From: Thelephora terrestris
Lineage: Eukaryota; Basidiomycota; Agaricomycetes; Thelephorales; Thelephoraceae
DNA: 64,000 nucleotides
Direction: 5' to 3'
NCBI GenBank assembly: GCA_015956445.1
Contig: WIUZ02000026.1
Location: 186,001-250,000 of the forward strand
The notes under the pieces were generated by a model. The model saw nothing but the letters and a program-made list of their open reading frames with translations, was not told where the DNA came from and did no database searches. This document shows positions 1 to 64,000 of the stretch, one piece after another. The stretch's first letter is position 1, and each line of letters begins with the position of its first letter. The position numbers were made by a program, and so were the translations under genes.

Positions 1-190
1 AACCCGCACCAATGGCGATAGTACGAGTTGTATGGGACCGTTTACGGGAGGGAACGTGATACCGTTCGCCTCGGTCACTGGAACGTGGCCCCCAGAAGTG
101 AAACCTGCACTACTCGCTGTTCCATGAACGCTTTGGTCAGGGAGAGAGTCACCTAAAGCACGAAGAAAGTGAGAGTTACGGGGAGTGAAA
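1..190 (-). CDS. Possible partial exon of a gene running off the left edge
   Basis: One minus-strand frame stays open from about 190 to the window edge, roughly 60 codons, with a mixed polar and hydrophobic composition (for example GHVPVTEANGITFPPV). No start codon is present. A plausible splice acceptor lies just upstream, so this could be an internal or last exon. I do not recognise the protein, and the open frame could be chance. Confidence 0.25.
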
Positions 191-642
191 TGAACTCACC
201 CTCGAGCTGAGCATCATACAAGAGCTCCAACAATCCACAAATATTAAACCTCGTTTTCCGGGTGCTTGTTTCCGAGGCGAGCGTGCATCAAAGCTGGTTG
301 GAGGTAAGTTACGTCATTTACCTCATCCCGGCGTTTTTGCAGCACGGATTAGGGCAGACGCTCGTTTATTTGTCAAGCACTATATGTACCACTGCGAGGG
401 AAGAGATTGGATCGTGAGAATCTGCTCGTCCTTTTCCCACCTCCTCCTCATCATCGATCTGCATTCCCCGCACCCCACTTGACTCTTACTCCCCCACCAC
501 TTTTACCGTCTTGGAGCTACCCCATTCCGACTCCAACACGATACATTCTTTCCTATCAGAGGATCCACCCACCACGGCCCGGTTCACCAGGAAACGCAGG
601 ATTCCGTTCGTTCGGGCAGTTGAGAAGAGGAAGAGACTAGCG
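191..642. other. Intergenic, no gene seen
   Basis: No frame here has a credible start, splice pattern or recognisable product. The right part is pyrimidine-rich and probably holds the promoter and 5' UTR of the F-box gene that starts at 643. Confidence 0.5.
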
Positions 643-2326
643 ATGTGGATCAGTGAACGAGTCCCAGAAGACCTGCTCACCCCTATTTTCGAGCAACTCC
701 ACGACCAACGGGATTTGTACACATGCAGCCTCGTCAGCCGCACCTTCAACCGCGCTGTCACACCCATCCTGTATAGGTCTTGGGACACGAGGGTCGTCGT
801 CGACCTTTCCGCCAACGATCGGTTCAAGAGACCTCATAAGGTATTCCACCCCTTCTTTGTAGCCGCCATTTTGGGGGAGGTTCCCATACAGACTTTGTAG
901 ATCTTCGACCCAGTCCAAACCTTCTTGGAGACACCAGAACTCCTACAGTACGTGAGGCACGCTCAAGCCACCGGTAGGCCACCTTCACTCCATGACCGCG
1001 GCCGTGGTTCTGATGTCTCTTCACTTAGGTTCAATCTACAAATACGGCACCAAACTGTTCGAGAACCTCCTTACCGCACTTGGCAAATGCAGGCACCTCG
1101 AATCATTCACTTGGACAGAGCAGGCCGACCGCTTGACCACCCAGCCACACGAGGACCCTATGGCTCACTCTGTCGCAGACCAGAGTCTCCGAGCGGTCAC
1201 CAGAGTCTTGCATGACCTTCCGGTCACAGAGCTCAAGATCAGGAGCTACGTCGGGCTGAGCGAGGAGACCTGGTCGGAGCTTATCAAGATCCGAGGTCTC
1301 AAGAAATTATCCCTCTGGTGCATGGAGGGACAGCCGAGAGTCCTACAGGGTTGGTCGGAAACCTTGGGTAACACCTTGACGCATTTGGAACTTGGAGTAA
1401 GCCTCGTTTTGATCCCATCTCGTTTATTTCATTGTTTAACCTGATTCGGACAGAGGTGTAACGGTGTCCCACCCACCGTTCTGCTCTCCGTTCTTTCGCA
1501 TCTCGGTCAGCTGAGGAGTCTCAGCATCCGTGGAGCACCAAGCACAGTCATTCCACACATCCTGACGTTGTTGCCACATCTACGGTTCCTGGACACTGAT
1601 TACAATCCATCGATTGCCAAGGGGAGACCACCAGAGCAACCTCTGATTTCAAAACTTCAGGGACTGACGGTCCGAACAACCGGAGGCGCCGAACCCCACA
1701 ACATCACCGGCTGGATCAAAAACCTTGTCCCGTACCCGTCGCTGGAATCGTTCAAGCTCTTGGGTTTTTCCGTCCACGGTGACAACGATCTACCGAGGCG
1801 GTTCGTTTTGGACATGGCCCAAACCCATGGCCAGCTGTTGAAACAATTTCACGTCACTGGAGCCTCATTGCTTTGGCCTGACGTGCAATGCGTCTGCGCG
1901 ATGTTCCCAATGATCGAAGACCTCTCTGTCCTTATCTTCACTAACGATATCGTAAGCTTACCTCAACCGCGGTCATGGGTTCATAGTTACTGACTCCAAT
2001 GTTCAGACGCTCATCAACGAGGCTGTTATAGAAGCGAAGAACTTAAGAACATTACGTGTCGAGGTGGGAATGGCCAGTTGGAAGGCTTCGCGGAACAAGT
2101 TCTCGGTGGAAGAAGCCAGGGAAATGATGATGAGAGAGGGCTCGAAGCTGAGGGAGATCCGTGTCGCGGGAATTTCGTACAAGGTACGCCACCCACACAA
2201 CCTTGAGGCATGAACCGAGACTGATGCAATCCGCAGGGCCGCTGGGTACCGGTCGTCAACCCCGAAAACGGCACCACGTATGGGGAGTTCATGGTATCGC
2301 AGGACGATGGCGAAAGGAATCAGTAG
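643..2326 (+). CDS. F-box/LRR-like protein
   Basis: Predicted substrate-recognition subunit of an SCF ubiquitin ligase. The N-terminus (MWISERVPEDLLTPIFEQL, then a SLVSRTFNRAVTPILYRSW-like stretch) is a typical basidiomycete F-box. The rest is leucine-rich with repeats such as LKIRSYVGLSEETW and LPHLRFLDTDYN. I assembled six exons in phase: 643-840, 901-973, 1029-1396, 1454-1951, 2007-2183 and 2237-2326, giving 467 residues; the introns are 51-60 bp, GT-AG. The start is the first in-frame ATG before the F-box. Neither the substrate nor the pathway can be told. Relics of another F-box subfamily lie at 39-41 kb but do not resemble this gene closely. Confidence 0.85.
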
Positions 2327-2485
2327 CTGATCTGTGTAATTTAAGACGTATTATATTGTTGCCTTCATGTATGTCACTCTTCGACATTTAAAAATGGCCG
2401 TTCGATAGTCAGATTGATCGTAGCCGATGTGAGAACGATAATCGCAGTTAACCTGTGCATGCGCGATGAAATGAGTACAGTTTCA

Positions 2486-3213
2486 TCAAGCACCCCGTCC
2501 CCGACCCCGACCCCTGGTGGGACCGCCTCGTGTTTGTCCACCGCGCGCTAGAATGTGTTTTAAGTGAGCAGTTGTCATGGTTGGGTGACTTGGATATGGA
2601 TGTAAACGGACCTCGATGTGCGGGACCTCCTCGACCTGCGGTATTGACGTTGATGAGTTACCGTGGCCGCATGTACGCCGCAACAGACGCACCTCTGTTA
2701 CCAGCGCCGCTGACATGGGAGCCTCGTGCGCTCCTTCCGGCTTCCCTAGCCCTTGTCTGCTCGTCTTTGACGGAATCCAGTAAGCTGTCAGGTATCCGAA
2801 GATACTTGATCTATTCAAACCAAATCAACATCACGCAAAGAAAGAGAAAAAAACCACGGAGACGCACCGTGCTGCCTCGAATGTAACACTCTTTCAATTT
2901 CCAAAACCTATCACCGTCCGGGTTCGTCTGATAGACCTCTCGGAGGGTGATGTTCATGAAATTGTCACAGTTTACGAGATGACCGTTGAAAGTCTCGCCG
3001 TTCTTGAGTTCGACTAACTGCGGGGAGGGGGTGGTAGGACCTGTAGCGTTAATCAAGCTGATTCGCGGTTTGGGGGTGAGATTGGGAAGCGTTGGACTGG
3101 GGTTTTTACCATCGGTTTGTTTTGGGCCGCGTTTAGGAGAGAGAGTGGGAGCTGTTTGGAGATTGTGTGTTAGTGGGTGTGTTGTTTATGGGGTGTAAAG
3201 TTGGCGATACCAT
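2486..3213 (-). CDS. LSM4: U6 snRNA-associated Sm-like protein LSm4
   Basis: Subunit of the LSm2-8 ring (U6 snRNA 3' end, splicing) and the LSm1-7 ring (mRNA decapping). The Sm fold is clear: [19 protein letters not shown] (Sm1), then [13 protein letters not shown] continuing across an intron into IKYLRIPD (Sm2). The C-terminus is an RG/GGR-rich tail, as in other LSm4 proteins. Introns on the minus strand are 2867-2811, 2692-2636 and 2611-2548; the stop is at 2488-2486. The 5' end is not settled. The frame upstream of the Sm1 exon has no ATG, so a short first exon must be spliced on. The ATG at 3213-3211, directly followed by a GT, is a candidate one-codon exon. Confidence 0.9.
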
Positions 3214-3390
3214 CTTGAGTGGGGTTTCAGGCGAGAGGGACCGATGGAGGAGGGAGTGTCTCAGTGTGAAGCACCTTGAGTCCGGCACGTGATCGGTATT
3301 TCCTTCCGTTCCGCCACCACCGACCGACCAAAGTTGGGCACCAGGACTTGCTGGACGGCCGGGGGAATCAGTCGCGTTCTCTTGGCGGTC
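3214..3390. promoter_or_regulatory. Divergent intergenic region between LSM4 and the ERV2-like gene
   Basis: The two genes are transcribed away from each other, with only about 180-330 bp between start codons depending on the unresolved LSM4 start. I see no strong TATA box. Shared regulation is inference only. Confidence 0.35.
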
Positions 3391-4369
3391 ATGTTTTCAC
3401 GATTCACCAGGACGTTTATACTCATCGTGCTCGCCCTAGTATGTCGTCTGCCTCTCGACTCTCTCCAAACCCCGGTGGAGTGACAGACGGGCATGTGTAG
3501 TTCTTGATCGCATCCCTAGGTTTGATGCACCCCAAGTCGAAACCGTATCTGGACCCATGGTCAGGAGAGCAGTTCGGTGAAGGCGGTGTTGAGCAGCATT
3601 TCGCCGTCAAGCCGAACGAGGAAGTGGTGAAGGGGAAACCCATCATGCAAAAACTGGGGAACGAGACGGCCAAGTACGGGGGAGATTCATCTGGGCGTGT
3701 GTTTTTTTTGTGTGCTGACGACTGGCTTGATAGGGCTGAGTTGGGAAGGGCAACTTGGAAGTTACTGTGAGCGAAATCGCTGCTACTCGACGTCCTCGTG
3801 TTTTCTCAGTTCGATGGTAGGCATACAATGACGCTGAGGTATCCAGAGGTATATCAACGCCCGTTGCGACTCGAGGAATCGCGTGTCCCCTGATATGTGT
3901 TTACAAGGATCCTACGCCGGAAGAGAGAGAAGCAATCGATTCGTACTTCTACCTTTTCTCAAGACTGTACCCATGCGGGGAGTGTGCGACGGAATTCCAG
4001 ATGTTACTCAAGAAATTTCCCCCACAGACGTCTTCTCGGAGGTCTGCTTCTCTCTGGTATGCCGAGTTTTCGCTTGCCGTATGATCTAAGAGAGCTCACC
4101 TGGGATCAATTTAGGCTATGCGCGATCCATAACGAAGTGAATAAACGGTTGAAGAAAGTGAGCCCCTTGCGCGTTTTTCTCCTCCGTAATCTCGCGCTGA
4201 AGCTTTCCGCGAGCAGCCCGAGTTTGACTGCGCGAACTTGGACGCTACTTATGACTGTGGGTGTGGAGATGCGCCCGTTGGGAAGCCTGCTCAGGGTGAG
4301 CGGGACGATCTGGAGAGAGATCTTTCCAAGGACGAGGTTACTGGTGTCGACTTGATAGAAGGTGGTTGA
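3391..4369 (+). CDS. ERV2: FAD-linked sulfhydryl oxidase, ERV2/ALR family
   Basis: Erv/ALR enzymes form disulfides and pass electrons to oxygen through FAD. Seven exons assemble in phase (3391-3438, 3501-3673, 3734-3766, 3821-3848, 3908-4056, 4115-4157, 4217-4369) to 208 residues. The N-terminus (MFSRFTRTFILIVLAL and onward) is a signal anchor, which favours the ER-type ERV2 over the mitochondrial ERV1. Diagnostic blocks are LGRATWKLLHTM (FAD site), LYPCGECATEFQ with the CxxC active site, and CAIHNEVNKRL. The C-terminal tail contains FDCANLDATYDCGCG, a likely shuttle-cysteine region. It lies 150 bp upstream of DPH5 on the same strand. Confidence 0.92.
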
Positions 4370-4519
4370 TCCTGTGTGTGTGATTCGTTTCTTTCTTTGT
4401 TCTTGGATACCCTGGATGTGTAAGATATTATACCGCATATACCGTAGCTTCGGATGGATTTTTCCGCCTCGGCGCTTAGATCTTGCATTTTGACTCTCAC
4501 TTCTGCCATCACATCCACG

Positions 4520-5611
4520 ATGTTCTATATCATTGGGCTCGGGCTCTGCGACGAGAAGGATATCACTGTCAGAGGCTTAGAGGCAAGTGTTCGGAATTTT
4601 CGCTTCTGTAATGATTTTTGACGGGGTAGATTAGGCAGTCAAGTCATGCTCTCGAGTGTACCTCGAAGCGTACACCAGCATTCTGATGGTAGAAAAATCG
4701 CGATTGGTGTGTGCGATACTTGAAATGCACCTACACGACCTGATAATGTGAAAGGTAGGAGGCGTTCTATGAGAGGCCTCTGATACTGGCCGACCGTGAA
4801 ATGGTCGAAACGGAAAGCGATGAGATTTTGCGCGATGCAGATAAAGAGAACGTCGCGATGCTCGTCGTTGGCGATCCATTCGGGTGCGTTCGTTCTGTAC
4901 CACGACACCCTGCCCAACGTTCTAAATCACTTTTAGGGCTACCACGCACACGGATATCATTCTACGAGCTCGCGCTCTCAAAATCCCCGTCCGAGTCGTC
5001 CACAACGCATCGATCATGAACGCCGTTGGCGCATGCGGTCTGCAGCTCTACAATTTCGGGCAAACGGTCTCCCTCGTGTTTTTCACGGACACTTGGAAGC
5101 CGGACAGTTTCTACGACAAGATCAAGGAGAACGTGGACCTTGGGATGCACACCTTGGTTTTGCTCGACATTAAAGTCAAGGAGCAGAGTGAAGAAAACTT
5201 GGCGAGGTAAGTCACTGGAGTGTCAGTCCGAATGGGGGCTTCCTTCTGAGACTTTACAGGGGCAGGAAGATTTATGAACCTCCGCGATACATGTCGATCC
5301 CTCAGGCCGTTTCGCAATTACTCGAGATCGAAGGTCTAAGACGGTCGGGCATACTCAGTCCAGAAGAAACGCTGGCAATCGGCTTATCTCGAGTCGGCGG
5401 GGATGAATCACAACAAAAGATCGTCAGCGGTACGCTGGCGGAACTGGTCACTCAACCGGCCGATGCCTTTGGCGAGCCCCTGCACAGTCTCGTGGTAGTT
5501 GGGAAGAGGGTTCACCACCTGGAGGTCGAATACGCCCAACAGTTCGCTGTGAATGAGACAGGGTGGAGGCACGTTGCCCGGAACGTGTACAAGTGTGCTT
5601 TAGACGATTGA
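4520..5611 (+). CDS. DPH5: Diphthine methyl ester synthase (diphthamide biosynthesis)
   Basis: SAM-dependent methyltransferase that modifies the conserved histidine of elongation factor 2 on the way to diphthamide. Five exons (4520-4586, 4639-4706, 4759-4883, 4937-5206, 5260-5611) give 293 residues, the normal family length. The start [17 protein letters not shown] is the canonical N-terminus. Other family blocks are [51 protein letters not shown] and [18 protein letters not shown]. It is cytosolic in other eukaryotes. It sits in a tight same-strand trio: the ERV2-like gene ends 150 bp before it and NARS1 starts 106 bp after it. Confidence 0.96.
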
Positions 5612-5717
5612 TCTATTATCGGAGGGATCAATATACCACCTTATCACTATCGACGGTAACCAGTAAACGGACGAGTCATAATGGATAAACGTCCGCTTGT
5701 CGTCCTCCTTCACTACC

Positions 5718-7789
5718 ATGCCAATCACGTACGTCGACGAGGCCGTTGGCTCTGACGAGACCGGCGAAGGCACACAAGAGTTGCCCTACAAATCTCTTGC
5801 ATTCGCTGTTTACTCAGGAGATGGGGTCGATAGCGTCAAATACCTGATCCGAAAGGACGCCACTGCCGATTACGACGAAGCTACCCAGTCTGCACTCAAA
5901 AAGGCCAAGAAGGGTGCAGATGGTATACAGAAGAAGAAAAAGAAGGCAGAAGAGCTCGCTTCGAGGGAGGATAACGAGAAGAAGGCAGAAAGGGAGCGGA
6001 AAGAGAAATTGCTCGAGGAGAGCAAGAAGATCGTTCTGGAGGAAGATCCTGCCTTACCGAAGGCTACTAAGGTACGGCCATAAACACAACTCGCACTCAA
6101 ATCGCGCTTCGCTGGCTGACTATTCGTGTAAAGACAAAGATCGGGAGTGCCGCTCCCCATAGAGGAGAGAGGGTACGTGTTTGCGGATGGGTTCATCGTC
6201 TGAGATCCCAGAAGGATATCATCTTCATCGTTCTGCGGGACGGGACGGGGTTCCTCCAATCCGTTTTGTCCGGTCGCGTGGTGAGCAAACTCACCGTTCT
6301 TATAAACCGGTCGTGGTGGCGGCTCACCGGTTGAGGCAGGCTCAAACTTACGATGCGCTCACGCTCACGCTTGAATCGTCCGTCGAACTGGTGGGAGTTC
6401 TGAAGGAAGTCCCGGAGGGAAAGACCGCTCCAGGTGGTCACGAGCTTGTTGTAGATTATTGGAAGGTTCTTGGACCTGCTCCGGGAGCAGACGATGCGTT
6501 CACGAACAGGCTGAACGAGGTACGTCGATGGTTGGTGGGACCCTGTCCTCGGGGTGACGCTGACACACGGCACAGAAATCCGATCCCTCTATCTTGGCGG
6601 ACCTCAGGCATCTCGTTCTTCGAGGAGAAACCGCTTCAAGCGTCCTTCGCCTCCGCGCTCACCTCCTCACAGCGTTCCGTGAAACCTACATCAGTCATAA
6701 CCTTCTCGAAGTCACGCCGCCCTGTGTGGTACAAACCCAAGTCGAGGGTGGAGCGACGTTGTTCAAGTTCGACTACTACGGTCAGCCGGCGTTCCTTACC
6801 CAGAGCTCCCAGTTGTACCTGGAAACATGCCTTCCGTCACTGGGGGATGTCTTTTGCATTCAAGAGAGTTTCCGTGCAGAAAACAGGTTCGTCCACGCGA
6901 CCGATGTGATTCTATGGATGCGGTTAATTTACGCGCACTTAGCCATACCCGGCGACATTTGAGCGAGTATACCCACATGGAAGCCGAGCTGGCATTCATC
7001 ACCTTTGACGATCTCATGACCCACATAGAAGCAATCGTGAGTAGACTGATGACCCTTCACCTGACTCGAGACTCAAGGAATCACCGTCAGATTTGTGAAA
7101 CAGTCGACAAGATTGTGTCTCAACCTGGTCCGGCTGCCCTTCTAAAACACCTCAACCCCGATTTCAAGCCACCTGCACGGCCCTTCCGCCGCATGTCCTA
7201 CGTCGACGCAATTGCTTGGCTCAACGAGCACTGCATCAAGCACGAGAAGGAGGATGCAGAGGGTAACGTTGTGAAAGATGAGGCTGGCAACCCCATCATG
7301 GTCGAGCACGCCGTCGGAGATGACATCGCAGAGGCCGCCGAACGTCAAATGACGGATATTATCGGGACGCCTATCTTCTTATACGGGTTCCCCGCGGAAC
7401 TCAAGGCCTTCTATATGAAGAAGATGCCCGCGGATAAGCAGGAGGGCAACCACGTCTTCACAGAGAGTTGCGACCTGCTGATGCCGGGTGTGGGTGAGAT
7501 CGTTGGTGGTTCGATGAGGATCGCAGATTCGGAAGAGTTGCTGGCTGCGTACAAGAGGGAAGGTATAGACCCTGAACCTTACTATTGGTTCACGGACCAG
7601 AGAAAGTATGGAACGTGCGAACATGGCGGATACGGACTGGGAGTTGAGGTAGGAAGCTTCACGCCAAAGAATATGTTTTTCGCTGACGCCCCTTTCCGTC
7701 TTCAGCGGTTCCTGGCGTGGCTCGCCAATAGGTATACAGTGAGGGAATGTTCGCTATATCCGAGATGGCCAGGCAAAGCCACTCCCTGA
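5718..7789 (+). CDS. NARS1: Cytosolic asparaginyl-tRNA synthetase
   Basis: Class IIb aminoacyl-tRNA synthetase charging tRNA-Asn. Seven exons (5718-6071, 6134-6280, 6340-6519, 6576-6886, 6943-7036, 7091-7648, 7706-7789) give 575 residues. The layout is a eukaryotic N-terminal extension, a Lys/Glu-rich linker (about residues 70-110), an OB-fold anticodon-binding domain ([20 protein letters not shown]), and the class II core: motif 2 around [10 protein letters not shown] and [14 protein letters not shown], motif 3 around GYGLGVERFLAWL. The start is the first ATG, matching the family N-terminus. No break was seen. It corresponds to yeast DED81. Confidence 0.96.
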
Positions 7790-10404
7790 GCATCAGATAT
7801 CAGCCCATCCTTCCAGACTTTCGCGTGGAACGTCTGTGGGGTGAATTACAGTTTGTAATAGATAGAATGATTTGATTCCATGCTCTCGCGTGTGGGAGTT
7901 GTGTTGACGGACGTGATATAGAGAAACGATCGCTTGTGAATTCAAGGTCGCACCGCGCGGAACGCTGTACCCTCTTCGCGACCCCCGCACCAGTCATGGG
8001 ACGTCGATGGACTTTCAGCAACACGGTATGAATAGCAATGTGAGACTGCTTCCATGCAGCTCGTAATGTACAGCGATCAGGTTTGATCTCGGGCCTAACT
8101 GACGCAGGGAAAAGTTGGGACTGAAAACGCAAAATGCATCATCGGAGTTCGTGGGAAAAGATGCTAAACATTGTGTTTCGGCCGTTCATAGAAGTACGCC
8201 GGCGGCCAGTGAGTGGAGATGTGTGCTGATTTTGAAGTGTGTGTATGAGAGCTTGACTTTGCCCCGGCGGATGTACTCGAGCGTCATTAAACCCGCAACG
8301 AAGTTTCGACCGGAAAACGATGAGCGGGTGGCGTACTCTTCATGTGAGGGGTTTTGAAGTATGTAGTGCCCGAGTTTACCGACAAAACAAATCTTTACTG
8401 AACTGTGAAGGCTGATGACTATTGTCTAGGGGGAGACCGGTGATGCTCAGGTCACAGAACACCGACGCCACTCTGGATCTGATCTTGTTAGCCGGAGAGT
8501 ATAATAAGTATGCAGTGGGACGCTCAAATCAGGGAACTACCGCTGGCACCTTCCCTTATGAACGCCACCACAAACATTTGAACTTGTCGATGTCAGTGTC
8601 AGTGTCATGATGATAGATCCACGTCACGACAGACAAAAGAAAATTAAGATTGGGGTCTAGAAGCCAGACCCCTTGCCGTTACACCGCGGAAGTGAGGAGT
8701 TCCATACCCTACGTAGACGTGTTGCCCCGAGCAACAGCGTGATATTCAGGGCGGAACCCTGGGAACCAAGCGAATCGCGTAATCTCACTAATCTAGGAAT
8801 GCTCTGAACCACGATAACAGGCTCAAACGGTCTCATCGAAAGATAAGTCCGTGTCGCCAATGAATCCAAGAGTTATCTGTTCGTTGGCAAAATCAGAAGG
8901 GTGAACAGGACCGCACGGAACGTCCCAATGTTACTTACTTTGACTCAGTGTATAGGATTAATCACGGAGAAATGTAATTACAAGGGAGATAAGCTGAGTT
9001 TGTGCACGCGGTCCACCCTATTGAGCGGAGATGCACAACAAGTAGTTTCCGCGCCCCGGGTTGAATTCAGCCACAGGGGGGGAACATCGCGCGGAGAGCT
9101 GTGGGGTCCCTCCTATTCAACCCGTAACCCGAGGATCTTCCCCCGCTGGATTCTGCGAGATCTGTGCGCGCCGCGCGAGATGCGTGTGATGAGTAGTGTG
9201 GCGTGCCTCGAGAACTTTCTCCGTAGAATCAGGAAATCCAGGTGATTCATATACACCCAACTTGGATTTTTGAAAGCTTGCAGACGATCGAGGGCCGCCG
9301 CAGTCGATCGTTTTTTTGACCGATAAACTGGGAAGGGGTGGAAATACGGATAAATCAAATGGAGACCCCTCCTCCTTCGCCCCCTTGATATATACCTATG
9401 CATGATTTCAAGAACGGGGTTTGACAGCCAGATGGATCCGAACGCGTAGCGATGAACCGTCACGAGGTGGCTTGTTATACGCATCATTGATTACTGGGGC
9501 TCTGGGCACTGGGAGGAGGCTCGATTTCTTGCAGCTTCTTGCCCAGAAAGTGCACCTTCTGGGTAAAGTAGCGCGCGTCCCAAACCGCACAATTTCCTTT
9601 CGGGGCTGCGGGGCTTCGTGATCTTACTCACCAAGGCCTCATGAGGGGAAAAATCCATGCGGTTTTGCCGATAGGTACCAAACCGACGAACAACCAATCG
9701 CGTCTCTCGTATTTTCGACTTGAAGGGGTGGTCATGCGATTGTGGGTTCGCTTAAAGGTATGTGCGGAGCACCTCCTCGGAGTCCGTGCGGGAATCGTGA
9801 GAGGGGCTTGCACGTCTCGTGTGCAACCCGTGATCATGCGCCAGGCTCGCGTTCGCGATGAGAAACCTCAAAGTAGCGCCCAGCCAGATTTGTTCACCCC
9901 CGGGGCGGGTCATTCTGCCCAAGAAAGCGAGTGGGGCTCGATATTTTTGACACGATTCTATTGGTTGACAACGGCCCCCCAAAACGCGCAAGGGCGTCCA
10001 CATCGAACCAAGTGCATCGAACGATACCGAGTTTCAGTTCTATCATGGGGGAAAGACCGGAACGTTGCGTAACCTCTGAGGTCAAAAATGTCCGAATATG
10101 ATTTTGGGTTCCTGCAGACAAAAAAAAAGGGTGAAAGGGCTTGGAGGTATCCAGTATAGTCCATGTTGGACCCGAACTTAATAACGTATAGTCGAGAACG
10201 AAATGAACAGTTGATGGGAGATAGGGAAGGAGATGCAAAAAAAATCGACGTGTCGTAAGGTGATAATATGAAAGGGATGCGGTAAAGTAAGAGAAAAGAC
10301 GTACAATGCGCTAGTTTACATTTCTTGGAATGAAAATCCGAAAGAAAATAATGCGATACGATTGGTGAATAGGGACGAGGAACGGGTGTGGTCCACTCCA
10401 GGCC
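7790..10404. other. 2.6 kb gap without a recognisable gene
   Basis: Only short, mutually overlapping open frames occur on both strands, and none has recognisable domains or a credible intron-exon chain. A compact inverted repeat, with GGGGTCTGG facing CCAGACCCC, lies near 8652-8672. The remainder holds nothing I can support. Confidence 0.5.
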
Positions 10405-11620
10405 TTATACCTTGATACCAAACCTCCCAAAGATGCTCGGTTTCTTGGAGATCGACTTGTGGCAATCAGGTAACAGCTGGAGCGTTTGTGGCACCGAAAG
10501 AAGTATCGCTTGTCTGGAGTCAACACCTGTGACCTTGTCAAGGAAATCCTCAATAATCGGATTAACCTACGAAAGGGGTGCGTACGTCAGCATTGTTCAG
10601 ACTATATGAAAGCAACAACGAACCTGTCGGTAATGCGTGTGTGTCAAGAAGTGAGGGGCACCATCGATGATGTGCATCTCCCGATCGGCTTTTCGTAAGA
10701 GGTCGTGAAATTCTTGTGCAACTGCCGGCGGAGCAGGTACGTCCTCTCCTGTGGGGTTGCGTTAGGCACAGCCTCTAGGTAATGGTAGGGTCCGAAACTT
10801 ACCGCCGTGAACGATAAGCACTGGGCAGGTGATTTTGTCCCACTCCTTTTGATCTATGGGCCGACGGTCCAAAACGGCGGAGAAGATCTTGTCTATTAAT
10901 TTGCGGTTCGATGGTCTGAATTTGGTCGTGACGACCCACTCGTCGATGACACCCTGGGCAGAGGGGTCGTCGCCGAAATAGATCCAATGCAAGGCTTGCA
11001 CGACGTCAGATGCCAATTGATCCGAGCCATCATCCGCACGGTCGTAACAAGATTCCTTGAGGAATGTGAACTGCTCTCGGTTCTCCTCGTCCTGTGACGC
11101 GCAATCAGCGGGCCTATACGAGCAAAATTCTGATGAACTGGGTGACAAACCTCCACCGGGGGATTTTGGGCGATCAGGATCAGGCTTTGAACGCGTTGCG
11201 GTGCCTGCATCGCCATCATTGTGGCAATCTGAGCACCAAGGCTGTTGCCAAGGACATGAGCCTCTTTAATCTTCAGAGCGTCCATGGCGCCCAATACAGC
11301 CTTGGCAACCTAAGCTCGATCAGTTAGACCCATTCCGTATCAAAAGGACCTGGGTAAATTACCAAGTCAAAGTCATAGGGTTTCGAGTCGAGTGGAGCTT
11401 CTGTGCGGCCGTGGTAATGGTGGTCGATAGCGACGATGTTGTACGCCTTGGTCAACCGTCCATCACGAAACTGGGGAGCGAAAAAGTGGGAATCGAAGAA
11501 ACGAGGATGGAGCATGACGATCGTTGGGCGCGAGGGATAGATATAGGGCTTGTTGGGGTCGGGCGAGGAGGGCACGATGTAGTGCATCTTGACGTTAGAG
11601 GAGACTTTGACGAGGGGCAT
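10405..11620 (-). CDS. Alpha/beta hydrolase-fold protein
   Basis: Five exons on the minus strand (11620-11363, 11309-11151, 11091-10803, 10748-10624, 10566-10405) assemble in phase to 330 residues. Hallmarks in order are the oxyanion region after strand 3 (MLHPRFFDSHFF), a HYHGRTEAP turn, the nucleophile elbow GNSLGAQIA (catalytic Ser), the acid region VHGGEDVPAPP (Asp) and the histidine region DGAPHFLT. This complete triad suggests an active esterase, lipase or epoxide-hydrolase-like enzyme; substrate unknown. The C-terminal tail SISKKPSIFGRFGIKV is not part of the fold. No signal peptide is evident, so it is probably cytosolic. Confidence 0.88.
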
Positions 11621-11707
11621 GGTGGCGGACAGACAGAGGGCTGGAGGGAGCCAGAGAGGAGGTAGCGGGGGGAGAAAACGTCTGGGGAGATGGTTCCTTT
11701 CGCAGCG

Positions 11708-11716
11708 CTATATAAT
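11708..11716 (-). promoter_or_regulatory. TATA-like box of the alpha/beta hydrolase gene
   Basis: ATTATATAG on the minus strand lies about 90 bp upstream of the hydrolase start codon, a usual distance for a TATA-driven promoter with a short 5' UTR. Inferred by position and sequence only. Confidence 0.4.
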
Positions 11717-11720
11717 GTCC

Positions 11721-13148
11721 TGTGACAAGCCATAGGGGTGACGCGCGGTTAGCAAGTCACCCGAGGGTTGTGAACCAGCACGATTTCTGTTCGAAATTGG
11801 GCGTATCCGGATGAGAACCAATCAAGGCCAGCGCGGATATAGACCGATCGTCGCGATCTCGAAATCCATGCGGGGCTTCACCCGATCATTTCCGCAGATT
11901 TCCGCCACCGGTGCGCCTGATACATGAATTTGGAAAAGAAAATAATAGCACAGCCAACGTCTTTGAGGGGCTCGGGCCAATGGGAATGGGAGTTAATCAT
12001 CATTGGGCGCGAGTGAACAAAGGCACGGGTTTGGAAAATAAGCGGGTTGACGCCCATTGCGTCTGTGGCGAGACCCGGGAGGGGACAACGCAAAGTGGTT
12101 TGTCCCAGAAGTGGACTACGCCTACACCCCAAAGAAGATATTGTCGTGGGTTGGAGCAGAAGCGCCCCCTACACAGACTTCCGAGCAATCCCACCAGATG
12201 GGATCGTCCGAACGACGCTATGAGGTGATGGCAGGGAGCTTACTAGCCTCGGAAAAGAGACCATGACTTGTCCTTTCCTTTGTACCCGGCCGGAAACTGG
12301 AACGAATGGAAGACGCAGGCTTTCTGCCCTCTAGGAAGCGTTGGAGTCGGTTAAGAGCGTGGCCAGGGCGGTGGCGGGGTGGTGATAGAGCCGCTCCCGT
12401 TCATTGGATGAGTGCGCCCTGGCGGAACGCGCATCGGCTCGCCAGGGGTCTGAAATTGCAAGAATAACACAAAGATAGAGGACCCCATGATCACCACCTG
12501 GGTATGGTACGCGTTGTCGGTAGATCGTTGGACTCGTCTGCTGGGTGATTCTGCCAAGTGGCAATTGCCGGGCGGCAGCATCGGCAGAAGGTGGCACATC
12601 GGCCCACGTTAAACTCAAGCTCTTCGCCAAGGATTCAGCAACAAGGGCCAAACCTTCCATTGAAAGCCTAGCTTAGGTCTATTCAGATACAATTCTGGGG
12701 TTGAGAAAGAAAGTCAAACAGAGGAAACCGGGATTCCACCGCTGTCTCCAAGACGTTCATACCCCAACGCACCACGCCCCAGCAGACGACAACTCCTGGA
12801 GAGATTGAAGGGCCTTTGGAAGACATAACGCTCCTCGATCCAATGAGGTCTACGACTTTGGCCAGAGGGTCGCATTGAGTTGTATTGAGCTAGACTAAGA
12901 TGCGAATGCGAGAAGAGACTTCTGGTGGCCTGGCAATTGCCGAGCAATTGGCAGAATTGAACCCCCGAAAGTTTTGCAAGAAGCCATCATCGTGCGCGCT
13001 TATGCGCGAGGCGTCCGTGTGCAAACTCTAAGCGCAGCAACCGTTCTCAGCGTTAACCATCATCCATGCCAGTGCGTAGCGAGTTTCGCTGCTGCTTGAG
13101 CCTTACGCCCGCTAAGCATCCCCCCCTTGTAGATAAAGCAAACACGTC
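11721..13148. other. Intergenic, no gene supported
   Basis: Short open frames occur on both strands (for example 12331-12660 minus) but carry no recognisable motif, and I cannot connect them by splice sites. Confidence 0.45.
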
Positions 13149-14834
13149 ATGATTATTGACCAAGAATCGCACGCCAGGAAATCCCAGCTGGATCCTGAAC
13201 GCGATGTTCCCGTCGTTACCGCAAGCACACCTTTGCTACCAACCGAGAGTCCACCCGCTTACACTCCCCGTGAGGGCGCTGCTCCATCATCGTCTTCCAC
13301 ACTTCCCCTCTACAACTCCTCGTCCCCAGCAGTGACCCCGAAGCGGTCCCAAGACCTTGCCGCGCAACGATTCTTCAATGCTCTCCTCCTCGCATTTGGC
13401 CTCTACGCCGCAATTGCGGTCGCCTTTAAATCCCTCTTCTTCATGATCAGAGGTCCTCCGCATGTATGTTTGATGCACTACCCATCCCTCCGTTTTCGAC
13501 TTTCGAATGTCATTCTAAATCAGCTTTATCCGAACTTAGCCCCATAGAATGCAGGGATACCCCGAACCTGAAGACGGGAGAGTACTTCGTTGCATTGTGG
13601 GCGGAGATACTCCGTGGTTACCAGCTGCTCCCACCCAGTTCCCACCATTTGGTATCCCTTTGAACTCGAACGCAATCTCCATCATATCTCGGGGACAACA
13701 AGGCACTGGAAGAGTGCAGGTTGAACTGGACCAGATGAACGTCAACAATGAGATCACCGTAGACATCACCGCTCAGTATCATGATTGGGATGCCCTTTCG
13801 GGCACTACTGTGTGCCTGATGGAAAGGGAGGAGGGTGAGCTAAGAGTCGGAGTGTTCGTGAGTAATGGCTTATTTATAATGCTTACGTGCTCACCTCCAA
13901 CGAAAGACACCAAAACGGGTGACATGGACGAACAGGAGGACAAAGTTTGATATCATAGTGAAGATTCCCTACCAAGCCTCCCCAGTCGAGATTTCCCAGC
14001 TAGAAATTCTCACACCAAACTTCCAAGTCATCCTCCCGGAGGCGAATAAGTTCGTCCACTTCCACAAACTTACCATTCATACGTCGGGAATGCCAGTCGC
14101 TATTGACGTGAGTACACGTTGGGTCGGAAATTCCTGATTGGGCGCTCACCGATCGTCTCAAGTCCGTGAACGCCACACACATCGACGTCCAGACTTCAAA
14201 TGCCGACATTCATGGAACTTTTATCACCAACTCATCTCTGAGCCTGAAGACGTCGGAAGCCCAGATAACTGCGAATATCTTTTTGGAGAACGACGGCGTG
14301 GGTGGGAGAGAGACTTCTGTTCACGCGACCACGACCAGCGGGTGAGTTATTACGTATTCCTGACGCCGATGCGATCGTGAAAACTCCCTTTTCTCTCCCT
14401 TTAGTTCCTTGACTGGTGCTATCTCGCTTTTGCCGAGCACGGGAACCCCTCGGTACAAAGTGCGCACCGCTACTACCAACGCCGGATTGAATATCTCCTT
14501 CCTTCAACATTCTGACTCCTCCCATCTTTCATCTCCCCCAATCCTTGACATCATCGGCACCACGTCGAACGGCCCAGCCGAGCTGCTTCTGCAATCGCCT
14601 TTCGAAGGCTCCTTCGACATCTCGACGAGCCCCACCCACCACGCTGACTTTTTGTCAGGGTCTGGGCCCAAGAGGGACCCCCTAGGGTTGGGACGTCAAC
14701 AAAACATCCGATTCACGACCAACGCAAAGTCGAGGAAGGAGGGGCGCGTGTTTTGGGGTGACCTCGACGATGGCCGTGAGTTGGGTAGAGTTGAGCTTTC
14801 GACTTCGAACGGACTGGCTTCTTTGCATCTCTGA
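13149..14834 (+). CDS. Single-pass membrane protein with repetitive beta-rich ectodomain (hypothetical)
   Basis: Five exons (13149-13463, 13540-13857, 13907-14107, 14163-14341, 14405-14834) join in phase to 480 residues. Residues 1-74 are Ser/Pro/Thr-rich and disordered (TESPPAYTPREGAAP). A transmembrane helix follows at about 75-98 (FFNALLLAFGLYAAIAVAF). The remaining ~380 residues alternate hydrophobic and polar positions with SxNADIHGTFITNSSLSLKT-type turns, suggesting a beta-solenoid or adhesin-like ectodomain. With no signal peptide and one internal helix it is probably type II. Agaricomycetes carry many such hypothetical proteins. Function unknown. Confidence 0.8.
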
Positions 14835-15647
14835 ATGCGATTGTTCTGCTATGGGGGTGGAGCGTATTCGTAATCCACGTACATCCGTGGGATTCCTCTT
14901 CTCCGCCTTCTCGTAATTCGAGCACCGCGTTTTCACTATATACAGCCACAAAGAAGTGGCACACACACATGCTGATCTCTCTTCGCCTTCCGGGTTTTCA
15001 CTCTCCCCCAGCGGTACTTACCGCCGGGGCCTCTGGGTCACTATTGCATACCAGTTTCACATTTGTAATTATTCGCATCTAGTTTCCTCTTGTTGTAAGA
15101 AAAAAAAGGTGCCAACCGTTGGAGATCGTACCGAGATGGTCTGGATAGAAAAAATGAGAACCAAACCAAGCGAGTGGTGGAGCCTATGGGCGGTGTGTGC
15201 ATATCTGGGATCCGTTATTAGGTTCTCGTGAGGCTGTCCCCCCCGGTGTTCTGCCCCCAAGTTAAAATCGCGAAGGAGGTTCTTCATAGAACTTTCACTC
15301 CCCGGGTTTAAGGAACCGATAATTGGCTGACTGGACAGGATGTTCTTGTTTCTTACCTCGTCGTGTGTGTGTACACATTTCCAGAATCCTCAATCTCGAT
15401 GCCCAAATTGGATTGGCCCATGTCTTGTCAAGATCAGGTAACAAGCAAGCTTTGATTCAGGATGCCTCGCTGGATAAAGTGTAGGCGTTGTACAAATAAA
15501 CGAAGGGATGAAATGGAGGAGTACAGAGAGAAAGAGTCCGAAAACAACCGACTAAACTTTACAGTATCAGAAAACAAACAAACGTTCTGCGCCGCGACCC
15601 GCGCCCTAGGACCTGTGATCCCCTATTGCCTTTACCAGGGAACCTCG
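14835..15647. other. Intergenic, no gene seen
   Basis: Several short overlapping frames and an A-run near 15100. Nothing here is recognisable. It probably contains the 3' ends of the flanking convergent genes. Confidence 0.5.
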
Positions 15648-16718
15648 TCACCTCGCCCAGGTAAAAACGTGCCACCTATCGCGGTGTCTGTGCCCTGACA
15701 CCCCCCTTCCTCCACCCATCCAAACCTTCCACAAATCCTCCCCAGATCCCCGCCCGGTATGATCCCATGTACCCCTCTCGTCGATCCGATCCTGGCGATC
15801 AGGGGGTTCAAACACACCGACCTCCAATCGGGAATAGCTCCCAAAGTTCGGGGGTGGAATGTCTTCTGGATTCGGGAACACGATCGGTTCGAGCGGGTCA
15901 TACCACGACGGAGGTGGAGGAATGACTCCGGGGGCGCTTGGCCGTGAGTTGATCGCCGGAATCGGTGGATGTGGGCCGGAGCCGAAACGTGGTTGAGGGA
16001 GTTCGCACGCGTCGGGAGAAAGCGAGTCGAGCGTGCACGGCGACGGGGGAGAAAATGGAGCAGGGAGGTCATCTGGGTCCGGCGAGAGGAGGAACGATGG
16101 TAAGAATCGACGCGCCGCGACAAGTTCTTCACCATGACCCTCCTCTCTTTCGCAGTTAGTGTCGTTGTGGTTGTCGACTGAACTGGGACTCAGGTCGGAC
16201 CTCCCTTCGTCGCCGTCCTCCTCCCACGCGGCCATGACCCACTTAGGGAGTGGATATATTGGCCGTGGGCAGATGAGCTCTAGCCCGTTGGTGTTGGAGA
16301 CTGGACCTCTCGGTATTCGGGAAAAAGCCGACGGCACTGGTTCCGCACCATAGGCAGGTTGTACCCGTGGCTGTACGATAGTCGCCGGGTATGAATGGTG
16401 ATTAAAAGGACCCTGACAAAGCGATGCCCGTTTAATACATGGTGTTGTAGGGGTTCTGAATGCGTCGCATACCTCCTGGGCCCTTGCCTCTCCGCTCCAC
16501 TGCCAGGCCCATGGGCTGGTTTCGTGTTCAGATGCAGGGGGATGCCAGGCTCCCGGCATGCTCTGAAGCGTAGCGTAATAGCCCTGCGAATAGAAACTCG
16601 GTGCGTTTCCGAAGAGACCTTGGGGCCTGGGGAAGGCAGAGGCAAAACCGTATGTGGTATAGGTGGGGAGCATGGTGGTTTGTCGAGAACGGTTGAGGCG
16701 ATGAGGACGGTCGTTCAT
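15648..16718 (-). CDS. Proline/serine-rich hypothetical protein with YPLPxW motif
   Basis: An uninterrupted 356-codon frame from an ATG at 16718. The protein is disordered: a Tyr/Pro/Gly-rich N-terminal half, an acidic middle (WVMAAWEEDGDEGRSDLS), then Pro-rich runs such as GVIPPPPSWYDPLEPIVFP. The block PRPIYPLPKWVMAAWEEDGDE resembles IPKAVYPLPTWLTRFEDHED in the hypothetical gene at 37.1-38.4 kb, so the two may be distant paralogues. No catalytic domain is visible. A late intron altering the C-terminus cannot be excluded, because the last ~30 residues look atypical. Confidence 0.6.
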   Translation of the reverse strand: MNDRPHRLNRSRQTTMLPTYTTYGFASAFPRPQGLFGNAPSFYSQGYYATLQSMPGAWHPPASEHETSPWAWQWSGEARAQEVCDAFRTPTTPCIKRASLCQGPFNHHSYPATIVQPRVQPAYGAEPVPSAFSRIPRGPVSNTNGLELICPRPIYPLPKWVMAAWEEDGDEGRSDLSPSSVDNHNDTNCEREEGHGEELVAARRFLPSFLLSPDPDDLPAPFSPPSPCTLDSLSPDACELPQPRFGSGPHPPIPAINSRPSAPGVIPPPPSWYDPLEPIVFPNPEDIPPPNFGSYSRLEVGVFEPPDRQDRIDERGTWDHTGRGSGEDLWKVWMGGGRGVSGHRHRDRWHVFTWAR

Positions 16719-18899
16719 AGAGGACTTCCGGTTTGCAGGAAAGGTGGGGGAGCTTATGATTCCGCAGACTGGGTGATGGGCTTTTAAGTACCACGAAAGC
16801 TCGCTCTTTGGAAGGGTAAATTCAATCTCCGATAAAGAGTCGTAGTAAGAGGGCCAGATTTCCCTCCAACTGGATTAAAAGGGATTAGAGGGCCATGAAG
16901 AACCGCCGGCAGGGTCCGTACGGCGGAGGTCATGGTCGCTGGTCCTTTGTGCCACCCGGTGCCAAGTTACACGTTCCACGGCGGGAATGTGATATTGTGG
17001 CGCGTGTTGCAAAGAAGGTGATCCCGAGGCTGAGAGCACGGCCACCAGGTCTTGATGGACGTGGAAGCCGGGTGAGGTCCCCGTGAAAGGTAATCACGGT
17101 CAGATCGAGAAGCATCGCCCTCCCGCCTTGAGGATCATTTAATCGTGAACCATGCGTGACCCGTATCTGAGAGCGAGTCGCGGATAGTGGGGGGGATATA
17201 CCTTGCGAGATATTGGGCCAAGGCGGTACATGCAAGCTGGCATATCACCTTGGCTGAGTGACTCTTTGCGCCTTTGTCCGGGTATCCACGGAGGAGGTCG
17301 CGTACGGTGGATGGTTGGGAAGACGGCTAGTGCTTTGAGCTTATTGGGAAACCACAGAGCGTTGCTGTGGGAAATTTGAGATAGGGGAGGAGTGGGAATG
17401 AAAGTGTAAGTGGGAGACAGCGACAACCAAGGTTTTGGATCTGATCGATTCCGCTTCGGAGTCCAGCATTCTCAGGCAGCTAGTGCTAGTGCTTGCTTAC
17501 CCCAACCCTCATCTTATCGTCTATCGTCTTGGCTTATGAATTAAGGACGCGCCGCTTCGGAATTAACAGCCCTGTGATCATTCAACGCGCCATGTCCAAT
17601 GATAAGCCACCACCTCTTGCCAGGACCTTCCCTCCTACCGAGACGAAGTATCCATATTACTTTGCACGCATGGGGTGTGCGCGAATACGCACCTTGCTGC
17701 GCAATCTCGTAACTTATAGCGCTCTCCATTTTCTGGGGATCTACCCCGAGTCTTGGGGACTGGTCAGCAATCCTCCAAGCCTCTTTGGTCTCGAGCCAAA
17801 ATCTGCTAGTCGGAATGTTACCGAGCATGTAGTCTCCTGACTTCCCCAGAATGGCAATTTGGTTCCCCCCGGTCTACCACCCAAATCGTTCCAACCGGGC
17901 GCGCCTTACTCGCCCCGAAGCTAACACACTGTCACTGACGCCTGCGAGTGCGAATCCTCCTCCGGGCCGAGGGAACACGTGATGTCGATGAGATCCGGCC
18001 CACACGTATCGTTCGAGTTCCGGGAGATAAGTACTCAAGTGTTGGTCACTTGTCATGTCTGATAACGTAGCCTTGGTGCTTTCTAACCCATCCTTGCTCC
18101 ACCAGGGCGTCCTATGGGCAACTTCCCCGTGGGACAGGAACTCAGCGCCGGATACGTGGCGTCCCTCCGCGCCGAGGCTTCATCACTCGGATGATCCATA
18201 GCTAGACGCGAAGGGAAACCGGCTATAAAATTTGTGCATTACGTTGCTTTACTCGCACCTGGGGCATGCACAAGAACTAACCATCCAGTCCCCACTCCGA
18301 CGGACCGGAGAAGGAACTGAAACTTGGTGGTTAATGGCAAAGGTAGACTAGCGCTGCGCTACTGCAGGTCCGCAAAACAGATGATTCGCTATGCCAAGGT
18401 TCCGCACTGACGACTTTCGCTTGTTATACTTGGAAATCAACATGTTCTTCTTGGTTCACCCCTTCAGCGGAGAATCTGCAGACTCTACTCGTGCCATCTT
18501 GTACTAGTTCGGTGCCCAAGACGAAGAGTTCAGCATGGTGCGACGCACTATATATGTCATGGCATTGGCTCTTTTCTTCTTCCTCCGATCGGCAGGAACT
18601 GAGCATGGATCAACCGCGTTTTCAGTGTCCACGGCGGGTCGCAAAATGTCTGATCTCTATAATTTGATTGGAAGCGCTCACCCGGGAACACGCACCCATA
18701 CTAAGGAATTGCGCAATAGTAAAGCATGTCGCCTAGAGAGCTGAGAGCGCGTGCTAGAGGTCAATACCGTAGTGAAAAAACCACAGCCCTCCTCCAAGTG
18801 ACGCTTCGGGGGGGATTTCACTTGGCTTCTCATCCACCGATCGCGCAACCTTCCATTCCCCCCCGGACCAATCCCCGATCCAATCTTCGGCAAATGGGG
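16719..18899. other. 2.2 kb gap without a supported gene
   Basis: Frames are short and overlapping. One at 18535-18744 begins with a hydrophobic stretch (TIYVMALALFFFL) but has no continuation. No domains are recognisable. The right end may contain the decayed 5' part of the cytochrome P450 relic that follows. Confidence 0.45.
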
Positions 18900-19775
18900 T
18901 CAGGAAATTTTGCGCCCGTGTTCGAGAGGTGGGGTAAAGAATATGGTGAGCTCTCTTGGCGGTACAGGGAAAGGAAAATCTCCAGAACCTTTCTAAATTT
19001 AACATCGCAGGATCATTCAAGGGAAAATCGTTCCTCACCAGCTCAGCGCTTACACTAGGATGCAGCAGAGAGTGGATTGTGACTTTCGTACAGGCTTGGG
19101 TAAGACCCCGGGAAATTTGGAGATCATATCAAAAGGTTGCCGTACCGCCCTCCCCCCCTTCCCACCCCGATCGCACCAGAGTCCACACAGATTCTGTGGG
19201 GAGCTTTTATAAAGTTTACACCACTGATCACGACCGAACGTTCTTTCTCCAACCAGCCGCAGCGATGATACTGGAGATAACGTACGGTTACACGGTCGTG
19301 AGCGCTAACGATCCCTTCATCCACCTCCGATGAGGCTGCTGTCGAATCGTTGCGTTGTGATGGAACTCCAGGAACCACACTATGCGACGACTTACCCATA
19401 CTTAAGGAACATTTCCTCCTTGTCTACCATCTGCAGTCCAAACGGTATTCGCAAGAAATACTGGCCCAAGTGGATGCCGTTCTCATTCCATCAGCGAAAC
19501 GCTGGCTGCGCCAAAACTCTTGTGGAAAAAATATTGTTCTGTCCGTTGGATTGGGTTCAACAACGAATCGTACCATCGTATCCTCTCCGAATTCACTGTC
19601 TTCGGGATTCACTCGTCTCTCAGGCAGATAAGGCAGCAAATCAATCTTTGGCTCATGGCATTCTGGCAGCTGTCCAAGATAACTGGGAGGTATCAGGGGA
19701 AACCTTGGCTTACGAGGATGTGAAACACATCTGTGGGGCGCTGAACGGCGGTACAGTAGTGCGTTTCAGCGTTCA
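18900..19775 (+). pseudogene. Cytochrome P450 pseudogene fragment
   Basis: Pieces of a basidiomycete P450 lie in order but in different frames. These are PVFERWGKEYG (N-terminal helix region) near 18915-18950, MILEITYGYTVVSANDPFI at 19265-19322, DEAAVES then GTPGTT to about 19390, KYWPKWMPFSF with PLDWVQQR, and YEDVKHICGALNGG near 19710-19755, which is the I-helix approach. Between HL and DEAA the frame shifts by a small deletion, and about 60 bases of extra sequence lie before the KWMP block. The conserved heme-binding FxxGxRxCxG region was not found downstream. This is a dead host gene rather than a spliced one, because the frame changes lack GT-AG sites. Confidence 0.6.
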
Positions 19776-20459
19776 CTGTCAGATCTTGTGATAGTCGCCT
19801 CACACTCACGCCGACCCACTTAACCTGCCCTTGATCTTGATTGCAATTCAGGTGCAAGCGCTACCGTAATTGATTCACTCCCCCTGAAATCAAAAGGGCG
19901 CGCTTGCTGAGATATTTAACCCTGTGACGCGGTTCATACGCGCCAGAGTACCTCAGGGCTTCAATCATTTTTCCTGTGAGATATCTCTCTCGTGATTCGG
20001 ACTAGTATTTCTCGTGTCTGACGGTGGTCGTTCCTTGCTTCTTGGTGCTCTCCTCCCTATAGTCTCAGTGCCTCTATCTATGAAATGTACTTCGAAAGCC
20101 TGTTCGCCCCCTTCGTGACTTGGTACACTCTACGTTCTCTACCCTCAGCGCCGCGTGGGCTTTCGTAGCATACAGGTGGCAGACTTTCGGTGGACCGAGC
20201 GAATGTCCGTGGAAAAAAAGAGGGCGCGAACTTTGCATTTTGGCGATACTATTTCTATCCTTGGGGTTCCTCTCAGGAAAATCCCGGATATGATTTTCTG
20301 GGGGAGCGCGCGTCTCTCTCTCTTCGAGTCACTTCCCTCTCTTATCACGCAAAAGCCCCCCGGTTGCGCGTCGCCCTTTCGCCTGGCACATTTCACCTGT
20401 GGTTCCCTGGATCTGGGGTCGTACACTGCCGCCTTATCGCCTAACGTCGCTGTCCTACG
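19776..20459. other. Intergenic, no gene seen
   Basis: AT-poor sequence without a credible frame. A 166-codon frame overlapping 20155-20655 appears to be a shadow of the gene starting at 20460. Confidence 0.45.
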
Positions 20460-21070
20460 ATGGGCAAAACCTCTGCATCGGCCCGGGCTGGTCACAAGTC
20501 CAAATCAAAACGACCGGATCGGAAGTGGTGCACCTGTCTGGAACGCTGTAAAGGCGGAAAAGAGGTCGCTGCTAGTACTTATAGGAGCCACAATCCGACG
20601 ACGGCGCGAGATGTGGTGGGCGTTGGGGGTATCAAGAGGAAGGTTGTGGCTATAGATGACGAGGGTGAGTTTCACTTGGAAAACGGGGTCAGGGAGACGA
20701 GGAGGATGCGCGCGAGACGTCTCGCGCAGAACGGAGAGGCTGCGACGCGGTCGCCTTTGACAGCCACTGCTGAGGACAGCACTGGGACCCTGGAGTCGGA
20801 TGACGCCCGAACCGGACTTTGGGAAAGAAAAGAGGTAATCCTGGTTGATCTAAGGTCTCTTCAGGAGAGCTGAAATCCAAACCACGGTTCTAGCACGAGC
20901 GATCCTTCAGAGGCGAAGAAGATGACGAATCGATGTGGATCCCATCAGTGGAGGACTACTACCCTATCGAAAACGGAAAGGAGATTGACGAAGAGTACGA
21001 AGAGGACGATCAGCTTCGGGCTACCTTGCGTGCTGTCAACGAGATGGTGTCTCTTATACTCTCTTGGGAC
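20460..21070 (+). CDS. Hypothetical protein with a C-x-C...C...H motif, repeat-gene-like
   Basis: An ATG at 20460 opens a 137-codon frame with a basic start (KSKSKRPDRKWCTC) and a C-x-C-x4-C then STYRSH arrangement. This resembles the N-terminal zinc-binding stretch that I recall on many repetitive basidiomycete proteins associated with large transposons. A second coding-like stretch at about 20912-21070 (MWIPSVEDYYPIENGKEID, then very acidic) lies in another frame. I could not join the two with a phase-correct GT-AG intron, so the gene is either mis-modelled or decayed. Function unknown. Confidence 0.4.
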
Positions 21071-22097
21071 TGACGGGTCTTGCCGCCGACGGACTTCTGC
21101 CTGGTCAACAAACACGCTGGTGAACTTCTGTGTGCATCGTTCGCTGTCTATCTTCTTGACTGTGCTATGCTGTGCCCTGCTATGCGAATGTTCTTTTGTT
21201 GTGCATAACTGTGCTGTTTGGCGGTCCGCTTTGTTCTCTACCACTTGGAATGGATCATACATCATCACGCTCTGTATGTAAAAACCCCGGCGTATACGTC
21301 TGAAATGACGAACCAGAGGTGCTGGGAACCTTCGCTTGGCCGGTGTGACCCAGCGTTTCTTCGGAAAATCAAACAAAGCAAGAAACCTGAATAACCGGGC
21401 AGAAGCCACAGCTGCAACGACAAACGAGATACGATAATATTAACAATCCCCCATCGAAAGGACGTACATAGCGTACCGGATCACAATTCACGAATTCACC
21501 AGAAAAGAAAGAAAATAATGAGAGTAGTTAAGCAGAACTGTACTGGTAGGGATATACGTGTAGCTGTACGAGACCCATGATGTTACAACACAAAATAATT
21601 TTTTTTTCACACAATAAAGGCAAGCGAATGGGCGGGGAAGGTTGTACATTGAGATGCGTGCAAGGTTGATCGAGGAACAGGTAGACGAGGGGTGCGAGAG
21701 ATTGGAAGTCGGACAGGGGAGAGGATGGTGGACGGTGCGAGGTGGTATGGAACGAGGAGTGTTGGGTTCGGTGGGGGTGAGGAAGGTAAGGCGGCGTTGG
21801 GTGCGAAATGGGGCAAGAGTGTACACGAGGAAGATACGTATCAAATCAGGTGGTCGAGAGAACTCGAGAATGTCCAAAAGAATCAGCAAACGACGACCTG
21901 TCGATCCCGTTCTGAGAAGGTGCGGAGGGAGGAAGTATTTTTTTGTTCGGGCCTGGTCGGGTTGTTCTCATGTGTAATTGTTGTAAGGTATCGTGGAGAG
22001 GTCGACCAAGTCTATAAAAGTTATCGGTAAGGGTTTTGCGCATTCGTTGGACTCTGGGCAGCTTACCGATAGGAGACGTGAAGGTTGCGACCTGTAA
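21071..22097. other. Intergenic, no gene supported
   Basis: Contains a TGTGCTATGCTGTGCCCTG low-complexity patch near 21165-21185 and a T-run near 21600. Open frames at 21640-22030 are shadows without recognisable content. Confidence 0.45.
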
Positions 22098-24220
22098 TCA
22101 TAACAGTGAGTTCGAAGGACCCCGGGTCGGTGGAAGGGCACATACATATGGATGCAGATTCGTTGTCGGCCGAGGGGCAGTGTCGGCCACCTCTCCCCTC
22201 CTCGACCTGGCCTCAAGCGCCGCCGTCGGTAGTTGGGGTGCATCTTCATCTGTCGTCCCAAGGGCCGCCTCGACATCGGCCTTTGGGTACTCCCTCTCCC
22301 TCCGCCTCCCGCGGCTCTGGGATTCCCACAGCTCCTCTTCTGGATATTGGTGATAAGACGGTGCCTTGGAAGAAGTCGAGGCGCTGTCTTCCCGGAGGCC
22401 CACCTCGAAATCTAAGGACCTGGCAGCCCGGCCTCGTCTTGTCCTTGAAGGCGACCTTCTGGGCGGGAACCTGTAATCAATATCTATGGGAGGATACTGT
22501 TCTAGATACCGCTGGTGATACTGCACGAAGTTCACCGGGCTCTTTGGGGATGTGGGTTCCGTAGAGGTATAGCTAGACGGGGGCCTGGAGTTCGGGATGG
22601 GAGATTGCGGCTTGACTTGATAACCCATCTCAGCTGTGGTGCTGCGGGGAAAGAATATCTAGTGGGTTTGATGCATCAGCGAAGGTAACCAACTGGAGGA
22701 AGTGTAAACGCACCAAAAGCGTGATCGCAGAAGAGAAGAAACATCCGATTCCGCCGAGCATGAACAGAAAGTCTGAATTGTGGAGTGAGGGATCATGTTT
22801 CAACACAAGCAGGAGAGTGATGTACCTGACCAAAACCTACATACGTGGGTGTCAAGGTGTCAAGGGTACGTTGGGGACGTGTCGCTAAGGCTGGACTCAC
22901 GGATGATGGTTGATAGTTTGGCCGCCGGGCGCAACCGCGTCAACGCCCAGTATCAGTAATGATACGCAGAATAACGCCCGGAAGATGAATCGAGCGATCT
23001 GCGCGAGCCCGTCAGCGCCGAGGCGTCTGATAGATGGGAGAGTCTCACGTTCAAGCGATAGAAAGTATGGAGCTGGACGACGATGGCGGCTTCAGCCCCT
23101 TCGGATTTAATGTGACGGAGGAAACCAGGGAACTTGACGAGAACGTGGACGAACGCAATAGTCGTAGCCAGCGACGCAGATGAGCCGACAACAACGATCC
23201 AAGCGTCACACTACACAAGAATGGTTTGGCTTGGTCATGCACGAAATTGGGGATAGAGAGAATTACCAGCACAAGGTCGTTCCTGGCCACGAGAGCTGTG
23301 AGCGGAAGTCCCAAAATGGAGATAAAGCTCCCTAGATAATTGAACACCGTCAGAACGTAGATAGGCCAAACACGATGAGGGGAACGTACCGAAGAACCAA
23401 ACTTTGTATTCGAAACTAGAGAACCACTGGCACTTTCCAGGACTTTGGTTCAGCATGAATAACCAAAAGGTCAATTCTACGGGTAAACATGTGAGCCCGC
23501 GCAGGCTTCGATGAGAAGTAAACTTGGAATGCTTGCCTTCTAAATGAGTGACCCTTGCGTATTGGTTGCGTTAACATCCTCGGCCTTGGCGAACGGAATG
23601 ACCGGAAAACCCGTGATATGGGACTCACAGTTCTAGGGCCCAGCTCGTCGCGAAGACAAAGTAGAGTGGGAGAAGCAAAGTTCTGGAGCTTTCAGAGTAG
23701 AGCTGTACCGGCATGGGCATGACTGTCGGGAACATCGATAAGATTCGCCGTTTACTGGGATGATCTGCGTACCTGATGTTTCTGAAAGCACAAACCAGCC
23801 TGGGCGAGAGATGATGTGAGCAAATGCGGGCGAAAAACGCGATGAGATTCTGGACGCACCTTCTCGTACTTTTACTGCTGTCATCGATGTGCTGAACACA
23901 ACGAGCAGTGGTACCGAGGCCAAGTATGAGTACTGAGGGATATAATGGTCGGTCTTGAGATATCTATGGCAACGAAGGGAAAACTGACAGTCATGACCCT
24001 TTTGAATGCGCCTGGCTGCCGCCCCGAGTTCCACTTGAGACAGTTGAATCTGTCATAATTCCAGAGGTGTTGCGCGAGAAAGATGAGGAACTGTACGTCA
24101 GGGATGGTTGACAAGAGAAGGCGAATCAACGGATTGGCGGAGGGTGACCGAGTGACGTCAACGCACGATGATAGCTAAAATTGACCAGAGGAGAAAGGCT
24201 GTAGGTGAGACTGAGCTCAT
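22098..24220 (-). CDS. Multi-pass membrane protein of unknown function (basidiomycete family)
   Basis: About a dozen short exons run from an ATG at 24220 to a stop at 22100-22098. Several hydrophobic helices are visible: SVSPTAFLLWSILAII, SYLASVPLLVVFSTS, LLLPLYFVFATSWALE, TFWLFMLNQSPGKCQW, LGSFISILGLPLTALVA and FMLGGIGCFFSSAITLLIFF, about seven in all. The first cytosolic loop carries WNYDRFNCLKWNSGRQPGAF. I recall the WxFDRFKCLRW...GRQPGAFKR pattern in hypothetical membrane proteins across Agaricomycetes. The ~170-residue C-terminal tail is disordered, basic and Ser/Pro-rich, predicted cytosolic. Exact exon borders are approximate. No transporter or receptor motif is recognised. Confidence 0.75.
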
Positions 24221-24369
24221 TTGACTGGGAGGATGAAGCGGAGTAGAGGAAGAGAGAGTGAAAGAAAGAGAGTGAACTGGGCCCGAAAGCGGAAGGAGTC
24301 TAGAGGAAATATTGAAGGTGTAACCAGGACGTAAGCGAATTCTTCTTGTATAGAAACCGCGGTAAATAA

Positions 24370-25102
24370 TCATCCTCGCTCGCTGCCAGCCAAGCATTCC
24401 TCCGGTGTACGCGAAATCTCCCCCTTTTCCATCCGGTCCCGTATCAGTTTTCGTACCTCTTCCCTCGCTGCATCTGCCTCAGTTTCTCCCTCTGTCGGCT
24501 CTCCATCCATCGCTGGAAACAGCGCCACGTATTTCCGTAGTTTTGGGTAATGCTGAGGGCAGCGCGGCGTCAGCTTTCGCATCCCTCCCGAACAACGTTG
24601 TCCCTCACCACCACATAATTCAGATCGACTCGAAGCGCGAACAATCGGTTTCCGTCGATAGGCGTTTGTTTTTTGACCTGATTGATTCTCCGTAGCAACT
24701 TCTGTCGCTCTGTTTCAATTGGCCTGTTGAGATATAGTCGCTTGTGAGGAGGTTAGCGACGGACTGACCAAAGAATTTCACTTTGTGGTATCGCACAGCC
24801 AACGCCCTCTCTTTGTTCGCAATCTCTGCATTCTCCAGGTCTTTCTGAAGGGATCTGAGTCTTCGTTCCGTTTCTACTCTCACATCTGCACCAATGTTAT
24901 CCTAAAACGTTGGAATAGGGAAGACAGATATTCGACTTAGACAGGAACATACTTTGGCTAACAACCTCCTAGTCTGTCGCAACTGCGCCTTTAATTTCGA
25001 CACCCCTGCAGTTTTTTCTGACGCCAATGAAGCCGCGTTTCCATTTTTCTTGTGCTTTGACGGCCGTTTGGAAGACGATGCGTCCGTTCGCGAAGGTCCC
25101 AT
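24370..25102 (-). CDS. EFG1: rRNA-processing protein EFG1
   Basis: Nucleolar factor needed for 18S rRNA maturation and 40S assembly in yeast. Four exons (25102-24953, 24901-24769, 24709-24609, 24552-24370) join in phase to 188 residues. Features are a basic Ser/Lys-rich N-terminus, then the conserved coiled-coil core: KLKAQLRQTRRLLAK, DNIGADVRVETERRLRSL, YHKVKFFERQKLLRRIN, then LRVDLNYV...HYPKLRKYVALFP, the EFG1 signature, and an acidic tail. The intron before ERQKLLRRIN was chosen because it restores both phase and the KVKFFERQK motif. It is divergent from ELP1, with 93 bp between start codons. Confidence 0.88.
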
Positions 25103-25195
25103 CAGAGATCGAGTCGAAAGAATGTGTGCCCGTGAGAAGAATTTCGGAACGCTCTTCTTCCTCCGCCTATGTATTTCTAGGTTTTACCCTCTAAG
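25103..25195. promoter_or_regulatory. Bidirectional promoter of EFG1 and ELP1
   Basis: Only 93 bp separates the two ATGs, on opposite strands, so both 5' UTRs and promoters must overlap or extend into each other. Coregulation of the rRNA-processing and tRNA-modification genes is an inference from spacing. Confidence 0.5.
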
Positions 25196-28100
25196 ATGCG
25201 GAACCTCGGACTAAGAGATGTGCAAGACATCGCGTTGCCCAGCGCAAACATATCTGCAGTTGCGATCGACCTCGAGGAGGACGCGATCTATGTCACATCG
25301 GAGCGTCAGAATGCGGATGCCGATATCGAGGTCGAGATTTTTAAACTCGAGCTTCACCAGAACAAGGTTGCACAGGTACGCAATTTTAGCTTGGTGGCGA
25401 TTGTAATTGGTTGACGCGAATTAGCCTTCTCTAGTAGCCTTGTTCACCTCAAATTCGATCCCGTCCTTCAATCCACCACCTTACCAAGTCCTTGCTTGTC
25501 AAATCGTACCTGAAAACCGGGAGTTGGCTGTCATTCTGCGTTGTGGAGACATAGTCACCGTTTCGTTGCAGCAGGATGACGCTCCGATTGTATGTCTTCC
25601 AAAAATAATTGGATCGATTCATTGACCATATGTTGCAGGCCGACATCGTTGGATCCATTGATTCTGGGATCCTTGCTGCCACGTGGGGCCCGGATGAATC
25701 GTTGCTGGCCTTGGTTACAGGTGTGTCGCGAACGGACGCAGCCAAGGGAGGCTCTTACGACTATTGCAGGTGATAACAAGTTAATATTGATGACATCGGC
25801 CTTCGATGTCCTGTCTGAGGGGCCCCTGCACACTGATGACTATGGTGAAGGTAAAGATTGACTGCGACCAACTGCGATCGATTCTTGACGCTTTCCCAAG
25901 ATGCGCCGATAAACGTCGGCTGGGGTGCAAAACAAACCCAGTTTCACGGCTCGCTCGGGAAGGCCGCTGCTCAAGTCACGACTCGTCTTGACAACATCGG
26001 TTCTAGTCCCGATGACGACGAGCTCCCCCGGGTCAGTTGGCGTGGAGACGGGGCGTACTTCGTGGTCTCCACCTTATCGAACAAAAACCTTCAGAGTGAA
26101 ATGAGGAGACGGGTTCTGAGGGTGTACAACCGCGATGCTGTCCTCCAATCTACCTCTGAAGCCGTCGCTGGGCTGGAGCACACCATCTCATGGAGACCCT
26201 CCGGGAACTTGATAGTCTCTACCCAGAGGTTTGGTTTCGAAGGTGGAGGCGCGGGGAAGGACGGTCGACACGATGTTGTATTTTTCGAAAGAAACGGTCT
26301 CAGGCACGGGGAATTCAACTTGAGGGAACCATGGACGAAAACAACTTTGGAAGGTAGGATTAGCTGGGGCTATTCCGTCAAGGAAGTTGCGTGGAGTTCC
26401 GATTCGAACATCTTGTCTGTCTGGATAAGGGGCAAAGACAAAGATGTGGGTTCGTTATACATCTTTCCTCCTTCTCTTCTTCAGTCTCACACATTAGTAG
26501 TACAATTATGGACCTCCGGCAACTATCACTGGTAGGAGCCATAGACGAGATCACAATCTCCCGTGCTAATGACTCCCACAGGTACCTCAAGCAAGAGATT
26601 GAGTCCCCGACCCACGAACGGTTTGTGCGAGTATTCTGGCATCCTGAGGACGGCTCCAAACTGGTCCTGGCTACTTCTTGTACGCGCGTGTTTTTTCTCG
26701 TATGGGACGTTTCTTAATTATCTCGTCTCAGCCCAACTTTATCTGAGGACTTATGGATGGGAGACATGGGTGTCAGCTACCACGTTTCCAAATGACTCTG
26801 GAACGGTCGCAGTGATGGATGGGGGTGAGTGTATGCGCACGGAATGTTTCTCAAACCCTCTGACGTTTATGATCCTCAAAGATAACGTGCTGTTGACCCC
26901 ATTCCGTTCTCAAAACGTCCCACCTCCAATGTCTTCGTTCAAGCTTGCCCTTTCTTCTACCAGGACACCCCTACACGCTTCTTTCTCCCCGACGAACGAC
27001 ACAGTTGCTTTCCTGTGGGAGAGTGGATTGGTACAGGTGTGGAATCTTCAGACGCGGCTTGGCCCTGGCCCCGGGAAGATCATGAACCCCGTAAAGGTCG
27101 GAGAAGGCTCCGTCTCAGTTGGCCTGGCGAGGCGCGTCAGTGTCTCCGCAGTTGTGGACGGGAAAATTACCCTCGCGATCCTTGGGTCGAGGGGGAACGA
27201 CATTCTGACATATGTAGAAGTTGGGGACGGCGCGTTCGAGGTTAAGAACGAAGTCGGCTTGCCAGGACGGGGTGGGACGATACCAGGCGCGGCCACGGAT
27301 GTCTGGCAGGATTCGACAGGACAGGTTTTCCTGGGTCCGTCCGCCCCAGGCTGCGCTTGCTTATCACTGACTCGGGCCGTTAGTTGTCATCGTAGGATCT
27401 GCAAACAAGGTCGCCAAGTTCCCAGAATTCTGTCCCTCTCTCCGCAGAGAGTCAGACCCGTCGAGTGACGAGAACCCTCTATTCATTGGACTGTCGAATG
27501 CTGGGAAGCTGTACGCCGCGAACCCGTCTGGATCCACAACTCTCGCAACGGACGCCAACTCTTTCTGCTGCGCTTCAGGGTTTGTGATATACGCGACCAC
27601 AGCACACGAGGCGCACTTCGTTCCGACTCGTGCACTCTTTTCCTTCCTTTCCCCTGGTTATTCCAAAGACGGGAAGGTCGAAAGCGAGGTTCGGAGGGTG
27701 GAAAGAGGATCTAGAATCGTCACAGCTGTGACCAGTAACATGGCATTGGTACTGCAAATGCCCAGAGGGAACTTGGAGACCGTGAATCCACGACCGCTAG
27801 TATTGGAGGTCGTGAAGAAGGACGTGGATAGGTTTGCTTTCCGTGCGCCCCTTATTTCAAGCTGTTGACCGGAAAGTTTACAGCGGACAGTGGCGCAAGG
27901 CGTTTTTGTCGTGTCGCAAGCATCGCATAGACCTGAACATCATCGTGGAACACAACCCGGAAGGTTTCTTCGCTGGCATTTCGACGTTCGTGGAGCAGAT
28001 CGACGATGTTGACTACATCAACCTTTTCCTGACGGGTGTAGGGTGCGTGAGCTAACGCAATGGTTATTGATGGTTCGAGCTGCTGATTTTTTGTGTTATG

Positions 28101-30245
28101 AAGGAGGAGCACGATGACCGCCGAGATGATCTGCCGAGTATGCGACGGTGTTAGGACAGAACTGGAGAACAGGAATCTGAATCGGTACATAAACTCCATC
28201 CTCACTGCCTATGTGTTCCGTCAGCCACCAGACTACGAGGCTGGTTTGGAGCTTCTGCTACGGATTCGAGGTACGCTCCCCACCCCGATGTTCATACGTG
28301 GGCTGATGAAAGGAACGACGCCCAGAAAGCGCCCCGCACTTGGTTGAAGACGCAGTGAAATACATAATCTTCCTCGTAGACGCCAACACGCTTTTCGATC
28401 TCGCTTTGGGGATGTACGATTTTTCTCTGGTTTTGATGATCGCTCAACACGCACAGAAGGTGACTGAACCACCTCGGTTCGCGAAAAAGCATATGGGCGG
28501 CTGACAGATTCGTAGGATCCGAGAGAATATCTGCCGTTCCTTCGAGAGCTGAGGTCACTGGAGACAAATTATCAAAAGTTCAAGATTGATGATCACCTTA
28601 AGCGGTACGAGAAGGCTTTGAGGAATTTGAGGAAAACCGGTAGGTTGTTGTGTTGTCGATCCTCTTTAAGCAGGGAAGCTAACGCGGATGGCTAGGTCCC
28701 GAGAGGTTTGATGAGGCCATGGCTTATGTTGAGAAGCACCGGTTGTATGACCTCGCGCTGTCGATCTGGGAAGGAACGGAACATTTCAAGGTATCCCTTG
28801 TGCCGTTGCGATCCTTGTTGATCCTACCTGATGGTTGCTCAATCTAGTCCGTCTTGAACGTGTATGGGGAGTACTTGTTTGAGAGAAGAGAGTTCTCGCA
28901 GGCAGCTTTAGGTAAGCGCGTGGGACGAGTCGAGACATTCGTCCTCACGGTTTTTTCACCTGTTTAGTGTTCGTCCAAGCGGAAAGACCGGCGAAGGCCA
29001 TGATCGCTTACGAGAAAGCTTTGGATTGGAGAGAACTGTTTGATCTTGCGGTTCGCGAGAGTACGCCACAAGACGAACTCGCTGAGATGGGTGTTCGGAT
29101 AGCGGGTGAGATGAGCGAATGGCTCCCGACTTCCAGCGGGTGTTAATTGAACCTATGCAGATGATTTGAGTTCGAAGAAGCGATACGCTGAAGCGGCGAC
29201 GGTCTTGCTTGACTATGCTGGAGATGTGAGGCAGGCCGTGATTGCGTACGTTGATGGGAATCTGTTCGCGGATGCTCGTCGTATTGTGAGTCCGTTGCAC
29301 CCCCGCTCATCATCAGCGGCTGGCTAGGGATTCACAACCCATCGCTTAGGTCTCTCTCCGTACCGTACCGGAACTGGTGGAAGAAATCATCCACCCCGGC
29401 GCACTAGAAACCAAATCGCAAATTGAGGAGGATTTAGGAGAGATGAAGTCTCAGCTTTCGAAGCAGGTGGCTCGAGTTCGGGAGCTTAGGGTCAAGAAGG
29501 TCGAACAACCTGGTATGGGAGTTTTGGCACTACCCCCGAGACTCATACCAACGCTCAGATTTGTTTTTGTTTTCCAGAGGCATTTTATGGCGACGAAGAT
29601 GTGGATCTTCACAATATCGATGTAATGACAGACGTCTCAATGGCTCCAACGGCGTTCACGAGGTACACCGTCGCACCCTCCACGGCTTCGAAGAAATCAA
29701 GGTTTGTCCTCGTCGCTCGGTTCCAAGTCAAAGGAGTACCTAAAGTCTCCGCCTAGGCAAAGTTCGAGATCTCGGCGCAAGGCGGAACGTAAAGTCGGAT
29801 CTGGGAGGAAAGGGACCGTGGATGAGGAAGAGTATCTATTGCAGTCGATCGTCAAGATGTGTGCGAGGTTGACCACGGTTCAAGGTACGTGGGGGCAGAT
29901 CTGAATTTGGATCGTTCTCATTTCCCCCCCACTCGTATCTTTATTCTAGGGGAGGCAGGGAAACTTCTTCCGCATATGCTCCAGTTCACGGACGAGCACC
30001 GAGAAGAGGGCAAGGCCCTTCAGGAAGAGTTGATGGCTTTCAAGGGAGAACTCTCCAGAGCTATCGAGGAGGTTTGGGCCCGACCTCCTCCTGAATCCGA
30101 GTCGAAGGATGTCGCGACCACCAGTGTATCTCAGAACGCGACGGGAGTCGGCGATGGGGCTAAATCTCAGGACCCTCTTGATAAGATTGCGAAACCTCAG
30201 ATCGTGGAACCGACTTGGCGGGTGACGTTGTGGGATAGAAAGTAG
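25196..30245 (+). CDS. ELP1: Elongator complex subunit 1 (IKI3/ELP1)
   Basis: Largest scaffold subunit of Elongator, which modifies wobble uridines (U34) of tRNAs. About twenty exons give roughly 1,300 residues, the family size. The N-terminal half is WD40 propeller-like: [82 protein letters not shown]. The C-terminal half is TPR/alpha-solenoid: [73 protein letters not shown]. Near the end is a basic stretch ([15 protein letters not shown]), like the tRNA-binding region, then [12 protein letters not shown]. Nothing indicates a break. Confidence 0.95.
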
Positions 30246-31614
30246 TACTCGCGGGAGTTTACCTTGTTGTTTGAGCGTGTGTATATGGTACCAGCTGCAA
30301 TAATCCTCGAGTGCTTGTGGATTGCCCCATTGTGATCAGTCTGATCATTTTACATGTAATAGCGAAATCGGAGTCGCAGATCGTCCCAGCAGGATATCGA
30401 TGCTTCGGAGTGCACGACCGGAATGATCACCCGAGGTAGTACGTAGTACTCTACCGATGGGTATTAGAATATCGAGCGCATGTGTCAAACTGATGCTAGA
30501 AGGGGAGAGCTTGGATGAAATACATTCTGCACCTGTGGGGGATCGCGTTGAGAACCGGTTAGAGCCACTGAGTGCCCCGAGTCAATCCCTACCATCCTCT
30601 ATCGCATCGCCATTACGCCGACCTTGTATCAGCATGGACGACATACGAGGGTCCATTCTCGAAGCTGAAGAAAAAAAAGTCAGGCCATCCGCCGAGAGCA
30701 AGCACGCGCGAACCCGGGGAAAAGTTTTGAACCCTGGTGCGGGCTGAGGGTCTCTTGTTTTCTCCTGGAGAATTGCGAGGTATGGCCTACCTTCCGTGAA
30801 GAATTCACGTTGTGATGGGTCTCATTGCCGTGGATAACCGCAGGACGCCCAGCAGAGTAGACCTGCGGTTATCCAACACAGGCACGCCAAACGACCTTGA
30901 AGATGAACCTAATCCACAGTCAAGGCGAGGGACGTCCCCATAATTACCGGCGTCTCAAACATTCAGCTGTGGTCATGTCCGTGTAGCCGTAGACCGCCAG
31001 AACGTCCCCTCTGAGCGTACCAAATAGTAGACCCTGATTTAGCGGTTGCTTCTGAACAACATACGTTCGAACCATTCCACTGAATACTTTTTGCGTTCGC
31101 CACCGGAGCGAGCAAAGATGGGGGGACGACGGACAGTCGAATACGGGAAGGAGAATCGCATGATAGCGTTGCCGCGGAAACGAACTGACGTCGACGCAGG
31201 CATCTCATCGATGGGGTAGAGGCATTGGATTGAGGGCTAAGAGGGCAAATTGGCGCATGAAGACATCATGGATTTCGTGACGGAGGTAGCACAGGTGAAG
31301 GGTTCCAATCTGCACCCTTCCGCGTTCCAGCCTTAGCGTAAATGCTGAACCAACACAACGATGAACGCGGCAAGGAGGGAGACAGTCGAGTTCAGCGAAG
31401 TGCACGATAGTGGACGTTCTGGGCAAGGAACTAACGACGGCCTTGAGGAGGCAGAGCTTTTGCAATGAACAAGTTTGAGCAAGGGAATATACGAACATCA
31501 ACAGGCACTATGAGTACAGACTACAGTGGGGTGTGCGCCCAAGGGGCTTAAATTATCCGGGTTCGCGGCATAGATGAATAGACGACCGCAGTTTCGCCGA
31601 ACCCCTTCGAAGGT
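30246..31614. other. Intergenic, no gene supported
   Basis: Short frames only (30457-30747 plus; 30963-31501 minus), none recognisable. It includes the 3' UTRs of the convergent ELP1 and fumarate reductase genes. Confidence 0.5.
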
Positions 31615-33633
31615 TTACTTTTTTAGGGTACCAATGACCGAGTCGGGGGCATATCTTGGAATGACCTTGGGGTCGTGAAGCATGTTGAACTCCTCGGTAG
31701 CATCACGGCCAGCGTAGAGCATGATGGCCTTCTCCCCTCCTGGGTGGTCTGGCAGGAAGGAAGTTACATCGAGGACTTGTCCGTTGACGACGACCCAGAT
31801 GTCGTCTTTCTTCGTGTGCTTCGCAACCTCATCGAGAGTGAAAGCCTTGGCACCAGCTTTCGATGGCTCGGTCTTTGTCTCCGGCTTTAGTTGTTCCTGT
31901 GGCTGAAAGCACTCTCAGTTGACATGCACTACTTGAGTCGAACGGGTTAACGTACCTTAGCGGCCTCCAAGTGACCAGCAACGGCACCCAACCTGCCAGT
32001 GGCCTTGTCGGCAAGGGCACTTGTTTGTTGAAGAAGGTAGGCAGCAGCAGAGTCGCCAGACACGCGCCCGAACACGACACACCCAAGCAGTGACGAACCA
32101 CCAAGACGGTTTGCTCCATGAACGCCACCAGCAACCTCACCGGCGGCAAACAGTCCGGGAATGGGCTTACCGCCAGTGCCGAGGACTCGGGACTCCGGGT
32201 CGATCTCGAGGCCACCCATGGTGTAGTGGAGGACTGGGGTCATGAGGGCAACGTTAAAGATGTCATCCATCTTCCACTCTCCGGGCTGGAAGAACTTTTT
32301 GCCGAATGGGCACTTCTTAGTCCTCACGACGTTGTTGTAATCCTTGAAGGACTGCTCAAGCTGGGCCGGGCTAATGCCCATATCCTTGGCGAGAGCAGCA
32401 CCGTTCTCGTACCGCTTCATGAGGCCACGGCCAACGTAGTGTTTGCAGTGCCACTCTATCTGTTTGGAGGCTTCGCCGTTGAGAACCAACCGGATTGGGT
32501 GCTGTGATACAGAATGGTCAGTCGGTGCCGAAGGAAATGACCAGATACAAAACAAACCTTGCCCTTCTGTTCCCAAATCTTTCCAGTGACGAAGTCACGA
32601 TGTTGCAGCTCGTCGACAAATCGCTTGCCCTCGCTGTTGAGCAAGAGACCACCAACACCACGGAGCGCCTCAGCGGCAAGGAACTTGACCTTGGCCCCCG
32701 GTTCATTGGGGTCGACCAAACCGGTCGGGTGCACCTGAACCTTCTCCATATCGATAGAGCTAGCACCGATTGAGATGGCGATCTTGTGTCCGTCACCAGT
32801 ACAATGATCGCCGTTGGTGGTGGGAAGCTCCCAGAACTCTGGGCGGTATTTCTTCAACAGGGAGCTTTCAGTGAAGTCGGCAGCGTAACCGCCGGTTGCC
32901 AGGATGACTGGGCCATAGGCCGTCTCGGTCTTTCCGCCAATGGTGTATTCGACACCAATGACAGCTGAACCATCCTTGACGAGCTTGGTGACGCGAGCCT
33001 TCTTCTTAATGATGACACGCTCAGGATTGCTGATCGCGAGGTCTTCGAGACGCTCCATTTGGGCGTACGTGATCACCTATGTGAACACTTGACATTAGCA
33101 ACGGGAATGTGAAACAAGAGGACGGCTGCGCACCATGCCGGGGAATTGGGCATCACCACGGTGGGTTCGTGGCTGACTGTGACCGCCAAGTCGAGCAACC
33201 TTGGAAAGATCGAGCTGGAACTTGTCCTGCAGCCAGTTGACAGCGTCTCCGGAACGGCCAGTCAAGACGGTTATGAGATCGTCGCGAGCGAGGTCACGAG
33301 CCTATGCAGGGAGTCAGCAATGGAAATGTTGTGCTTGAAAGTCAGATACGTACCGATTTCTTGGTATCTTCAAAGAAGATCCGAGAACTGTCCTGGATGC
33401 CGAGGTCTTGTTGACTTTGGGTTCCGGCACCGTTGATACCGGATGTGGCCTTGGTTGAGTTGCCACCCATAAATCTAGATGGCGAAGGTTGTGAGAAGGC
33501 GTGTTCCAGAAGAGACGAAGGGGATGACATACGGTTGCTTGTCGAGTAGGATGACATTGGCACCTCGTTCGAGCAGAGTGTGGGCAGCAGAGAGACCGGC
33601 GAGTCCACCACCGACGACGATTACACGAGCCAT
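31615..33633 (-). CDS. OSM1: Soluble fumarate reductase flavoprotein fused to C-terminal cytochrome b5 domain
   Basis: FAD enzyme that reduces fumarate to succinate and can reoxidise reduced cofactors under low oxygen. Six exons (33633-33533, 33474-33354, 33301-33134, 33076-32558, 32501-31956, 31902-31615) give 580 residues. The Rossmann start MARVIVVGGGLAGLSAAH binds FAD. FMGGNSTKATSGINGAG, VQVHPTGLVDP, LHYTMGGLEIDPESRVLG and AAGEVAGGVHGANRLGGSSL are the flavoprotein and active-site blocks. A Pro/Lys linker leads into a cytochrome b5 domain (residues about 505-580) with the heme motif HPGG and LYAGRDATEEF. No mitochondrial presequence is seen, suggesting a cytosolic enzyme with internal electron relay. 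The gene name follows yeast OSM1, which lacks the b5 part. Confidence 0.93.
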
Positions 33634-35011
33634 TGAGGATAAAGCGGGAGAGAAAGGTGGTGGTTTGGGGGAAGAAGAGAAAGAATTAGCTGAAGATCAA
33701 AGGCTCAAGTACCCGCACCAATAACAGCCACGCGAATTCGGCGTCTTCACGTGTTTTCTCACCCGCCCCATGGGGATCATTGCCGGACCTGGACCTCAGA
33801 GTCCTCGCTCGCTGCAAATGAATTTTGAGGCATGAAGCGGGCTTCGGTAGGGATGCAGAGGGGTCAAGAGACATAACAGTCTCCAAAAAAAAATATACAA
33901 AAAATCTTGGAGAACACTGTCGAAGCTTGCTCGCCCGCCGTCCGGTCAAATCAAGTAGCGCCAAAGCCATCGGCCGAAACATCCGGGCGGCTGGCACCAA
34001 ACACGTGAAATTCACCGCAAAATCCGAAGCTTTTCAATGCGCCCACAAGCGCTGTGACTCCTTCATGATCCGGTCAGATGTACATGGGGAGCCCGGACAC
34101 CCGGAGAGTATCAACCAGCGGTTTATGCACATGCCCTGTCCAATTGAGGTGACTCCCGGTTAGTTCCCCTTCATCGTACCCCAGCCGACTGCTGCTCTAG
34201 GACCTACATATCCGTGGTTGGGCGTGTCTCCCGACCCTAGAGATGACCTCGCGGGCTCATCTGGCTTTTTTTCTGGTTCCCACACGGGTGAGTCGGCGCA
34301 GTGCGTTCCGGGTGCTCGTTTTGAACTCGGCGCGAATACCGCTGCATGACGCCATTGGCTCGTCACCCTCCCCAGTGCCCTGAGAGTATGTCGGAAAGCG
34401 TTGACTTACCAAATGGGACCTCTGCAAGCTCAGGCAACCAAGGTTGGGCTCACTAGAGCCTCCTTGACGGTTCAAAGCCGGCTGACAACGTCGCAAACCG
34501 CCAGCCAGGTTAACGTGGTGAAAAACATACGAGGACCACGGTGAATCTGATCGTCTACGAGGACAACGAGTACGATAACTAGCCTAAGATTTTGCACCGG
34601 AAGTTGCGGTTCTCTGGACGATCGTTGTACACCGAGGTGGCATAACGGCCAGTCCAGTGAAAGGTGGTCCTTAACACCGACCATCCGTTGGTCGTCCGGG
34701 GAATCATATTCTAACGCGGATCTCGGAGTACTTTTGGTGCTGATCTCGCAACCCTTGTGCACACAAACCAACCGTTCTTGGTTCTGGTCGGTTATTTGCA
34801 GCATTCTAATCTGTTCAGTTGCACGACAGTCATTTACCAAGTGTCTCATCTGCTCCGCGTAGCGAGAGGGAAATGGAACGAGAGACGAGCCCCGTGTTCT
34901 TTGAAATAAAAAAGGCCGTCGGCAACGGCCGGTCGCGGGTATGATTTGTGATGATAAAGTCCCCGCTGGGCACTTCCCGATTCCATCCACACCGCTACAG
35001 CATCTTCTCTA
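33634..35011. other. Intergenic, no gene supported
   Basis: Overlapping short frames without domains. An A-run near 33885-33905. It carries the promoters of the divergent fumarate reductase and MYND genes. Confidence 0.5.
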
Positions 35012-35992
35012 ATGCCTATCCAATGCTCTCTCTGCGACAAAGTGCTCACCAGGAGTGAGATGAAGAACTGTGCTAGTTGTAAGTGAGTGAACCAAAACGG
35101 CCGACGGGTTTCCACACTGGTATAGTGACGATTTCTCCGTTTCCAGGGCAATAATCTACTGCGTGAGTAAACGCCTCTCTCACCGTCCCAATTAAGCCGA
35201 CCAAAGCCCCGGATCATTAGTCTAGAGAATGTCAAAAAGCGTCCTGGAGGAAGGACCACAAGGAAATCTGCGGCAGGATCACGAACCCAAAGAACGCCGC
35301 TGACGAACTCTGTCACTGGTTTACTCTGTGGTCACCGTCTTTCGTGTATGCCACGACGTGGGCGCTGGATCTCAAGAACAATCCGGGGCATAACATGAAA
35401 CACGCGTTTGTAATCAGCAAAATTGACCTTGATGGTAAATCTAACCCGGCCATCACTCCAGCTTGATGCTCTTTGTGGAGAAGACAGAGTCGACCGATCC
35501 CGCCCATCGCTACAGGGCAAGTTGCTTATCTCTACGTTGGCATACGCTAACTGTGGCCTCCTTTCTCCAGATAATCGGACAATGGTTCGTACCAATGTCG
35601 ACGCATCTGCAAGCAGGGCGTATCGCACCGGAACACTTCGTCATTACCATCCATGAACCCACCACGCTGGCCGAATCGCACCTCATGTGGAACAACCATG
35701 CATATAACATGTTGCCCTCTCTACTGTCTAAACCCGGCTCAGCCTTGCTCGGGAAACTCGCTGTCCCCATCCTCCGTCACCTCACCGAAACCGTCAGTCA
35801 CATCGACGCGATGATGATGTGGGACCATAACGTATGGTTGAGCCACCCACACCCGTTGGTACAGCCGGAGGAAATGGCAGTGTTACCGGAGGAGATCTCT
35901 CGCACCTTAAAATGATTATCTCGTAGCTGAACGAATACATTCCAAAGTTCTCCGAGCGACCCTCCCACGAGGAACCCAACGGAGTTGTTTAA
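35012..35992 (+). CDS. MYND zinc-finger protein
   Basis: The N-terminus is a MYND finger (CSLCDKVLTRSEMKNCASCK, AIIYCSRECQ, then KDHKEICG), a protein-protein interaction module. Six exons fit in phase: 35012-35082, 35147-35162, 35221-35405, 35462-35516, 35571-35879 and 35927-35992, giving 233 residues. Intron 4 begins GC rather than GT (GCAAGT at 35517); see findings. The third intron uses the donor GTTTGT, chosen because it gives KHALMLFVEKTES. If the last intron is not used, the protein ends at 35915 instead. The C-terminal part is a lineage-specific domain that I recognise only as common in basidiomycete MYND proteins. Function unknown. Confidence 0.8.
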
Positions 35993-37091
35993 TGTCCTTG
36001 CAAGGACGCTCGTGGCTTCCGTACTATCGATTGATCCCAGAGAAATCCCCGCTCCTTACTGTCATGGTTCGCCAAATTGCCGCCCGCCAGCTGCTATTTG
36101 GCTGACCAGGGTAACACAGATGGTATTTCACCCAAACCGATGATTCCTGTCTCCCTTGGCACAATGTCCTGCAAACGCTTGATTGGCCGCGGCTTTTTAC
36201 CGCATGAATGCCTATCTATGATCAAGGCAACCCTCACGAATGAAGACGAAACACAGGATTCAACGCCCGGTAACATCCAAGCTCTCTCACCGTCTACAAT
36301 TTCTTCACAGCATTTGTGGGCGTATTTACATATATGGCGTACAAGGACATCGCATACGCTCTATTCCCTCAGGAATCAAACCGGGATTGTTTTGCCAGTC
36401 AATAGCCGGTCATCCAAAATGCCAAGATGGGCTTGGCAAACTTAAATGAATCGTCGCGATAGCCTTTAGAGCTTTCCGTTGCCATTGGTCGTCACTTTCT
36501 CACGACCGTCGGGCGTCGGGGAGAGTGAGCGAGGGCCAAGTTGCACTTGTTCAACAAACCGAAAAAAGAGACGCCCATTCGTCCGGCAAGCAGCTATCGG
36601 CCAAAGCCGAACGACCAGCGGGCCAACATTTGACCGCAGCGCACAATACATAGCGCGCAGAATCACAACCAAAGGTGCGTTCTCAAATGGGAGACAGAAA
36701 AACTCGATTTATGATTGTATACCTACAGAAAATAAACCAAAATATTGTCCAGCTAACTAGCTGACTACACTACACTGATGCGGAAGACCAACCGGCTGAT
36801 CCCCCCAAAAACATTGAGAAACCCGGGCGGAGAGGTGAAAAACAAGAACGAAGCTGAGAGGAACGATATTGAATACACCATGTACAATGCAAACATTTTG
36901 GTCGTGCGTGGCAGTGGACCGTGGCAGAATCATGGGGTGGCATCTGGGGGCCATACCGGCCCTTGAGTTCCCTCTTGACCAGGGTACCCTAACCCTCCAA
37001 TAAGAAAAGTGGGAGGTGGAAGAGCCCGTAGTCTCCTGTGCGGATTGGATCCACAGCGAAAAACGCGGCAGCGCGAAATCTGGTTTCCACT
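35993..37091. other. Intergenic, no gene supported
   Basis: Short frames on both strands, none recognisable. The A/T-rich part near 36700-36770 may be a 3' UTR. Confidence 0.5.
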
Positions 37092-38410
37092 TCACCGCAC
37101 CCAGTCAAACGCCGGGCTCCTTGGCGAGACCACGATCGCGTCGAGTTCCGCATCTTCGTCCTCTTCCAAATTCGGTAACTGAACCGTCACCGGATACATC
37201 AGAGGCGGGGGCTCGAGTCCAGCAGCCATGCAGAGGCTCCACGACTGCTGCGGCAGAGAGGTGTAACCGGTCAGATCAAACCGATCACACCACCCTTCCT
37301 CCTCTTCCTTGTAGGATTCGAGGAGTGAGCCTGAACTGGACCCAGACTTGACCCCGTCTCCTTCCTCCATCTCTGCCAGTCGCTGATCAGTGGCAGCTTC
37401 AGGGATGTCGACGTCCGCGAAGTCGTACACGGAAAACAACGTTGAAGAGGATCGGGCAGGAGACGCAGTGGTCGGTCCGTCAACGGGTGGATTGGCGAAA
37501 ACCGACCACGAGAGGGAAGGAGAAACTTCAGGGAGGAACTCGTGGGGTGTCACAGCGCCTACACGCGAGTATCCCTCTACTCGAGAACCTTGATGAGGGG
37601 CCGGCCAATCGAAAGCAGCGGCACTCCTACTCCAATAGCTTGCCGGGGCGGACGATTCCGACTCAGAATCCGAGTAGGTGTCGAACTCGAACGACTCACA
37701 ATCCTCGACTTCCTCTTTCGCGGAATACCAACCACTGACCTCGTCATCAGCGCAGCCCGACCCTGACTCCGGAGATCCAGACAGCGAGTCCGAAATGGGA
37801 GAAGTGGAACCCTCTGGAGGAGGGCAGAACTCGGCAAGCAGTTTATCCTCGTGGTCTTCAAAGCGGGTCAGCCATGTCGGAAGGGGATAGACGGCCTTGG
37901 GAATAGCCAGGGGTGGTTCATGCCTGGCGCAGGATCCGCGTTGGTAACGGGGAGGTCGCGGTCCTACGACCCGTGGTACCCTGGTGGAGGTGGCCTTGGT
38001 CTGGACCGGGACTCGCGATCGGTCAACGGTCTGTCCAACCCGCTCTTGCGCGAATGCGAATCGGGATCTCTGTGATGTATCCCGTTAGTCTTGAGTTCGT
38101 GATCCACCGAGGGCAGATCACTCACTTCTTTGGGGACCTGTAACATGTCCTCCGACGATCTTTGGCCGCGATCGACACGGCTACCCACGTTCGTACCCTC
38201 CTTAACGCGAGATTCACCCTGAGATTGGGAATAAAAGGAAATCCCAGGGTCGGCGGTAGGGATAGGGCTGAAAGGGTCGGGACCGAACGGGTCGAAGGTG
38301 TGGTTCGCCAACCAGTCGCTATATGAGGGAATGGACTGAGGGTCGAATCGTGGACCGAAGGAGTTGATGGCCATCAGCATCTCCAAAACGTTTTCGGTGG
38401 CAAAAGGCAT
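37092..38410 (-). CDS. Serine/proline-rich hypothetical protein with YPLPxW motif
   Basis: Two exons, 38410-38126 and 38069-37092, are separated by a 56-bp intron with a consensus GTGAGT donor and an ACAG acceptor, and give 420 residues. The splice moves between two overlapping open frames. The protein is disordered: it starts MPFATENVLEMLMAINSFG, has a basic Arg/Pro-rich middle (GPRPPRYQRGSC), then IPKAVYPLPTWLTRFEDHED, and acidic Ser-rich runs such as DTYSDSESESS. The YPLPxW block links it to the gene at 15648-16718. No domain is known to me. It may be a regulatory or scaffold protein, but that is a guess. Confidence 0.6.
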
Positions 38411-39089
38411 TGCTCGATGAGAGTTCAGGGCTCAAATAAGAATTGGCGGCGGTGGTGGTCGGTGTTGACAGCTCGCAATTGGTGAGAGAATGCAGATGCA
38501 ATGGTACGCGGTGGAGAAGTGATAAGCGGTAAGCTTAGCTTCTAAGGACGAGGGGTATGAGAGGGTGTGTGGAAGGCGAGCCGGTGAATGAGACGCATTA
38601 TAAACACTTGGGCATGGCCCAGAAATCCCGACGCGGCGAATGGGTCTGTGGCGCACAAAGGATAATATATCCTGGCCCCCCGCCATGCAGATCATGGCTA
38701 AACAGCCACGGTCATGGTGCGGAAGAGGGCCATGCGCTGATGCGGCGGTGCGGGAGCGAAGAGGGCCATTTCCATCACGGCTGAGATAAGGCGGCAGATG
38801 GTGAAGGGGGATTGGATGTAGAGTGTGGGTTTGAGTCCGGTTCGGCCGGAGTGGCTCATGGTTCTGGGATTTTCTGGCCGTGATTCGTCTGCAATTTCGG
38901 GAACGTCCTGCACAGGGTACCGCCCATTGTGGCGGAAGTCTTCAGGCTTCGACAGGTGGCTTGAAATGTTGCTTATCGAGTTCCTTGACCTTCGGCGTGG
39001 GTTTTCGTCACAAAGCGTAAGTGGAGGGGGATGAATGAGAAAGCAGTTGCTGGAAGGGGTGAAGCGCCGATTCCGCTGATCGAACTGTG
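38411..39089. other. Intergenic, no gene supported
   Basis: Nothing recognisable. It marks the border between the conserved gene block and the accessory region. Confidence 0.45.
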
Positions 39090-39660
39090 GGTTCCCTCTC
39101 GTCCTCAGCCATGGGCCACCGCCTCATCTTTATTTCTAGATTTCCATGGACCCACCACCCCAGTAAATTCTCAAAGCTGTCCACTACTACGTGCCAATCT
39201 ATCATGCAGAATTATTTGCTCTCTTCGTCGCAAGGCGGTGGCGAGAACGGTGTCAAACAACGCTACCTTCACTTGAGTATTATTGTTCTCAAGCGAACGC
39301 GTTGGCGCGCGAACATACCACGGGACCCAGATGGGATTCCTTCGTGCGCTAACGACATTACTTTCCAGTATATGTTGACCCCACACTCCTCGACCGGAAG
39401 TCTCCCCCGCGCGTCAAGACTTTGTTATTCTGCGAGACAGGAGGTGCCACCCAGCGAAGCTTACAAAACCATAGGATCTGACACGTTTGAGAGGTAATTT
39501 ACCCTCACTCTCATCGCTCCACTTCCTTTGACTCCGCCGAACCCCCGGTTTCAGCCTCTCCAGATGAGACCTGGCAGAGGGAGGGAACCATTACATCTGT
39601 TGGATCAGTCATTGTGTGGAAGGATGAGCGAGTTGGCACTTCGAGGTATGTGTTTGCCAG
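39090..39660 (+). pseudogene. F-box gene relic (DPDGIPSY subfamily)
   Basis: VARRWRERCQ near 39230-39260 is the end of an F-box. After a change of frame, the diagnostic RWRANIPRDPDGIPS block (39300-39345) follows. Later pieces (SPDETWQREGTITSVGSVIV, then VWKDERVGTS at about 39560-39645) look like the downstream region. The frame change between the F-box and the DPDGIPS block has no splice sites, so the gene is broken. It is related to the relic at 40532-40746. Confidence 0.5.
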
Positions 39661-40531
39661 GGCTGGAGATTGGTGTTGACGAACCGTCGGTTGTATAGGA
39701 TTTCAACCCACCCGCAATCGTGTTCGTGATTCCTCATACTAACGTGTCTACCAAAATCAAGGTGGTTTGGGGTTGACCCAAGAGAGGGACCGCGCCCTGT
39801 CGTTCATTACAATCGTTTCCTTCTCTTGCGGAAGTTAGAGCCGAGCTTTCCCCAGGCTTCCTCGCCGGTCTTCTTGCAGGTCCCCTATCTTCCATTCGCA
39901 CAGTCCCAGAGTTTTATTCCGTCACTTTCTCATTCGATAGCCGATGGGCCACTGCCTCGATACCCCCGTCCTCCGGAAATCGGGTTGCTGTGGATGAATG
40001 GCTGACGTAGGCGGTCACCACGCATGCTGCGGCAAAATTCTGCTTGAGTGTTGTTCTGGCGGGGCGGCCGGAGGACAATTTGAACTGGGGGGGGGGGTAC
40101 TTCCCCGAGTTCAGCAGAGCTGTGGGAGAACTGAGAAAAGAAATTCACGACCATGACCACTGGGATCCGAGGACGATTTTTGATGCTGAGCGTTGGAGAA
40201 ATGGCCGTAACCTGCATGAAAATGGGGATGTGAACGAAGGGGCCTCGATCTGAGCCCACCCTTGCGTAAATTTCTATGGAATATTGCTGCCAACAGTTTG
40301 AGGCTCCAGATAGATCCTGGCGCGCCCAACTGAGCGCTTAAGCTCAAGCGGGAAAACGGGTTCACCGTCACGGTATTTCTACTTGATCACCCTCCAGCTT
40401 CCTTCCATAAAGCGATCTGCAAGATCGCTGTCGGTTGCTTACTGGGGTCCATCGTCAGTCATGCTTCACTAGTCTACTTGAGGAGATCGCACTCATCTTC
40501 GAGCTCTCAGATCTCACCTGCTCGTCATTGC
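39661..40531. other. No clear gene; possible tail of the F-box relic
   Basis: An open stretch near 40060-40253 (YFPEFSRAVGELRKEIHDHD) could be coding but has no recognisable partner. A run of about ten G residues occurs near 40088-40097. Confidence 0.4.
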
Positions 40532-40746
40532 ATGGATACACTCGCCCAAGAGCTCATCGATGAAATTATCAACAATGTTCCACCCCAGGACATGCCCTCT
40601 TCTCTCGTCGTGAGGCGCTGGAGACGTAAAACCCAACAACGCAACTTCGAGCTCGTCCTATTCATGTTCGAAAATCTGGACCTTTGAGAGGTCAACATCC
40701 CACAGGACTTAGTCGATGGCATCCCTTCCTACATTCGCCATGTGTG
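40532..40746 (+). pseudogene. F-box gene relic, truncated
   Basis: MDTLAQELIDEIINNVPPQD then MPSSLVVRRWRRKTQQRNFE is a clear F-box of the agaricomycete DPDGIPSY subfamily. After ENLDL a stop codon (40685-40687) interrupts it. The expected next block follows in the same frame as EVNIPQDLVDGIPSYIRHV, ending in another stop; it holds an extra residue compared with NIPQDPDGIPSY. No C-terminal repeat region follows, so this is a dead fragment. Confidence 0.6.
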
Positions 40747-40776
40747 AGCCGGTGAGTGAGCGTGCTGGGATCTCGT

Positions 40777-40866
40777 CTAAATAGACGAGATACAGATCTC
40801 AGTGAGCGAGGGGAATAAGAGCAACACTCTGATATAGTCTGACCTAAATAGACGAGATACAGATCT
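40777..40866. repeat. Two 23-bp direct repeats around a dispersed 30-mer
   Basis: A 23-bp unit at 40777-40799, ending GACGAGATACAGATCT, recurs exactly at 40844-40866. The first copy also forms a small palindrome (CTCGTCTAAATAGACGAG). The spacer contains a 30-mer (40799-40828, starting TCAGTGAGCGAGGGG) that recurs exactly at 57301-57330. Confidence 0.7.
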
Positions 40867-41171
40867 AGCTACAGGTCAGATAGGGATACGAGCATAGATA
40901 CTGCCGGTTTCGAAAAAGTTGGTACACGTGAATTTTGTCGCGTCGTGAAAAATACATACCTTTGAACAGTGAAGATTTCGCTTGGGTGTTTCGCCTCGAT
41001 GACAACGTGATTTCTATTTTCAAAGCTCCTGTGAAGCCCACCTCTACCTAGGGTACTCCAGATAGTATTATAGACCGAAACGATACACGTACTAAACCTG
41101 GAGCTCATCACGATCGAAGGAAATCTCTCGTTGCGCTTGGCTACCCCAGTCACCGCTGATCATTTCTTGCT

Positions 41172-44100
41172 ATGTCAAAGAAACAAAACATAGAGAGCCA
41201 GGCTCTCCGCCGCAGCACACGCAGCCAAAAAACCACCACCGAAGGATACAATTCTAGCAATCCTGGGGATATTTCAGGGTCAGCAACGCCTATATCGTCA
41301 GGAGGCCCGGACGGCAGCGAGCGGGATGGATCTGGCCAACATTTCAAACCCGTAGCACCTGAATCCGCAGGAAATCAAACTGAGGACGACGACTTTATGC
41401 CCACTGCACAAGAAGTGGCAGAGACGTTAGCTGGAATGAGATTGAGACATGGTGACAATAGGGGTCACGAGGTGAGCTTCACTCAACCCGGCAGATAGCC
41501 TCATGGACACTGGGTTTTGACCGCAACGCTTGATAGGAGGTGACGCACAGCCAAGTTCCATTGATAGTAGGAACAGAAGGTCAGATTTGCGCATGCCGTT
41601 ACAATTGTGGACTTACTGTACCAGTAAACTGACCTGTCTCTCCCCTCTTCGCTTTCCCAATTGGGAAAAACATGTTGTCCGAAACTTTCCTCAGTGAAGA
41701 CATTACTTGGACCAGGTTCATCAAAGTCGCTTCCGGGGAAATGCGCCTAAAGGAGGGTCATGTGCCCCAACTTGCATGGAAGTTTAGCAACGGCCTGGGC
41801 TCAAAAGCATGGGTCACCCTCTCGGACGAACGCTCGTACAAGTGTATGATGAAAGCTGGGGCAAAGCGAATTCGGGACCGAGCCAAAAAGGAAAGTAACT
41901 TGGCCGATGCTGACCTTGCTTCAGGATGGAGGATCGATCTCCAGGTTTTAAATAAGGTGGAGAGGGTATTGGACACAGAGGATGCTGATGAGGGTGAGAT
42001 AGAGGCGCCAAAGAGAAAGGAGAAGGCGAAGAAGACGAAGGGTAAGAAGAAGACGAAGGGGAAAGCACCGGCAACAAAGCGAAAACATGGTGGTCCAAAA
42101 AGGCATTCATTTTCTGGATCAGGGTCCTATTGTGATGATTTCGCCGTTTACCCCCTTTCATTTCCCTTATTTAACGCCTCATCACCACTAAGTCAGTTGG
42201 TGCCCTGCCCTAAACATGGCGGTAAACTGTTTATTATGCCATATGCCCTATGCCTAACGATACAAAGTCCAATACGTGGAACGTGCTACTAGTCAAGATA
42301 CCCCAGAAGACCCGAGGTATAATACGTGAACATGTACCGGCGAACCTTCATACGAAGATTCCCCCTACCTGGCCCTCCGTTGCCCCTGGACGACTAGTAG
42401 ATATTCAGACTACCGACAACAAGGGATGTATTAATAAGTGTCGCGCGTTGACCTCTCGCAGAAGTCAACCGGCTTATTAATCTGACCCTTGGATTGGACT
42501 TACGAAAACCAATATGCTTTACGACTCATGGATCATATGCAATAAACAAGAAAGAAGATTAATTCCTTGGAAGCTCAACAGTACAAAAGAGTTATTTAAT
42601 CAATATCTCTGCGGATCCTTTGTACTACTTCCAAGGCCGATCTCACCAACTCCTCGTTCAACCAATTCTGTTCCCTAATCTCGTTTGGGTCCACGTCTGA
42701 CAAGTCATCATAATCTGGAAGCTCTGTGTCAGAGTTCGGTTCGCTATCAGGAACGAACTCGGCGTACGGATCATACTCCAGGGCAGGCCATTGACGACGA
42801 CTACCCCAAGGAGTAGACACGAACCCAGGACGAGGAGTATCCCTACGGACAACTCCTACGTTCTGGTAGAATTCGTCGCTCCCAATTTCAATGACCTCAT
42901 CATCAACGGGAACCAACCTGTTCTCATGACGGACCAATAAACGAGCGGGCGGAGACTCAGCCCGATTAGGAATAATCGGTGAACCGGCTCGATGGGAAAC
43001 CTCCTCTTCTTCCTCAACTTGGACCTCCGGCTCGCTACACTTCCTCTGAAGATCCCGGACTTCTCCGGTCAACTCGGAGACACGACGAGTAAGGCGAACC
43101 TAAAACGAATAGGGTTAGAAGACATCAAAAACCTTCAACCCCTACTCGTTACCTTATCGTCTTCCAATTCTCCGGTCTTCGTAACGAGGCTCCGGACCAA
43201 GTCCTTCAACGTAATCACCTCTCCCTAGAAAGAAAGTTTGAGTTAGAAAGGTCAATTACTCCCGACCCAAACTTTCTTACATTCAACCTGTCGATCGCCA
43301 TACCATACTGCTCCTGCTCATCTTCAATCTTCAAGATGCCCTCATGGCATCCAAGGAACTCCTTCTCCAGTTTCTCAATCTCTTCGCGACGACCATCAAC
43401 TCGCTCATTAACATGAGCAATCTCATCCATCAACATGGACCCAACGTTACCCGTATGGATAACGCTGGCTTCCAACACGGAGTTGAAAGTCTCATTGGTC
43501 TCGGTGACGAACTCAACACCCCTGTTAAGGAGTTCGGTCGCATAGGGGTTGGTCTCGATACGCGCCAACTTGCGCCGAGACACCCTACGAGAAGCTTGGA
43601 TAAAGTCCCGAAAACCTAAAAGGAGTTAGCTTGGTTTCCTAAACCGGAATGCGCAAACAGGGCCCCCACCTAAGTCGGTAAACCCTTCTTCAGGGTCGGC
43701 GGTGGCGGTGCGGTCCATGATAGCTCCCAAGGTGGGATAAGGACGGGATGAATCCCGACGGGCATGGGAGAAACGATCAATGTTGTAGTTGTTCTCCTGA
43801 ACAGGAGAGTAGGAGGAAGAGCGACGAGTGGGATTGCGAGTAGAAGCATGAGGCATGTTGGCTGTGTGTAACAAAGGGTGGTTTGTTGGAAGACCAGTCA
43901 TCCAACCCCCTTTGGTTATATACCAAATGCCACGCCCCTTCCACGACTCAGGAGTTGAGTCATCCTTTCTATTGTTTACTGCGCATGACCCACATGACAT
44001 CATATGCCCCTATCTTTAGTCATATGCTCCCCTTTTGCTATTGGCTGTTAGTCAGCCATACCCACATTCCTTCCGAACATTCTCAGGCTACGTCATGCTT

Positions 44101-45493
44101 TGTAAACGCTCTCAAATTGCTATTGGCCGCCACACTTTCGTTTATCAGCTGATAACTTGTAGCATTAGTCACCACGTAAAGCACAGACCATGCAGTGCTG
44201 TGCACGGACCATGTTTGTCTGTGTTTGTATCATTAGTGTAGTTACATGTCACTGTCACGTCACAAATCTAAGTAGTATATATACTCAGAGTAGTTTAGCC
44301 TGTACTCCTTAGATTTGTTATCATCAGACTCTCCGTGACCTCTACTGCTGTGTGCTTAGAGCAAGAGTGCCTGAAGACCCTTGTCTCCTTCCTTCTCCTC
44401 TCTTCTCATCTAGTCTGTGAAGAGACTTCCGATATCCCTGGGTTTGCAACAGGGTTATTACTGTGTGTTTGATCCCTGAAGTGATAGGTTTGGATAGCAA
44501 GAGTGCTATTGAACTGTAGAGGTCGCGTCGGCCTGACACCTATGGCAACTGACATATGAATCGTTCTCAGCCCCGGAAGAAAGCCAAGCAAGTCCGAGGA
44601 GATCCTGACCCGAACATTGGATCAGGAACATCAGACTCAGACATCAAAAACGACTCGGGGTCTGACAGTACCAACGTCTCTGAGACGGGGATCGTTGAAA
44701 AGATCCGAAAGGAGAATTGTTGCGCCCGCTGTGACACTCCATGTGTGTTGCTGACAAACGCTACCCACCATCGCTACTCAATGGAGGAACTTTCCATGTG
44801 GGCTACAATGATAGTGAGATGCGGTTGAATCTTCCCATGTTCGCGATTTCTGACATGCGCCCATCTATCTAGAATCACAGTGAGTGGGAGAGCTACAGAC
44901 GTCCTCCAAAGGAGGTACTCGAGAGAGTTTACAAAAACTATCCACGGGTAATGCTCCCTACGGATCTTACCGGCCAACCGACCGTCTTAGCAAAAGGTCG
45001 GAGACCTCCGGCCTCCGATTCCGCATACAGCTATCCACCAAATCCGTTCCCCGGGTGGAACCCGTATCTGGCGGGCAGATTTTTGAACGTTCCCCCAGGT
45101 CCTTCGTACCCAATCCCTGGTCCTTCCACTGTGCCCTTTTATTCTCCAGATACTACTACCTCCTACACAAACATCCCACCTAATCCTCCTGCTGACAAGG
45201 AGAGGTACAGGTCACCGAGCAACGATGATCAAAGTGTCGAGTACCCCACCATCTCTGACTTCTTCGTGGAGCTTGAAACCATTGACCGCGGTAACCACTA
45301 CTTCACCAACTATATGAATCTCTTCAATCAGCACGGTTACTTCCATCTCGATGAACTTGCGGTTGATTCGCTCACTGCGGAACGCATGGTGGAGATAATC
45401 CCGGGTATGACAGATGGAACTGCACGTGCAATCAAAACCAAAGTATCTTCGAAAATCAAGAAGATCAAGGGCGGGAACAGGGCGAAGCACTAA
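41172..45493 (+). CDS. Repeat-family hypothetical gene split by element Y
   Basis: Two coding blocks lie either side of element Y. The left one has exon 41172 to about 41470 (MSKKQNIESQALRRSTRSQ and onward) and an exon from about 41668 (ITWTRFIKVASGEMRLKEGH, LAWKFSNGLGSKAWVTLSD, then a Lys-rich KKTKGKKKTKGK linker). The right one has an exon with CCARCDTPCVLL and MEELSMWATMI ending at 44813, and exon 44873-45493 with a Pro/Tyr-rich stretch and a SAM-like end (DFFVELETIDRG, MVEIIPGMTDGTARAIKTK). I recall this layout (ubiquitin-like N-part, Lys linker, C/H block plus LxxWAxM, C-terminal SAM-like fold) as a high-copy basidiomycete gene family, probably linked to mobile DNA. Y seems to sit in or next to an intron. 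Function unknown. Confidence 0.6.
42131..44538 (-). mobile_element. Element Y: TG...CA ended, 5-bp TSD, no LTR pair, one spliced gene
   Basis: On the minus strand Y begins TGTCAGGCCGACGCG at 44538 and ends AATCATCACA at 42131. It is flanked by CCTAT at 42126-42130 and 44539-44543. Length 2,408 bp. I see no direct repeat of one end near the other. It holds about 680 bp of non-coding leader, a multi-exon gene on the same strand (42596-43856), and a 465 bp tail. The layout matches element X. See findings. Confidence 0.75.
42596..43856 (-). CDS. Coiled-coil protein of element Y (unknown family)
   Basis: About four exons from an ATG at 43856: MPHASTRNPTRRSSSYSPVQ and onward to GFTDLG; then FRDFIQASRRVSRRKLARIE through a long heptad-rich stretch (EIEKLEKEFLGCHEGILKIE); a 24-residue exon (GEVITLKDLVRSLVTKTGEL); then RRVSELTGEVRDLQRKC and an acidic tail (ENRLVPVDDEVIEIGSDEF, DYDDLSDVDPNEIREQN). 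Introns are GT-AG, 50-60 bp. The tail block ENRLVPVDDEVIEI resembles ENLVPVP...EDEVMEV in the X protein. No enzymatic motif, zinc knuckle, DDE, RT or recombinase signature is visible. Confidence 0.65.
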
Positions 45494-45524
45494 TTACATG
45501 TACCCGTATTTTGAATGGAAACCC

Positions 45525-48500
45525 TCATCTGTACCCACACCTTTGAAACCACCCACAGGCGTCTTTGGGAGTGACGGAAAAAACCGCGTCATGTATTGCC
45601 ACAAGAATCTCCTTTTCATTGCTGGTTGTCGTGTTATGCTCAAGTGTGGGCAAGCAGTGGCGAAAGTCGGCCTTGATTGCGGAGAATGCCAACTCGATTG
45701 GGTTATAATCTGGAGAGTAGGGGGGGAGAAATTCACATCGCATGCCCCTAAATAGATCCGAGTGAGTGACAGTAAGAGAATCTGGTGGCAGATTATTACC
45801 GTTCGTAAATCATCTTCGAGACGTCTCGAGATTTGTGGATCCGACAGTTGTCCATCACTACAACTGACTTCGGGCCAGGAAACTCATTCATCTCGTCCAG
45901 GAGATCGTGAATGAATTTTTTGAAGCGCTGTCCATCATAGGAGCCTTGAACAATATCCAGGGCAATGATCCCATCGAGTGTTAATGCTGGGAGAACTGAA
46001 TAACTGACGAAACGTCAATCAAACAAAAGTAATTTGACTAGTCACTCACCGCTTGCCCCTGCAGAGTAAAACTTTTGTCGACACACGCTGTCCCTTGCTT
46101 GCCCACGCATTCTTGCGGTGCGCGACATGGCGGTCAAAGGAAGTTTCGTCCGCGAAAACAAGTTGATCAATCGTGTACCGGCCCGACATACGGAGCACAT
46201 ATTCAGCTCGTTTGAAAGCCGAGCGTTCTGCCGCGACACGCGATGCCTAGGCCACAGTTTCATCCTCAGTAACAAGGGGGAAAAGATGGTAGTCACCTTC
46301 TTTAGGGTAAGACCATTTCGTCTGAGTGTTTCCCAAACTAACTTGCGAGAGACTGTGACCCCTAAGTTGATCGCAATTTGGGAGCTGAGATCTTTGAGGT
46401 AAACGTCGGGTGTTCTTGTTGAGCAGGTAGGGTATAATGCTATACTACTACATGGATACTCTAATCCTTACCTGAAGGGGAGATGCTTATAGGTGCTAGT
46501 GGGGGAGAGAGAGAGAGAAGCGATTGATTGATCTATCTACACATGAGGGGTATATATATCTATCTACTCTATTAGTGTCACAACTGTATAGCGTGACTGA
46601 TGCAGGGTCCGTGCGGCGGCTTAAGGCACGCGCGCGTCATACCGATCGATCGGGTCACTGATGTGACATCGTCCCTTCGGGTCGCCTATTCAGCGCTCTC
46701 CGGCATCGGCTCTCGCTTATAGCGGTGGAGCCGGTTGACCCGTTGCCGGGCACAGACCTCCGGTTCAACACTCCCCCTTACTAAGTACAGCTCCCTGTAT
46801 AACTTCATTGGTGGGAACTGGACTGTAGTAAGTTGGAGGTATGTGCTCAGAAGAATTCAAGGCCTAGGGCATCTCTGAATTTTCTGAGTTTGACGATCCC
46901 AAGGTTTTTTGTTAGGAGATTGTCAGGAACATGGTATTTTTAAACTTTTTATAACACACTCTTTCTTCGAACTCTTCTTACCACTTCTTATGTTTTGAAT
47001 GCTTCACACTCCTTATCCTTCACACCCATCATTCAAAACACACAAACGTGCATACATTCACGGCAATACGAAACAACTGGCTATACAATGCTTATACAAC
47101 GTCCTCAAAAGTCGACTCTATCTACGGCAGGTCTCGTGATCATCACCCTTCCATCTCGGAGATCGTAGTGCTGGCCTCTCCTCGCAAGGACCTCCCCGAA
47201 CATGGCGTCACCATCTTCGGCACTCAGCTGAACGACTAGTTCAAGCTGATAGGAAGAGATGCCTTCGAGCGGACCGATCAGCCTCCCAGATGTCACCGAA
47301 CTCTGGAACACCTGGTCCCACATCTCCATCACCGGGTGACTGCTCGGTAGCACTATCGACGTAGTCGACGAGAGACCCTCCGTCTCCCTCGTCGGACCCC
47401 TGGGTGGGATCCTGTCTTGCGAGTCTAAGCTGGTGGCGAAGCTGGATCTCTGACTCGACCTGTCGGTAGGGACGGTGGACCCGATAGCGGAACTCTCGTC
47501 CCCCATCTCGACCAGACTGGTCACCATCCAACTCAACTGGACGCGGATACGGGTTAGCCGAAGGAGCCATGCGATGAGCAAGGCGGCGTCGAGAGCGTTT
47601 ACAACGCTGCCCCTTGATCACCGGACGCACCTCAATGGCCCTCGGAACATCTTCGGCCCGGTCGACTTCCATGACCTCATCCTCGATCTTGACCAGCTGA
47701 CTGATCGGCTGCAACGGGCAGCGCCGACAGTTCTCCTTGTCGGACTCGGCCAACGTGGAAGCCGGAGCCGGAGTCGGGACGGGAACCAAGTTCTCTACCG
47801 GAGGCGTCGCATAGGACGACGGGTTAGGCGATGGGAGTACCACCTCGTCGGCGTACTCCAGCTCGAACGGAACGTCGGCAGTCCCCTGACCAACCAACTT
47901 CGGACCCTCCTTGCAGTTGCAGGTCTTATCCTGCAAGGACGCGACCTGCGCCGTCAATACCGCCACCACGTCCTCGAGCTGTTCCGTCTAGAAGAACCTC
48001 TCAGTCATTGCATAAACCTGCAAAGGCTGAAAGCACCTTTTCATCCCTTCTAGCCAGCGCTCCCTTGATGTTGTTGTCCCTGACCTTCAGCCCGGCGATC
48101 AACTCTTGATGGTTGGCGACCATAGCCTCCAACGCCTCATTCGTTCCCTGCTGGAAGGCAGCGAGAGTCTCCTTCATCTGAAGACCCTCCGCCGACAAAC
48201 GAAGGACGTCTGCCTTCGCCTCCTTCACTTTGCGCTCCAATCGTTCCACCTAGGCGTTTGGTTAATCGAGAGTCATACTCGATCATCCAGACTGAAAACC
48301 TACCCGGTTTTCCTCCCTCTCGAACGAGCGACCACAGCAGCGTCGTGGAAGCAGTGGCATGGCGGACAGCCCGAGGAACGGTTGCCCCGTGCTCCAACAG
48401 GTCCTGGTCATAGATCCCCCTTTGCAGGGTATACCAGAGCTCCTTCTTGATCGGATGCTCCAACTCCCCGAACCTACCCCTCATCTGGAAGATCACCTTC

Positions 48501-51500
48501 TCGGCGATCATAGACCGGACCCAGAGCTCATCGTCCCAGGTCAACCCCATCAAGTGAGGGATTGTCTCCCTGAGACGTTCGGCGTCCACCTTCTGCACGA
48601 CCTCCAAGATCTATTGGAACAAAGTTAGAATTAACATCAAAGGTTATTTCTAACTCCACCCCACCTGTTCATCGGTGGTGTAGGGAACCCCAGCCTCATT
48701 GGCATAGGTCTTTCGGGCGGCGGCACGACGGTCGATACGGGAGATGGTGGAGATACCGTTGGCGACTTTGTAGGTATGGTTGTTGGGGAAAGACATGTTT
48801 TGGTAAGATGATGGGGAAGTTGCTGGTGTTGCTGATCAAGGATGGCTCCAAGAAGACGTCCTTCTTATAGCCTAGATCGGTGATCCTTCACGTGACCTAC
48901 CTCGACGAACCTCATTGGTCCGGGTCACATCAACTTCCGCCCCTGTACCATCATCGTTGGCTTACTACATCAAGCTGACACCTCGGCCCGCGGGACGGCC
49001 TTGGAAGAACTTCGTTCCGGAACGCCTAGAACGCGCGCGCACTAAAAATAGGTCTCAAGACCCTGATGACCCCTTTATGACATCACGTACCCCTTTTCAC
49101 TGGGGGCAGACCCCTACTTATCCAGCAGGCAAATTGAGGGTTTTTTGAGAGTTTTTCAACAATTTACTCAGATTTTACCCAGTGGGTTAATTGTGAACAA
49201 ATTCAAAACTTACCCACCACTTTGCCCACACTTTGATCGGTGGGTAAGTTTTGAAATTGTTCTCAACAAGCTCATCAGTTTGCCCATGAGGTACTTCTTT
49301 GACAAAACTCTAAGAGTTCTTTCACAAATTGCACAAAATGTGTCCACCACATTATCTGAGCCACTCATCCAGAGTTCTTTCACAAATTACCCAGAAATTT
49401 GCCCACAACATGTTCAATCATGTGCACAGTGGGATTGTTGAGAGTTTGTCAAGAAACTGAGCATATCAAGAGTTTGTTGTGATTACATCAAAGAAAACCT
49501 GGTGAATATGTTACTGAGTATGTTGTGAGCAAGTTTTGAAAGAACTCTTGATGAGTGGCTCAGAGCATGTGGTGGGCACATTTGGTGCAATTTGTGAAAG
49601 AACCCTTGGGGTTTGTCAAAGAAGTACCTCATGGGCTAACTGATGGGCTTGCTCAGAACAAATTCAAAACTTACCCACCGATCAAAGTGTGGGCAAAGTG
49701 GTGGGTAAGTTTTGAATTTGTTCACAATTAACCCACTGGGTAAAATCTGAGTAAATTGTTGAAAAACTCTCAAAAAACCCTCAATTTGCCTGCCGGATAA
49801 GTAGGGGTCTGCCCCCAGTGTTTATGACCCCTCATGACTTTACAATTACGATCAACCCTGGACCCTGATCACACACGTGGACAGTCACATCACAGTCTCC
49901 TAACCGGAGGAAGGACTCGCCGCTATTCGGAAACATCGCCTTAGGATCCTTCTGGTTAGCCCAGCGCATGTGGAGTAGCCGTTAGCGTGAAACGCCGGCG
50001 AATCTGTAATCCCTCATGTCCCATGAGTCTAGGCCTGCGCTCCTCATGTTCGGACGCACGTTGAGGTTGCCACTAGTCCGTGATGCTGTTACCGCCTACA
50101 GACAACAAGGGATGCTGTATGGTCTCTATCTTTGGCCTCTCCAAAGGAAGCATCCAAGAAGATTCTCACCTAGCCCTTGGGTGTGATCCCCAGGTACGAA
50201 CTTTCATGACCTCATGCCCCTCTTGCTCTTAGGACTAGTGTTATCTTTACCCCTATGTTTCATGCGGACATTCGTTATCTTTTATGCAATCCTTCACACG
50301 CTAGTAAGGCCCTTTGTCCTTTGTTCTCCCACGCGTCATTCTTGTTCGCTTCCCTTACTTAGCGTTCTCACACTCCTTATCTCCCTTTGTTCAGACTTGA
50401 TAAGGGTATATTAGGGTATTGACGTCATGGCCACTCCTTTAGTATAAGTAGCAACTATGGCTGTATCGTAATACCTTAGTTTTGTTACCTCAGGAAATCC
50501 TCTGCCCTTCTCAGCCCAGTTGCAGTTAAGGACAAGTCAGAGTTTCTTGTTTGATCCAAGACACCCCATCTGCTCTCCCTCCCGCTCTGCGCGTCGACTG
50601 CGCCTCGTAACTATAGAACCTCAGCGTTCATATTAGAACACCTCGAGCGTCCAGTCGATCACCTGGTGGAGTCATCAATCCTGTTGTGGAGATAAACCCT
50701 TGTATGTTAAACCGAACGAAGTACGGTTTAGGTTGGGTTTCTCCTTAGGATTTCGACCTGACTTGTAGTGACCTCGGACAACCTACCGGAAGAATAGAGA
50801 CGTGATCGTTCTCTCACAAGCTAGTTGGACTAGTGAGTACTCTGCGGAGTCGGCTCAGTGCACTGGTAGTTGTTGGGGTGGAGTGGCCCTGACAGAGATC
50901 CGCGGGATTGTCATCTCCGGGAATGAAATACACTACCACGCGTCCATCATTGATGACTTCGCGAATATAATGGTAGCGGATATCGATGTGCTTCGACCTC
51001 TTTTCAGTAACCGGATTTGAGGCGATAAAGATCGAGCCTTGGTTATCTCCGCAGATTGGGATGGCTTTAAGGTCATAGCCGAGCTCCCCCAGAAGGGTAT
51101 GCATCCAGACCACTTGGCGGCTACAATCGGAGAGCGCCATGTATTCAGCCTCAGTGGACGACAGTGCGATAGTTTTTTGCGCTCTTGAGGTCCATGAGAT
51201 GAGCCCTTTTGCCATCCGGACAAAGTATCCACTTTGGGACCGTCTCTGAGTGGGATCTGAAGCCCAGTCTGAGTCGGTACAGGCTGAGATACCTTCCCGT
51301 GAGTCTCCGTCGTATGTTAATCGGTATTTTGAAGTCCCGATTAAGTAGCGGCAGATATACAGCGCTTTTTCGACGTGCTCTTTCGACGGGTTTGCAGCAT
51401 ATTGCGCAAGTTTAGTAACCGCGAAGGCGATATCTGGTCGGGTACCCAGCGTGGGGTGTAGTAAGGAACCAATTATGGTTTGGAACCTGCTTCGTCTTTC

Positions 51501-54500
51501 CGGGCATGCTACCTCTGTCGACGGAGTCGGTACATACCCGGCCGGGAGAGGGGTTGCTGCAACCTTTGCATTTTGCATTCCACATCGCTCAAGGACCGTT
51601 TGGAGGTAAGTGCATTGATCTATAGAGATCTTGCTGCCATGTCTGGTGATCCTCATACGTAGGAAATCGGTTAAGTCCCCTAAATCCCTGGTTTCCCATA
51701 TCTTCATAAACTCCCCCTTGAGCCGCTCCGTAAGCGCTGTGTGGGGGCCAGTAAAGATGGCATCGTCTACGTATATTAACGCAATTACGAATCTTCCATC
51801 TTTATCCTGGTAAATGAAGATCCCGGCATCTGAGCTCAAGGACTTGAATCCAAGCTTTTCCATAGACTGTTTCAGGGCTCGCCACCATGCGAGCCCGGCT
51901 TGTTTCAGTCCGTAGAGGGCACGCTTTAAGCGGAGAACATGAGTCTCCTTTCCTGGAGCTACGAATCCCTCTGGTTGTTCCATGTAGATTTCCTTGTCAA
52001 GTTCGCTGTATAGGTACGCATTTCGAACATCAAGCCCTTTAAGGGCCCATCCTCCGAGGGCGGCCATTGCGAATATTAGGCGCACTGTCTCGAATCGGAC
52101 GACGGGGGAGAACACGGCATCGTAGTCCATTCCCTCAACCTGTGAGAAGCCTTTCGCTACTAGGCGGGCTTTCTTGCGACCATCTGGTTTCTGGTCGAAT
52201 ACCCAGCGGTTTTTAATAACCTTGCGGCCTCAGGGTCGCTCTACCAGGTCGTATACATTACGCTTGCGAAGAGCTTCCAACTCTTCATTGCAAGCTGTCC
52301 TCCATTCCTTGAGTTCAGCCTGTGGTAGTGTGGCGATGTCTCGGTATTTCCATTCTTTTGGAGTTTTTTCGCCAGCGGTTGGTGAGACAGCTTTTGAAAT
52401 TAAGAGGTTTTGGAGTTCTACTCCCCCTTCCCGGCATAGCCTAGCCAGAAGTGCGTCTGTGTCTTCCTCAGGGGTGGTGAACCCTGATGGCTCAATGGAT
52501 TGCTCCACCTCGTCTTCAGACTCTGACGCTTCTTCTATTTCTTCCTCAGCGGAGGATTCTCTCTCTGGAAGGGGCTGAGAGCTAGGTCCGGGAACTGGTA
52601 TTGCTCCTGAACTTCGCCCACGCCTAGGTGCTACGGAGAAATCTCCAACAACCTTCTTCCAATCCTTCATACGCCGAGTAGACTTTATTATTTCTACCGG
52701 ATGTTTACTGCTGTAAACATTGCCGGGCTTGGCCGGTACTTTCCGCTCGCGCCCAGACTTCCGTTGTTTGATGGGTGACGGAGGCATGATTGGAGCGGGT
52801 GGTGCATCCTCAGGGTCAGAATCGGAGCTAGAGCTGGGGGTAGGTGATCTTGGCGGCTCCGGAGTGGGCGCTCTAGGTTGCACTGGTGTTTGTGACCGTG
52901 GTTCGGGCTCAATAGCACGTTCCTTGCCTTTTGAGGAAGGTTTGGGGGTAGGTTTAGGACGCGCTGAGGGTGCTGCGTCATCTCCCTCTTGTCCTCCTGG
53001 AAGGGGACACTGGCAGTCACCGTCCTTGTGACAGTGATGACTGGGTAGGGGTGGCGCAGTAGATTGCAGCCGTGTGTTGCGCCGTGTACTGGCAGTTGGG
53101 CACTTAGGGAAATGCAACTCATCGAAGGTGGCCTGAGCAGCGGAGAAGATAATATTGTTAGGTCCGCGCATAAAGATCCATCCCTTTCCTCCTGGGTGAG
53201 TACCCAGGTAGGTCATTAATTCTGATCGGGGCGCGAGTTTATTTAACCGTACTTCTTCCAGGATGAAGACGTAGGCTCCGCAGCCAAGAACCCGAAGATG
53301 ATCAACCGAAGGCTTACTTCCATTCAGTAGTTGAAATGGAGTCTGCCAATTCAGGCGACGATTTGGCGTTCGGTTGTAAACGTGAGTTGCGTGGTCAAGG
53401 GCGAATTCCCACCAAGACTGAGGGAGGCAAGCCTGCAATCTCATGGATTCTGCCTTATCCATCAATGTTCGAATGATCCTTTCCGCGCGGCCATTTTGTT
53501 GGTGTGCATGCGGGATAGATTGGAGGATCTCGATCCCCTTTTCCTTGAGCATTGTCGTAAATGTTAGGGACGTGTATTCCCCCCCGGCATCGGACATCCA
53601 TCGGCGTACTCTTTTCTGGTATTTGGTCTCAACCATAGCCAGGAAGTGCCTGGTAGCCACGAGTGCAGCGTCTTTAGTGCGCAAATTCATGGTCCAGGCA
53701 TGTGAGGTATAGTCGTCATAGAAGACGATTGAGTACTTGTACTTGCGATAGGATTCAATGGGGAAGGTTTTTAGATCCGAGTGGATCAGCTCGAAAGGGG
53801 CAGCTGCTCTGGTGCTGGATGGGGGAAAGGTTTTATTTGTCATCTTTCCTTGCGCGCATCCAGTGCAGAGGTGCTCTCTTGGGATTTCAACGTGAGGAAA
53901 GTCCTTGATATGTTTCCCGGCCTTTTGAATCACTTCTTTGGAGGGGTGAGCCAGTCGGCGGTGCATGATTTCGAAATCTGCACTGTATATGGTTTCAATT
54001 CTTGCAGCAGTAAGTTGTGCTCCGAGGAGAGTTCTGATGATGTAAATACTATCATCCTCGGTTCGAGGGTGGAAGGTGAGAAACTCAGTTTCTTCTTCGT
54101 AGAGTGAGATTTCGCGAGCACTCCCCCTCGAGAAGAGTCCGCTTTTAAGGAACTGGCCAAGGGATAATAGCCTATGGGATATCTCAGGAACAAAGTAGAC
54201 AGGGTTTAGTCTGACAGCCTTCTCGTCTATGTAGAGGATTACTGTTCCTTTACCGATGATTGTTGTGAAAGTAGTCGCAGTCCTTAGAGGAATGGGTTCG
54301 ATTTCCTCGTATTCAACAAAATCATTCATATCGAAGGTAAAGTGCCGGGATGCTCCAGAGTCGAGCATCCACACAGCCTCAGTTTCACTCAGGGCGGACA
54401 AGGTCAAACAAGTGTATTCGGAAGCTACTACTGAAGACCTAGACTTATCTTCAGTTGCTGTGGAGTCGTTAGCATTGTTACTCAACACTTGAATACTTGT

Positions 54501-57073
54501 TTCATACCTTCCGCCAGACGGACCGGCAACCGACACGGGGGATCCGACAACCATCTCATCGCCCGACCATCCCAGACTCACCTCGTCCTCGCTTGGCGGA
54601 GTACGCGCCTTCTTGCGGGGTCGAGGGTCGACCGTCTGTTCGCAGGAGCGTTCCAGCCGTTTGAGAGTCTCAATCGTGGGCGTGACGCCTAGTCGTGCTG
54701 AGAGATCTCTTGCCTTCTGAACGGAGGGGTAGAAGGAAGGGGTCCCTGCACCTTCACGATGGACCGGGAGGGAGCGTAGGGGAAAGGCTGCCATGGAGGC
54801 GAAGCTGTAGTCGGTGACCGACATTCCGGAGCCGGATGCAACCGGAGGTTGAGGGGAGAAAGGAGGTACGGGAGCGGGTACGGGGGGTTCCTCTGCCTGC
54901 TGTACCTGTTGTTGGAACCTTCCTCGGCCTCCTCTGGCTCCTCGACGGTTGCGTCCACGTCCACCTTGGCCCTGGGGTTGATCCCCACTGTACTGCTGCT
55001 GCTGCTGGAAATTGGGATTCCCAGGGGTGCGTTGTACATTGGACAGCCTATTTGCCTGCTGTCTGCCCTTGCCACTGGACGTTTGTTCCCATGCGAGGAT
55101 GATGGTCCGCCGTAGACCGTCCACATCGAGTTTGCTCATATCCTCCGTTTGGCACACCGCCTGAGGGATGTTGTTGTAAGACGGGGGGAGTTTTGACATG
55201 AGCATCATCGTTTTGATGAAGGGAGGGACAATGGTGTCCTTTCCACTGCTTTCAAGGCGACTGATGTGGGATAGGAATTTGTCTACAGCGGCTGTAGGGT
55301 CCTGACCCTCGAGGATCCTGACCTCCATTGCATGTTTGAACTCCAGGTAGATACCGATGATGCCTGGCTTGCCATAATCCTTCTCGATTTCCTTGAGAAG
55401 TTTGGCAGCGTTGACTTCTGCTCGGTACTTGTATTGGATGTCGGGGGCAAGGCGTAGGAGGATGTTGCCAAGGGCCTTGTCGTTTGCTTCGGCCCATGTG
55501 TCTACTTCGTCCTGGTTATCGGCACCTTCCTGCGCCGGAGTCAATAGGTTGTTCTCGGCGTCATAGGTAGCTTCGATCTTTGGCCATACCTCAAGGGTAG
55601 GTTCCTTCTTTTGGATCGTCCTCCATTGTCCCTGCGACATCAAGTAAGAGCGCATAGGTCCGGCCCATTGTTGGTAGTTGGGGCCGGCGAGAACGGGGAC
55701 GAGGGAGGTAAGTTGAGAAGACATTTGTTTTTGGGAGGTGGAAGTCCCACAACCAATAACAAGTTTCATCAGTTATCGTACACTTTTCTTTTTATGCCAG
55801 AAGCAAGTGAAAGGGGAAGAAGCAGTCTTTCCTCTCAGGGATTACTTTGGTGAGAAGCTTTTATCGCATATTGCCTCATTCCACACCGTCGGCAGATGTT
55901 AATCGACTACCCTCCCCTATGGGGTCTACGAATGTGTGTTGTGCTCAGCTTTGGCAAGTCACTGTTTCATCCCCTCTTGGGGTTTTGACTTTTTTGTTCT
56001 GAGTCCCCTTCCTACGCAGTGGATAGGCGAAGGTTTATTGACATGTCTAAAAGAAGTACTGCTTAGGGACGCGACGTATGACTCGTCGTGGTCCGCCCTC
56101 TTGGGCGCGCTTTGTCATCTCCTCTAGTACGTATCTGATACGCATTCTGAGGTTATCCCCTTTCCCTAGGTCCAGCGCTCTAAGCTCCTTTGGAGGTGGC
56201 GTTTGGTCGATGAGGGTAGGTTTGTTTTCCATGTCGTTTTGACGAGGGGTAAGCCTACAAATCAAAAGGAACATGGTGAATGATAGCGCTTTCTAAGCAG
56301 GTAGACAGTCAAGCCTGGATAGCGCAGTGGCAGCCATCAAGGCGCACTAAGGTAAGATTAGAGCCTGTTCACAGCGCAGCCATAGAGGCGCAGCTTGGAA
56401 CACAGGGCATAGCCCGGGCTCATAACCTGTTGAGCAGGTAGGGTATAATGCTATACTACTACATGGATACTCTAATCCTTACCTGAAGGGGAGATGCTTA
56501 TAGGTGCTAGTGGGGGAGAGAGAGAGAGAAGCGATTGATTGATCTATCTACACATGAGGGGTATATATATCTATCTACTCTATTAGCGTCACAACTGTAT
56601 AGCGTGACTGATGCAGGGTCCGTGCGGCGGCTTAAGGCACGCGCGCGTCATACCGATCGATCGGGTCACTGATGTGACATCGTCCCTTCGGGTCGCCTAT
56701 TCAGCGCTCTCCGGCATCGGCTCTCGCTTATAGCGGTGGAGCCGGTTGACCCGTTGCCGGGCACAGACCTCCGGTTCAACAGTTCTTCGCACACACTCAA
56801 CTACGTACTAGGACCGAACTTCGTTGAGGGCAGCTCTGTGAGAGTTAAAAAGAGACTCACTGCTTCTTCATTTTGCGAGAGAAAACGATGCCTCCCAGTC
56901 CTCCTCCCTGCCTGCTCAGGTTCAACGGATCCAGTGGTTTCCCAACATTTTCTGATGCGGTAAATTTGACGGCGGCTTACGCCTGTCAGGCTCTCAATTT
57001 CGGAGACAGAGTGAAGGTCGCCCAAGGCCAGGATGGTGCGCTTAAGATCAGCGGATATTTTCTTGCCTCTCAT
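45525..57073 (-). CDS. Tc1/mariner (DDE_3-type) transposase, split by an insertion
   Basis: The N-terminal helix-turn-helix lies right of the copia: MRGKKISADLKRTILALGD, VSEIESLTGVSRRQIYRI. The remainder lies left of it: YLKDLSSQIAINLGVTVSRK with VWETLRRNGLTLKK; RAEYVLRMSGRYTIDQLVFA with DETSF (first Asp); VVVMDNCRIHKS (second Asp); and LPPYSPDYNPIELAFSAIK (Glu). At least three short GT-AG introns are needed: after GLTLKK, after the KVLLCRGKR block, and before MRCEFLPPYS. The exon border just before the copia insertion could not be settled. Apart from the insertion, the left part reads as if it were functional until recently. Confidence 0.75.
46417..46770 (-). repeat. 3' LTR of the copia element
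   Basis: 354-bp direct repeat of 56428-56781, ends TGTTGAGC...TTCAACA. It includes a GA-rich run, a TATATATATC stretch and a GC-rich half with CGATCGATCG. It is the 3' LTR because the coding strand is minus. Confidence 0.93.
47241..48796 (-). CDS. Coiled-coil protein of element X (unknown family)
   Basis: About four exons: MSFPNNHTYKVANGISTISR and onward to YTTDEQ; then ILEVVQKVDAERLRETIPHL through a helical block (WVRSMIAEKVIFQMRGRFGE); a coiled coil VERLERKVKEAKADVLRLSA through VRDNNIKGALARRDEKV; then TEQLEDVVAVLTAQVASLQD, CNCKEG, an acidic Pro-rich region (ENLVPVPTPAPAS, EDEVMEVDRAEDV) and a basic Arg-rich C-terminus (KGQRCKRSRRRLAHRM) ending at 47241. Intron 2 has two possible donors. 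It has no domain known to me. Its architecture (N-terminal helical block, coiled coil, Cys cluster, acidic DEV-E block, basic or polar tail) parallels the Y protein. Confidence 0.65.
49098..49820. mobile_element. CACTG-ended hairpin MITE with long inverted repeats
   Basis: 723 bp, ends CACTGGGGGCAGACCCC...GGGGTCTGCCCCCAGTG. The two arms (about 49098-49382 and 49536-49820) are inverted repeats of about 285 bp, with only scattered differences, around a ~150 bp loop. TSD TTT at 49095-49097 and 49821-49823. CACTR ends and a 3-bp duplication point to the CACTA (CMC/EnSpm) group. It has no coding capacity. It is absent from the otherwise matching position in the truncated X copy at about 58750, which confirms an insertion into X. 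Confidence 0.85.
50895..52130 (-). CDS. Copia reverse transcriptase/RNase H coding part (fossil)
   Basis: Reverse transcriptase blocks FSPVVRFETVRLIFAMAALG, DVRNAYLYSELDKEIYM and the catalytic YVDDAIF; RNase H blocks TDSDWASDPTQRRSQSGYF and SSTEAEYMALSDCSRQ. Element X is inserted at the far end, so the open frame runs on into X sequence beyond 50895. The few codons beyond that point belong to X, not to the copia protein. Confidence 0.92.
52230..55769 (-). CDS. Copia gag-protease-integrase coding part (fossil)
   Basis: An open stretch of 1,179 codons. In order: a Gag domain (SQLTSLVPVLAGPNYQQWAG and a glutamine-rich tail), the aspartic protease motif DSGASRHF at about residue 470, a gag-pre-integrase HLC-type zinc region (MHRRLAHPSKEVIQKAG, LCTGCAQGKM), then the integrase core (HSDLKTFPIESYRK, SDAGGEYTS, QQNGRAERIIRTL) and a Pro/Ser-rich linker before the reverse transcriptase. 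Part of the fossil copia element. Confidence 0.92.
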   Translation of the reverse strand: MKLVIGCGTSTSQKQMSSQLTSLVPVLAGPNYQQWAGPMRSYLMSQGQWRTIQKKEPTLEVWPKIEATYDAENNLLTPAQEGADNQDEVDTWAEANDKALGNILLRLAPDIQYKYRAEVNAAKLLKEIEKDYGKPGIIGIYLEFKHAMEVRILEGQDPTAAVDKFLSHISRLESSGKDTIVPPFIKTMMLMSKLPPSYNNIPQAVCQTEDMSKLDVDGLRRTIILAWEQTSSGKGRQQANRLSNVQRTPGNPNFQQQQQYSGDQPQGQGGRGRNRRGARGGRGRFQQQVQQAEEPPVPAPVPPFSPQPPVASGSGMSVTDYSFASMAAFPLRSLPVHREGAGTPSFYPSVQKARDLSARLGVTPTIETLKRLERSCEQTVDPRPRKKARTPPSEDEVSLGWSGDEMVVGSPVSVAGPSGGRYETSIQVLSNNANDSTATEDKSRSSVVASEYTCLTLSALSETEAVWMLDSGASRHFTFDMNDFVEYEEIEPIPLRTATTFTTIIGKGTVILYIDEKAVRLNPVYFVPEISHRLLSLGQFLKSGLFSRGSAREISLYEEETEFLTFHPRTEDDSIYIIRTLLGAQLTAARIETIYSADFEIMHRRLAHPSKEVIQKAGKHIKDFPHVEIPREHLCTGCAQGKMTNKTFPPSSTRAAAPFELIHSDLKTFPIESYRKYKYSIVFYDDYTSHAWTMNLRTKDAALVATRHFLAMVETKYQKRVRRWMSDAGGEYTSLTFTTMLKEKGIEILQSIPHAHQQNGRAERIIRTLMDKAESMRLQACLPQSWWEFALDHATHVYNRTPNRRLNWQTPFQLLNGSKPSVDHLRVLGCGAYVFILEEVRLNKLAPRSELMTYLGTHPGGKGWIFMRGPNNIIFSAAQATFDELHFPKCPTASTRRNTRLQSTAPPLPSHHCHKDGDCQCPLPGGQEGDDAAPSARPKPTPKPSSKGKERAIEPEPRSQTPVQPRAPTPEPPRSPTPSSSSDSDPEDAPPAPIMPPSPIKQRKSGRERKVPAKPGNVYSSKHPVEIIKSTRRMKDWKKVVGDFSVAPRRGRSSGAIPVPGPSSQPLPERESSAEEEIEEASESEDEVEQSIEPSGFTTPEEDTDALLARLCREGGVELQNLLISKAVSPTAGEKTPKEWKYRDIATLPQAELKEWRTACNEELEALRKRNVYDLVERP
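56405..56427 (-). other. Putative primer-binding site of the copia element (initiator tRNA-Met anticodon region)
   Basis: Directly inside the 5' LTR the plus strand reads GGGCTCATAACC, which is the anticodon arm sequence of eukaryotic initiator tRNA-Met. The element strand is therefore complementary to an internal, not 3'-terminal, part of that tRNA, as known for Drosophila copia, which primes from a cleaved half-tRNA. The match is recalled from memory, not searched. Confidence 0.6.
56428..56781 (-). repeat. 5' LTR of the copia element
   Basis: Direct repeat of 46417-46770, with about one difference by eye. It is the 5' LTR because the coding strand is minus. The TSD GTTCT follows at 56782-56786. 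Confidence 0.93.
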
Positions 57074-57687
57074 GGCGCAATCTTGTCTGATGAAGTCTCT
57101 GGGATCCCAAACTGGTACTGTCGCTTATACTGTTGGTGGGAAATATTTCCATTGAGAAGTGGGCCAGTGATATTGTCTTGCTGTTGAAGAAGAAGGGGAA
57201 GTAAGTCGTCACTGTCTGAAGTCGTCTATTTTTCACGACGCGGCACTTCCCACGCATGCCAACTATTTCGAAACTCGCAGTATATGAGAGAACACAAACC
57301 TCAGTGAGCGAGGGGAATAAGAGCAACACTGAGGGTGAAGGACGGACGAGCCGCAAGGTTATCTACCGAGCGGAAACGGAACGTCTCAAAAAGGTGATGC
57401 GGACTAGTACGAAATAGTACGGACACATGATCTGATATGTCGGAAGTAACATATGTGAGAAGCGGTTAAGTGAAACAAACGATGAGTCTTCGAGAAGGCA
57501 AAATAAACTTGAAATATTATGACACCATGTGTGTTTGAAGTTCACCTATTTTTCCAACCATGAGCCCAGGACCCTTTCCCACGTACTTGAGACCTTCGGG
57601 TCAATGATTTCCCTGGCGATTGACGACGCCAGCCCCCCACCACCTGAAGAGCTAGCAGTTCCTCTGTCGCTCGGTCAATTCGGGAAT

Positions 57688-59105
57688 TGTCAGGGCCACT
57701 CTACCCCAACAACTACCAGTGCACTGAGCCGACTCCGCAGAGTACTCACTAGTCCAACTAGCTTGTGAGAGAACGATCACGTCTCTATTCTTCCAGTAGG
57801 TTGTCCGAGGTCACTACAAGTCAGGTCGAAATCCTAAAGAGAAACCCAACCTAAACCGTACTTCGTTCGGTTTAACAAGCAAGGGTTTATCTCTACAACA
57901 GGATTGATGACTCCACCAGGTGATCGACTGGACGCTCGAGGTGTTCTAATGTGAACGCTGGGGTTCTATAGTTACGAGGCGCAGTTGACGCGCAGAGCGG
58001 GAGGGAGAGCAGATGGGGGTGTCTTGGATCAAACAAGAAACTCTGACTTGTCCTTAACTGCAACTGGGCTGAGAAGGGCAGAGGATTTCCTGAGGTAACA
58101 AAACTAAGGTACTACAATACAGCCACAGTTGCTACTTATACTAAAGGAGTGGCCATGACGTCAATACCCTAATATACCCTTATCAAGTCCGAACAAAGGG
58201 AGATAGGGAGTGTGAGAACACTAAGTAAGGGAAGCGAACAAATATGACGCATGGGAAGATAAAGGACAAAGGGCCTTACTAGCGTGTGAAGGATTGCATA
58301 AAAGATAAGGAATGTCCGCATGAAACATAGGGGTAAGATAACACTAGTCCTAAAAGAAAGAGGGGCATGGGGTCATGAAAGTTCGTTCCTGGGGATCACA
58401 CCCAAGGGTCAGGTGGCAATCTCCCTTTACATAGTTGTACCAGCGGATTCGGGAGTAGAGCCATGCAAACATCCCTTGTTGTCTGTAGGCGGTAACAGCA
58501 TCACGGAATAGTGGCAACCTCAACGTACGTCCGAACATGAGGAGGTCGGGCCTAGACTCATGGGACATGAGGGATTACAGATTCGCCGGCGTTTCACGCT
58601 AACGGCTACTCCACATGCGCTGGGCTAAACAAAAGGAGTCTAAGGCACTCCTTCCGAATAACGGCGATTCCTTCCTCCGGTTAGGAGACTGTGATGTGAC
58701 TGTCCACGTGTGTGATCAGGGTCCAGGGTTGGTCGTAATCGTAAAGTCATGAGGGGTCGTAAAAAGGGGTTCGTGATGTCATAAAGGGGTCATCAGGGTC
58801 TTGAGACCTATTTTTAGTGCACGTGCGTTCTAGGCGTTCCGGAACGAAGTTCTTCCAAGGCCGTCCCGTGGGCCGAGGTGTCAGCTTGATGTAGTAAGCC
58901 AACGATGATGGTACAGGGGCGGAAGTTGATGTGACCCGGACCAATGAGGTTCGTCGAGGTAGGTCACGTGAAGGATCACCGATCTAGGCTATAAGAAGGA
59001 CGTCTTCTTGGAGCCATCCTTGATCAGCAACACCAGCAACTTCCCCATCATCTTACCAAAACATGTCTTTCCCCAACAACCATACCTACCAAGTCGCCCA
59101 CGGCA
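57688..59105 (+). mobile_element. Truncated second copy of element X, opposite orientation
   Basis: It begins TGTCAGGGCCACTC at 57688 and follows the X leader through the start of the X gene (ATG at 59063, MSFPNNHTY), then loses similarity at about 59105. The first ~160 bases differ from X at about three positions. No matching right terminus or target duplication was found, so this is a truncated copy. Together with X it forms a large inverted repeat around the copia coding region. Confidence 0.8.
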
Positions 59106-60999
59106 CTAATGGTTGTCCCCATCGTTTGAAAAGCAAGTGATAACTGCCCTCCCGCGTTGTGCAGTGTGGGGCGATAAATTGTTCCCAGGCCCTTTTCAAC
59201 GACAATTATTGATTGCCGGTGGGGAACCGTGTTGCCAAACCGGGCAGGTCCTCTCGCCCTGCCGGCGTCCACTCTCGTGCTTTCCCGCAGGCAGGCGAAC
59301 CCCCTCCCTCGCTGTAGATAGCAATAATTACACTACATATATCCTAATCTAGGGTTCCTTCGTTGCCTTTTGCAACGAGAGACGTGTTGCAGCCGTGCGA
59401 AATATCGACTTCGCAGGTGATGGCGCGATGCCTCCCTACCGTGAGCGCCAAGCTCCCCGACGCGAACCTCCGCGCCGATTTCCAGTCGGGAAATCCTCCT
59501 CCTCCTCCCTTGGGGCTTTTCCCGGGGTTCGCGGACGTACCGTGACCGTGAGAAGGAGAGTTCTTCGTCCCTATTGGCTCACGTTCACCCAATGTTTCCG
59601 ATCGGCGCCCACGACGCTGCAGTACAACTTCTTGTTTCGTCGTCTTCCCCTCCTCCCGATCCACTCAGCCACATCGTCTGCCCTCCCGTCTACTCAACCT
59701 GGCATATTGCAGCTCGTGGGACGCCCGATTCTGTTCCCGATCTACTGATCCGTGTGGATCGTTTGACGGACGCCTCCCCCTTTCCCGCTCGGTAATCCAC
59801 CCTTCCTCATTCGTTATCTCACTTATCGCATTCTTCGTCGAGCTGGTCACGTCCCAACTTAGCGTTTCGCTTTCCTTTCTACTTATTTACTTCCTTGTCG
59901 CACTGCTCGATGACGATGCCGTCTCCTTCTATTCCGTCCCACCTTCCTCCTGCCGCGCCTTTGATAGGTCGACAGACCCCTCTGGATTTGTGCTTCCGTC
60001 TTTCCCAGACCGGTAATCTTCTTTCCCCTCAACCGTTTTCCTGTTTATTGTGTCCCCCAGATCCTTCGCTTCTGGTTGGTCGGCGGATGCTGACTTCTCC
60101 CGACCCGCCCGCATTGCCCCTCCATCGTCGACAACCACCCTCCCACCTTCCCCACTGGCCAATCGTCAATCATTGGTTGATAGGTACCGTCCCGCTTACT
60201 ACCCGCTTCTCCCTCCTTTCAGGTTTGGCGAGAAAATTCCTCTCGCATTTACCGGCGGCCACGCTTCTCGCGTTTGTGTTTCCTAGATGGACACGCTTCT
60301 CGCTCGGGCCGTTCCCCATAGATGGCGGCAATACCCCCCTTCTATTCGTTTCTTAGTTATCGCGTCTGCCTTTGACAATATTCTCCTGATTGGCTACGAA
60401 TGTCGTACGTTTGCATGCCACCCGGCTCTGACACGCTCCTCCCTCCCTCAGATTTGCAGCTTGCCTCCTCCATTTGGTCACCCACATGGCGCGTCTTCAT
60501 CCCCCTCGCCCATTCATTGTGTTTGCCTGGCTCCCACGCTTTTAATTGGTGGATGGTCCCTCCTGGATCGGTAATCGTCCTCCCGCCACTCACTTTTGAT
60601 CGGTCAACGGATTCTCGCCCATTCCCGACCCACCCACCCCTCTGGCTCGGAGGACCGGAAACGGAACTCGAGATTCCCACCGTTTCACCGCCCGTCGAAG
60701 CAACCCTTGCCGTGCGGCGCGCACGGTCCGCTTTCCGCCTCGGCGATCCACTCAGCGCTCCAGGGTGTTGTACTTCTGATTCAACAACAGGCGTCAGCCT
60801 AGTTTGGCTATACACCTCCTCCTGTTCGTTTGCTGACCGCGTCATCCAGCAGTCACGGCTCTCCCCTTCCCAACCTACTCCCATCCTCTCCTCAGCACCG
60901 CAATCCAACTTCCCCTCATTTCCAGCACCTCTGGTCAACGGATACCTACGGTCCACATTTCTATGCCGAAATCAGCTGTCTACTGCCCCCGCCTCACTC
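59106..60999. other. Pyrimidine-rich gene-poor sequence
   Basis: From about 59350 the plus strand is strongly C/T-biased (runs like CCTCCTCCTCCC, TTCCCCTCCTCCC). The open frames here are Pro/Ser/Leu-rich artefacts of composition and have no domains. No gene is supported. Confidence 0.6.
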
Positions 61000-61130
61000 A
61001 CCCACTAACATATCCCGTCGCTTGGACGGATCGATCTTTGGGGTGAGCTCCTTCCTTTCTGGTACGCCTATCGGCCCTCTTGTGAAACACCAATTCAATG
61101 TGTCCTTCCTGCGCTTCTCAGCCACAATCC

Positions 61131-61232
61131 ACGTCCCTCGATGATCTCATTTTCCTCGACAACCACGTCCCTCGATGGTCTCGTTTTCCTCGACAACCAC
61201 GTCCCTCGATGATCTCGTTTTCCTCGGCAACC
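61131..61232. repeat. 34-bp tandem repeat, three units
   Basis: ACGTCCCTCGATGATCTC starts at 61131, and again, with small changes, at 61165 and 61199, an exact 34-bp period. It lies inside the pyrimidine-rich array. Confidence 0.85.
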
Positions 61233-62622
61233 ATGTCCTCACCCCTTGCCGTGTTTTGTGTTGAACATGTTTCCCCTCGTGCCCTTTCCTTCATCAAAAC
61301 TCCCTTATCGCATCCCCGGTGAGTTCGTCTTCGGCAGCTGCTACATCTCACCGATATAACTCCGTATCAGGTGTTTTTCGCCTCTTTCCCTTCCCAGTCC
61401 ATCTGTTGATCACCCCGATCGTTTTCTATGCGCGGGTATAATTCCTTCCGTGCATGGCTGACTCACGCCATCGTTCGATAGCCACATTCCCGTTCGCAAC
61501 CCATCCTCCTGACTTCCCAACGCACCCCATCTGCTTTTGAACTCGCTCCACACTGCTCGCTTACAGATCCCCGTGTCTCGGTGTAGATAGATCCTGTACC
61601 GGGTATGCTCAGCACAGAATCCATTCATTTGTACCTGCCGACTCTGCATTTCATCCGGCAGCACCCGGAATCTCCATCCCCAGCTCTGGCCTAAATCGTC
61701 ATCACCATCCCTTACACTGCGACGACTTGTTGCAGATCGTCCGATTGCGTGGGAAACAACTGTATAAGTTTATATGCCCTCGCTGAGCCGCCTCCAGCGA
61801 GCCGCTCAGCGGCCTACCCCACACATTCCAGGTTCAACCCAGTCCCACCCGTTCTCCGCTCCTAAGCAGCCAGCCAACCGTGTCGTCGCTGCATCTACTC
61901 GTTTTCACGTTCTGCGGTGTGCGTATCCCGCTCTTTTCTCGGCCCTTTCGTGAGTACCCGTCCAGCGGTCCCCACTTCTCATCGACACACCTATATGCCA
62001 GCCGTCTTCCAGCTCCCCGTATCCCTCTCCATCGGTTCTCGTGGCCGAACCATCCGTGTGATCGCCTCGAATTCCTAATGTGTGTGGATTCCGTTCCGCA
62101 CCGCTCTTTCCTTCCGCTTGCGTACATGCGTCCAACTTTCCACCCCTGCCTTTGTGGTTCACTTATTGGGTTGCTTGTGAGGTGCCAATTCACTACTCTT
62201 TCTCGTGCTCTTTCCAGACAACCTTACGTCTATCAACGTCTCATGTTTTTCTGACAACCACGCCCCCGCCTCGTCACGCGCCACTCCTTGTCGCATCCCA
62301 TGAGCACACTTCTTCTAGGCCCTTCCGCAATCTTACTCCGTCTGTGTTGGAAATACCCCTATCACATCCTTTGAGTATTTGCTTAGTATCCCCCACCTCT
62401 CACTGACATACCTCTGTTACGCGTTACAATTCCCTCGTTTCCCTCTCTGATTCTCGTGGCCGAACAATCCGTGCATCCGCCTCGATCCCTTCTTCATGTG
62501 TGTAGGTACAATTCCTTCCCAATTTCTCCCTCGGCTTGCCGTCCTACTTCCCCTCATTCCCCGGTTGGGCAATCTACCCTTTGCCTTGTTCGTGTTCCCA
62601 CCCATCTTCCGGACGATCCAAC

Positions 62623-62821
62623 CCTTCCGGTCAGTTTATTCCTCTTCTGGTTCACCCATCGTGTTACTTGCGAGACGCCCATCTAATCTTTCTTGTCGTG
62701 TCTTTCGCAGAAGCGTTACGTCCATCAATGTCTCCTTCTCTTCCGATAAGCACATCCCGCCCCGTTCAATCATTGTCGGGTCTCGCGGTGAATATGTCCT
62801 CAGGTTCTCTTGCAGCTGAAC
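62623..62821. repeat. ~198-bp near-identical direct duplication, copy 1
   Basis: From CCGGTCAGTTTATTCCTC to TGCAGCTGAAC, repeated at 63103-63300 with only about three differences, although the surrounding array units are far more diverged. This suggests recent local duplication or gene conversion. Confidence 0.85.
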
Positions 62822-63102
62822 CCCTCCCGAAAACGCCTTTACCACAGCTTTTGTGAGTACCTGTTCGACAACTCCCACCTCCCGCCAGCGCCCCATACCC
62901 ATCTCCTCTGGTTCCCCTGGCCAAACCATCTGTGCGCTCGCCTCGATCTCTCCTCCATGCGTGTAAGCCCCATTCCTTCCCGCCCTCTCTCTCTCAGCTT
63001 GCCATCTTACTTTTTCCTGTTTGATCCGCTTCCGTTCCCCTGGTTGGCAAATCTACCCCTCGCCTGGTTCGTTTTCCCACTCATCCCCCAGCTGGTCTAA
63101 TC

Positions 63103-63300
63103 TTTCCGGTCAGTTTATTCCTCTTCTGGTTCACCCATCGTGTTACTTGCGAGACGCCCATCTAATCTTTCTTGTCGTGTCTTTCGCAGAAGCGTTACGT
63201 CCATCAATGTCTCCTTCTCTTCCGATAAGCACATCCCGCCCTGTTCAATCATTGTCGGGTCTCGCGGTGAATATGTTCTCAGGTTCTCTCGCAGCTGAAC
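63103..63300. repeat. ~198-bp near-identical direct duplication, copy 2
   Basis: Second copy of 62623-62821, offset 480 bp. Confidence 0.85.
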
Positions 63301-63320
63301 TCCCCCCCGTCGTCAAAAAC

Positions 63321-64000
63321 GCCTTTACCATAGCTTTCGTGAGTACCTCACTGACTCCATTCCAGTCGCTATCCAGCCCCCGTGTCTGTGCCCTCCGATC
63401 TTCTCGGCCGTTTCACTCCTTCTCGGGGAACAACCAACTCTCGTTGTCGTTTAATAGCTACATCTCATTGTCCGCCGTTTATTCCCGAGCCCTTATGTAT
63501 GTTTAGCCTACAATCGTTTGTGTAAATACCCCGACAGAACCTCTCTGTCGAACTACAACATTCGGAATTTGTATCCCTAACCTATCATCACTGTGCTCAG
63601 CGAAGGCTTGTTCCGGATCGTCCGATACTTTTGTGAGAGATGAAAGTACGAGAGGGCGTCTAGTATTACAAATTTGCCATTCAAGTCTGCAATACCCCTC
63701 CAACAGGCTCCCTACCCCTCAACGTTCAACCACAACTTCCTGTAGCCCATCCAGCACAACCTTTCCAAATCTGATCTAATTTCGTTAGCTCAATCCCCAT
63801 ACGTCTCGCAACAGGGAACTCCAAGCTGGCCACTCATGCCTTATCATCGGCCGCCCAGGATTAGCCCGATGTCGTCGTCCTGCACATCGACGTTCACCGT
63901 CGTGAAATTTCCACCAGAAGATGCAGCTCCCTTGCCCGGTCATCGCCACTATCGTGCCCTTCCTAGTTATCCCAGGTGTCTTCTCAAGATCTCGACGCTA
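63321..64000. other. Pyrimidine-rich sequence to the window edge, no gene seen
   Basis: Composition returns toward normal after about 63700. No frame with recognisable content. Confidence 0.5.

Follow-up and report, generated by a model that had tools for sequence, protein, structure and literature searches.

Element X and its insertion site

The window (the whole stretch of 64,000 nucleotides of Thelephora terrestris DNA that was analyzed) contains a long element, designated X, which is inserted in another mobile element and carries a multi-exon gene. The features of this region are:

46417..56781, minus strand: element hit by X, putatively copia, with 354-bp LTRs and the duplication GTTCT
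46916..46920, no strand: left target site duplication GAGAT, 5 bp
46921..50894, LTR sense on the plus strand: element X, interpreted as a solo LTR, 3251 bp without the nested insert
49098..49820, no strand: nested foldback (palindromic) element of 723 bp, foreign to X
50895..50899, no strand: right target site duplication GAGAT, 5 bp
57688..59103, minus strand: partial LTR of the X family, X positions 1836-3251 only

At 46921/50894, the X termini (TGTCAGG...CCTGACA) are exact, and so is the GAGAT duplication, in agreement with an earlier note on this DNA that had described the TG...CA ends, the inverted repeat and the duplication. The same note had placed X within a copia element with near-identical LTRs. 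This was confirmed, as the LTRs of the host element (46417-46770 and 56428-56781) are mismatched at 1 of 354 sites and are flanked by their own duplication, GTTCT; the assignment to copia, and to the minus strand, was made by reading the sequence. X itself is present in the window as one LTR with GAGAT on either side and with the internal domain absent. It was also rightly noted that there is no LTR partner at this locus, where only the partial LTR at 57688-59103, in the orientation opposite to X, was found.

The foldback element at 49098-49820 had escaped the earlier note and is a separate element. It has the ends CACTGGGGGCA...TGCCCCCAGTG and a 3-bp duplication, TTT, and it is absent at this site from the other X copies aligned. 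Its hairpin reaches -338.9 kcal/mol, versus a mean of -88.9 for 20 shuffles (z -50.5).

X units flank the gag-pol domain of a Ty3/gypsy chromovirus

Full-length copies have the 3.3-kb X unit on both sides of a 6.0-kb gag-pol domain. Two of the 8 internal copies were checked end to end, and both show a direct, near-identical LTR pair and an outer 5-bp duplication. These are: (i) C1, with LTRs of 3301/3301 bp, 2 mismatches and the duplication TAATC, and (ii) C12, with LTRs of 3324/3324 bp, 1 mismatch and the duplication CCATC. Both insertions are young, since their LTR pairs are nearly identical. A search for X copies paired directly around an internal domain had been proposed earlier, on the view that standard gag-pol between two such units would make X an ordinary long LTR. 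Exactly this arrangement was found; X is nevertheless no ordinary long LTR, because it holds an antisense gene under strong purifying selection (see below). With paired LTRs and gag-pol at hand, a DNA transposon or a novel integrated element was rejected. Neither movement as DNA nor movement through an antisense RNA, both considered in the earlier note, is needed. A third suggestion, a giant solo LTR with a host-like gene, holds for the solo LTR, while a host homologue of the gene was not found among the candidates scored in protein searches.

The Pfam matches of C1 Pol are, in order, RVP, RVT_1, RNase H, H2C2, rve, SH3_Tf2-1 and Chromo, and its Gag matches zf-CCHC (a Gag search gave 6 matches, all from environmental sources). 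The PBS adjoins the 5' LTR, the polypurine tract (PPT) AGGAAGAGGATAA adjoins the 3' LTR, and the LTR ends are TG...CA; in C1, the pol stop lies 20 bp from the 3' LTR. Two features of the sense strand are relevant to priming:

50442..50451, plus strand: sense TATA-type LTR promoter motif GTATAAGTAG, present in 53/54 LTR copies
50477..50488, plus strand: putative R start TAGTTTTGTTAC, 12-nt complement to the PBS, present in 52/54 copies

The PBS, located directly after the 5' LTR and identical in both full-length elements, has a 12-nt complementarity to the LTR sequence 35 bp past the TATA motif. Among 300 PBS shuffles, 2 could pair over 12 nt with some part of the LTR and 0 over a greater length, and 12 nt alone is thus not overwhelming. 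Judged from these motifs, reverse transcription is probably self-primed, as in Tf1, by the 5' end of the element's RNA. It shares with Tf1 and Tj1, which are described as self-priming in a passage of PMC4600332, the gag, the PR-RT-RH-IN order, the chromodomain and the SH3_Tf2-1 domain, and apparently also a PBS that could pair with what would be the 5' end of the mRNA. It differs from them in its 3.3-kb LTR holding a complete antisense gene in U3.

Copy number and solo LTRs

A genome search for further X ends, as recommended earlier, was productive: 402 LTR starts (25-base pattern) and 408 LTR ends (29-base pattern) were found with up to 2 mismatches, versus 0 matches for the reversed control patterns, with the places of about 100 of each listed. 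The T. terrestris genome contains 8 close internal domains, and therefore nearly all of the roughly 400 copies are solo.

Two sets of copies, all 54 located via LTR sequence, were compared. The first represents the copies most like X, since the best 40 of 884 initial candidates were scored. It comprised 41 LTR starts, of which 4 without a paired end were dropped, and the resulting 37 paired copies were aligned with the window copy and with two full-length LTRs to give the 40-copy alignment (L045, L047 and L048, broken by large insertions, were excluded). The second set consists of 14 copies hand-chosen among the pattern matches listed, by position and with a start-end distance of about 3.3 kb. 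As a consequence of this selection, copies of broken length are under-represented in both sets. An exact 5-bp duplication flanks 28 of the 37 paired copies and 13 of the 14 later ones; the other 9 of 37 lack it by a simple test, and in one of these (L029) the LTR start is duplicated over 14 bp, with the 5-bp duplication lying outside this repeat. The copies are mosaic, with linkage mostly gone within 60-120 bp.

Three further candidates for full elements were rejected. The directly oriented neighbours at C58 and C12, separated by 460 bp and 2.2 kb respectively, are not LTR pairs, because both copies at C12 and one of the two at C58 have their own 5-bp duplication. L040 is not half of a full element, as the 5.5 kb to the next LTRs gave no internal-domain match.

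A five-exon gene antisense to gag-pol

The multi-exon gene reported in X is present, on the minus strand. It encodes a predicted coiled-coil protein, is antisense to gag-pol and lies entirely within the U3 of the LTR, with a TATA motif of its own and all five exons upstream of the TATA/R block:

48864..48870, minus strand: TATA motif CTATAAG of the antisense gene, about 70 bp upstream of the ATG
48665..48796, minus strand: exon 1, ATG at 48796
48304..48610, minus strand: exon 2, in which the window copy, unlike the other copies, is frameshifted by one base close to the 3' end
48037..48249, minus strand: exon 3, in the coiled-coil part, a long helix in the model
47631..47987, minus strand: exon 4
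47537..47630, minus strand: intron 4, which may be optional; if it is retained, the frame would stop at 47241-47243
47105..47536, minus strand: exon 5, stop at 47105-47107

On the gene strand, the 18-base GGCTATAAGAAGGACGTC occurs in 51/54 copies and CTATAAG, at any position, in 54/54. The frame with intron 4 retained is open and shows a third-position bias; in 42 of 50 copies it runs to its full length, and in 8 it meets an early stop. The window copy of the gene is out of frame through the single-base shift in exon 2. The gene had been taken to be in sense with the element. This was wrong, as the strand opposite to the gene is the one that carries gag-pol, the LTR promoter motif and the putative self-priming site, and this antisense position removes the paradox of introns persisting in a retrotransposon.

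Selection on the antisense gene and alternative explanations

In 50 of the 54 LTR copies (38/40 in the first set and 12/14 in the set chosen by position), the five-exon frame is intact and every splice site is kept, and none of the 54 has an in-frame stop in the gene. For exons 1-4, dN/dS equals 0.096 in the 40 copies and 0.095 in the 14 copies. The antisense gene is therefore under strong purifying selection and is kept intact in nearly every copy examined, and this pattern indicates that the protein is used. The exon 5 stretch common to both frames gave weak ratios (0.49 spliced, 0.46 retained), which are compatible with dual coding and also with weaker constraint. Taken together with the full-length elements, these data make it very probable that X derives, as a solo LTR, from a Ty3/gypsy chromovirus that was recently active in T. 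terrestris, and that it holds a conserved antisense gene (this estimate covers the solo LTR and the conserved gene, the role of the protein being excluded).

It is improbable that the gene, as a domesticated or co-operating family of several hundred members, is maintained by selection on the host and not on the replicating element. The 50/54 intact copies would suit such a family given that nearly all LTRs are solo, with the limit that all 54 were found via LTR sequence and that gene copies may exist beyond the LTRs; so would the at least 257 annotated T. terrestris relatives of the gene (71 clusters, among the matches listed). Changes private to one copy are themselves constrained (N/S 0.385), but less so than shared changes (0.131), and this difference fits selection in a replicating pool that lapses after insertion.

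Less probable still is that X transposes alone as a 3.3-kb unit (a DNA transposon or a single-LTR cDNA), the gag-pol copies being secondary. The numbers of LTR ends and internal domains point this way, as does the post-insertion change, which substitution counts put at about 0.2% per site; because this change looks small, solo formation would have to be fast. However, the LTR pairs (99.94 and 99.97% identical), PBS, PPT and outer duplications are those of a standard retrotransposon product, no transposase or recombinase match was found in the X protein or its relatives, and 3.3-kb LTRs are expected to recombine often (LTR length is linked to the solo ratio in a part of PMC7251063).

Slightly less credible again is an inert passenger, i.e. 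a recently captured host gene that is intact merely through youth. No function is known for the gene, and the two nearly identical full-length LTR pairs do mark young insertions. Nevertheless, dS among copies amounts to 0.35-0.40 with dN/dS near 0.10, and the C1 and C12 genes differ by a dS of 0.18 but a dN of 0.004 (dN/dS 0.021). Third positions and introns 1 and 3 are far more variable than coding positions 1 and 2 (intron 2 is not), and no host homologue was found among the candidates scored. The idea that the minus-strand pattern arises secondarily, from constraint acting on an RNA or a protein of the sense strand, is scarcely credible, for although sense RNA traverses U3 in the 3' LTR, the pattern is phased with the five exons and GT..AG introns of the minus strand, and the two other frames of the gene strand gave dN/dS of 1.51 and 2.81 (40 copies) and 1.59 and 2.74 (14 copies).

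Under the solo LTR interpretation, the following history may be proposed. An element of about 12.6 kb (3.3-kb LTR, 6.0-kb gag-pol, 3.3-kb LTR) would have entered a young copia element, generating the GAGAT duplication. LTR-LTR recombination is the standard route to solo LTRs, and the anatomy of the locus and the excess of solo copies suggest that recombination between the long LTRs subsequently removed gag-pol, so that a single LTR was left. The genomic RNA would come from the strand opposite to the gene, so that the introns would stay unspliced and survive each cycle. Each new insertion would bring two gene copies, and each solo LTR would retain one.

The encoded protein

The earlier note had seen no reverse transcriptase, integrase, transposase or recombinase motif in the gene, and no such family was matched by the X protein or by 32 annotated relatives. 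The remote-homology search it had recommended yielded weak Pfam matches, mostly to coiled-coil-type families (the best being PspA/IM30, E 0.00085, seen in 14/32 members), and stopped short of an identity. The best E in a PDB sequence search was 0.65, and Pfam scans with E cut-offs of 1 (window protein) and 0.1 (the 32 members) showed no bZIP match. No homologue outside T. terrestris was found among the candidates scored in protein searches, and a profile search gave no other named species among 7994 candidates scored. The AlphaFold model has a mean pLDDT of 45 and is confident only in a helix at about residues 160-230; the predicted product is a long coiled coil that is disordered in the middle, and its small C-terminal domain is doubtful.

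The most likely role, with about an even chance, would be accessory or regulatory, the protein acting on the element in trans; this is drawn by analogy with the antisense proteins of deltaretroviruses, since confidence in the structure model is low overall. It is rather unlikely that the LTR itself is the selected gene carrier, with the protein acting in trans from hundreds of solo LTRs. If it is, gag-pol would be a delivery vehicle and solo-LTR formation a strategy, not decay. The protein would then serve either for copy-number control or self-immunity against the same element, or as a selfish trait, in which case it would occur in two forms according to whether intron 4 is spliced out or kept.

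Comparison with known systems

LTR-encoded genes are already known as a kind, to which X adds a complete, intron-bearing, antisense one. The sag gene of MMTV, which is in sense orientation, resembles the X gene in that it is carried mainly in U3, and solo LTRs retain a gene of this type for that reason; the X gene differs in being antisense and in having four introns and its own promoter motif. For sag, 490 of 527 contigs had no match to other retroviral genes, according to a section of PMC4667437.

HBZ of HTLV-1 and APH of HTLV-2 to -4 are antisense to gag-pol like the X gene, whose TATA motif in the LTR may mark a comparable promoter. The relevant part of PMC10186651 describes these genes as antisense and spliced, with an LTR promoter, and HBZ as having spliced and unspliced RNAs and a bZIP protein. 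Unlike them, the X gene gave no bZIP match and has its whole coding sequence within the LTR, and therefore both LTRs and solo LTRs carry it.

Among fungi, Botrytis Boty-like elements with brtn are likewise chromodomain elements with an extra antisense gene, but brtn is internal, alongside gag-pol (passages of PMC7264820, PMC8365987 and PMC4227169), whereas the X gene is inside the LTR. The plant elements Grande, RIRE2 and Retand also carry antisense ORFs of unexplained role, some of those in Retand with Smc and Mis12 domain matches (parts of PMC7264820 and PMC11963269). These ORFs lie between pol and the 3' LTR, unlike the X gene, and would for this reason be lost on solo-LTR formation.

For years, antisense genes have been reported from LTR retrotransposons with no known function assigned to them, according to a passage of PMC7264820. 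In T. terrestris, many natural variants, with purifying selection, kept introns and strong recombination, offer the opportunity to test what such genes do. Its place entirely inside the LTR allows the roughly 400 LTRs of this single small genome to carry the gene. This reveals a route by which retrotransposons may spread intron-containing genes: on the opposite strand, within the LTR, and kept by insertions and solo LTRs alike. Caution is also advisable in gene-family counts, as at least 257 T. terrestris sequences annotated as 'hypothetical protein' are relatives of this LTR gene.

Element X, its host and its genomic copies

The edges of X reported in the earlier note proved exact: the element runs from TGTCAGG to CCTGACA (window 46921-50894) and GAGAT flanks it on each side. 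Its placement within a copia element was likewise confirmed; the copia LTRs (354 bp; 46417-46770 and 56428-56781) differ at one site, and the host has its own target duplication, GTTCT. A foreign element is nested within X:

49098-49820, foldback element, 723 bp

This foldback is absent at the corresponding place in the other X copies aligned, its halves are reverse complements of each other, and TTT adjoins it at either end. The hairpin reaches -338.9 kcal/mol, versus -88.9 for 20 shuffles (z -50.5). Once it is removed, X is 3251 bp long. X copies are targets of a family of palindromic foldbacks that end in CACTGGGGGCA and make 3-bp duplications (TTT, TAT); members lie at 49098-49820 in the window (arm identity 94.5% over 289 bp) and at 1131-1970 of LTR copy L048 (92.6% over 367 bp). 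In another copy, L047, positions 731-4544 are taken up by an inserted palindrome of 3.8 kb that is nearly perfect (96.9% identity to its reverse complement) and whose ends differ from those of the CACTGGGGGCA-ended family. The X LTR of L048 splits, with the duplication GCCCC, a copia-like stretch (1-121 and 4292-4451) about 93% identical to that of the window, so this copia family has received X on at least two occasions.

In the T. terrestris genome (40.6 Mb, 60 contigs), patterns of the first 25 and last 29 bases of X were found at 402 and 408 places, respectively, and reversed control patterns at none (all with up to 2 mismatches). An exact 5-bp target duplication flanks 28 of the 37 paired copies, as well as 13 of 14 copies sampled later. 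Copy L031 has a 15-bp direct repeat (CTTTCAGGCCCTTCC) at its flanks in place of 5 bp, and in L029 the first 14 bp are tandemly duplicated at the start, with the 5-bp duplication outside. X is often nested in X, in both orientations (L013, L024, L025, L028 and L044).

X is a solo LTR of a Ty3/gypsy chromovirus

X is a solo LTR whose family was identified and belongs to an already known class. The integrase family PF00665, used as a query, matched inside a 6-kb stretch of contig C1 that has a direct copy of X at each end. This element has LTRs of 3301 bp, with 2 differences between them and a TAATC duplication outside; a second full-length element, on contig C12, has LTRs of 3324 bp, with 1 differing site and an outer CCATC duplication. 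The C1 internal domain encodes a Gag of 484 aa with a zinc knuckle and a Pol of 1272 aa with protease, RVT_1, RNase H, H2C2, rve, SH3_Tf2-1 and chromodomain, and the polypurine tract AGGAAGAGGATAA directly abuts the 3' LTR. Between the two elements, LTR identity (93.6%) is lower than internal-domain identity (97%).

Since the genome holds only 8 close internal-domain copies, one of which lacks the first 234 bases of the 3901-base query, together with 3 distant copies (69-71% identity), nearly all of the approximately 400 X LTRs are solo; they probably formed through LTR recombination. Two of the 8 close internal domains lie in the same orientation, 9.31 kb apart, on contig C23 (1033864-1047074), an arrangement that suggests an LTR-internal-LTR-internal-LTR tandem, a usual product of unequal recombination.

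The gag-pol strand is the + direction of the window's X. For comparison of LTRs, 40 copies were chosen by similarity (37 paired copies, the window copy and two full-length LTRs) and 14 by position. In both full-length elements the sequence directly 3' of the 5' LTR is GAGTAACAAAACTACC, 12 nt of which are complementary to TAGTTTTGTTAC at 50477-50488, 35 bp past the TATA motif at 50442. TAGTTTTGTTAC is present in 52 and the TATA motif in 53 of the 54 LTR copies. As 2 of 300 shuffled PBS controls also give a 12-nt complement somewhere in the LTR, the argument depends in part on the complement lying beside the TATA motif. A PBS complementary to sequence near the TATA is the layout of the self-priming elements Tf1 and Tj1 (PMC4600332), and the X-family element would probably self-prime its reverse transcription as well.

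A spliced antisense gene in U3

From this layout of gag-pol, TATA motif and PBS complement it follows that the coiled-coil gene of X lies in U3, opposite to gag-pol:

48864-48870, minus strand, TATA motif of the antisense gene (18-base context in 51 of 54 copies)
48796 (ATG) to 47105 (end), minus strand, antisense gene of five exons, wholly in U3

The difficulty raised in the earlier note, how a spliced gene could move through a sense RNA, thereby disappears, because the introns are on the wrong strand of the genomic RNA and cannot be spliced.

The gene is intact in most of the X LTRs compared. Its reading frame and its eight splice sites are all preserved in 38 of the 40 similarity-found copies, both full-length elements included, and in 12 of the 14 position-chosen ones, and no in-frame stop occurs in any of the 54. 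The four remaining copies are that of the window (a one-base frameshift), L023 and L062 (2-base gaps) and L056, whose length changes, 42 bases inserted and 6 missing, are all multiples of three. A second X LTR in the window (57688-59103) is abruptly truncated about 40 bases inside antisense exon 1, beside approximately 4 kb (59104-63500) of pyrimidine-rich sequence (62-68% C+T) with short direct repeats.

The gene is under purifying selection. Mean pairwise dN/dS over exons 1-4 is 0.096 in the 40 copies (dN 0.034, dS 0.353), 0.095 in the 14 and 0.099 in all 54, while two shifted-frame controls gave 1.51 and 2.81 (40 copies) and 1.59 and 2.74 (14 copies). Between the C1 and C12 elements, dS is 0.18 and dN 0.004. 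Mean pairwise distances over the 54 copies are 0.064, 0.035 and 0.20 at first, second and third codon positions, and 0.18, 0.064 and 0.31 in introns 1, 2 and 3, respectively. Intron 1 is thus roughly as variable as third positions and intron 3 more so, but intron 2 far less; the most conserved blocks are the gene promoter (0.022), the R/U5 (0.030) and the sense TATA (0.030).

Intron 4 behaves as coding sequence: its frame is continuous with exon 4, variation falls mostly at third positions, and its 31 codons give dN/dS values of 0.17 and 0.16. With the intron retained, the frame is uniformly 465 aa long in 42 of 50 copies and meets an early stop in the other 8, and annotated models exist for both forms (P0001, retained; P0018, spliced). 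Past the retained-form stop, the spliced frame of exon 5 has a dN/dS of 0.22 (40 copies) and 0.14 (14 copies). These sequence patterns suggest two protein forms with a putatively dual-coded stretch of exon 5. Where exon 5 is open in both frames, neither frame gives a strong ratio (0.49 and 0.46), for which weaker constraint on the overlap is the simple alternative.

The encoded protein and its parallels

A sequence search with the antisense protein returned 71 clusters (257 member sequences), all from T. terrestris, among 7996 candidates scored; the best matches, annotated T. terrestris proteins, are at most 95% identical. A profile built from 32 members turned up no further species among 7994 candidates scored; remoter relatives could have escaped these searches. 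Matches in Pfam are weak, most of them to families of the coiled-coil type. In the AlphaFold model (mean pLDDT 45), residues 124-243 form a long helix, with confidence at about 160-230; the middle of the protein is predicted to be disordered, and the alpha-beta unit at the C-terminus is doubtful. The protein may act in trans.

The finding of X is real and its class known, and the interest lies in its cargo, the antisense gene. An LTR-borne gene is known in MMTV, whose solo LTRs retain sag (PMC4667437), and HBZ and APH are antisense genes with LTR promoters (PMC10186651). Antisense genes of Ty3 elements are also known (brtn, Grande, RIRE2 and Retand), but these are internal, whereas that of X is wholly inside the LTR. 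Among the papers listed in searches of mainly openly accessible literature, no report was found of a spliced antisense gene wholly within a retrotransposon LTR, or of the X element of T. terrestris; a mycorrhizal genome paper describes Gypsy elements as abundant in Basidiomycota, with no mention of X in the excerpt consulted (PMC7550596).

Recombination among copies and age of insertions

X copies are mosaics, shaped by recombination among copies. Linkage between common biallelic sites decays with distance: in the 40 copies r2 is 0.23 for sites up to 10 bp apart and about 0.04 past 60 bp, a decay matched by none of 500 position shuffles, and in all 54 copies the drop is from 0.22 to about 0.05 past 120 bp. 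Judged by divergence within the two LTR pairs (0.03-0.06%) and the host copia (0.28%), the insertions look recent; the median identity of nearest neighbours is nevertheless no more than about 95% (range 92.6-98.9%) because the copies are mosaics. The shuffling may proceed via template switching or gene conversion. Constraint is weaker on changes confined to a single copy (N/S 0.385) than on shared changes (0.131), from which we estimate by hand that approximately 0.2% per site accrued after insertion.
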